DNA of 36,753 nt. Source: Candidatus Changshengia sp. GTDB taxonomy: Bacteria > Chloroflexota > Dormibacteria > Aeolococcales > Aeolococcaceae. Location: positions 4,926 through 41,678 of the forward strand of contig PLAK01000092.1 of NCBI GenBank assembly GCA_003134115.1, written 5' to 3'. The notes below the pieces were generated by a model. That model saw only the letters and a list, made by a program, of their open reading frames with translations. It ran no database searches and had not been told where the DNA came from. Positions 1 through 36,753 of this stretch are shown piece after piece. Each line of letters starts with the position of its first letter. Within the stretch, counting starts at the first letter, position 1. The position numbers were made by a program, and so were the translations under genes.

Positions 1-17
1 GCGCGGCTCAGCCGCGC
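1..17. terminator. GC-rich hairpin at window edge
   Basis: Bases 1-7 (GCGCGGC) and 11-17 (GCCGCGC) form a perfect 7-bp stem around a 3-base loop. The window starts here, so the stem may extend upstream. It could close an upstream gene, but no T-run follows. The rest of 18-85 shows no convincing gene. Confidence 0.3.
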
Positions 18-85
18 TCGGCTCACCCCGCCCATGGAGCTGGACGGCTTCCAGTGGCTGCATCCGCCGCGCCACCCACCCCCAC

Positions 86-91
86 TAGAGT
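86..91 (+). promoter_or_regulatory. -10 element of cofC, leaderless type
   Basis: TAGAGT fits the TANNNT -10 pattern and ends 7 bases before the chosen cofC ATG at 99. Transcription would then start at or next to the start codon. No -35 hexamer and no Shine-Dalgarno sequence are visible. Confidence 0.45.
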
Positions 92-98
92 CCGATGG

Positions 99-719
99 AT
101 GGGACAAGCGGCGCAGATCGTCGTGCTGATCAAGGAGCCGGGCACCGCGAAGACCCGCCTGGCCGCCGCTCTCTCGGCCGCCGAGCGCCTGCGCCTCGCC
201 GAGGAGTGCGCCGTCCGGGCACTCACGGCCGCCCAGGAGGTGGCGGGCACCATCGCGGTCTGCGGCGGGCCGGGGGCGGCCAACCTGGCCCGCCGGTGCG
301 GGGCGGAGGCCCTCGTCGAGGAGCACCCCGCGGGTCAGAACCGTGCCGCGGAACGCGGCCTGGCCGAGGTGCTCGCCCGGGGAGGCTCCGGCTGCCTGGT
401 GCTCAGCTCCGATCTTCCCCTCGTCGATGCGGGCAGCCTGCGCCGCCTGCTCGAGCACGCGGGGACGGTCGAGGGGCCGGTCGCGGTGGTGGCACCGGCG
501 CTCGGCCGCGAGGGCACCAACGCGCTCTACCTGCGGCCGATTGGCGACTTCGACCTGCAGTTCGGGGAGGCGTCCCTCCCCCGCTTCGCGGCCGAGGCGA
601 GGCGGCGGGGGCGGGCGCTGGTCGTCCACCGGGAGCCGGCCCTGGCCCTCGACCTGGACGAGCCGGATGACCTGGCCACCCTGGACCGCTGGCGGGCCGC
701 CTCGGGCGAGACCGGGTGA
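99..719 (+). CDS. cofC: 2-phospho-L-lactate (or PEP) guanylyltransferase, F420 pathway
   Basis: This 206-residue cytoplasmic nucleotidyltransferase activates a phospho-acid (2-phospholactate, PEP or 3-phosphoglycerate, depending on lineage) with GTP for the F420 side chain. The N-terminal IVLIKEPGTAKTRLA-type nucleotide loop, the SSDLPLV metal-binding motif and the GTNAL motif are characteristic of the CofC/FbiD family. ATG 99 was chosen over an upstream GTG at 54 because homology begins right after it and a -10 element sits just upstream. The stop overlaps the cofE start as GTGA (716-719), so the two are translationally coupled. The acid substrate cannot be told from sequence. Confidence 0.9.
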   Translation: MGQAAQIVVLIKEPGTAKTRLAAALSAAERLRLAEECAVRALTAAQEVAGTIAVCGGPGAANLARRCGAEALVEEHPAGQNRAAERGLAEVLARGGSGCLVLSSDLPLVDAGSLRRLLEHAGTVEGPVAVVAPALGREGTNALYLRPIGDFDLQFGEASLPRFAAEARRRGRALVVHREPALALDLDEPDDLATLDRWRAASGETG

Positions 720-1468
720 GCGTCGGGAAGGCCGGCGGGCTCGAGCTCCACGGCATCGAGGGTCTGCCCGAGATCGTGAGCGGCGATGATCTCGGCGGGC
801 TGATCGCGGCGCGAGCCGCCCCGCTCCGCTCCGGCGACATCGTCGTGGTGGCCCAGAAGGTGGTCTCCAAGGCGGAGGGGAGGCTGCGCAACCTCGCCGC
901 GGTGGCGCCAGGTCCCCGGGCACGGGAGCTGGCCGAGCGGCTGCACGCCGACCCGCGCATGGTCCAGGTGGTCCTCGACGAGAGCGTCCGCGTGGTCCGC
1001 TCCGATCGCGTCCTCATCGTCGAGACCCGTCACGGATTCGTCTGTGCCAACGCCGGGGTCGACCGGTCAAACGTGCCCGGGGCGGACGTCGCCTGCCTCC
1101 TGCCGGAGGACTGCGACCGGAGCGCGGAGGAGCTGCGCCGGCGCATCGCCGAGGTGGCGGGAGCGGAAGTCGGGGTGGTGATCAGCGACACCTTCGGCCG
1201 CCCCTGGCGGCTCGGCCTCTGCAACGTCGCCCTGGGGGTGGCCGGGATGCCGGCCACCGTCGACTACCGGGGCAGCCCCGACGACTTCGGCATGCCCCTG
1301 CACGCCACCGTGGTGGCAGTGGCCGACGAGATCGCCGCGGCCGCCGAGATGGTCATGGGCAAGACCCGGCGAATCCCAGCGGTGGTCATCCGCGGGCTAG
1401 CGCTCGAGGGCCCCGCGGGCAGTGGGCAGGAGCTGGTGCGCACCTCCGACCTGGACCTATTCCGGTGA
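716..1468 (+). CDS. cofE: Coenzyme F420-0:L-glutamate ligase
   Basis: This 250-residue GTP-dependent ligase adds gamma-linked glutamates to F420-0. Family signatures include the VVSKAEGR motif, ANAGVDRSN, and SDTFGRPWR followed by a GLCNVALGVAGM stretch. The length matches stand-alone CofE. There is no C-terminal nitroreductase domain as found in actinobacterial FbiB, so dehydro-F420 reduction, if it occurs, must be encoded elsewhere. The GTG start overlaps the cofC stop, and cofD begins 4 bases after the stop, giving a compact operon. Confidence 0.93.
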   Translation: MSVGKAGGLELHGIEGLPEIVSGDDLGGLIAARAAPLRSGDIVVVAQKVVSKAEGRLRNLAAVAPGPRARELAERLHADPRMVQVVLDESVRVVRSDRVLIVETRHGFVCANAGVDRSNVPGADVACLLPEDCDRSAEELRRRIAEVAGAEVGVVISDTFGRPWRLGLCNVALGVAGMPATVDYRGSPDDFGMPLHATVVAVADEIAAAAEMVMGKTRRIPAVVIRGLALEGPAGSGQELVRTSDLDLFR

Positions 1469-1472
1469 TCCG

Positions 1473-2390
1473 GTGAGGGTTGCGGTCCTGGCCGGGGGGA
1501 CCGGTGCGGCCCGGCTCGCCTGCGGGCTGGCGCAGGCCCTGGCTCCGGGAGAGCTCAGCGTGATCACCAACACCGCCGACGACGAGGAGATGTGGGGGCT
1601 GCTGGTCTGTCCCGACACCGACGCCGTCCTCTACCGGCTCGCCGGTCTCTTCAACGCCGACGCGGGTTTCGGAGTTCGTGACGAGAGCTTCCACGCCCTC
1701 GAGACGCTCGGTCTGCTGGGTGAGCCGGTCTGGTTTGGGCTCGGCGATCGCGACCTCGGCCTCCACCTCCTGCGGGCCTCCCTGCGGCGGCGGGGCATGA
1801 CCCTCACGGAGGCGGTCGCCGAGATCGGCCGGCGGCTGGGCTTGAACGTGGCCGTCATCCCGATGAGCGACGACCCGGTGCGCACCCGGGTCGCGACCGA
1901 AGCCGGCGAGCTGAGCTTCCAGGAGTGGTTCGTCGGCGAGCGTTGCGAGCCGCCGGTCCGCGGCCTGCGCTTCGAGGGCCTGGAGGCCGCGCTGCCGGCC
2001 CCGGCCGCGGTGCAGGCGGTCCGCGCGGCGGATCTGGTGGTGATCGGCCCGTCCAACCCTCTGCTCAGCGTGGACCCGATCACCGCCCTGATCGGCCCTC
2101 ACCTGGAGAGGGAGCGCGTGATCGCCATCGCCCCGATCATCGGGGGCCGCGCCCTGAAGGGACCGACGGTTGCCCTGATGGCGCAGCTCGGCGAGGAGCC
2201 CACCGCCCTCGGGGTGGCGCGCCACTACGCCGGGCTGGCCTCCGGCTTCGTCCTGGACGCGGCCGACCGCGAACTGTCAGACGCCGTCGCCCGGCTGGGG
2301 ATGAGTCCCCATGTTCTCGACACCGTGATGGCGGGCGCGGAGGGCGAGGAGCGGCTGGCGCGCGAGGTGCTCGCCCTCGGCAGGGGCTGA
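1473..2390 (+). CDS. cofD: 2-phospho-L-lactate transferase (F420-0 or dehydro-F420-0 synthase)
   Basis: This 305-residue enzyme transfers the phospho-acid moiety of the CofC product onto the deazaflavin FO. The N-terminal VAVLAGGTGAARLACGLA loop, NTADDEEMWGL and PDTDAVLYRLAG are typical CofD/FbiA motifs, and IGPSNPLLS lies in the second half. The open frame extends back to 1422, but GTG 1473 follows the cofE stop by 4 bases and places the conserved loop at the N-terminus, so it is the better start. FO synthase (fbiC or cofG/cofH) is not in this window. The gene is convergent with an ABC permease, with only 14 bases between the stops. Confidence 0.93.
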   Translation: MRVAVLAGGTGAARLACGLAQALAPGELSVITNTADDEEMWGLLVCPDTDAVLYRLAGLFNADAGFGVRDESFHALETLGLLGEPVWFGLGDRDLGLHLLRASLRRRGMTLTEAVAEIGRRLGLNVAVIPMSDDPVRTRVATEAGELSFQEWFVGERCEPPVRGLRFEGLEAALPAPAAVQAVRAADLVVIGPSNPLLSVDPITALIGPHLERERVIAIAPIIGGRALKGPTVALMAQLGEEPTALGVARHYAGLASGFVLDAADRELSDAVARLGMSPHVLDTVMAGAEGEERLAREVLALGRG

Positions 2391-2404
2391 AGAACCCCCA
2401 CCGG

Positions 2405-3115
2405 TCACTGAACCGGCGCTGCCGGCCGCCCGCGCCGGACTCGAACCCGAAGCGACCAGCCGGCAGCGGCGATGGCGAGCAGCGCGACCACGTACACCAG
2501 GCTGTGCACCAGCATCAGGCCCACCGGGTCGGCGGGGAAGCCGCCCGCCAGGTAGGCGAGCTGGATGGGGCCATTCATGGGGAGGATGCCGTTGACCCAC
2601 GCCCCTCCGCTGAGCGCCAGCTGGATGCCCACCAGGCCGATGATGACCAGCGTCCCCTCCAGGTCATGGGGCAGGATGGCGGCCACCGCCAGGCCCAGGG
2701 AGACGGCGATCGGGGGGACCAGCAGGCAGGAGCCGAAGAGCGCGGCCACCGACACGGGAGCGGACGCGAGGGTCATCGCCACGCCGACGAGCGCGGCGAA
2801 CGCGGTGCCCCCGCCGAGCAGGAGGAGGAACCGTCCGAGCATCAGTTCGGCGGGACGGAAGCCGATCAGCACCAGCCGCGGCTCGGCCTCCCGCGCCGCC
2901 AGCACCGCGAAGAGGGCCGCGCAGGCCACCGACCAGCTCATGCCCAGGGCACCGAACTCGATCGCGCTCTCCTTACTCTGGCTCAGCATCGCGAGGTAGA
3001 GGGCGACCGGGAGCGCGACCAGGATGGCGAGGGCCAACCGGCGGCGGAGGAGCTGGCGACCCTGCATCTCGGCGGCGATGAGGGTGCGCTGCAGGAAGGC
3101 CCTCGCCCCCGTCAC
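2405..3115 (-). CDS. ABC-2 type exporter, permease subunit
   Basis: This is a 236-residue polytopic membrane protein with about six hydrophobic segments and a short Arg/Pro-rich cytoplasmic tail. It has no soluble domain and resembles small ABC-2 type permeases. The frame is open back to 3241, but GTG 3115 overlaps the ATPase stop as GTGA, which fixes the likely start and couples translation. It should form the membrane channel for the ATPase encoded at 3112-3813. The cargo cannot be inferred: no resistance, lantibiotic or polysaccharide genes lie nearby. Confidence 0.75.
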   Translation of the reverse strand: MTGARAFLQRTLIAAEMQGRQLLRRRLALAILVALPVALYLAMLSQSKESAIEFGALGMSWSVACAALFAVLAAREAEPRLVLIGFRPAELMLGRFLLLLGGGTAFAALVGVAMTLASAPVSVAALFGSCLLVPPIAVSLGLAVAAILPHDLEGTLVIIGLVGIQLALSGGAWVNGILPMNGPIQLAYLAGGFPADPVGLMLVHSLVYVVALLAIAAAGWSLRVRVRRGRPAAPVQ

Positions 3116-3813
3116 CGCCCGGCCTCCGGGAAGCCCGGCGGGCGGGGCGTGGGATGGGTCAGGTCCACGACGCGGTCGACTCGGGAGAGCTCGCTCAGCA
3201 TGTGGGTGACCACCAGGGTCGCCCGGCCGGCGGCACGCCACCGGCTGACGTGGTCCCAGAAGTTGACGTAGGAGCCGGTGTCGAACCCCTGGTAGGGCTC
3301 GTCGAGCAGCAGCACCTCCGGGTCACCGAGGAGCGCGAGGGCGAGGTTGAGCTTCTGCCGGGTCCCGCCCGAGAGATCCTTGGACACGGCTCCGTCGCCG
3401 ACCGGGAAGGCGAGCTCCTCGAGCAGCTGCCGCCCGGCGGCCACGGCCTCCTTGCGGCTCAGCCCAAACGCAGCGCCGAAGAGCGCCAGGTGCTCGTCGG
3501 CATTCAGGAGCTCCAGCAGCCCGGGTTCCTGGGGGCAGTACCCGATGCGACCGCGCTCCTCCACCCTCCCGGCATCGGGACGGGTGATCCCCGCGCAGAT
3601 CCGCAGCAGGGTGCTCTTGCCGCACCCGTTCTCGCCCACCAGGGCGACCACCTCGCCGGGGTGAACGGTCAGGTCGACCCCGTCCAGGACGTGCTTGGCC
3701 CCGTAGTGCTTGACGATCCCGGAGGCAGCCACGAGCGGGCCCCTCCCCCGGCCGGGGAGGTTGGCGCCATCGCCGGTGCCGGTGCCGGTGCCGGTCGCAG
3801 AGGCTGCCGTCAC
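3112..3813 (-). CDS. ABC exporter, ATP-binding subunit
   Basis: This 233-residue single nucleotide-binding domain has Walker A (GENGCGKST), Q-loop (YCPQEPG), signature (LSGGTRQK), Walker B (LLLDEPYQG) and an H-loop histidine (VTHML). The first ~26 residues are a low-complexity Gly/Thr-rich stretch encoded by a GCCGGT repeat and fall outside the conserved domain. The GTG start at 3813 overlaps the stop of a putative 13-codon leader ORF. The downstream permease overlaps its stop. Family and arrangement indicate an exporter; the substrate is unknown. Confidence 0.85.
   Translation of the reverse strand: MTAASATGTGTGTGDGANLPGRGRGPLVAASGIVKHYGAKHVLDGVDLTVHPGEVVALVGENGCGKSTLLRICAGITRPDAGRVEERGRIGYCPQEPGLLELLNADEHLALFGAAFGLSRKEAVAAGRQLLEELAFPVGDGAVSKDLSGGTRQKLNLALALLGDPEVLLLDEPYQGFDTGSYVNFWDHVSRWRAAGRATLVVTHMLSELSRVDRVVDLTHPTPRPPGFPEAGR
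3772..3795. repeat. GCCGGT hexamer repeat, four copies
   Basis: Four perfect tandem copies of GCCGGT lie inside the 5' end of the ABC ATPase gene and encode a Thr-Gly run on the minus strand. Copy-number change would add or remove two residues without a frameshift. Confidence 0.8.
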
Positions 3814-3851
3814 CGGCGTGCCATGCGCGGGCTCGGGTGATGGCGCGTCAT
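3810..3851 (-). CDS. Putative 13-codon leader ORF upstream of ABC ATPase
   Basis: ATG 3851 opens a short frame reading MTRHHPSPRMARR. Its TGA stop overlaps the GTG start of the ABC ATPase as GTGA. A TANNNT element (TAAGAT, 3865-3860) ends 8 bases before the ATG, so this would be the first codon of a leaderless transcript. It could recruit ribosomes and hand them to the ATPase gene, which has no obvious Shine-Dalgarno sequence. The peptide is basic, with two adjacent His and four Arg. The call rests on position and overlap only. Confidence 0.35.
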   Translation of the reverse strand: MTRHHPSPRMARR

Positions 3852-3859
3852 CTGACCAG

Positions 3860-3865
3860 ATCTTA
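3860..3865 (-). promoter_or_regulatory. -10 element of the ABC exporter operon
   Basis: The minus strand reads GATAAGAT; TAAGAT fits TANNNT. Transcription would start about 7-8 bases downstream, at the ATG of the putative leader ORF. The remaining bases of 3866-3996 show no recognisable gene. Confidence 0.4.
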
Positions 3866-3996
3866 TCGAGCGCGTTGGCCGCGCCCCGGATGGCGATCGC
3901 CGGCCGCGGACGGATGCTCAGAGGTCACCCCGCAAGGCCCTGGCCGAGGGCCGCCCCCATGGCGCGTTGCCCGGTGAGCCCCCGCGGCTCGCCGCC

Positions 3997-4230
3997 TCAG
4001 GCGGCGGGGGGGAGGTGGCGCCGATCGATCTGCTTGCTGGCGGCCTGGGGGTTGCCCCAGGTGACGCTGCCGTTGGGCCACACCATCGCCGTGGTCCGCG
4101 GGGGCCGTTCGGCGTGGATCTCACCGCCCGCGATGTAGACGGGCCGATGCAGACGGCGTGCCTCCGCCTTGGCGCACTGGAACAGCTCGATGTCGATGCG
4201 TGTCGACGCCTGCTTCACCGCTGTGGTCAA
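3997..4230 (-). CDS. Hypothetical 77-residue protein
   Basis: I do not recognise this protein. The TTG start at 4230 is preceded by GGAGAG (4243-4238) at a 7-base spacing, and a TATAGT -10 element (4281-4276) lies further upstream. The N-terminus is a short polar strand followed by a predicted helix (ELFQCAKAEARRL). A Gly/Trp-containing middle (MVWPNGSVTWGNP) and a basic tail follow. The length and first segment are compatible with a small DNA-binding protein, but no family motif is clear. It lies downstream of malQ with its own promoter. The stop sits in the loop of a 7-bp CGCCGCC/GGCGGCG hairpin (3990-4006). Confidence 0.5.
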   Translation of the reverse strand: MTTAVKQASTRIDIELFQCAKAEARRLHRPVYIAGGEIHAERPPRTTAMVWPNGSVTWGNPQAASKQIDRRHLPPAA

Positions 4231-4275
4231 CGTGGGACTCTCCGTTCGGGCATCCTCGGCCCGGTTGCTCCGTCA

Positions 4276-4281
4276 ACTATA
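4276..4281 (-). promoter_or_regulatory. -10 element for the 77-residue ORF
   Basis: TATAGT on the minus strand lies just past the malQ stop, in one of the few AT-rich patches of the region. No good -35 hexamer is seen. It leaves a leader of about 40 bases before the TTG start. Confidence 0.45.
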
Positions 4282-4310
4282 TCACGTCGTCCAGGGTCAC
4301 TCTGGGGCGA

Positions 4311-6197
4311 TCAAACTCCCTGCTCTCTGCCCGAAGCACGCCGCCGGCCCGCCGGTTTGCGAGCCAATATGCCGGCCAGCTGCCGGGCCATGGGGAGCTC
4401 CTGGAGGCGCTCACGGGGCAGGGGCAGCGCCAAGGACCAATTCGGACTCTCGCCCGCGCTGCCCGGCTGATTCGGTCGCTCCTGAACCTCGGCGACGTCC
4501 TCCAGGGTGGCGGCGAGCAGGGTGCATCGGGAGCCGGCCAGGCGGCGGTGAGCATGGACCACCGCGGCCGAGCTCTCCGCATCGCGGGGCGGGCCACCAT
4601 CCTGGCGGATGCGCTCCACCAGCTCCTCGGTGGCGGATGCGCTGGCGGGCAGCCCGCTCCGGCGCCTTGCCCGCAGGTCGCTGCCGTCCCAGAGTCCGGT
4701 GACGGTGGGCAGGTCGTGGGTCGTCACCGCCGCCAGCGCCTGGCGCGGCCAGCGCGCGGGGGGGCGGTCCTCGAAGAGGAGGACCACGTAGCTGAGGAGC
4801 CCCCGCCGGCGCAGCCGGGAGCGGAGTCCGGCGGGGACGGTTCCCAGGTCCTCGCCGATCACCGTGGCCCGGTGGCGGACCGACTCGAGGGCGACGATGC
4901 CGAGCAGGTCGCCGGCGGGGTACTCGAGGTAGCAGCCGTCGGCCGGTCCTCCCCCCGACGGGATGCACCAGAGCCGCTGCAGCCCCATGACGTGGTCGAT
5001 GCGCAGGCCGGCTCCCTCCCGCAGGTTGGCCCGAAGCGTCTCGATGAAGGGGCCGTACCCGGCCGTCCGCAGCTTCCAGGGATCGAAGGCCGCGATGCCC
5101 CAATCCTGACCCAGCGTGTTGAAGGTGTCGGGAGGGGCTCCCACCGTCACCCCGGGAACGACCAGATCCTGCCAGAGCCAGGCGTCGGCGCCCCCGGGAT
5201 GGAAGCCCACGGCGAGATCGCGGATCAGCGGGAGGGCGGCGCCGGCCTCTTCCAGCTGACGATCCAATTGCAGCTGCACCCAGGCGTGGAACCGCACCCG
5301 CCCCGCCAGCTCCTCCGCCGCGGCCCGGATGGCCGTGGGGTCGCGCCGCGCGAGCGGGCGCGGCCAGTTGCGCCAGTCCCTCCCGTGGCGCTCCGCCAGC
5401 GCGCAGAAGAGGCCGAAGTCACGGAGGCGCGGCCGCGCCTCCAGCGCCACCTCCGCCTCTCCCGGGTCGGCGGTGTCGATGAACTCCCGCTCGAGGGCGC
5501 GCATCTTGAGCAGGGCGACCTGGTCGCGATCGATCCGGCGATCGCGGTTCAGCAGGCGGGCGGCGGCCGCCAGGTCGCTGACGTCGGTGTCTCCACCGGC
5601 GCGCTCCGGGCGCAGGTAGAGGGGATCGAGGAAGAGCCGGCTGGTGGGGAAGTACGGGCTCGGCTCGATGGGGAGGAGGGGCAGCCCGGCGTGGAGCGGG
5701 TTGACCAGCAGCGTCGCGGCTCCGAGCCCCGCCGCCCAGCCGGCGAGCCCGGCGAGGTCGGTGAGGTCCCCGATGCCCCAGCTTGCCGCCGAGCGGGTCG
5801 CGTAGAGCTGGACCGCGAAGCCGAAGCCCCGCACGGCGGGGAGGTGGCAGCGGGGCGGGGTCACCACCAGGAGGCGGCTCCGGCCGCCCGCGTGGAGGCG
5901 GTGGTACCCGAGCGGGAGGTCGGCGGGCAGCCGCTCGCCGCAGGCCCGCGTGGAGCCGTCCTCCAGCTCGATCTCCGACGATGCCGACGAAGCCCCCTCC
6001 TCGTCGCCGCCTGCCCGCGGGCACTCCCCCTGGACGACGACCAGCGGCCGGTCATCGTCCAGGTCGGGGCGGCGTCGATCGGCGCCAAGGGCGGCCAGCA
6101 GGGCATCAACGGTCTCCGCGGACGCGCTGCTGCGGCTGCCGCCGGTGCTGACGTGGTGGGGCAGGAGACCCCAGGCTCTCGGGCTCGGCGCGGTCAT
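4311..6197 (-). CDS. malQ: 4-alpha-glucanotransferase (amylomaltase, GH77)
   Basis: This 628-residue cytoplasmic enzyme transfers alpha-1,4-glucan segments between maltodextrins. GH77 hallmarks are present: SWGIGDLTDL near residues 139-148, the catalytic nucleophile Asp401 in RIDH, the acid/base Glu449 in GEDLGTVP and the third carboxylate Asp495 in THDLP. An N-terminal ~120-residue region of beta-rich, variable sequence precedes the barrel, as in many long MalQ proteins. It is divergent from the debranching enzyme glgX, and the two together should handle maltodextrin and glycogen breakdown. Confidence 0.95.
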   Translation of the reverse strand: MTAPSPRAWGLLPHHVSTGGSRSSASAETVDALLAALGADRRRPDLDDDRPLVVVQGECPRAGGDEEGASSASSEIELEDGSTRACGERLPADLPLGYHRLHAGGRSRLLVVTPPRCHLPAVRGFGFAVQLYATRSAASWGIGDLTDLAGLAGWAAGLGAATLLVNPLHAGLPLLPIEPSPYFPTSRLFLDPLYLRPERAGGDTDVSDLAAAARLLNRDRRIDRDQVALLKMRALEREFIDTADPGEAEVALEARPRLRDFGLFCALAERHGRDWRNWPRPLARRDPTAIRAAAEELAGRVRFHAWVQLQLDRQLEEAGAALPLIRDLAVGFHPGGADAWLWQDLVVPGVTVGAPPDTFNTLGQDWGIAAFDPWKLRTAGYGPFIETLRANLREGAGLRIDHVMGLQRLWCIPSGGGPADGCYLEYPAGDLLGIVALESVRHRATVIGEDLGTVPAGLRSRLRRRGLLSYVVLLFEDRPPARWPRQALAAVTTHDLPTVTGLWDGSDLRARRRSGLPASASATEELVERIRQDGGPPRDAESSAAVVHAHRRLAGSRCTLLAATLEDVAEVQERPNQPGSAGESPNWSLALPLPRERLQELPMARQLAGILARKPAGRRRASGREQGV

Positions 6198-6311
6198 GGG
6201 CCCGTATCATCGCCTCGGATCGGTACGAGGAGACGGTATCGTTGGCCGCCGGAGGCGGTTGCGAGATGGCGCCGTCCCGAGGGGAGCCGATCCCCAGCTG
6301 GAGTCGCCCGC
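6198..6311. promoter_or_regulatory. Divergent malQ/glgX intergenic region
   Basis: This 114-base region must hold both promoters. On the plus strand TATCAT (6205-6210) and TATCGT (6237-6242) are candidate -10 elements for glgX. No clear -35 boxes or ribosome-binding site were found, and no strong palindrome that would mark an operator. Confidence 0.4.
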
Positions 6312-8570
6312 GTGGCACCGCGTCCTCGGCAGTCCTCGCCGTCGGCCGTCCCAGAACCGGGGCCGGCTACGGCCGCGACCCCGCCACCATCGCCCGCCGG
6401 GCCGGCTCCATCGGCCGCGGCGCCGGTCGCGGGCCATCCGTGGCCGGGCCAGCACTTTCCGCTCGGTGCCCATTGGGACGGCAACGGCACCAACTTCGCG
6501 CTCTTCAGCGCCAACGCCGAGAGGGTGGAGCTGGTGCTGGTCAACCCGGACGGGAGCACACGGGAGATCTACGAGCTCTCGGATCGGACCGACCTGACCT
6601 GGCACGGCTACCTGCTCGGGGTCGGCCCGGGAACCCGCTACGGCTACCGGGTCCACGGCCCCTACGAGCCGGCCGCCGGCCGCCGCTTCAACCCCCGGAA
6701 GCTGCTCCTCGATCCGTACGCGCGGGCCCTGACCGGGGCGATCGAGTGGATGCCCGAGGTCTACGGCTACGACTGGGACCGGCGGATGACCGACGACGTC
6801 CGGAGCGAACTCGACTCCGCCGGCCACGTCCCGCTCTCGGTGGTGGTCGACAACCGCTTCGACTGGGCGGGGACGCCGCCTCCCCGCATCTCCTGGGCCG
6901 ACACCGTCGTCTACGAGACCCACGTCCGCGGCTTCACGATGCGCCATCCCAACGTGCCCGAGCACCTGCGCGGAACGTACGCCGGGCTCGGCCACCCCGC
7001 CGCCATCGGGCACCTCAAGGCGCTCGGCGTCACGGCCGTCGAGCTGATGCCGGTGCACGCGTTCATCGACTCGGGCCGTCTGCACCAGCTCGGCCTGCGC
7101 AACTACTGGGGCTACGACACCATCGGCTACTTCGCCCCCGAGGGCCGCTACGCGGCGGCGGGCGACCAGGGCGGCCAGGTCGTCGAGTTCAAGCGGATGG
7201 TGCGTTCCCTCCACGCCTCCGGGCTCGAGGTCTTCCTCGACGTCGTCTACAACCACACCGGCGAGGCCAACCGCCTCGGTCCGACGCTCTCCTTCCGGGG
7301 CATCGACAATCAGGCGTACTACTATCTCGACCCCCACGATCGTCGCCACTACTGGGACGTGACCGGGACGGGTAACACGCTCAACGCGGGCGCGCCTCAG
7401 ACGCTGCGGCTGATCATGGACTCGCTGCGCTACTGGGTCACCGAGATGCACGTCGACGGCTTTCGCTTCGACCTGGCATCGGTGCTCGCCCGCCAGTTCT
7501 ACGAGGTCAACAAGCTCGCCGCCTTCTTCGACATCATCCACCAGGACCCCGTGCTGGCCGAGGTGAAGCTGATCGCCGAACCCTGGGACATCGGGCCGGG
7601 CGGATACCAGGTCGGCAACTTCCCGGTGGGGTGGGCGGAGTGGAACGGCAAGTACCGCGACACGGTTCGCGATTACTGGCGCGGCGCTCCCATCGGCGTC
7701 GCCGACCTCGCCTACCGACTGACCGGGAGCAGCGACCTCTACGCGGACGACGGCCGCGGACCGAGCGCCAGCATGAATTTCGTGACCGCCCACGACGGCT
7801 TCACCCTGCGTGACCTGGTCTCCTACGAGCACAAGCGCAACCAGGCCAACGGCGAGGAGAACCGGGACGGCACCGACGACAACCGCTCCTGGAACTGCGG
7901 GGTCGAGGGCGCCACCGACGACGCCGAGGTGAACGAGGTGCGGCTGCGCCAGCAGCTCAACTTCATGGCCACCCTCCTGCTCTCCCAGGGCTGTCCGATG
8001 ATCGTCGCGGGGGACGAGATGGGCCGCACCCAGCAGGGGAACAACAACGCGTACTGCCAGGACAACGAGGTCTCCTGGATCGACTGGCAGCACGACGACC
8101 CGGGGCTGTTCCGTTTCACCCGCCGGCTGATCGCCCTGCGCGCCCAGCACCCGGCCCTCCGCCGCCAGCACTTCTTCACCGGCCGGATCGTGGGCGGAGG
8201 TCTGAAGGATGTTCGCTGGCTGCGACGCAACGGCGTGGAGATGACCGATGAGGACTGGGGCAGCCACGAACGCCAGTCGCTCGCGATGATCCTCGACGGA
8301 GGCCTGATCTCCGACCGGACGTCGACCGGGGAGCGAATCGTCGATGACACCCTGGCGGTGCTCCTGCACTCGTCCGGAGAGGCCTGTGACTGGGATCTGC
8401 CTCCCGGGACCTGGCAGGTGATCCTGGACACCGCCCAGCCGGACGAGGATCCCGGCACTCGTGGGGTCCGCACCCCGGAGCGTCTCCAGGTCGAGGGGCG
8501 GTCGCTGGTCGTCCTCCGGCTCAGCGAGCCCGCGACCGCGGGTGTCCCAGCGGCTGCGTCCGGGCGCTAG
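6312..8570 (+). CDS. glgX: Glycogen debranching enzyme (isoamylase type, GH13_11)
   Basis: This 752-residue enzyme cleaves alpha-1,6 branches of glycogen. A CBM48-like N-terminal domain (HFPLGAHWDGNGTNFALFS) precedes the barrel. Catalytic residues are Asp387 in GFRFDLA, Glu423 in AEPWD and Asp495 in TAHDGFT. A C-terminal beta domain follows, with the insert typical of GlgX. The frame is open far upstream, opposite malQ, but GTG 6312 is the only start between the malQ promoter region and the conserved domain. It leaves a ~40-residue Pro/Ala-rich N-terminal extension that may be partly untranslated. The dedA-like gene follows by 7 bases. Confidence 0.93.
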   Translation: MAPRPRQSSPSAVPEPGPATAATPPPSPAGPAPSAAAPVAGHPWPGQHFPLGAHWDGNGTNFALFSANAERVELVLVNPDGSTREIYELSDRTDLTWHGYLLGVGPGTRYGYRVHGPYEPAAGRRFNPRKLLLDPYARALTGAIEWMPEVYGYDWDRRMTDDVRSELDSAGHVPLSVVVDNRFDWAGTPPPRISWADTVVYETHVRGFTMRHPNVPEHLRGTYAGLGHPAAIGHLKALGVTAVELMPVHAFIDSGRLHQLGLRNYWGYDTIGYFAPEGRYAAAGDQGGQVVEFKRMVRSLHASGLEVFLDVVYNHTGEANRLGPTLSFRGIDNQAYYYLDPHDRRHYWDVTGTGNTLNAGAPQTLRLIMDSLRYWVTEMHVDGFRFDLASVLARQFYEVNKLAAFFDIIHQDPVLAEVKLIAEPWDIGPGGYQVGNFPVGWAEWNGKYRDTVRDYWRGAPIGVADLAYRLTGSSDLYADDGRGPSASMNFVTAHDGFTLRDLVSYEHKRNQANGEENRDGTDDNRSWNCGVEGATDDAEVNEVRLRQQLNFMATLLLSQGCPMIVAGDEMGRTQQGNNNAYCQDNEVSWIDWQHDDPGLFRFTRRLIALRAQHPALRRQHFFTGRIVGGGLKDVRWLRRNGVEMTDEDWGSHERQSLAMILDGGLISDRTSTGERIVDDTLAVLLHSSGEACDWDLPPGTWQVILDTAQPDEDPGTRGVRTPERLQVEGRSLVVLRLSEPATAGVPAAASGR

Positions 8571-8577
8571 TCCGACT

Positions 8578-9246
8578 GTGCTGTTGGCCTCGCTGACCGG
8601 GTTCGCGTCTGGATTTGTCCAGCATTGGGGCTACCTGGCGGTGTTCCTGCTCGCCGGGATCGAGAGCCTCTGCGTGCCCTTCCTTCCCGGCGAGACGGCG
8701 CTGCTCACCGCCGCCGCCCTCGCGGTGAAGCTGCACCTCGCCATTGGCGGGATCATCGCGGCGGCCGCGGCCGGCCCCATCGTCGGGGGCAGCCTTGGCT
8801 ATGCCGTCGGCTGGTGGGGGGGTTACCGCCTCCTGATCCGCTACGGCGCGCGCGTCGGCCTCGGCCAGCCCCAGGTCAAGGTGACCCGCTACCTCTTTCA
8901 GCGTGATGGGGGGAAGGTCGTCTTCCTCGGCCGGTTCGTCCTCGTGCTGCGCAGCTTCGCCGGGCTGCTGGCCGGCGCGGGCCGGATGCCGCCGCTCGCC
9001 TTCCTCTTCTTCAATGCGGCCGGCAGCGTGGTCTGGGCGACGGCCTACGGGCTCGCGGCCTACGCGGCGGGCAGCGCGCTCCTCGGCCTCAGCGGGTGGC
9101 TCGCGGCCGGCTTCGGCCTCGCGGCCGCCGCCATCGTGGTGGCCGGCCTGCTCCTCTTGCGCCGCCACTCCGCCCGTCTGGAAGCGCGGGCCGAAGCGGC
9201 CTTTCCAGGACCAATGGCCGGTTATCCGGGAGGTCTCCCCCTCTGA
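8578..9246 (+). CDS. DedA family (VTT domain) membrane protein
   Basis: This 222-residue integral membrane protein carries the DedA signature: FLPGETALL (Glu39) in the first re-entrant region, and GRFVLVLRSFAGLLAGAGRM with the conserved Arg pair in the second. Several hydrophobic helices follow, ending in a basic tail. DedA proteins act in phospholipid (undecaprenyl phosphate or phosphatidylethanolamine) flipping and membrane homeostasis. GTG 8578 gives family-typical length; the frame extends further upstream only inside glgX. It follows glgX by 7 bases and is probably cotranscribed. The lipid substrate is not predictable. Confidence 0.88.
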   Translation: MLLASLTGFASGFVQHWGYLAVFLLAGIESLCVPFLPGETALLTAAALAVKLHLAIGGIIAAAAAGPIVGGSLGYAVGWWGGYRLLIRYGARVGLGQPQVKVTRYLFQRDGGKVVFLGRFVLVLRSFAGLLAGAGRMPPLAFLFFNAAGSVVWATAYGLAAYAAGSALLGLSGWLAAGFGLAAAAIVVAGLLLLRRHSARLEARAEAAFPGPMAGYPGGLPL

Positions 9247-9325
9247 ATCGAGGTCCACGCCGGCGCCGTCCAGTTGCTGGCCCGAGCCCGGCGCGAGAGA
9301 CGCCCACGGGGATGCGGCGCCAGCG

Positions 9326-10186
9326 CTACGCGGTGCCGGGATGGATGAGGTCGGAGGAGGCCACGCGCATCAGCCCCGCCTCGTGCTCATCGGATTCGCG
9401 GTCCAGGTGCTCGATGCGGTCCTCCAGGGCACGTCTCTCAGCGGCATCCATGGGCGGAGCGGCGGGACCGGTCACGGCGCCCCCGACGGCGAGCGGCCCG
9501 AGCGCGCTGATCAGCCAGCGCCTCGCCACAGGGCCAGCGTGGTCACGGGACATGGTGAGCTCCTGGCCCCACCGCACCAGGTCGGGCGAACCCTCGACGA
9601 CCTTGTCTCGCTCGTCCATCTCGCAGAGCGACGAGACGGCGTCGATGCGAACGCCGACCCGCTCCGGCGAGTCCACGCGAATCACGGAGGCGTCGAGGAT
9701 TTCGAGGTCGCCGCGCACTCGGCGCCGGCCTCGAGCGCTCAGTGACTCCACCTCATGCCGGACCGCCTGACCGACCTCCTCGGTCACGTAGACGCGGCAC
9801 CGGTCAGGCTCGGAGAGGGAGACAGCGGCCTGCAGATGGGCGAACGCGTCGCGGGCGCACGACAGCACGTCCTGGCGGTTGAAGCCGGCGACCGCCACCG
9901 CCTCGGCATCGGTATCCCCAGTGGCTCCCGCGAGCGGCGACGCCGGCGAGGCGGCGCCGGGGACGCCGAGCTCCGGTTGAGGGTCCGGGATCTCCTCGGG
10001 ATTGGCGAGCGGGGTGCTCAACTCGAGCGTCGGGAGCTTCAGCTCGGGGAACCTGAGCTCCGGGAACTGCGGTTCCGGCAGTTCCGTCTCGGGGACGTCC
10101 ACGGAGGCGATTGTCGCGCCCGGGCGGGCGGGATCGCTGTGGCGGTCGGGAGGTGGCGTACGCGCCATCCCGCCCCTGCCTATCAT
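9326..10186 (-). CDS. Tim44/NTF2-like domain protein with PEL repeat
   Basis: This 286-residue protein has no signal peptide or clear membrane segment. Residues 33-57 are five tandem five-residue units of Glu/Thr-x-x-Leu/Phe-Pro type, followed by a Pro/Glu-rich linker to about residue 95. Residues ~100-225 resemble the Tim44-like/NTF2-like fold: an amphipathic helix (FNRQDVLSCARDAFAHLQAA), a YVTEEV segment and a closing RRWLISAL strand. The C-terminus (AERRALEDRIEHLDRES) may form a short coiled coil. ATG 10186 is used; ATG 10168, preceded by AGGGG, is an equal alternative. Function is unknown; family members bind lipids or act as membrane-associated scaffolds. Confidence 0.65.
   Translation of the reverse strand: MIGRGGMARTPPPDRHSDPARPGATIASVDVPETELPEPQFPELRFPELKLPTLELSTPLANPEEIPDPQPELGVPGAASPASPLAGATGDTDAEAVAVAGFNRQDVLSCARDAFAHLQAAVSLSEPDRCRVYVTEEVGQAVRHEVESLSARGRRRVRGDLEILDASVIRVDSPERVGVRIDAVSSLCEMDERDKVVEGSPDLVRWGQELTMSRDHAGPVARRWLISALGPLAVGGAVTGPAAPPMDAAERRALEDRIEHLDRESDEHEAGLMRVASSDLIHPGTA
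10016..10090. repeat. Five 15-bp degenerate tandem repeats
   Basis: A 75-base block made of five 15-bp units, on the plus strand of the form GGG-A-rich-codon-AGCTC, encodes the PEL pentapeptide array of the Tim44-like protein. The units are diverged but keep the period exactly. Confidence 0.7.
10181..10186 (+). promoter_or_regulatory. -10 element of the glucuronate operon
   Basis: TATCAT upstream of manD fits TANNNT and would place the transcript start near 10193. It overlaps the ATG of the divergent Tim44-like gene. No -35 box is evident. Confidence 0.4.
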
Positions 10187-10187
10187 G

Positions 10188-10201
10188 GGTCAGATCCGAC
10201 C
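10188..10201. promoter_or_regulatory. Candidate operator of the manD operon
   Basis: GGTCAGATCCGACC is a 14-bp near-perfect palindrome (12 of 14 positions symmetric) that spans the predicted transcript start just after the -10 element. The half-site GGTC/GACC recalls GntR-type operators, but no regulator of that family is in the window. Confidence 0.35.
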
Positions 10202-10223
10202 ATGAGGCGACAGGGGTGACAGT

Positions 10224-11444
10224 GTGAAGATCATCGACGCCAAGGTCATCGTCACGTGCCCGGGGCGCAACTTCGTGACCCTGAAGCTCACCACCGACGA
10301 GGGCATCACCGGGGTCGGCGATGCCACCCTCAACGGGCGCGAGCTCGCCGTGGCCAGCTACCTCACCGATCACGTCTGCCCGCTGCTCCTCGGACGGGAC
10401 GCCTCCCGCATCGAGGACACCTGGCAGTTTCTCTACAAGGGCGGCTACTGGCGCCGGGGCCCGGTCACCATGACCGCGATCGCGGCCGTCGACACGGCCC
10501 TCTGGGACATCAAGGGCAAGGTGGCGGGGCTGCCCGTGTACCAGCTGCTGGGCGGCCGGAGCCGCGACGGCGTCACCGTCTACGGGCACGCCAACGGCGA
10601 GACCGTGCCCGAGGTGCTCGACGAGGTGGCCCGTTTCCTGGAGCTCGGATACCGCGCGGTCCGCGTGCAGGTGGGCATCCAGGGGATCAGCTCGATCTAC
10701 GGGGTGAGCCCTGACACCGCCCACCGCGAGTCCGGGTACGTGCCCGCGGCCGCGACCACGGCCGAGGGTTCGGACTGGTCCACCGCCCGCTACCTGCATC
10801 AGATACCCGCGCTCTTCGAAGCGGTCCGGGAGCGCTTCGGTTTCGACTTTGCACTCCTCCACGACGCCCACCACCGGCTGACCCCGATCGAGGCCGCCCG
10901 GCTGGGGCGGCGGGTCGAGGAGTACCAGCTGTTCTGGCTCGAGGACCTGGTGCCGGCGGAGCTGCAGGAGGGCTTCCGGATCATCCGGCAGCACACCACG
11001 ACGCCGCTTGCCGTGGGGGAGGTGTTCAACTCCATCTGGGACTGCCAGCAGCTCATCACCGAGCAGCTCATCGACTACATCCGCGCCGACGTCGTCCACG
11101 CCGGCGGGATCACCCACCTCCGCCGCATCTTCCAGCTGGCCGACCTCTACCACGTCCGGAGCGGCTCCCACGGCGCCAACGATCTCTCCCCCGTCTGCCT
11201 CGCCGCCGCGCTGCACCTCGACATCTCCATCCCCAACTTCGGTATCCAGGAGTACATGCGGCACTCCGCGGAGACCGACGAGGTCTTCCCGCACTCCTAC
11301 CGCTTCGCCGACGGCTACCTGCACCCCGGCGAGGAGCCCGGCCTCGGGGTCGACATCGACGAGGGGCTGGCCGCGCGGTACCCATACCAGCGCGCCTACC
11401 TGCCGACCAACCGTCTGGTCGACGGCACGGTGCACAGCTGGTGA
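10224..11444 (+). CDS. manD: D-mannonate dehydratase (enolase superfamily)
   Basis: This 406-residue enzyme dehydrates D-mannonate to 2-keto-3-deoxy-D-gluconate. The sequence follows the ManD subgroup closely: [19 protein letters not shown], the Arg147/Tyr159 catalytic dyad, metal ligands Asp214, Glu240 and Glu266, and His216 and His316 in the barrel. It differs from the unrelated UxuA family that usually does this step. The GTG start is preceded by AGGGGTGA. It is the first gene of a four-gene set with kdgK (4-bp overlap), uxaC and uxuB, which supports a true catabolic mannonate role rather than one of the low-activity side members of the subgroup. Confidence 0.93.
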
Positions 11445-12523
11445 CGCCCCGCCTCGAGATTCCGCCCTCCGGAGCGCTGGACTTCCTCTCGCTCGGGGCG
11501 CTGGTGATCCGTCTGGATCCCGGTGACGTCCCCTTCCAGAAGGCCACCGAGTGCCGCATCCATGTGAGCGGTGCGGAGTACAACGTGGCCGCCAACCTGG
11601 CCAGCTGCTTCGGCCTGCAGACGGCGGTCGCCTCCGCCTGTGTCGACTATCCGATCGGCCAGCTCGTCGCCGAACGGGTGCGCGCCATGGGTGTCCGCGG
11701 CATCTACCGCTGGTCTCCGCACGACGGGGTGCGCGGTCCCAACATTGCCACCGTCTACAGCGATCGCGGCTTCGGCATCCGCCCGCCCCTCGTCTTCTAC
11801 AACCGGGCGGGCGAGGCCGCCGCCCTGCTCGGACCCGGTGACTTCGACTGGGCCAGGATATTCGGAGAGGGGGTGCGCTGGTTTCACTCGGGCGGGCTCT
11901 TCGCCGCGCTCTCCGAGTCGACCAGCGAGCTGATCATCGAGGGGATGCGCGCCGCCAGGGCGGCCGGCGCCGTGATCTCCTTCGACCTCAACTATCGGGA
12001 GAAGCTCTGGGCAACTCGCGGCGGCCGGCCGGAGGCGCAGGCGGTGATCGGCCGGATCGTGGAGAACGTGGACGTGCTGCTCGGCAACGAGGAGGACGTC
12101 CAGCAGGCTCTCGGCATCTCCGGCCCCGCGCCCGGCGCCGGGGGAGGCATGGAGGTGAAGGGCTTTGTGGGCCTGATGGAGCGGGTCCGCGAGCGGTACC
12201 CGAACCTGGCTGCGATGGCGACCACGCTGCGTGATGTCCGCTCCGCCAATCGCCACGTCTGGAGCGCCGTCGCCAGGGTCGGAGACGAGACCTTCGCGGC
12301 GCCCAGCACCGAGCTGGATGTCTATGACCGGGTCGGCGGTGGCGATGGTTTCGCGGCGGGCTTCATCTACGGTCTGCTCGCGAGCGAGCCGCCCGAGCAG
12401 GCGCTGCGTCTCGGATGGGCGCACGGCGCCCTCGTCACCGGATACCCGGGGGACACCACCATGGCGACGCTCGCCCAGGTGCGCGCCGTCGCGGCGGGGG
12501 GCGCCGCGCGGATCCAGCGATAG
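11441..12523 (+). CDS. kdgK: 2-keto-3-deoxygluconate kinase (PfkB family)
   Basis: This 360-residue PfkB-fold sugar kinase phosphorylates KDG to KDPG for Entner-Doudoroff cleavage. It has the N-terminal [11 protein letters not shown] sugar-binding motif, [10 protein letters not shown], and an anion-hole/catalytic motif [10 protein letters not shown] with Asp302; the usual GAGD is GGGD here. The GTG start overlaps the manD stop (GTGA, 11441-11444). KDG specificity is inferred from the manD-uxaC-uxuB context and overall similarity. A KDPG aldolase is not in the window. Confidence 0.88.
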
Positions 12524-12558
12524 GGGGCGGGGCCCCCGCCACCCAGGGAGGAGCTTCT

Positions 12559-13974
12559 GTGGCCAGGATCGATCTCCACCCGGATCGCCTGCTCCCGGTC
12601 GAACCGGCCCGGCGAGAGGTGGCCCGGCGCCTCTACGAGACGGTGCGAGACCTGCCGATCGTCTCGCCGCACGGGCACGTGGACCCGCTCCTCCTCGAGC
12701 AAGACCGTCCCTTCGACAATCCGGCGGCGCTGTTCATCACTCCGGATCACTACGTGACCCGCATGCTCCACGCCCACGGCGTGCCCCTCACCGAGCTGGG
12801 CATCCCGCGCCGCGATGGGAAGGGGGGCGCCGCCGATCCCCGCGAGATCTGGCGACGGCTGTGCGAGCGGTGGGACGTCTTCCGTGGCACCCCGTCCCGC
12901 TACTGGCTGGAGGCGGCGCTGGCCCAGGTGTTCGACGTCCCCATCCGCCCATCCGCCGCCGACGCCGACCTCATCTACGACCGCCTCATGGAGCGCTTCG
13001 CACTCCCCGAGTACCGGCCGCGGGCCCTCTTCGACCGCTTCGGGGTGGAGGTGCTGGCGACCACCGACGACCCCTGCGGCGATCTCTCCGCCCACCGCAG
13101 CCTGCGCGACGACCCGTCCTGGAAGGGGAGGGTGGTACCGACATTCCGCCCCGACGCCTACCTCGACCCGTCGCTGCCGGGCTGGGCCGGTCGGGTTGAG
13201 CAGCTCGGCAGCTCCGCGGGCATCGACACCGCCTCATACGGCGGCTACATCCAGGCCCTGGAGGCCCGGCGTGCCTTCTTCATCTCGCACGGGGCCACCG
13301 CCACCGACCAGGGCCCTCCCGACGCCGGCAGCGTGGTCCTCACGCCCAACGAGGCGGCGCAGCTCTTCGCGAGAGCCCTGCGGGGCACGGCCAGCCCGGA
13401 GGAGCGGAGAGCGTTCCGGCAGCACATGCTCTGTGAGATGGCCCGGATGTCCTGCGACGACGGGCTGGTCATGCAGCTGCACCCCGGCGTCTTCCGCAAC
13501 CACCACCCGCCGACCTGGCGGGACTTCGGCACCGACGTCGGCGCCGACATTCCGGTCGCGATCGAGTTCACCCGCGCTCTGCAGCCCCTGCTCGGCCTCT
13601 ACGGAACGCACCCCAACTTCCGGATGGTCCTCTTCACCCTCGACGAGACCACCTGGTCGCGAGAGCTGGCGCCGCTCGCCGGTTTCTACCCGTCGGTCTA
13701 CCTCGGAGCTCCGTGGTGGTTCCTCGACACGCCGGACGCGATGCTTCGTTTCCGAGCGGCGGTCACCGACACGGCCGGCTTCGCCAAGACGAGCGGATTC
13801 GTCGACGACACCCGAGCCTTCTGCTCCATCCCGGTGCGCCACGACACGGCGCGACGCATCGACTGTGCCTACCTGAGCCGGCTGGTGGTGGAGCATCGGC
13901 TGGACGAGGACGAGGCGGTGGAGACCGCCAAGGACCTGGCTCACCGGCTTCCGCGCGAGGTCTTCCGGTTTTGA
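12559..13974 (+). CDS. uxaC: Glucuronate (uronate) isomerase
   Basis: This 471-residue amidohydrolase-superfamily enzyme converts D-glucuronate to D-fructuronate (or galacturonate to tagaturonate). The metal-binding motif SPHGHVDP has His38 and His40, and length and end-to-end similarity fit UxaC. GTG 12559 follows a strong Shine-Dalgarno sequence (AGGGAGGAG), which settles the start within a frame open back to 12415. The stop overlaps the TTG start of uxuB. With manD as dehydratase the glucuronate branch is the natural reading, since galacturonate would need altronate enzymes. Confidence 0.93.
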   Translation: MARIDLHPDRLLPVEPARREVARRLYETVRDLPIVSPHGHVDPLLLEQDRPFDNPAALFITPDHYVTRMLHAHGVPLTELGIPRRDGKGGAADPREIWRRLCERWDVFRGTPSRYWLEAALAQVFDVPIRPSAADADLIYDRLMERFALPEYRPRALFDRFGVEVLATTDDPCGDLSAHRSLRDDPSWKGRVVPTFRPDAYLDPSLPGWAGRVEQLGSSAGIDTASYGGYIQALEARRAFFISHGATATDQGPPDAGSVVLTPNEAAQLFARALRGTASPEERRAFRQHMLCEMARMSCDDGLVMQLHPGVFRNHHPPTWRDFGTDVGADIPVAIEFTRALQPLLGLYGTHPNFRMVLFTLDETTWSRELAPLAGFYPSVYLGAPWWFLDTPDAMLRFRAAVTDTAGFAKTSGFVDDTRAFCSIPVRHDTARRIDCAYLSRLVVEHRLDEDEAVETAKDLAHRLPREVFRF

Positions 13975-15365
13975 CCCGGCTCAACCGCGGGAGCTGGCCG
14001 TCGGCCGGTCCGCCCCGGCCGGTCCGCGCCGTGCACCTCGGCCTGGGTGCGTTTCATCGCTCGCACCAGGCCTGGTACACGGAGCATGCCGCGGACGCGG
14101 AGCCGTGGGGGATCGCCGCCTTCACCGGGCGGAACCCCGGAGCGGCGCAGCGGCTGCAGGCGCAGGACTGCCTCTACACGCTGGTGGAGCGCGGCCCCGA
14201 GCGCGACCGATCCGAGGTGGTCGCCAGCATCAGCGCCGCGCACGACGGTGACGATGCAGGAGCCTGGGCGACGTACCTCGCATCGCCGCAGGTGGCCCTG
14301 GTGACGATGACGGTCACGGAGGCCGGATACCACCTGGATGGCGCTGGGCACCTCGATCTCGGTCACCCGGAGGTCGCCGCCGACATCGAGCGTCTGCGCG
14401 TGCCGAGCGCCCAGCCGGTGCCCCCGGTCCGCACCATGCCGGGGCGGCTCGTGGCCGGCCTCGCGGCCCGCCGGATCGCGGACGGCGGACCGATCACCAT
14501 CGTCCCCTGCGACAACCTCCTGGGCAACGGTGACGCGACCCGAACCGTGGTCCTCGAGATGTGCCGCGCGGTGCAGCCCCACCTGGACGCCTGGATCTCG
14601 ACCAGCGTCTCGTTCGCCTCCACGGTGGTGGACCGGATTACACCTGCCACCACGGCAGGCGACCTGGTGTCGGCGGAGCGCGCCACCGGCCGTGAGGACC
14701 GCTGCGCCGTGGTGACCGAGCCCTACAGCGAGTGGGTCCTCTCGGGAGACTTCCCGGCCGGGCGGCCCGCGTGGGAGAGTGCCGGCGCCCGCTTCGTGAG
14801 CGACGTCAAGCCGTTTGCGGAGCGGAAGCTGTGGCTCCTGAACGGTGGCCACTCGCTGCTCGCCTACGCCGGCTCCATGCTCGGCCACGCCACCGTCAGC
14901 GAGGCCCTGGCCGACCGGCGGTGCCGGGAGTGGCTGGAGGAGTGGTGGGATGGCGTCACCATCATCCTCGGGCTCCCCGAGGACGAGGTGGCCGTCTACC
15001 GCACGGCGCTGCTCGCTCGCTGGAGCAACCCGCGGATGACTCACACCCTGAGCCTCATCGCCCGGGACGGATCGCAGAAGCTCATCCAGCGGGTGATCCC
15101 GGTGATCCATCGCTACCGGGAGGCGGGAGAGCCCGCACCACCCGGGGCCGGGCTGATCATCGGCGCCTGGCTTGCCCATCTCCGCGGCTCCCACGTCGAG
15201 ATCAGCGACCCCCGCGGCGGGGAGCTCATCACCCTGGCCGCGGGCGAGCGACACGGCGCGGCACGCTCCATCCTCGATGCTCTCGAGCCTGGTCTGGGCG
15301 CGAACAGCGCACTGGTGGCGCAGGTCGCCGCAACCTGCCTGGAACTGGAGAGCATGGGTGCGTGA
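13971..15365 (+). CDS. uxuB: Fructuronate reductase (mannitol dehydrogenase family)
   Basis: This 464-residue NAD(H)-dependent polyol dehydrogenase reduces D-fructuronate to D-mannonate. The N-terminal VHLGLGAFHRSHQAWY motif and the catalytic segment KLWLLNGGHS (Lys286, Asn291, His294) are family hallmarks. The TTG start at 13971 overlaps the uxaC TGA (TTGA); the upstream open frame is antisense-like shadow. Mannitol, arabinitol and altronate enzymes share this fold; fructuronate is assigned from the uxaC and manD neighbours. Confidence 0.88.
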   Translation: MTRLNRGSWPSAGPPRPVRAVHLGLGAFHRSHQAWYTEHAADAEPWGIAAFTGRNPGAAQRLQAQDCLYTLVERGPERDRSEVVASISAAHDGDDAGAWATYLASPQVALVTMTVTEAGYHLDGAGHLDLGHPEVAADIERLRVPSAQPVPPVRTMPGRLVAGLAARRIADGGPITIVPCDNLLGNGDATRTVVLEMCRAVQPHLDAWISTSVSFASTVVDRITPATTAGDLVSAERATGREDRCAVVTEPYSEWVLSGDFPAGRPAWESAGARFVSDVKPFAERKLWLLNGGHSLLAYAGSMLGHATVSEALADRRCREWLEEWWDGVTIILGLPEDEVAVYRTALLARWSNPRMTHTLSLIARDGSQKLIQRVIPVIHRYREAGEPAPPGAGLIIGAWLAHLRGSHVEISDPRGGELITLAAGERHGAARSILDALEPGLGANSALVAQVAATCLELESMGA

Positions 15366-15399
15366 ACCGCCAGCGCTCCGATTCCGTCCCGACGCGCTG

Positions 15400-15405
15400 T
15401 ATGAT
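15400..15405 (+). promoter_or_regulatory. -10 element of xylAB
   Basis: TATGAT lies in the 112-base gap between uxuB and xylA, with TGTATG repeated 8 bases apart (15398 and 15406). A transcript would start near 15412, giving a ~65-base leader. No clear -35 box is seen. Confidence 0.4.
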
Positions 15406-15422
15406 TGTATGTGACCCGAACG

Positions 15423-15436
15423 AACGGTAATCCGTT
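15423..15436. promoter_or_regulatory. Candidate xylA operator
   Basis: AACGG-TAAT-CCGTT is a 5-bp-arm inverted repeat about 11 bases after the predicted start of transcription, a position suited to a repressor. The ROK regulator encoded at 18181-19389 is the obvious candidate to bind it. Confidence 0.35.
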
Positions 15437-15477
15437 GCCCACGTTGGACGACATGACGATTGCTGAGGGAGGAACTC

Positions 15478-16632
15478 ATGGTTGAGCCGAGCCGCGAAGA
15501 CCTCTTCACGTTCGGGCTGTGGACGGTGGGCTGGCAAGGTGTCGATGTCTTCGGCACCGCCGTGCGCGAACCGCTCGACCCGGTGGTGGCGGTGACCCGG
15601 CTGGCCGAGCTGGGGGCCTACGGGGTCACCTTCCACGACAACGACGTCTTCCCCTTCGACGCCACGCCGGCCGAGAAGAGCCACGCCATCGGACGGCTGC
15701 GTCAGGCTGTCGAGGGCGCCGGCCTGGTGATCCCCATGGTGACCACCAACCTCTTCTCGCACCCGGTCTTCCGCGATGGTGGCTTCACCGCCAACGACCG
15801 AGCGGTGCGCCGCTTCGCGCTCCGCAAGGTGCTGGACAACCTCGATCTCGCCGCTGAGCTGGGGGCGGGAATCGTGGTCTTCTGGGGCGGGCGCGATGGC
15901 GCCGAGTCGGGTGCCGCAAAGGATGTCCGGGCCGCGCTCGATCGCTACAAGGAGGCGTTCGACATCCTCACCGGCTACGTCCTGGAACAGGGCTACAAGC
16001 TCCGCTTTGCCCTCGAGCCCAAGCCGAACGAGCCGCGCGGAGACATCCTCCTCCCCACCATCGGTCACGCGCTGGCCTTCATCAACGAGCTCGAGCACCC
16101 AGAGATGGTCGGGCTCAACCCGGAGGTCGGGCACGAGGAGATGTCCGGGCTCAACTTCGCGCACGGGCTGGCTCAGGCGCTCTGGCACGGGAAGCTCTTC
16201 CACGTCGACCTCAACGGCCAGAACGGGCCGCGGTTCGACCAGGACCTCCGCTTCGGGGCCGGCAACGCCCGAGGCGCCTTCTGGACGGTCGACATCCTCG
16301 AATCGGGTGGCTACCAGGGACCTCGTCACTTCGACTTCAAGCCACCCCGCACCGAGGACATCGACGGGGTGTGGGAGTCCGCCGCCGGGTGCATGCGCAA
16401 CTACCTGATCCTGCGTGACCGGGTCCGCGCCTTCCGCGCCGATCCCGAGGTGCTCGCGGCATTGTCGGCGGCCCGTCTCGACGAGCTGGCCCAGGCCACC
16501 CTCGCACCCGGCGAGACGCTGACCTCGCTGCGCGGCGAGGCATTCGACCCCGACGCCGCCGCCCTCCGGGGCCTGGCATTCGAGAAGCTGGACCAGCTCG
16601 CCCTGGACTATCTCTACGGGGTGCGCAGGTAG
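15478..16632 (+). CDS. xylA: D-xylose isomerase
   Basis: This 384-residue TIM-barrel enzyme isomerises D-xylose to D-xylulose. Catalytic His53 sits in [11 protein letters not shown], the metal/catalytic segment is [11 protein letters not shown], and GLNPEVGHE and FHVDLNGQ carry further metal ligands. Length and sequence fit the short class I enzymes of Actinomycetota-like bacteria. ATG 15478 follows GAGGGAGGA at proper spacing; an upstream TTG at 15460 is rejected. xylB follows by 27 bases. Confidence 0.96.
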
Positions 16633-16659
16633 CCTCATGGGACAGTTGGAGGTCCGCCG

Positions 16660-18120
16660 GTGAGTACGAGCGCGATCGTCGGCATCGATATCGGGACATC
16701 GTCGGCCAAGGGCGTCGCCGTCGATCCGGCATCCGGAAGGGTGCTGGCCGGCGCGGAATCCATGTACCCCCTCAGCTCTCCCCACCCCGGCTGGATGGAG
16801 CAGCACCCGCAAGAGTGGCTGACGGCAACACAGCTGGTGCTCGACAGCCTGAAGGTCGACGTGACGGAGGTCCTCGGCGTCGGTTTCTCCGGCCAGATGC
16901 ATGGGCTGGTCTGTCTCGACGCGGCCGGCGAGGTCATCCGTCCGGCGATCCTCTGGAACGACCAGCGCTCCGCGCCACAGTGTGCCGCGCTCGAGTCCGG
17001 GGGCGGACGCGATCGCCTGGTGAGGCTCACCGGAAACCGTGCCCTGCCGGGCTTCACCGCCCCCAAGCTGCTCTGGATGCGGGAGATGGAGCCGGCCGCC
17101 TACGCTCGCATCCGCCAGATCTCCCTGCCCAAGGACTACGTGCGCGACCGCCTCACCGGAGGACATCGCAGCGATGTCGCCGACGCCTCGGGCACGCTCC
17201 TCCTCGACGTCAGCGCGCGCCGCTGGAGCGAGGAGCTGCTCGCGGAGCTGGGGATCCCGCTGTCATGGCTGCCCGATCTCGCCGAGAGTGGCGATGCCGT
17301 CGGCACGATCGAGGGTGTTCCGGTGGCCGCCGGGGCAGGCGACCAGGCCGCCGCGGCGGTGGGCGGCGGTATCACCGGCCCCGGCCCTCTGTCCATCGTC
17401 CTCGGAACCTCCGGCGTGGTGCTCGCCGCCACGGATCGTTTCCTGGCGGATGGAGAAGGCCGGGTCCACGCCTTCTGCCACGCAGCACCGGACCGCTGGC
17501 TGGTGATGGGCGTGATGCTGTCGGCCGCCGGGTCGTTGGCCTGGTTCCACGACACCCTGCTCCCGGGCGTGGACTACGACGCGATGCTCGCGGAGGCCGA
17601 GACCGTGCCGCCCGGGTGTGAAGGCCTGACCTTCCTCCCCTACCTGGCCGGCGAGCGGACGCCTCACTTCGACTCCGACGCACGGGGCGCCTTCTGCGGT
17701 CTGAGCGTCACCCACGGGCGCGGAGCGCTGACCCGCGCGGTCCTGGAGGGGGTCGCCTTCGCCCTGCGCGACTGCCTCGACACCGTGCGCAATGTCGGGG
17801 CCACCGCCGAACGCGGTCGCGTTTCGGGGGGAGGCTCGAGGAGCCGGCTCTGGCTCGAGACGGTTGCCAGCGTCCTCGAGTTGCCCATCGAGGTGATGGC
17901 CACCGACCAGGGCTCGGCGTTTGGCGCCGCGCTGCTGGGCGGCGTCGCCGCCGGTGTCTACCGTGACGTCGACCAGGCCGCTGCCGCCTGTGTGCGCGTG
18001 ACCGACGTCATCGACCCCGTACCCGCATGGATCGAGCCCTACCGAGAGGCGCGCGCTCGTTTCCGCGATTACTACCCTGCCCTCCGCTCGGTCAGCAGGC
18101 GAGGTACGGGCCCGGTCTGA
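16660..18120 (+). CDS. xylB: Xylulokinase
   Basis: This 486-residue FGGY kinase phosphorylates D-xylulose to D-xylulose-5-phosphate, feeding the pentose phosphate pathway. It shows the N-terminal GIDIGTSSAKG phosphate loop, the GFSGQMHGLV substrate motif, the catalytic base Asp228 in AGAGDQAAAAVG, and GSAFGAALLG near the C-terminus. GTG 16660 is preceded by TTGGAGG. It ends 60 bases before the convergent ROK repressor; this gap holds only weak GC-rich hairpin potential and no T-run. Confidence 0.94.
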   Translation: MSTSAIVGIDIGTSSAKGVAVDPASGRVLAGAESMYPLSSPHPGWMEQHPQEWLTATQLVLDSLKVDVTEVLGVGFSGQMHGLVCLDAAGEVIRPAILWNDQRSAPQCAALESGGGRDRLVRLTGNRALPGFTAPKLLWMREMEPAAYARIRQISLPKDYVRDRLTGGHRSDVADASGTLLLDVSARRWSEELLAELGIPLSWLPDLAESGDAVGTIEGVPVAAGAGDQAAAAVGGGITGPGPLSIVLGTSGVVLAATDRFLADGEGRVHAFCHAAPDRWLVMGVMLSAAGSLAWFHDTLLPGVDYDAMLAEAETVPPGCEGLTFLPYLAGERTPHFDSDARGAFCGLSVTHGRGALTRAVLEGVAFALRDCLDTVRNVGATAERGRVSGGGSRSRLWLETVASVLELPIEVMATDQGSAFGAALLGGVAAGVYRDVDQAAAACVRVTDVIDPVPAWIEPYREARARFRDYYPALRSVSRRGTGPV

Positions 18121-18180
18121 GCAGCGGCTTGCGGGGTTGGCCGGCCCTTCGGTTCCTGCCCGCCACCCACCGCGCCCGCG

Positions 18181-19389
18181 TTACGCCGAACTCTCTTCGA
18201 CAGCCGCAGCCAGGGTCGGATCATCCAGGATCCGCGTCAGCGCCAGCTCCGCCGCACCCTGCAGGGTGGCTTCCGCCCCGAGCTGCGCCGGCCTGATCTC
18301 CACCGTCTCGAGAGCCGGCGCCATGACCCGCACCCGCAGCTCCGCCTGGACGATGTGCTCCACCAGGGGCCACATGGTGCTGAGGTACCCGCCGAGCACG
18401 ACCCGTTGCGGGTTGAAGGTGTTGATCAGGCCGCCAAGACCCGCCCCGAGCCAGCGGCCAACCTCCCCCACCGCCTGGAGGGCGACCGGATCACCCCAGG
18501 CCGCCTCTCTCAGCAGCCGGGCGACCGCCTCTGGCTGGTACCCCTTCTCGGTGCTCCCGCCCCGCCGGAGCAGCGCCGGGCCCCCAATCTCCGTCTCCCA
18601 GCACCCGATCGCTCCACATCGACAGCGCACCCCCATCGGGTTCACCTGGACGTGCCCCACCTCTCCGGCACAGCCGGCGGCCCCCACCAGCGGGCGGCCT
18701 TCGATGACAAGACCACCACCCACCCCCTCATCGCTGGAGACGTAGATGAGGCGGCTCGCCCCGACACCAGCCCCCCACGTGTACTCGGCCACGGCCCCCA
18801 GGTCCGCATCGTTGGCGATGAGAACCGGGAGGCCGGACCCGACCCGTTCTGCGATGAGGTCGCCCAGCCGGACGTCCCGCCATCCCAGGTTCGGGGCGAA
18901 GTGCACCAGACCGTCGGCTCGGCGGACGACCGCCGGAAGGGCTATTCCCAGGCCGGAGATCCAGCAACGGGCAGGGATCGAGGCCTGAGCGGACTGGATC
19001 AGCTCCAGGATGTCCTCGACGGTCTGCTCGAAAGCCAGGCGGCGCGGCCGATGGGCGACGCGATCGAGGTGGAGGATCCGGCCCCCCAGCCCGACCACGG
19101 CAACGGAGAGGGAGTTGACGGCGATGTCGGCGGTGATGGCCACGGCGCCCTCGGGATTGGGACGGACCACCAGCGAAGGACGCCCGGGCGACCCCAGGCG
19201 GGCGCTGTCGCCGGCCAGCACCAGACCACGGGCGCAGAGGTCCGCCACCAGCTCACCGATCGTGCTCCGGGTCATCCCCAGAGCGCCGCCGATATCGGAC
19301 CGGGACATTGCCCCTGACTGATGGAGGAGTCGGAGCAGAAGGCTCAGGTTATGGCGGCGGACCGATTCCGGGGAGGCCACGGGACTCAT
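18181..19389 (-). CDS. ROK family transcriptional repressor (XylR/NagC type)
   Basis: This 402-residue regulator has a winged helix-turn-helix at residues ~15-75 (MSRSDIGGALGMTRSTIGEL), then an actin-like sugar-binding ROK domain. The zinc site is RCRCGAIGCWE with the upstream GEVGH histidine. It is the last gene of the minus-strand transporter operon and faces xylAB, the usual setting of xylose repressors. It probably represses xylAB and its own operon in the absence of xylose; the glucuronate operon could also be under its control. The ligand is inferred from context. Confidence 0.85.
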   Translation of the reverse strand: MSPVASPESVRRHNLSLLLRLLHQSGAMSRSDIGGALGMTRSTIGELVADLCARGLVLAGDSARLGSPGRPSLVVRPNPEGAVAITADIAVNSLSVAVVGLGGRILHLDRVAHRPRRLAFEQTVEDILELIQSAQASIPARCWISGLGIALPAVVRRADGLVHFAPNLGWRDVRLGDLIAERVGSGLPVLIANDADLGAVAEYTWGAGVGASRLIYVSSDEGVGGGLVIEGRPLVGAAGCAGEVGHVQVNPMGVRCRCGAIGCWETEIGGPALLRRGGSTEKGYQPEAVARLLREAAWGDPVALQAVGEVGRWLGAGLGGLINTFNPQRVVLGGYLSTMWPLVEHIVQAELRVRVMAPALETVEIRPAQLGAEATLQGAAELALTRILDDPTLAAAVEESSA

Positions 19390-19495
19390 GTGTCACCACC
19401 AACCCGCCCTGGGCTGGCCTCCCGCAGGGCGTGAAAAGCACCTCCGGGCCGCCGGCTCGGCGGCTCCGGAGGCGCATCACCGCCATCCATGGGCC

Positions 19496-20875
19496 TCATG
19501 CCCTGGAGCGCGTGCCCCCGCGGGAGAGGACATCGATGGTCCCCGCCGCCAGCAGCACCACGGCGATGAGAATGTCGACCCACTCGGATGACACTCCCAT
19601 GAGCAGGAGGCCGTTGTAGATGCCGCCGATGATCAGGCCCCCCAGGACCCCATGGATGGTCTTGCCGCGGCCTCCGAAGAGGCTGGTGCCGCCGATGACG
19701 GCGGCGGCCACCGCGAGCAGCACGTAGCTGTTCGAGGACTTGATGATGTTGGTGGTGAGGAACACCTGCCACGAGGCGAAGAGGATGCCCGCGATCCCGG
19801 CGGTCAGCGCCGCCAGGACAAAGCACCAGGTCCGGATCGAGGGCAGGCTGACGCCCGCTCGGCGCGCCGCCTCCGGGTTGCCGCCGATGGCATAGACGTA
19901 GCGACCGAACCGGGTCCGCTGGAGCAGCATGGTCCAGATGAAGAGCACGGCGAGGACGATCACGATGATGTAGGGGAGTCCCTCGATGACCCCGAAGTGT
20001 GCCCGGTTCACGTTGCAGAGGCCGACGAGCACCACCCCCGCCACCGCGACGCCCACGATCTTGATCGCGGTGAAGCTGGGCGGCGGGGCCACCAGACCAC
20101 GACGCCGCCGGCTGGCGTCTCCGAACCACCACCACGCGGCCAAGATGACCACGACCACCGCCAGCAGGATCCAGCTGACCGTGGGGCTGAAGTACCCCCA
20201 GAAGATGTTGTAGATCTGGACCTGAGCCGGGACCGTGACATTCTTGAGGGAGATCGGCTGGCCGTTGAGGACGATGATGCAAACCCCCTCGAGGATCAGC
20301 CATCCACCCAGGGTGACGATGAACGACGGCATCTTGAGGCGGGCCACCATGCTGCCCTGGATGAGGCCGACACCTGCGCAGATGAGCAGGGTGACGCCGA
20401 TCGCCAGCCACGCCGGGAAGGCGAGGCCATGCGGACAGAGCGCGCAACTGGCCGCCCCGGACGGCTGGACGAGCTCGACCACCACGACAGAGCCCAGGCC
20501 CATGACCAGACCGGTGGAGAGGTCGATCTCACCGAGCAGCAGGGCAAAGATCTCAGCCATCGCCAGCAGGATGTAGATGCTGCTCTGCTCGAAGATGTTG
20601 ACCAGGTTCTGGGGTGACAGGAAGTTGCCGTTGGCGATCTGGAAGCCGACGCCGACGATGACGAGGCCCAGGACCACGGGCAGGACCCCGCTCTCGCCGC
20701 CCCGCACCCTCTGCCACCAGACGTGCAGGTACTGGCCCATGGACTGGGCCACGATCTCCGGCGGGACTTCTCCGACCGCGGCCGCGGCAGTCAGGTCGAC
20801 AGCGGCCGCTGCGGGGTCACTCGATGAAGTGCCCGCCATGGGGCCGGTCAGCGGGTCACTATCGATCCGGGCCAT
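19496..20875 (-). CDS. CUT2 sugar ABC transporter permease, second copy (XylH-like)
   Basis: This 459-residue membrane protein with about ten to twelve hydrophobic segments contains the CUT2 permease motifs GEIDLSTG and GRYVYAIGGNPEAARRAGV, and near the C-terminus GGTSLFGGRGKTIHGVLGG. The N-terminal ~50 residues are polar and shared in outline with the upstream paralogue (PPEIVAQSMGQYL). ATG 20875 has AGGG at a 6-base spacing; a GTG at 20878 is adjacent. It has exactly the same number of codons as its neighbour, from which it probably arose by tandem duplication. The two should form a heterodimeric channel. Confidence 0.88.
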   Translation of the reverse strand: MARIDSDPLTGPMAGTSSSDPAAAAVDLTAAAAVGEVPPEIVAQSMGQYLHVWWQRVRGGESGVLPVVLGLVIVGVGFQIANGNFLSPQNLVNIFEQSSIYILLAMAEIFALLLGEIDLSTGLVMGLGSVVVVELVQPSGAASCALCPHGLAFPAWLAIGVTLLICAGVGLIQGSMVARLKMPSFIVTLGGWLILEGVCIIVLNGQPISLKNVTVPAQVQIYNIFWGYFSPTVSWILLAVVVVILAAWWWFGDASRRRRGLVAPPPSFTAIKIVGVAVAGVVLVGLCNVNRAHFGVIEGLPYIIVIVLAVLFIWTMLLQRTRFGRYVYAIGGNPEAARRAGVSLPSIRTWCFVLAALTAGIAGILFASWQVFLTTNIIKSSNSYVLLAVAAAVIGGTSLFGGRGKTIHGVLGGLIIGGIYNGLLLMGVSSEWVDILIAVVLLAAGTIDVLSRGGTRSRA

Positions 20876-20910
20876 CACTCACCCTGACATGTTCAGATAG
20901 ATGCAGATTC

Positions 20911-22290
20911 TCAGACACGGACCACGCTCCCCGTCCTGGCCCCACGCCGCGAGAGGACGTCGACGAGGACGGCAGCCAGCAGGACTCCGCCTGGCAGGAT
21001 GTATTCGAGTGGGATCGACAGCGACCCCAGGTTCATCAGCGAGACTCCGTAGGCGATGCCGCCGATGAGGAGCCCGCCCAGGACACCGTGGATCGGCTTC
21101 CCCCGGCCCCCGAAGAGGCTGGTGCCGCCGATGACGGAGGCGGCCACCGAGTAGAGGACGAGCTGACCGGGGTCGCCGACGTTGGTGCTGTACTGACCGT
21201 AGTAGAAGGAGCCGAGCAGGATGCCCGCGAACCCAGCGGTGGCCGAGCAGAGCACGAAGCACCAGGTGCGGATCGCGGGCAGGCGAACGCCGGCCCGGCG
21301 CGCCGCCTCAGGATTGCCACCGATGGCGTAAACGTAGCGGCCGAAGCGGGTCGCCTGGAGAAGCACGGTCCAGAGACCCAGCAACACGATCACGACCGGG
21401 ATCACCCAGGGAAGACCCTCGATGGTCGCGAAGGCGCCGCCCCGGTTGACGGTGCAGATGATCAGCACCACGACCCCGACCACGGCCATGAGCCCGATCT
21501 TGATGGCGGTCAGGCTCGCCGGCGGGGCGACCAGGCCGGAACGGCGCCGGGCCGACGCGCGCAGCCACATCATCGTGCCGAACCCCACGACCACCACCGC
21601 CAGGATCGCCCAGCTGACCACCGGATCGATGTTTCCCTGGACCAGGTTGTAGAAGACGCTCTGGTTGGGATCCGTAGGGCTGACTGAGAGTGACCCGTCG
21701 GCACCCCCCAGGATGACGACCAGCATCCCCGTGAAGAGCAGCTGGCCGGCCAGGGTCACGACGAACGCGGGGATCCTGAGTCGCGCAACCAGGGTGCCCT
21801 GGAGCCCTCCGATGACACCGCAGCAGACCAGGCTGGTGAGGATCGCCAACCACCACGGCCAGTTGGGGCTCGGCTGCTGGACCAGCTTGTAGGCGATGGT
21901 CCCGCCCATGAGCGCCACGGCGCCGATGGAGAGGTCCAGCTCGCCGAGCAGCAGGACCGCGATCTCCCCCATCGCGAGCACCATGTAGACCGTGCTCAAG
22001 CCGAAGATGTAGACGAGGTTGCTGGGCCGCAGGTAGGCGTTCTCCGGGGTCAGGAGCTCGAATGCGATGGCCACGATGACCATCGCGACGAGAACGGGCA
22101 GCAGCCCGCTGTCGCCACTCTTGAGCTTCTGCCACCAGCCCCGGAGATACTCGCCCAGCGACTGGGCCAGGATCTCGAGAGGGACGTCGGCGACGGCCCC
22201 GGTGGCCGCGGTCAGGTCGACGTCTTGAGGGACCTCAGCGGCTTTCTCGCCTGGAGTGCCGGACTTGAGGTCGCCCTGGATGCCGGTCAC
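20911..22290 (-). CDS. CUT2 sugar ABC transporter permease, first copy (XylH-like)
   Basis: This 459-residue polytopic permease carries GELDLSIG, GRYVYAIGGNPEAARRAGV and GGTSLFGGRGKPIHGVLGG. The GTG start at 22290 follows AAGGAGG and lies 4 bases after the ATPase stop. It is clearly paralogous to the permease at 19496-20875 over its full length, including the N-terminal PLEILAQSLGEYL segment, but most of the residues in periplasm-facing loops differ. XylH is the closest well-known family member; exact sugar specificity rests on the binding protein and the neighbouring xylAB. Confidence 0.88.
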   Translation of the reverse strand: MTGIQGDLKSGTPGEKAAEVPQDVDLTAATGAVADVPLEILAQSLGEYLRGWWQKLKSGDSGLLPVLVAMVIVAIAFELLTPENAYLRPSNLVYIFGLSTVYMVLAMGEIAVLLLGELDLSIGAVALMGGTIAYKLVQQPSPNWPWWLAILTSLVCCGVIGGLQGTLVARLRIPAFVVTLAGQLLFTGMLVVILGGADGSLSVSPTDPNQSVFYNLVQGNIDPVVSWAILAVVVVGFGTMMWLRASARRRSGLVAPPASLTAIKIGLMAVVGVVVLIICTVNRGGAFATIEGLPWVIPVVIVLLGLWTVLLQATRFGRYVYAIGGNPEAARRAGVRLPAIRTWCFVLCSATAGFAGILLGSFYYGQYSTNVGDPGQLVLYSVAASVIGGTSLFGGRGKPIHGVLGGLLIGGIAYGVSLMNLGSLSIPLEYILPGGVLLAAVLVDVLSRRGARTGSVVRV

Positions 22291-22294
22291 GGCC

Positions 22295-23122
22295 TCAGGC
22301 CTCCTTCCCAACGGGAACTTCACCCGGCTGCTCGAGCGGCCGTCCACGCGAGCCCCCGGTGGTCATGTACTCCACAACGCTCTGGCGGTCAAAGCCAGAG
22401 GCCGGTCCCTGGGCCACCATCCGTCCGAGGTGAAGCACCGCCAGCCGGTCCGCCACCTCGAAGCAGTCGTTGAGGTTGTGGGTGATCACCATCACCGCCA
22501 GGCCCCGGTCCCGCAGCCGCATGACCAGGTCCAGGACCATCCGGGTCTGAACCACGCCGAGGGCGGCGGTGGGCTCGTCCAAGAGCACCACCTTGGAGTT
22601 CCACATCACCGCCTTGGCGACGGCGACCGACTGGCGCTGGCCTCCTGAGAGTGAGGCCACCGGCTGTCGAATCGAGCGCACCGAGGTGACTCGCAGACCG
22701 CTCAGGGTCTCGCCCGCGGAGCGCTCCATGCTGTCTTCGTCGAGCATGCCGCGGCGCAACCGCTCGCGACCCAGGAACATGTTCTGGACGATATCCAGGT
22801 TATCGGCCAGAGCCAGGTCCTGATAGACCGTCTCGATACCCAGCGCGGCGGCGTCGCGGGCGCCGCGGATGTGCACCGGCTGCCCCTCGAAATAGATCTG
22901 ACCGTGGTCCGGCTGGTGCACCCCGGCGATGCAGCGCGTGAGCACCGACTTGCCCGCCCCGTTGTCTCCGCACAGACCAGTCACCTGCCCGGCCGGCAGA
23001 TCCAGGTCCACGCCGTACAGCGCCTGGACGGGACCGAAGTGCTTGTCGATCCCCCGTAGCTTGAGGAGCGGCTCCGCCGCGGCCGGCTGTGGGGGGGGGG
23101 CAGGTTGGTTCTGTTCACTCAT
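22295..23122 (-). CDS. CUT2 sugar ABC transporter ATPase, single domain
   Basis: This 275-residue protein has one nucleotide-binding domain: Walker A GDNGAGKSV (residues 52-60), signature LSGGQRQ, Walker B VVLLDEPTAALG and H-loop ITHN. Enterobacterial XylG and RbsA have two fused domains; this is the half-size FrcA-like form. A Pro-rich N-terminus (QPAPPPQP) is encoded by a run of ten C. It sits between the binding-protein and permease genes and energises the transporter. ATG 23122 has only a weak ribosome-binding site. Confidence 0.9.
   Translation of the reverse strand: MSEQNQPAPPPQPAAAEPLLKLRGIDKHFGPVQALYGVDLDLPAGQVTGLCGDNGAGKSVLTRCIAGVHQPDHGQIYFEGQPVHIRGARDAAALGIETVYQDLALADNLDIVQNMFLGRERLRRGMLDEDSMERSAGETLSGLRVTSVRSIRQPVASLSGGQRQSVAVAKAVMWNSKVVLLDEPTAALGVVQTRMVLDLVMRLRDRGLAVMVITHNLNDCFEVADRLAVLHLGRMVAQGPASGFDRQSVVEYMTTGGSRGRPLEQPGEVPVGKEA
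23091..23100. repeat. Ten-base homopolymer (G on +, C on coding strand)
   Basis: A run of ten identical bases falls in codons 8-11 of the transporter ATPase gene. Length change would frameshift the gene right after its start. Confidence 0.85.
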
Positions 23123-23193
23123 CTCATTGACCTAGATCTGCCGTCAGGTTGCGGCGCGCCGGGTTCCTCCCCGGGGCGGCGACGAGAGGTGAG

Positions 23194-23223
23194 ATCCGGG
23201 CCGCCCAGCGGGGCGGCCCGGAT
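23194..23223. terminator. Perfect 13-bp hairpin between binding-protein and ATPase genes
   Basis: Arms 23194-23206 and 23211-23223 are perfectly complementary (13 bp, mostly GC) around a 4-base loop. It lies in the 144-base gap after the binding-protein gene, within the operon. There is no T-run on the minus strand, so it is better read as an mRNA-stabilising or attenuating hairpin that raises binding-protein output over the membrane subunits than as a full terminator. Confidence 0.75.
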
Positions 23224-23266
23224 TCGTCACCGAGGAGGATTCTTGTGGGAACGCTCCGTCAGACGA

Positions 23267-24574
23267 TTACGAGATGCCGTCGGTGGTGCAGAGCGCCGCA
23301 CCCGCGATGGCGCAGATGGCAGAGGCGGTGTCGAACTGGTCCTTGACCACCGTGGCCTCCATGTTGGCCTTGGTCACCCACACGGGGCTGAGCAGGGATG
23401 CCGGCTCGGTGATGCTCGAGCTGGCCGGGTCGACGGTGGTGCCGTTCAGGATGTCCGTCGGGATGGTGATCTTGGCCAACAGGGCGGTGGCCATGATGAC
23501 CGCGTCCTGGGCCTCAAGGTAGATCGGCTTGTAGACCGAACCACACTGCCACCCTTCGAGGATGTACGCCATGCCCTGGACGGTCGCGTCCTGGCCGGTG
23601 GTCGGGAAGGTGCCGGCCTTCACGCCATCTGTCTGCAGGTCCGTGATCACCGCGCTGGCGAGGCCGTCGTTGGCCTCGATCGAGGCGTTGATCGCCTTGT
23701 TGGCGGTGTAAGCCTCCTGGAAGATCGTGCCGCCCTGGGTGTTGCTCCAGCCAGGCGCGAAGTTCTGGCCGACAAGGGTGGCACCGCCGGCGGTGCTCTT
23801 CGCCGGGAGGGTGGCGACCGTCTTGGACTCCGTGCCCCAGACGACCTTGTTGTAGCCATCAGCGAAGGAGATGGCGTTCGGGTCGGTGTCCTCACCGCCG
23901 TTCAGCTCGAAGACGGTTGGGTTGGAGACGTTCTCCGAGGTCAGGCAGCTGAGGAACCCGTTGCCGATGTCCATGCCGACCGTCTCGTTGTTGAAGCTCA
24001 CGTAGTAGGTCTTGCCCGTCGCCGGGAAGATCGCCCGGTCGTAGTCGATCAGGGTGACGTTGTGAGCCTGCGCGAGCGCCGCGATGGCCACACCGGTCGG
24101 TCCGTCGAGGGGACAGACCAAGAGGACCTTGGCGCCCAGGTTGATGTCAGCCGTGGCGTCGTCGATCTGGGTCGGGTCACTGCCCTGGGCGTTCTGGATG
24201 TTGAACTCGGCAGAGGTGAAACCCGCGTCAGCGAAGGCGTCGGTGAGGTACGGCTGGTCGTACTGGACCCAGCGAACCGACGACGTGGTGTCGGGCAGGA
24301 TCACCCCGATCAGCAGGCTGCTGGCACCCTTGGTCGCGTAGGTGGCCAGCGGCTTGAGCAGGCTCATCGTCGACTCGAGGTCGGGGGTGAGCGAGGTGAG
24401 AGTGACGGCCGACGGGAACGTCGGTGCGACGGCGGTCGAGGAAGAGGAGCTGGAGGTGCTGGAGGTGCTGCCGCAGGCCGCTGCGACCATGGCGCCCACA
24501 GCCACCAGGCTGAACCCCGTCATCTTCCGCAACTTGTGGGACCCCTGGCCCCCGGTTGTCTGATCCATACGCAT
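23267..24574 (-). CDS. Sugar ABC transporter substrate-binding lipoprotein (XylF-like)
   Basis: This 435-residue secreted lipoprotein has a basic start, a hydrophobic segment (residues ~19-33) and a lipobox ending at Cys34 (AAAC), followed by a Ser/Thr-rich linker. The mature part is a type I periplasmic-binding fold with the XylF-like features SVRWVQYDQPYL, PLDGPTGVA, LIDYDRAIF and YYVSFNNETVG. ATG 24574 is chosen because it starts the signal peptide and follows GGAGGG; the frame extends to 24652. Xylose is the likely ligand from neighbours xylAB and the ROK repressor; other pentoses or uronates cannot be excluded. Confidence 0.88.
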   Translation of the reverse strand: MRMDQTTGGQGSHKLRKMTGFSLVAVGAMVAAACGSTSSTSSSSSSTAVAPTFPSAVTLTSLTPDLESTMSLLKPLATYATKGASSLLIGVILPDTTSSVRWVQYDQPYLTDAFADAGFTSAEFNIQNAQGSDPTQIDDATADINLGAKVLLVCPLDGPTGVAIAALAQAHNVTLIDYDRAIFPATGKTYYVSFNNETVGMDIGNGFLSCLTSENVSNPTVFELNGGEDTDPNAISFADGYNKVVWGTESKTVATLPAKSTAGGATLVGQNFAPGWSNTQGGTIFQEAYTANKAINASIEANDGLASAVITDLQTDGVKAGTFPTTGQDATVQGMAYILEGWQCGSVYKPIYLEAQDAVIMATALLAKITIPTDILNGTTVDPASSSITEPASLLSPVWVTKANMEATVVKDQFDTASAICAIAGAALCTTDGIS

Positions 24575-24651
24575 CTGAGTCTTGCCCTCCACGCAGCGGA
24601 CGATTTCGTTCGCGACGCCGGCCCCGTGGGGGACAGACGCCGCGCCAGCCA

Positions 24652-24677
24652 CATCACCTTCTCAACGCCTAGTGATG
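24652..24677. promoter_or_regulatory. Candidate operator of the transporter operon
   Basis: CATCAC (24652-24657) and GTGATG (24672-24677) form a perfect 6-bp inverted repeat with a 14-base spacer. It lies just downstream of the predicted transcript start of the minus-strand transporter operon, as a repressor site would. Confidence 0.35.
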
Positions 24678-24687
24678 GGGCGACCGG

Positions 24688-24717
24688 ATTGTGGGAGAAG
24701 TTTTTGGGGTTTGTCAA
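24688..24717 (-). promoter_or_regulatory. Promoter of the sugar transporter operon
   Basis: On the minus strand a perfect TTGACA (24717-24712) is followed after 18 bases by CACAAT (24693-24688). This is the best -35/-10 pair in the window. The leader to the binding-protein ATG is about 105 bases. Confidence 0.6.
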
Positions 24718-24732
24718 CGGCTCGAACTAAAA

Positions 24733-24750
24733 ATCACCCTAATGGGCGAT
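24733..24750 (-). terminator. Terminator-like hairpin, copy B
   Basis: On the minus strand ATCGCCC-ATTA-GGGTGAT folds into a hairpin (one mismatch) followed by TTTT. It is the second of two related units 44 bases apart, each preceded by a conserved GTGGTGGAT(A/G)AGC segment. It would stop transcription coming from tRNA-Gln just before the transporter promoter. Confidence 0.55.
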
Positions 24751-24776
24751 GCCCCGCTCATCCACCACGGCAAAAG

Positions 24777-24794
24777 ATCACCCCAACGGGGGAT
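24777..24794 (-). terminator. Terminator-like hairpin, copy A
   Basis: On the minus strand ATCCCCC-GTTG-GGGTGAT forms a hairpin followed by CTTTTG. It is the first of the two repeated units downstream of tRNA-Gln and could end the tRNA transcript. Confidence 0.5.
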
Positions 24795-24909
24795 GTCCGG
24801 CTTATCCACCACCCCGGAAACGCGCCGTTCGCCGCGATCGGAATCAGGGCGAGGACCCTCCGCCGGTGGGTGCCCGCCGCCGGCCAGGTCCCACCAGCCG
24901 GGGCCTGAG

Positions 24910-24981
24910 CTGGGGAGGAAGGACTCGAACCTTCGAATGGCGGATCCAAAGTCCGCTGCCTTACCACTTGGCTACTCCCCA
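24910..24981 (-). tRNA. tRNA-Gln, anticodon TTG
   Basis: The 72-base minus-strand sequence folds as a cloverleaf. The acceptor stem TGGGGAG pairs with CTCCCCA, the anticodon stem is GCGGA/TCCGC with loop CTTTGGA (anticodon TTG), and the T loop is GGTTCGAGTCC. The U1-A72 start is typical of bacterial tRNA-Gln. The 3' CCA is not encoded. A TACGAT -10-like element lies upstream at 24999-24994. Confidence 0.95.
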
Positions 24982-25106
24982 GTGGCACCAGCGATCGTAG
25001 CCAGCCCTCGCCCGCTGCGGGGCGTCTGTCGCCGGCGGAGCGCCATCGGCGCTGCGGTCCGTTCCCGGGAGGCGGCGTACGCGCGGCTCCGGGCTCTCCC
25101 CGGGGC

Positions 25107-25280
25107 TCAGACTTGAATGTGGACGCGCGGGATGCGCAGCCGCATGCAGCCGGGCCGGCCCGCCGCGGGACGGCGGCAGCCACAGCTCCGGCGGATGGCG
25201 GTGAGCCGGTCGAGGCGCGCCAGCCGGCTCGCCCGGGGCCGGCGGTCGGGGCCTCGCTCGGAGGCGCTCTGATCGGCCAC
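25107..25280 (-). CDS. Hypothetical 57-residue Cys/Arg-rich protein
   Basis: I do not recognise this protein. GTG 25280 lies 7 bases after a TATGAT -10 element (25293-25288), the same arrangement as other likely leaderless starts in this window. The product is very basic, with about fifteen Arg, and has a SCGCRRPAAGRPGC segment with three Cys that could bind a metal. It ends in a hydrophobic/aromatic IPRVHIQV. It lies between glmU and tRNA-Gln. In such GC-rich DNA a chance open frame of this size is possible, so the promoter spacing is the main support. Confidence 0.4.
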   Translation of the reverse strand: MADQSASERGPDRRPRASRLARLDRLTAIRRSCGCRRPAAGRPGCMRLRIPRVHIQV

Positions 25281-25287
25281 GGGCCGG

Positions 25288-25293
25288 ATCATA
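25288..25293 (-). promoter_or_regulatory. -10 element for the 57-residue ORF
   Basis: TATGAT on the minus strand ends 7 bases before the GTG at 25280. The rest of 25294-25480 shows no convincing gene and holds the glmU upstream region. Confidence 0.4.
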
Positions 25294-25480
25294 CAGGGGC
25301 CGCGGTCTCCCCGCCGGGGGGAGCGGACGGACGGATGGGGGCCAAACCGTGGCGTCGGCAGCGCCGGGACCCGATCGGGAGGCGGCTGCGGACGGCCCGC
25401 GGTCCCGCGCAGGCCGCCGGACTGGCCGTTCGGCCCGGCGCCGGAAGGCGGTCGCCCCCGAAGCCCGAGGGAGCACCCCG

Positions 25481-25486
25481 TATACT
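25481..25486 (+). promoter_or_regulatory. -10 element of glmU, leaderless type
   Basis: TATACT lies 9 bases before the glmU ATG. There is no Shine-Dalgarno sequence between them and no recognisable -35 box. The transcript would start at or within 3 bases of the start codon. Confidence 0.5.
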
Positions 25487-25495
25487 CGGGCGCAG

Positions 25496-26860
25496 ATGGC
25501 AGATGCACCGCGCGCGGTGATCCTCGCCGCCGGGCAGGGCACCAGGATGAAGAGCGCCCGGCCCAAGGTCCTCCATCCCCTCGCCGGCAGGCCGATGCTC
25601 CTCCATGTCGTCGAGGCGGCGACGATCGCCACCGGGGCACCTCCGGTGGTGGTGCTCGGCCCCGAGCAGGCGGCTGTGCGCGGAGTGGTCGAGGGAGTCG
25701 CCCGGGTCGTCGTCCAGCCCGAGCCGCGCGGGACCGGCGATGCCCTGCGCAGCCTCCCCGCGGAGCTGCGCACCGAGGGCCCGGTGGCCGTCCTTTACGG
25801 GGATCTCCCCCTGATCCGCGCCGAGACGATCGCCGGCCTGCTGCGTGCCCAGAGCGCGAGCGGGGCCGCCTGCGTGCTCCTGAGCGTCGTCCACGGCGAT
25901 GCCGACGGACTCGGCCGGGTGGTCCGCGGCAGCGACGGCGGGGTCCTGCGCATCGTCGAGGAGCGTGACCTCCCCGGCAACGGTGTCCCGGTCCCCGACG
26001 AGTGCAATGCGGGCGTCTATGTCTTCTCGGGTCGCCAACTCTGGCCGGCCCTGGAGCGCCTCTCCACCGACAACGCCCAGGGCGAGTACTACCTCACCGA
26101 CGTGGTCGCGCTGCTCGCCCCCGCGGTGGAGGCGGTGCCCGTGGCCGACCCCGAGGAGGCGCTGGGGGTCAACGATCGCCGCCAGCTGGCCGCCGCCGAG
26201 GCGGTGCTGCGGCGCCGTCTCCTGGACGCGCTGATGCTGGACGGGGTGACCATCGACGACCCCGCCACCACATATGTGGACGCGGCGGTCAGGGTCGGTG
26301 CCGACACCGTCCTGCGGCCCCTGACGGTGCTCCGCGGGGCGACCGTGATCGGCCGTGACTGCGAGATCGGTCCGATGGCCCAGATCCGCGACGCGCGGAT
26401 CGGCGATCGGGTCCGGATCGGCGCCTCGGTGATCGACGACGCGGAGATCGCAGACGGCGTGGAGATCGGCCACTTCAACCGGGTCAGACCCGGCAGCACG
26501 CTGGGATCGGGGGTATCTTTGGGCACGCATGCCGAGGTCAAGAACAGCCGGATCGGTGCGGGCAGCCGCGTCAATCACTTCTCCTGTGTCCTGGACAGCG
26601 ACGTCGGCTCCGGCGTCAACATCGGGGCCGGGACCGTCACCTGCAACTACGACGGCCACGACAAGCACCGGACCGCGATCGAGGACGGCGCCTTCGTCGG
26701 CACCAACAGCAGCCTGGTGGCGCCGGTCCGAATCGGCCGTGGCGCCTACGTCGCCGCCGGCAGCACCGTCACCCGGGATGTCCCGGATGGTGCCCTGGCC
26801 GTCGGCCGGGAGCGTCAGCGCAACATCGAGGGATGGCGGGATCGGAGCCCTCACCCATGA
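25496..26860 (+). CDS. glmU: Bifunctional UDP-GlcNAc pyrophosphorylase / glucosamine-1-phosphate acetyltransferase
   Basis: This 454-residue cytoplasmic enzyme makes UDP-GlcNAc for peptidoglycan. The N-terminal uridyltransferase has the LAAGQGTRMKS nucleotide loop (residues 10-20) and YGDLPLI. The C-terminal left-handed beta-helix carries hexapeptide repeats and the acetyltransferase segment NYDGHDKHRT. ATG 25496 gives standard length; the frame opens 49 codons earlier. The stop overlaps the prs start as ATGA (26857-26860). The glmU-prs pairing is common in Gram-positive lineages. Confidence 0.96.
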   Translation: MADAPRAVILAAGQGTRMKSARPKVLHPLAGRPMLLHVVEAATIATGAPPVVVLGPEQAAVRGVVEGVARVVVQPEPRGTGDALRSLPAELRTEGPVAVLYGDLPLIRAETIAGLLRAQSASGAACVLLSVVHGDADGLGRVVRGSDGGVLRIVEERDLPGNGVPVPDECNAGVYVFSGRQLWPALERLSTDNAQGEYYLTDVVALLAPAVEAVPVADPEEALGVNDRRQLAAAEAVLRRRLLDALMLDGVTIDDPATTYVDAAVRVGADTVLRPLTVLRGATVIGRDCEIGPMAQIRDARIGDRVRIGASVIDDAEIADGVEIGHFNRVRPGSTLGSGVSLGTHAEVKNSRIGAGSRVNHFSCVLDSDVGSGVNIGAGTVTCNYDGHDKHRTAIEDGAFVGTNSSLVAPVRIGRGAYVAAGSTVTRDVPDGALAVGRERQRNIEGWRDRSPHP

Positions 26861-27822
26861 GTGACTCCAACCCCTACGGGGAGCTGATGCTCCTCTCCGG
26901 CACCGGCAACCGGGAGTTGAGCGAGCGGATCGCGCACGAGATCGACCTTCCGCTCGCCCCCATGGACATCACCCGCTTCGCCGACGGGGAGTTCGACGTC
27001 AAGATCCACGAGTCGGTCCGGGGCCACGACGTCTTCCTGATCCAGCCCACCTGCCCGCCGGTGAGCGACAACCTGATCCAGCTGTTCGTCACCCTCGACG
27101 CGCTGCGACGCGCGTCGGCGGCCCGGATCACCGCGGTCATCCCCTACTACGGCTACGAGCGCAAGGAGAAGAAGTCGGCGCCCCGCGACCCGATCTCCGC
27201 CAAGCTGATGGCCAACATCATCGAGCTGGCCGGGGCCAGCCGGGTGATCGCGGTGGATCTGCACGCCGAGGCCATCCAGGGATTCTTCGACATCCCCGTG
27301 GACGCGCTCACCGCCACCAAGATCCTGGCCCGCAGGGTCCGAGAGCGCCACGGCAACAGCGTGGTGGTGGTCTCGCCGGACACGGGGGGCGCGCTGCGCG
27401 CCCGTACCCTTGGCCGCATCCTCGACGCTCCCATCGCGATCATCGACAAGCGCCGTCCCCGCGACGACGCGGTGGAGGTGGTCCATGTGGTCGGTGACGT
27501 GGCCGGCATGCACGCGGTCATCGTCGACGACCTGATCTCCACCGGCGGCACCCTGGTGAGCGCCAGCGAGGCGTTGATGAGCAAGGGCGCGATCGGGGTC
27601 GACGTGATCGTCACCCATGGGCTGCTCACGCCGGGCGCCCTGGGACGCCTGCACGAGGCGCCCATCGAGGAGATCTGCATCACCGACACCATCCCCCTCA
27701 ACGAGGAGGCCCGCGCCCGGGACAACCATCCCAAGCTGCGGGTGCTCTCGGTGGCCCCCCTGATCGCCGAGGCGATCGTGCGCGTCCATGAGGGGAGGAG
27801 CGTCAGCGAGCTGTTCCGATGA
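26857..27822 (+). CDS. prs: Ribose-phosphate pyrophosphokinase
   Basis: This 321-residue enzyme makes PRPP from ribose-5-phosphate and ATP. It has DITRFADGEFDVKI, VDLHAEAIQGFF, VVSPDTGGALRAR, the flexible-loop IDKRRPR and the PRPP-binding VDDLISTGGT. The ATP-site segment reads YERKEKKSAPRDPISAKL where many homologues have RQDRK; such variants exist in the family. ATG 26857 overlaps the glmU stop, so translation is coupled. Confidence 0.95.
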   Translation: MSDSNPYGELMLLSGTGNRELSERIAHEIDLPLAPMDITRFADGEFDVKIHESVRGHDVFLIQPTCPPVSDNLIQLFVTLDALRRASAARITAVIPYYGYERKEKKSAPRDPISAKLMANIIELAGASRVIAVDLHAEAIQGFFDIPVDALTATKILARRVRERHGNSVVVVSPDTGGALRARTLGRILDAPIAIIDKRRPRDDAVEVVHVVGDVAGMHAVIVDDLISTGGTLVSASEALMSKGAIGVDVIVTHGLLTPGALGRLHEAPIEEICITDTIPLNEEARARDNHPKLRVLSVAPLIAEAIVRVHEGRSVSELFR

Positions 27823-27925
27823 GGAGCTCAGAGTGGACCGGAACCCGCACCTCCACGGACCGCCCGCGGGACCGGGACGCCTCACCCGGCGGCGCGGTCC
27901 CGGCTGATCCCCCACCGAGCGGGTC

Positions 27926-29248
27926 ATGACCTGGCTCGCCCTTCTTCTCGCCGTCAGCCTGGTGCTCGCCGCCTTCGCCGCGGGCGCCGAGACCGCACTC
28001 ACCTCGGTCTCCCGGCTCCGGATGCGCACCCTCGCCGAGGACGGCGACCACCGGGCCGGCCGGGTGGTCCACCTCCACAACAACCCCAACGGGTACCTCT
28101 CGACCATCCTCTCGATCAACACCGTCGCCGTGATCGTGGCCTCGACGGCGACCGCCCTGATCGTCGCCGGCCACACCCACGGCCTCGCCGAGGCGCTGAC
28201 CACCGTCGCCCTGGCCGTCTTCGTCCTCGTCTTCTGCGAGATCGCCCCCAAGTCGCTGGCGCTCCGCTTCAACGAGCGGCTGGCGCTGCGCCTGGCCGCG
28301 CCGGTGCAGTTCCTGACCCGGCTGCTGCGCCCCTTCGTCGGGGCTCTGACCCTGGTGTCCCGCCTCCTCCTCCGGCTCTTCACCCGGGGCCACGCCGCTC
28401 CGGGCCCCTTCGTCACCGAGGACGAGCTCAAGCTGATCCTGGCCATGGGCGAGCGCGAGGGGGTGGTGGAGCAGGAAGAGCGTCAGATGATCGACGGCAT
28501 CCTGGAGATGACCGACAAGGCGGTCCACGAGGTGATGGTGCCCCGGGTCGACGTCGTCGGCATCGAGGCCTCGCGCACTCTGAGTGATCTCATCTCCCTG
28601 ATCGTCGACCACGGTCACTCCCGGATCCCCCTCTACGAGACGACGATGGACAACGTGGTGGGGGTGATCTACGCCAAGGACCTGCTCCGCCACGGCGTTC
28701 GCAGCGGCGACCCCCGACCGCTCGCGGCGCTCGCCCGCGAGCCCTATTTCACGCCCGAGAGCAAGCACGTCGGCGAATTGCTCCGGGAGATGCAGGAGCG
28801 CAAGGTGCACATCGCGGTCGTCGTCGATGAGCACGGCGGCACCGCCGGGATCGTGACCTTCGAGGACCTCATCGAGGAGATCGTCGGGCCGATCCGGGAC
28901 GAGTACGACGTCGCCGAGACCGAGGATGTCCAGTTCGTGAGCGATCACGAGGTGGTGATGAGCGCGCGGTTCCCGGTCGACGACGTGGCCGACCTGCTCC
29001 ACCTCGACGTCGGCGAGACCGAGGCCGACTCCATCGGCGGGCTGGTCTATGAGCGCCTCGGGGAGATCCCCAAGGCGGGGGCGGAGCTGCCTCTCGGCTC
29101 GGCCACCCTGACCGTCGACCAGGTGCGCCGGCAGAGCATCCAGACCGTGCGCATCGTGAACCCCGAACCCTTTGCCACCGAGCGCGACGGTGTCAAGCGC
29201 TCCCCCGCCGTCGAGAGCTCCGGGGCGGGTGACGATCACCCGGCCTGA
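27926..29248 (+). CDS. CNNM/CorC-HlyC family transporter with CBS domains
   Basis: This 440-residue membrane protein has an N-terminal DUF21/CNNM domain with about four hydrophobic segments (residues ~1-150, including the CEIAPKSLALRF motif). A CBS pair follows (VPRVDVVGIEAS to TFEDLIEEIVGPIRDEYD, ~195-330), then a C-terminal CorC_HlyC domain. Members take part in Mg2+ or Co2+ transport, and the old hemolysin name is not informative. The 103-base gap to prs holds no obvious promoter. The C-terminal ~20 residues are low-complexity. Confidence 0.9.
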   Translation: MTWLALLLAVSLVLAAFAAGAETALTSVSRLRMRTLAEDGDHRAGRVVHLHNNPNGYLSTILSINTVAVIVASTATALIVAGHTHGLAEALTTVALAVFVLVFCEIAPKSLALRFNERLALRLAAPVQFLTRLLRPFVGALTLVSRLLLRLFTRGHAAPGPFVTEDELKLILAMGEREGVVEQEERQMIDGILEMTDKAVHEVMVPRVDVVGIEASRTLSDLISLIVDHGHSRIPLYETTMDNVVGVIYAKDLLRHGVRSGDPRPLAALAREPYFTPESKHVGELLREMQERKVHIAVVVDEHGGTAGIVTFEDLIEEIVGPIRDEYDVAETEDVQFVSDHEVVMSARFPVDDVADLLHLDVGETEADSIGGLVYERLGEIPKAGAELPLGSATLTVDQVRRQSIQTVRIVNPEPFATERDGVKRSPAVESSGAGDDHPA

Positions 29249-29328
29249 CGGCGCCGCCGTGTCCACCCGGATCCGAGCCGTCCCGGCGAGACCTGCGTGC
29301 CGCGTCGCGGGCGCCGCCGGGGCCTGAG

Positions 29329-30087
29329 ATGCCCGGCAGCTTCACGGATGAGGGGATCGTCCTCCGCCGGGTCAACTACGGCGAGGCCGACCGCGTCCTG
29401 ACGGTGCTCACCCGCGGCCACGGCAAGGTGGGGGTCATCGCCCGGGGGGTTCGCAAGGCGGGCAGTCGCATGGCGGCGCAGACCGACCTCTTTGAGCGCA
29501 GCCGGATGCAGCTCGCCGAGGGGCGGGGCGAGCTCCTCGTGCTCACCCAGGCCCAGCGGGCGTCGGGGCCACCCGCCGGGCTCGCCACGGATGCCCGGCG
29601 ATCCGGGTGCGCCGCGGTCGTCGCCGAGCTGACCGACCGGGTCCTCGAGGGGCACCACCCGGACGGGGCCGTCTTCGGCCTGGTCGCGGAGTCGCTCGAC
29701 GAGCTGGGCGATCCCGAGCGCGACCCGCGCCGGGCGCTGGTGTGGTTTGCGCGCCAGATGATCGACCGGCTCGGTTACGCCCCCGAGCTGCAGCAGTGCG
29801 TCTCCTGCTCGCGCCGGCTGGCCGAGGAGCCGGCGGCCTTCAGCGCCGCCGGCGGAGGCCTGCTCTGCCCCGACTGCCGGCGCGGGGATCCCACTGCCAT
29901 CGACTGCCCGGTCCGTGTCATCAAGGTGCTGCGGGTGGCCGCCGCCGGCGATGCCACCACCTGGGCCCGGCTCCGCCTCGACCACGACGCGCTGGCCACA
30001 TTGGAGGCGATCATCGAGAGGGAGCTGGAGCAGCATCTGGACCGGCGTCTCCGCTCCTGGGAGGTGCTCCGAGCCCTGGAAAGGTGA
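29329..30087 (+). CDS. recO: DNA repair protein RecO
   Basis: This 252-residue recombination mediator loads RecA onto SSB-coated DNA in the RecF pathway. The N-terminal OB-fold has DEGIVLRRVNYGEADRVL and VIARGVRKAGSR. A four-Cys zinc site (CVSC...CPDC, residues ~163-184) sits in the C-terminal helical domain. ATG 29329 gives normal length. It precedes glyS by 21 bases, a neighbourhood seen in several Gram-positive and Chloroflexota-like genomes. Confidence 0.93.
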   Translation: MPGSFTDEGIVLRRVNYGEADRVLTVLTRGHGKVGVIARGVRKAGSRMAAQTDLFERSRMQLAEGRGELLVLTQAQRASGPPAGLATDARRSGCAAVVAELTDRVLEGHHPDGAVFGLVAESLDELGDPERDPRRALVWFARQMIDRLGYAPELQQCVSCSRRLAEEPAAFSAAGGGLLCPDCRRGDPTAIDCPVRVIKVLRVAAAGDATTWARLRLDHDALATLEAIIERELEQHLDRRLRSWEVLRALER

Positions 30088-30094
30088 CGGCGGA

Positions 30095-30100
30095 TACACT
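30095..30100 (+). promoter_or_regulatory. -10 element of glyS, leaderless type
   Basis: TACACT ends 8 bases before the glyS ATG at 30109, with no Shine-Dalgarno sequence between them. It lies just after the recO stop. Confidence 0.45.
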
Positions 30101-30108
30101 TGCCGCCC

Positions 30109-31536
30109 ATGCCCACCGATTCCGACGACAGCGCCTCCGCGCCCCCGACCGGGGCGCCCCCGGCGAACCTGCTCGAGCGACTCGTCTCCCTGGGCAAGCA
30201 GCGGGGCTTCTTCTTCCCGTCGAGCGAGATCTACGGCGGGATCAACGCCCTGTATGACTACGGTCCCCTCGGCACCCGGCTCCGGCGCAACATCCGCAAC
30301 CGCTGGTGGCGGTCGATCGTCGAGCTGCGCGACGACATCGAGGGCATCGAGTCGTCGGTCATCATGAATCCCCAGGTCTGGATCGCCAGCGGCCACGTGG
30401 CCGGCTTCAGCGATCCCCTGGTCGATTGCACCGGAAGCTGCCGCAAGCGCTGGCGTGCCGACCATCTTCCGGCCGAGCGCGCCGCTCGAGGCAAGGCGCC
30501 GGGCTCACCGGGCTGCCCCGAGTGCGGCGGGACGCTCACCGCGCCCCGCCAATTCAACCTCATGTTCCGTACCTTCCTCGGCCCGGTGGAGGACAGCTCC
30601 GCCCAGGTCTACCTCCGCCCGGAGACCGCTCAGGGGATGTTCGTCGACTTCAAGTCGGTGCTCAACAGCAGCCGCCAGCGGATCCCCTTCGGCATCGCCC
30701 AGAACGGCAAGTCGTTCCGCAACGAGATCTCCCCCGGCAACTCCATCTTCCGCACTCGCGAGTTCGAGCAGATGGAGATGGAGTTCTTCTGCGAGCCGGG
30801 CACCGACGACCACTGGTTTGAGCACTGGCGCGGCGAGCGCTTCCGCTGGTACGTCGAGGAGCTGGGGGTGCGCCGCTCACGCCTCCGCCTGCGCGACCAC
30901 GAGAAGGACGAGCTGGCCCACTACGCCAAGGCGGCGACCGACGTCGAGTACCTCTATCCCTTCGGGTGGGGCGAGCTGGAGGGGATCGCCAACCGCACCG
31001 ACTTTGATCTCTCCGCACACCAGAAGGCGAGTGGGGTCGACCTCAGCTACCTCGACCCGGTGAGCGGGAGCCGCTACATCCCCTACGTGATCGAGCCGGC
31101 CGCCGGGGTCGACCGCATCATGCTCACCATCCTCATGGACGCCTTCGACGAGGAGGTCGTGCGCGGTGAGACGCGCACCGTGCTGCGGATGCACCCCGAC
31201 ATCGCCCCGGTCCAGGTGGCGGTGCTGCCCCTCTCCAAGAAGGAGGAGCTGACCGTCCCCGCGCGCGCCCTCGAGCACCGGCTGCGTCCCCATTTCGCCA
31301 CCGACTACGACGAGACCCAGGCCATCGGCCGCCGCTACCGGCGCCAGGATGAGATCGGCACGCCGCTGGCGGTGACCTTCGACTTCGACAGCCTCCAGGA
31401 CGAGGCGGTCACCATCCGCGAGCGCGACGGCATGACCCAGGTGAGAGTGCCCATCACCGGCCTGGAGGACGCCCTGCGCGACCAGCTGATCGCCTTCCGG
31501 CGGCGGACCGCCGAAAGGGCGGGCTCCGGAGCCTGA
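30109..31536 (+). CDS. glyS: Glycyl-tRNA synthetase, single-chain class II
   Basis: This 475-residue alpha2-type enzyme charges tRNA-Gly. Signatures are GFFFPSSEIYGG, QFNLMFRTFLG, the class II motif 2 RNEISPGNSIFRTREFEQMEMEF region (about residues 200-225), and a C-terminal anticodon-binding domain (APVQVAVLPLSKK). Two Cys pairs (CTGSC and CPEC) in the insertion may bind zinc. ATG 30109 is chosen over TTG 30100 because a -10 element overlaps the latter. The first ~20 residues are low-complexity. The next gene follows by 6 bases. Confidence 0.95.
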   Translation: MPTDSDDSASAPPTGAPPANLLERLVSLGKQRGFFFPSSEIYGGINALYDYGPLGTRLRRNIRNRWWRSIVELRDDIEGIESSVIMNPQVWIASGHVAGFSDPLVDCTGSCRKRWRADHLPAERAARGKAPGSPGCPECGGTLTAPRQFNLMFRTFLGPVEDSSAQVYLRPETAQGMFVDFKSVLNSSRQRIPFGIAQNGKSFRNEISPGNSIFRTREFEQMEMEFFCEPGTDDHWFEHWRGERFRWYVEELGVRRSRLRLRDHEKDELAHYAKAATDVEYLYPFGWGELEGIANRTDFDLSAHQKASGVDLSYLDPVSGSRYIPYVIEPAAGVDRIMLTILMDAFDEEVVRGETRTVLRMHPDIAPVQVAVLPLSKKEELTVPARALEHRLRPHFATDYDETQAIGRRYRRQDEIGTPLAVTFDFDSLQDEAVTIRERDGMTQVRVPITGLEDALRDQLIAFRRRTAERAGSGA

Positions 31537-31542
31537 GCGGCG

Positions 31543-32169
31543 GTGGCCGGGACACGCGCCGCCTTCCTGGAGGCCGCCGCGGTGGCCCGCCAGGTGGTCG
31601 CGGCCGCCGTTGTCGCGCTCCGCTGGGAGGAGCCGAGCGCCCTCGCCGAGATGTCCGTCGGTGCCCTGGCCGCGCACGTCGTGAGAGCCGTGACCCGCGT
31701 CGAGCGGGCCCTCGACGACCCGGAGCCTGCCGATGCGGTGATCATCTCGGCCGCCGCCTACTTCGCCCCGGTCGGGCCCGACCTCGCCTCGGGGATCAAC
31801 GTCCGGGTCCGCGCGACCTCCGCCGAGGAGGCGCTGGTCGGCCATCGCGCCCTGCTCGGGCAGATGGATCGCGCCCTCAACCGCCTTCACCTCCGTCTCG
31901 AGGACCAGCCGGAGGGCCGGCTGGTGAGTGTCCGTGATGGCGAGCTGCTCCGCCTCGATGACTACCTGGCGACGAGGATCATCGAGCTGGCCCTCCACAC
32001 CGACGACCTCTGCCTCAGCGTGGGCCTGAAGACGCCGGACCTTCCGGGGATCGAGGTGGCCATCCAGGCCCTGGTCGCCGTCGCCGTCCATCGCCACGGC
32101 GACCTGGCCGTGCTCCGTGCCCTCGCCCGCCGGGAGCGGGATCCCGATCAGGTCCTCCGGGTCATCTGA
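31543..32169 (+). CDS. DinB-fold protein of the maleylpyruvate isomerase (mycothiol-dependent) family
   Basis: This 208-residue protein is recognisable by the EMSVGALAAHVVRAVTRVE and LDDYLATRIIELALHTDDL segments, which carry the His/Glu metal ligands of the MDMPI N-terminal (DinB-like) domain. Family members are metal-dependent, thiol-linked isomerases or transferases, often with mycothiol, but most are uncharacterised. Only the N-terminal-type domain is present. The GTG start follows glyS by 6 bases, so it is probably cotranscribed. Substrate and thiol cofactor are unknown. Confidence 0.75.
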   Translation: MAGTRAAFLEAAAVARQVVAAAVVALRWEEPSALAEMSVGALAAHVVRAVTRVERALDDPEPADAVIISAAAYFAPVGPDLASGINVRVRATSAEEALVGHRALLGQMDRALNRLHLRLEDQPEGRLVSVRDGELLRLDDYLATRIIELALHTDDLCLSVGLKTPDLPGIEVAIQALVAVAVHRHGDLAVLRALARRERDPDQVLRVI

Positions 32170-32206
32170 CCCACCGGGGTGTGCCAGGTCCCAGTGAGGG
32201 GCCGGA

Positions 32207-32246
32207 CGAGACTCTGGCCGGCCCGCGGGGGCCCGCCGGAGTCTCG
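32207..32246. terminator. Bidirectional hairpin between convergent genes
   Basis: An 18-position stem (16 Watson-Crick pairs, one G-T, one C-C mismatch) with a 4-base loop GCGG lies between the stops of the DinB-fold gene and the two-repeat membrane protein. The outer arms CGAGACTC and GAGTCTCG are perfect. No T-run follows on either side, as is usual for terminators in very GC-rich genomes. Confidence 0.7.
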
Positions 32247-32261
32247 AGGGAGGTGCCTGGC

Positions 32262-33245
32262 TCAGGTCGCCGACGGCGATGCGGACGGGGAGGCTCCGGG
32301 GCCGTGTCCCCAGTGGCCGCCCGAGAACGATCCGCCGAAGCCGCCGAACGTCCCGAAGGGCCCGAAGGGCCAGCCGGGGTATGCGCCGTCGACCCAGCTC
32401 GTCACCCGCGACTGCACGTCCGAGGTGAGCGTGCTCGCCTGGGCCGAGGTGATCTTGCCGCTGCTCTGAAGGGCGCTGATCTGGCTGTCGACCGCGGTGG
32501 TCACCGCGCTCACGACGGCGCTCGCGCTGACGCTGGGGCTCTGAGCCGCGGCGACGCTCGCGATGCTCTCACCCTTGGCCAGGTCGGATTGGAGATCGGA
32601 GACGGAGACGCCAATCGCCGTCGCCGCCGCCTGGAGGGCGGCCTGCTCACCGGATCCGCCGGAGCCGGGGACGGTGGCCGGGCGGGTCTGGTTCACGAAG
32701 TTCGTGACCATCGCGGTGACGTTGGCTCGGAGCTTGGTCCCCTGGGCGGCGGTGATCTTGCCGCTCGATACCAGGTTGTCGATCGCCGTGGTCTCATCGC
32801 CGACCAGGGCGTTGATCACCGCCTGTGCGGTGGTGTGGTTGGCCGTGGCCACCTGGGCGACGGTCTGACCGCCCTGCAGGTCGCTCTCCAGGGTCTGCTC
32901 GCTGATGCCGATGGTGGTCGCCGCGTCCTGGAGCAGGTTGACACCCAGGAGCGCATTCGGCCCCCCGAAGCCGCCCCGAGGATGCGCACCCGGGGAAGGG
33001 CTGCTTGTCGTGTCCGCGGCACTGGCCGCCGAGACGGACGTCGACGGGCCGGTTGCCCGGGTGATCAGGAATCCGGCCACCGCGCTGCCCAGGACCAGCC
33101 CGGCGACGGCGGAGGCGAGGCCGGCGCTCCGGCGCAGTCCGAGGAGGCGCCCGCGCCGGGCGGACGGGGGGGAGTCACGGAGAGGGTCCGACGCGGCGGC
33201 GCCATCCCCGCGGGAGGGCGTCTCGCCGGGAAGGTCTTCGTTCAT
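32262..33245 (-). CDS. Membrane-anchored protein with two ~84-residue repeats
   Basis: I do not recognise a named family. The 327-residue product has a polar, Arg-ending cytoplasmic start (1-40), one membrane segment (~41-62), a Ser/Ala/Gly linker (63-100), two homologous all-helical repeats (~105-187 and ~203-287) and a Gly/Phe/Ser-rich tail (289-327). Each repeat runs AAxxIGxSxxxLxSDLxxGxSxAxVA, a spacer, then LxSSGKITxAQxxxL. The repeats should lie outside the membrane. ATG 33245 follows TTGGAG. A surface or cell-envelope role is the most that can be inferred. Confidence 0.7.
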   Translation of the reverse strand: MNEDLPGETPSRGDGAAASDPLRDSPPSARRGRLLGLRRSAGLASAVAGLVLGSAVAGFLITRATGPSTSVSAASAADTTSSPSPGAHPRGGFGGPNALLGVNLLQDAATTIGISEQTLESDLQGGQTVAQVATANHTTAQAVINALVGDETTAIDNLVSSGKITAAQGTKLRANVTAMVTNFVNQTRPATVPGSGGSGEQAALQAAATAIGVSVSDLQSDLAKGESIASVAAAQSPSVSASAVVSAVTTAVDSQISALQSSGKITSAQASTLTSDVQSRVTSWVDGAYPGWPFGPFGTFGGFGGSFSGGHWGHGPGASPSASPSAT

Positions 33246-33587
33246 CACAAGTCTCCAAGCTGAGGGCGAGGCAGGCCTGGGCGTCGGCCGGCCGCCAGCC
33301 CGCCCGGGCGAAGATCGGGTGCGGACAGGGACTGACCCGGAGTATGGGTGGCCTGCCTTTCGACTTCGTGACACCCGGCTGGAGCCACCGCCCGCGCAGG
33401 CAGGTTGGGGTGGCGAGCGGTGGTCGGCTACGTGGTCAAGCTGGAGCCGATCGCCTCCACTCCGGCGGAGGTGGTGGGCGACTGGTTCGGCCCGGCGATC
33501 CAGCGCTTCCTGAGCGATCCGCGGCCGTCGCCACCGCGCCCGGCTGAGCAGCCTCGCGCAACCACGCGGCCGCGCACGCCCGTCGGG
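33246..33587. other. Intergenic region between msrA and the two-repeat protein
   Basis: This 342-base stretch has no gene I can support. A plus-strand frame from 33405 to about 33545 has coding-like third positions and reads VVGYVVKLEPIASTPAEVV, but it then runs on antisense into msrA without a stop. It may be a remnant. On the minus strand CATACT (33346-33341) is a weak -10 candidate for the two-repeat protein. Confidence 0.4.
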
Positions 33588-34163
33588 CTAGGCGCGCATC
33601 CAGCTCCCCGCCACGGGGAGATGGCAGGCACCACCGCCCTGCTTCTCGAAGTACTGCTGGTGGTACTCCTCGGCCTCCCAGAAGCGCGGGTTGTCGGTGA
33701 CCTCGGTGACGATCGAGCGCCGGGAGCGGCTCTGCGCGGCGAGCCTTCCGAGGACACGCTCGGCGGTCACCCGCTGCCCCGCGTCGCGAACGAAGATCGC
33801 GGAGCGGTACTGGTCGCCCACGTCCGGCCCCTGGCGGTTGAGCTGGGTGGGATCGTGGATGTCGAAGAGGAAGGCGGTGACCAGGTCCTCGTAGCTGACC
33901 AGGGCCGGGTCGTACACCACCTCCACCGCCTCGGCGTGGCCGGTGGTGTGGGAGCAGACCTCGCGGTAGGTGGGGTGCTCGGTGTGCCCACCGGCGTAGC
34001 CGACCCGGGTCGCGACCACCCCGGGGAGGTGGCGGAAGGCGTCCTCCACGCCCCAGAAGCAGCCGCCCGCGAAGACCGCCTGCTCCCGGGTCGCCTCCCC
34101 CTCCCGCTGGGCCGGTGTGACCAAAGGGGTATCCGTGTCAGGGCTTGGGGATGTGGTGTCCAT
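33588..34163 (-). CDS. msrA: Peptide methionine-S-sulfoxide reductase A
   Basis: This 191-residue cytoplasmic repair enzyme reduces the S-sulfoxide of methionine. It has the catalytic GGCFWG motif (Cys35), RVGYAGGHTEHPTYREVCSH, GHAEAVEVVYDP, the YRSAIF segment and a C-terminal Cys in GGACHLP that may serve as the resolving residue. The N-terminal ~25 residues are acidic/Thr-rich and variable. A GACAAT element ends 6 bases before ATG 34163, consistent with a leaderless start. It is divergent from ppdK. Confidence 0.95.
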   Translation of the reverse strand: MDTTSPSPDTDTPLVTPAQREGEATREQAVFAGGCFWGVEDAFRHLPGVVATRVGYAGGHTEHPTYREVCSHTTGHAEAVEVVYDPALVSYEDLVTAFLFDIHDPTQLNRQGPDVGDQYRSAIFVRDAGQRVTAERVLGRLAAQSRSRRSIVTEVTDNPRFWEAEEYHQQYFEKQGGGACHLPVAGSWMRA

Positions 34164-34169
34164 GACCCG

Positions 34170-34175
34170 ATTGTC
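34170..34175 (-). promoter_or_regulatory. -10 element of msrA
   Basis: GACAAT on the minus strand ends 6 bases before the msrA start, with no Shine-Dalgarno sequence between them. It is a weaker match to TANNNT than those of cofC, glmU and glyS. Confidence 0.3.
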
Positions 34176-34202
34176 CTACGGCGGACACTCCCGCCGGCGG
34201 TC

Positions 34203-34226
34203 GGCCGGCCGAGGGGGCGGCCGGCC
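34203..34226. repeat. Paired GGCCGGCC sites in the msrA/ppdK intergenic region
   Basis: GGCCGGCC occurs at 34203-34210 and 34219-34226. Each is itself palindromic and the two can pair as a stem. They lie between the divergent msrA and ppdK promoters; a regulatory role is possible but not shown. Confidence 0.4.
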
Positions 34227-34239
34227 CCCGTGCCGGTGA

Positions 34240-34245
34240 TACCCT
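34240..34245 (+). promoter_or_regulatory. -10 element of ppdK
   Basis: TACCCT in the msrA/ppdK gap fits TANNNT. It would give a leader of about 35 bases that contains the AGAGGA Shine-Dalgarno sequence at 34276-34281. Confidence 0.35.
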
Positions 34246-34287
34246 CGGTCCGCCCTAGCTCTTATCGCGATGACCAGAGGACCGAAC

Positions 34288-36753
34288 ATGCCCGTGACAA
34301 CGAAGCCCCGAGCCCCCAGGAAGACCGGGACGACCACGAAGTCGACGCCGGTCGGCCGGACCACCTCGACCCGTGGCGCACGCTCGTCGACCAAAGCGGC
34401 TCCCGGTCGACGTGGTGCGACCAAGTGGGTGTACCTCTTCGAGGAGGGCAACGCTCAGATGCGCGACCTGCTCGGCGGCAAGGGTGCGGGGGTCGCCGAG
34501 ATGACCCGTGCCGGGCTGCCCGTGCCGCCCGGCTTCACCATCACCACCCAGGCCTGCAACGCCTTCTACGAGCGCGATGAGCAGTTCCCCGACGGGATGT
34601 GGGCGCAGGTCCTCGCCGCCCTCAAGACACTGGAGCGCCAGACCCGCAAGGGATTCGGCGACCCGGTCAACCCGCTGCTCGTCTCGGTCCGCAGCGGCGC
34701 CAAGTTCTCGATGCCGGGAATGATGGACACCGTCCTCAATCTCGGCCTCAACGAGACCACCCTCCAGGGCCTCACCCGCCTCACCGGTGACGAGCGCTTC
34801 GCCCTCGACACCCACCGTCGCTTCATCCAGCTCTTCAGCAAGATCGTGCTGGGGATCTCGGGTGACCTCTTCGAGCACGCGCTGGGTGCGGTCAAGAGCA
34901 AGCACGGTGTCGCCAGCGACGCCGACCTGAGCGTGGCAGCCCTCCGGGAGGTGATCGCGGATTACCGCGAGATCGTCCGCAAGGAGAGCAAGGGCCAGGA
35001 GTTCCCCGACGAGCCGCTGGACCAGCTGAAGGCCGCCATCGGCGCCGTCTTCAGCTCCTGGAACGGCAAGCGTGCGGTCGACTACCGCAACTACAACAAG
35101 ATCGCGCACGACCTGGGCACGGCGGTCAACGTCCAGTCGATGGTCTTCGGCAACATGGGCGACGACTCCGGCACCGGTGTGGCCTTCACCCGCGACCCGG
35201 CGACCGGCGAGAAGGTGCTCTTCGGTGAGTACCTGACCAACGCCCAGGGTGAGGACGTCGTCGCTGGCATCCGCACCCCCAAGCCGATCGCCGCCATGGC
35301 CGACGAGCTGCCCACCGTGTACCGGCAGTTCGAGCGCATCGCCAAGCGCCTGGAGAAGCACTACCGCGACGTGCAGGACATGGAGTTCACCATCGAGCGC
35401 GGCAAGCTCTACATGCTCCAGACCCGCTCCGGCAAGCGCACCGCCGAAGCGGCCGTGAAGATCGCCGTCGAGATGGTCCGCGAGCGGCTCATCTCCCGCG
35501 AGGAGGCCGTCCTCCGGGTGGAGCCGGTCCAGGTCGACCAGCTGCTCCACACCCGGATCGACCCCAGCGCCAAGGTCGAGGTGCTGGCCACCGGTCTGGC
35601 GGCGTCCCCGGGCGCGGCCTACGGCAAGGCCGTCTTCGACGCCGACCGTGCCGAGGCCCTGGCCAAGGCCGGCGAGAAGGTGATCATGGTCCGGATCGAG
35701 ACCAACCCGGACGACGTCCACGGGATGATCGCCGCCGAGGGCGTGCTCACCTCGCGGGGCGGCCGCACCTCCCACGCCGCGGTGGTCGCCCGGGGCATGG
35801 GCAAGCCCTGCGTCGCCGGCGCCGAGTCCGTCCTCGTCGACCTCGACGGCCGGCGCTTCACGGCCGGCGGGAAGACGGTTTACGAGGGCGAGGAGTTCAC
35901 CATCGACGGCTCCACCGGCCGGGTCATCGCCGGCAAGGTGCCGACGATCCAGCCGGAGCTGAGCGGGGACCTGGAGCAGGTGCTGCGCTGGGCCGACGGG
36001 ATCCGCCGGCTCCAGGTGTGGGCCAACGGCGACTACCCCCGCGACGCCGAGCTGGCGCTCCGCTTCGGTGCTCAGGGCATCGGCCTCTGCCGGACCGAGC
36101 ACATGTTCATGGAGCAGGTGCGTCTGCCCCACGTGCAGGCGATGATCCTCTCCGCCACCACCGAGGAGCGCAAGCGCCACCTGGACGAGCTGCTCCCCTT
36201 CCAGCGGAGTGACTTCTACGGGATCCTCAAGGCGATGGCCGGGCTCCCGGTGGTCATCCGGCTCATCGACCCCCCCCTCCACGAGTTCCTGCCCTCCTTC
36301 GAGGATCTGCTGGTCGAGGTCACCCAGGCCGAGACCAGGGGCGACCCCGAGGGGAGCTTCGCGGACAAGCGGAAGATGCTCGCCGCGGTGCGCGCCCTCC
36401 GCGAGCAGAACCCGATGCTGGGCCTGCGCGGCTGCCGCCTCGGCCTCCTCTACCCCGAGATCATCGAGATGCAGGTGCGGGCGATCATGGAAGCCGCGGT
36501 GCAGTTGACCAAGGAGGGCGTCAAGGTCTACCCCGAGATCATGATCCCGCTGGTCAGCACCGTCGAGGAGCTGCGCCGCTCCAAGGCCTACGTGGTCAAG
36601 GAGATCGACGCGGTCTTCGCCGAGGCGGGGGTCAAGATCCACTACAAGATCGGCACCATGATCGAGCTGCCCCGGGCGGCGCTGACCGCTGGGGAGATCG
36701 CCGAGGAGGCAGAGTTCTTCTCCTTCGGGACCAACGACCTCACGCAGACCACC
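34288..36753 (+). CDS. ppdK: Pyruvate, phosphate dikinase (3' end beyond window)
   Basis: The window holds 822 codons; roughly the last 50-80 residues, including the C-terminal catalytic Cys motif, are missing. The enzyme interconverts pyruvate, ATP and phosphate with PEP, AMP and pyrophosphate. Seen are the ATP-grasp start (YLFEEGNAQMRDLLGGKGAG), the phospho-carrier His496 in GGRTSHAAVVARGMG, and the PEP-barrel segments LCRTEHMF and FFSFGTNDLTQ. ATG 34288 is preceded by AGAGGA at a 6-base spacing; ATG 34270 is an alternative with no ribosome-binding site. Residues 1-46 are an unusual Lys/Arg/Thr-rich tail with no acidic residue, before the usual protein start. Confidence 0.95.
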   Translation, partial: MPVTTKPRAPRKTGTTTKSTPVGRTTSTRGARSSTKAAPGRRGATKWVYLFEEGNAQMRDLLGGKGAGVAEMTRAGLPVPPGFTITTQACNAFYERDEQFPDGMWAQVLAALKTLERQTRKGFGDPVNPLLVSVRSGAKFSMPGMMDTVLNLGLNETTLQGLTRLTGDERFALDTHRRFIQLFSKIVLGISGDLFEHALGAVKSKHGVASDADLSVAALREVIADYREIVRKESKGQEFPDEPLDQLKAAIGAVFSSWNGKRAVDYRNYNKIAHDLGTAVNVQSMVFGNMGDDSGTGVAFTRDPATGEKVLFGEYLTNAQGEDVVAGIRTPKPIAAMADELPTVYRQFERIAKRLEKHYRDVQDMEFTIERGKLYMLQTRSGKRTAEAAVKIAVEMVRERLISREEAVLRVEPVQVDQLLHTRIDPSAKVEVLATGLAASPGAAYGKAVFDADRAEALAKAGEKVIMVRIETNPDDVHGMIAAEGVLTSRGGRTSHAAVVARGMGKPCVAGAESVLVDLDGRRFTAGGKTVYEGEEFTIDGSTGRVIAGKVPTIQPELSGDLEQVLRWADGIRRLQVWANGDYPRDAELALRFGAQGIGLCRTEHMFMEQVRLPHVQAMILSATTEERKRHLDELLPFQRSDFYGILKAMAGLPVVIRLIDPPLHEFLPSFEDLLVEVTQAETRGDPEGSFADKRKMLAAVRALREQNPMLGLRGCRLGLLYPEIIEMQVRAIMEAAVQLTKEGVKVYPEIMIPLVSTVEELRRSKAYVVKEIDAVFAEAGVKIHYKIGTMIELPRAALTAGEIAEEAEFFSFGTNDLTQTT

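Follow-up and report, generated by a model that had tools for sequence, protein, structure and literature searches.

A Tim44-like gene with a short period-5 Pro-Glu array in a Dormibacterota genome

The window, by which we mean the whole stretch of 36,753 nucleotides analysed here, belongs to a Dormibacterota MAG whose 2.26-Mb assembly consists of 183 contigs and is 83% complete. The gene under study lies on the minus strand at 9326..10186, where the original prediction had placed it, and encodes 286 amino acids when read from the ATG at 10186. On one side lies a gene for a DedA/VTT-domain membrane protein (8461..9246, plus strand, assigned by Pfam, its real start probably later), and on the other a divergent gene for an enzyme of the mandelate racemase/enolase family (10224..11444, plus strand, also by Pfam). 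The intervals 10224-18120 and 18181-24652 read, ORF by ORF, as a sugar-acid/xylose gene cluster: the MR_MLE enolase and a PfkB kinase are identified by Pfam, and uronate isomerase-, mannonate oxidoreductase-, xylose isomerase- and xylulokinase-like ORFs, a ROK-type regulator and a sugar ABC transporter were recognised by eye. A 44-base unit, present in 1.9 copies, occupies 24729-24812, near a tRNA-Gln gene (24909-24981).

The sense frame of the gene has a G+C content of 77/52/86% at the three codon positions, the pattern expected for a coding frame, and contains no stop and no frameshift. Where the window has its ATG at 10186, each of the three aligned congeners has ATC, and we therefore consider the ATG at 10168, which would give 280 amino acids, the more likely start; there, two of the three have GTG, the one in genome G003 being put out of frame by a one-base insertion. 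The 15-base period described below can also be read as pentads in an antisense ORF of 154 amino acids (9755-10219, plus strand), which we reject as a real gene, since the Tim44 match and the coding-type G+C content belong to the sense frame. The ORF at 9326-10186 is a genuine Tim44-like gene, and it is the only Tim44 match in its incomplete genome.

The Tim44/NTF2-like domain that had been read from the sequence, with a profile search proposed as its check, is confirmed by Pfam: PF04280 matches residues 100-228 (9503..9889, minus strand) with 33.8 bits against a cutoff of 29.6 and an E-value of 4e-8. Profile-profile comparison with hhalign, which sets the profile of the subfamily described below against one built from 22 further Tim44 domains of the class, gives a probability of 98.6 and an E-value of 9e-16; an hmmsearch of PDB sequences with the subfamily profile returns no match. 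The AlphaFold model, built with 28 aligned sequences as input, has a pLDDT of 86-97 per block over residues 101-240 and predicts a long helix at residues 248-281 (9344..9445, minus strand), within the C-terminal tail common to the subfamily. The best Foldseek match of this model is the C-terminal domain of human Tim44 (2cw9, E 2e-7), which also comes first in VIA-align (Z 12.8, rmsd 3.7, 150 aligned). Within 1 Z of it, hence tied, are ARC6, the yeast TIM23 complex and mitoribosome chains, which we take to be mL45; VirB8 and other NTF2-like folds come next, within about 2 Z of 2cw9. With such ties, the fold by itself does not single out Tim44. The further claim that the protein has neither signal peptide nor membrane segment holds for the latter, no stretch of 19 residues having the hydropathy usual for a span (the maximum Kyte-Doolittle mean is 1.42, at residues 225-243); a signal peptide is not evident, as judged by eye only.

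Strong matches to the protein are found in 6 of the 110 genomes of the class: the window genome (G000), G003, G062, G064, G072 and G101. Any match at all is found in 19 of the 110, and the 13 genomes outside the subfamily have a best E-value of 6e-7 or weaker. The proteins of G062, G064, G072 and G101 have the core and the C-terminal tail in common with the window protein, and RGRRRVHG-, W-x-Q-D- and RWIIT-like motifs recur in five of the six members. The window copy retains the conserved residues of the subfamily at 31-38% identity to its relatives in other families of the class. The Pfam Tim44 model, applied to the five other members, stays below its cutoff for L075 (20.6 bits) and L076 (19.5 bits) and gives no match for L077, L078 and L014. 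When the phylum was searched with the subfamily profile, in 400 genomes drawn evenly from a larger group, strong matches appeared only in the window genome and G101, and weak hits in six more genomes (E 2e-10 to 2e-5) that are apparently general Tim44 domains; the matches listed did not include the remaining four known members. A contig search confirmed a single relative, apparently that of G003. No relative was found in plasmids, nor in viral contigs, where one degenerate pattern returned 17 stretches, none of them confirmed; an origin of the gene in a phage or plasmid thus finds no support. The literature search returned no paper with both "Dormibacter" and "Tim44", and no title or abstract opening on such a family: this small Tim44-like subfamily is apparently undescribed.

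The neighbours of its members vary, so that genomic context gives no pointer to function. The G062 relative (L076) has a GH2 glycosidase as neighbour, according to Pfam, and the relative in G072 (L077), a genome of the same genus, has a similar ORF; both genes lie about 55 bases before this GH2-type ORF on the same strand, the Pfam assignment being that of the G062 ORF. A glutamine synthetase and a YdeI/OmdA-type gene are found near the G064 relative, and luciferase-like and PNPOx-like genes near that of G101 (L078); this last relative adjoins the luciferase-like gene and an ORF whose weak likeness to TIR_2 stays under the Pfam cutoff.

Membership in the same fold family raises the question of whether the protein serves translocation as an adaptor, in the manner of mitochondrial Tim44 or bacterial TimA. 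Yeast Tim44, as described in PMC4749553, binds the import motor through its N-terminal domain and the channel through its C-terminal one, and helices A1/A2, which recruit the protein to the membrane, precede the core. Proteins with the PF04280 domain, such as human and yeast Tim44 and mL45, resemble the window protein in core profile, in predicted fold, and in having an N-terminal part followed by the folded Tim44 domain. The window protein, however, is bacterial and apparently cytosolic, is missing from many relatives, has an extra C-terminal helix, and lacks predicted membrane helices before its core: AlphaFold predicts no helix before residue 104, a low-confidence part of the model, that could serve as A1/A2. 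The model of the putative adaptor TimA (NCBIfam NF033779) shows a weak profile similarity over residues 98-205, at 14.3 bits against a cutoff of 80. With no membrane segment, and with a strong match missing from 104 of the 110 class genomes, a role as translocation adaptor seems very unlikely. The class also has larger Tim44-like proteins, among them L003, L005 and L012, whose Tim44 core is homologous to that of the window protein. Judged by eye, they differ from it in an N-terminal segment that is Gly-rich and hydrophobic and in a cysteine motif, CPNCGAP, that is likely a zinc ribbon; both are lacking in the window protein.

The N-terminal part contains a period-5 Pro-Glu array at residues 31-55 (10022..10096, minus strand), which reads VPETE, LPEPQ, FPELR, FPELK, LPTLE and is predicted to be disordered. 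The original prediction had described it as five exact-period Glu-x-x-Leu/Phe-Pro units, encoded by 15-bp repeats and located in the N-terminal half. A period-5 array does exist, but only four units fit E-x-x-[L/F]-P exactly (E33 to P52), and the fifth breaks the pattern; the DNA has a 15-base period, but its units have diverged to 7-12 common bases out of 15, and Tandem Repeats Finder at its default threshold reports no array at this site. It spans about 25 residues, not the full N-terminal half. Hydrophobic-Pro pairs recur in it five times in succession at spacing 5, an arrangement that 0 of 100,000 shuffles of residues 1-100 reproduced. Five prolines alone at this spacing occur in about 1% of such shuffles, because these 100 residues are proline-rich. 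The lag-5 autocorrelation over residues 29-72, a stretch picked after the array was seen, has a p-value of 0.00085. The pattern exceeds chance, yet it is short and diverged.

This excess over chance, together with the conservation in G003 of four of the five array prolines, is what speaks for the earlier proposal of regularly spaced docking on the array by a partner that is itself repeated or sits in the membrane. The extended rod imagined for that purpose finds no support: the array is short, the first 100 residues have a pLDDT of 42-61 per ten-residue block and no predicted secondary structure, and the base changes that separate the arrays of the window and G003 fall 4/3/3 on codon positions 1/2/3, with no position bias. 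Such low AlphaFold confidence suits disorder better, and the N-terminal tail, as modelled, is probably disordered rather than a rod. Over its 25 or so residues, the array is identical between the two copies at 19 of 25. The survey of repeat number in relatives that had been suggested finds the array in G003, so that it is not absent from all orthologues, but it is lineage-specific. The complete, distant relative in G064 (L075) starts just before the core, at an ATG at 1469, and lacks the array; the one in G101 (L078) lacks it too, but its start is unclear, as the frame has no usual start codon ahead of the core; contig ends truncate those in G062 and G072. All 44 of the other Tim44-hit ORFs examined have at most two hydrophobic-Pro units in a row, a sample that takes in G062, G064, G072 and G101 and leaves out the window, G003, six Tim44 matches without a locus and L088, whose match is broken by stops. 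Two congeners, the window genome and G003, are the only ones known to have the array, and a docking site of the proposed kind is improbable.

Similar units occur elsewhere: PMC7072810 and PMC3149072 describe period-5 Pro-Glu units in the PEVK region of periaxin and in plant PELPK proteins, respectively. These plant proteins and the PEVK-type regions of periaxin and titin share Pro-Glu-hydrophobic units of period 5 with the array, but they belong to animals and plants, and the array has four to five units; we regard this as likeness, not homology. Compared by eye in one register with the periaxin pentad motif [AGLMV]-[CEPQRS]-[DEKL]-[AILMPV]-[AEHKPQR], as given in PMC7072810, one of the five array units fits, namely LPEPQ. 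A role of the 15-bp units at the DNA level, needed by the divergent enolase-family gene, was also considered and rejected, since genomes G006 and G001 lack the stretch and keep the enolase gene.

Comparison within the genus reveals a locus in turnover. The G003 copy keeps the array and the tail but has lost, in frame, 114 codons corresponding to residues 123-236 (9479..9820, minus strand, edges to a codon or so), that is, most of the Tim44 core, and lacks 21 further codons. Both large gaps preserve the frame, and 143 amino acids remain, in which Pfam matches no family; the one-base insertion already mentioned lies near the 5' end, so that the start of this copy must differ. In G006 the stretch corresponding to 9282..10135 is absent (edges to a few bases; by eye, the join shows a short match, GCCA), and the DedA gene and the enolase-family gene, the latter 97.2% identical to that of the window, adjoin. 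The gene is likewise absent from G001, where DedA and enolase adjoin; the sequence upstream of enolase holds other ORFs in G005, G004 and G038. In total, two of the seven genus genomes searched carry the gene, in assemblies 67-89% complete in which some misses may be gaps: the protein is matched nowhere in the assemblies of G001, G002, G004, G005 and G006 (67-80% complete). The tree of the enolase gene puts G006 outside the pair formed by the window genome and G003 with modest support (87 in IQ-TREE, 0.906 in FastTree), and a loss in G006 and a gain in the pair both fit this placement. G038, a genome of another family of the order, has an enolase-family gene (L048, G038:C226) with about 97% DNA identity to those of G001 and G002, the latter partial, which points to transfer or bin contamination.

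The deletion in G003 suggests one further reading, which we hold to be unlikely: the selected part would be the Pro-Glu tail and the C-terminal helix, and the core would have been cut out in one lineage, a Tim44-family gene thus becoming a small disordered-tail-plus-helix protein.

In the 122 ungapped codons of the window and G003 copies, with the codons outside ungapped blocks left out, we count 14.5 synonymous and 20.5 non-synonymous changes: a synonymous share of 41%, against 25% expected under a neutral spectrum (one-sided p 0.04). The NG86 estimates over 135 codons are dN 0.104 and dS 0.208; for comparison, those of the enolase gene are 0.015 and 0.166. Changes at codon positions 1/2/3 number 7/9/11 in residues 14-79 and 3/5/7 in the tail. 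These counts suggest that constraint is weak at best, and the array taken alone shows no sign of it. Near-neutral decay appears possible, dN/dS being only mildly below 1 and dN exceeding dS in residues 97-124 (0.092 against 0.051 over 26 codons).

The gene might therefore be a decaying or newly arrived neutral passenger without maintained function, and the array low-complexity drift in a G+C-rich frame. The weakness of purifying selection and the unbiased array changes agree with this reading, as do the scarcity of the gene in the genus, the deleted core of G003 and the loci of G006 and G001 without the gene. It fits less well with the intact window copy, which keeps the conserved residues of the subfamily at 31-38% identity, and with a frame kept through both large G003 gaps; we consider the passenger a serious possibility, though a doubtful one.

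With modest confidence, we lean towards a cytosolic, single-copy Tim44/NTF2-like accessory protein with a disordered, lineage-specific tail, encoded by a dispensable and fast-evolving gene. The pocket of the core and the helix would hold a binding partner, which could be a small ligand, a second protein or the membrane face. We infer such a binding role by analogy, because other NTF2-like and Tim44-like adaptors of the fold family bind partners. The acidic hydrophobic-Pro-Glu tail would act as a flexible spacer or a weak short linear motif, and it would have arisen in one genus, perhaps through imperfect duplication of 15 bp.

If this reading is right, the general picture is unchanged, and the gene looks like an ordinary accessory gene. 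It would nevertheless add to the bacterial Tim44-like proteins a small, patchily kept and soluble branch, little covered in the literature that we found, and would provide a case in which, among the species of one genus, a short, periodic and disordered tail arises and a folded core is lost.
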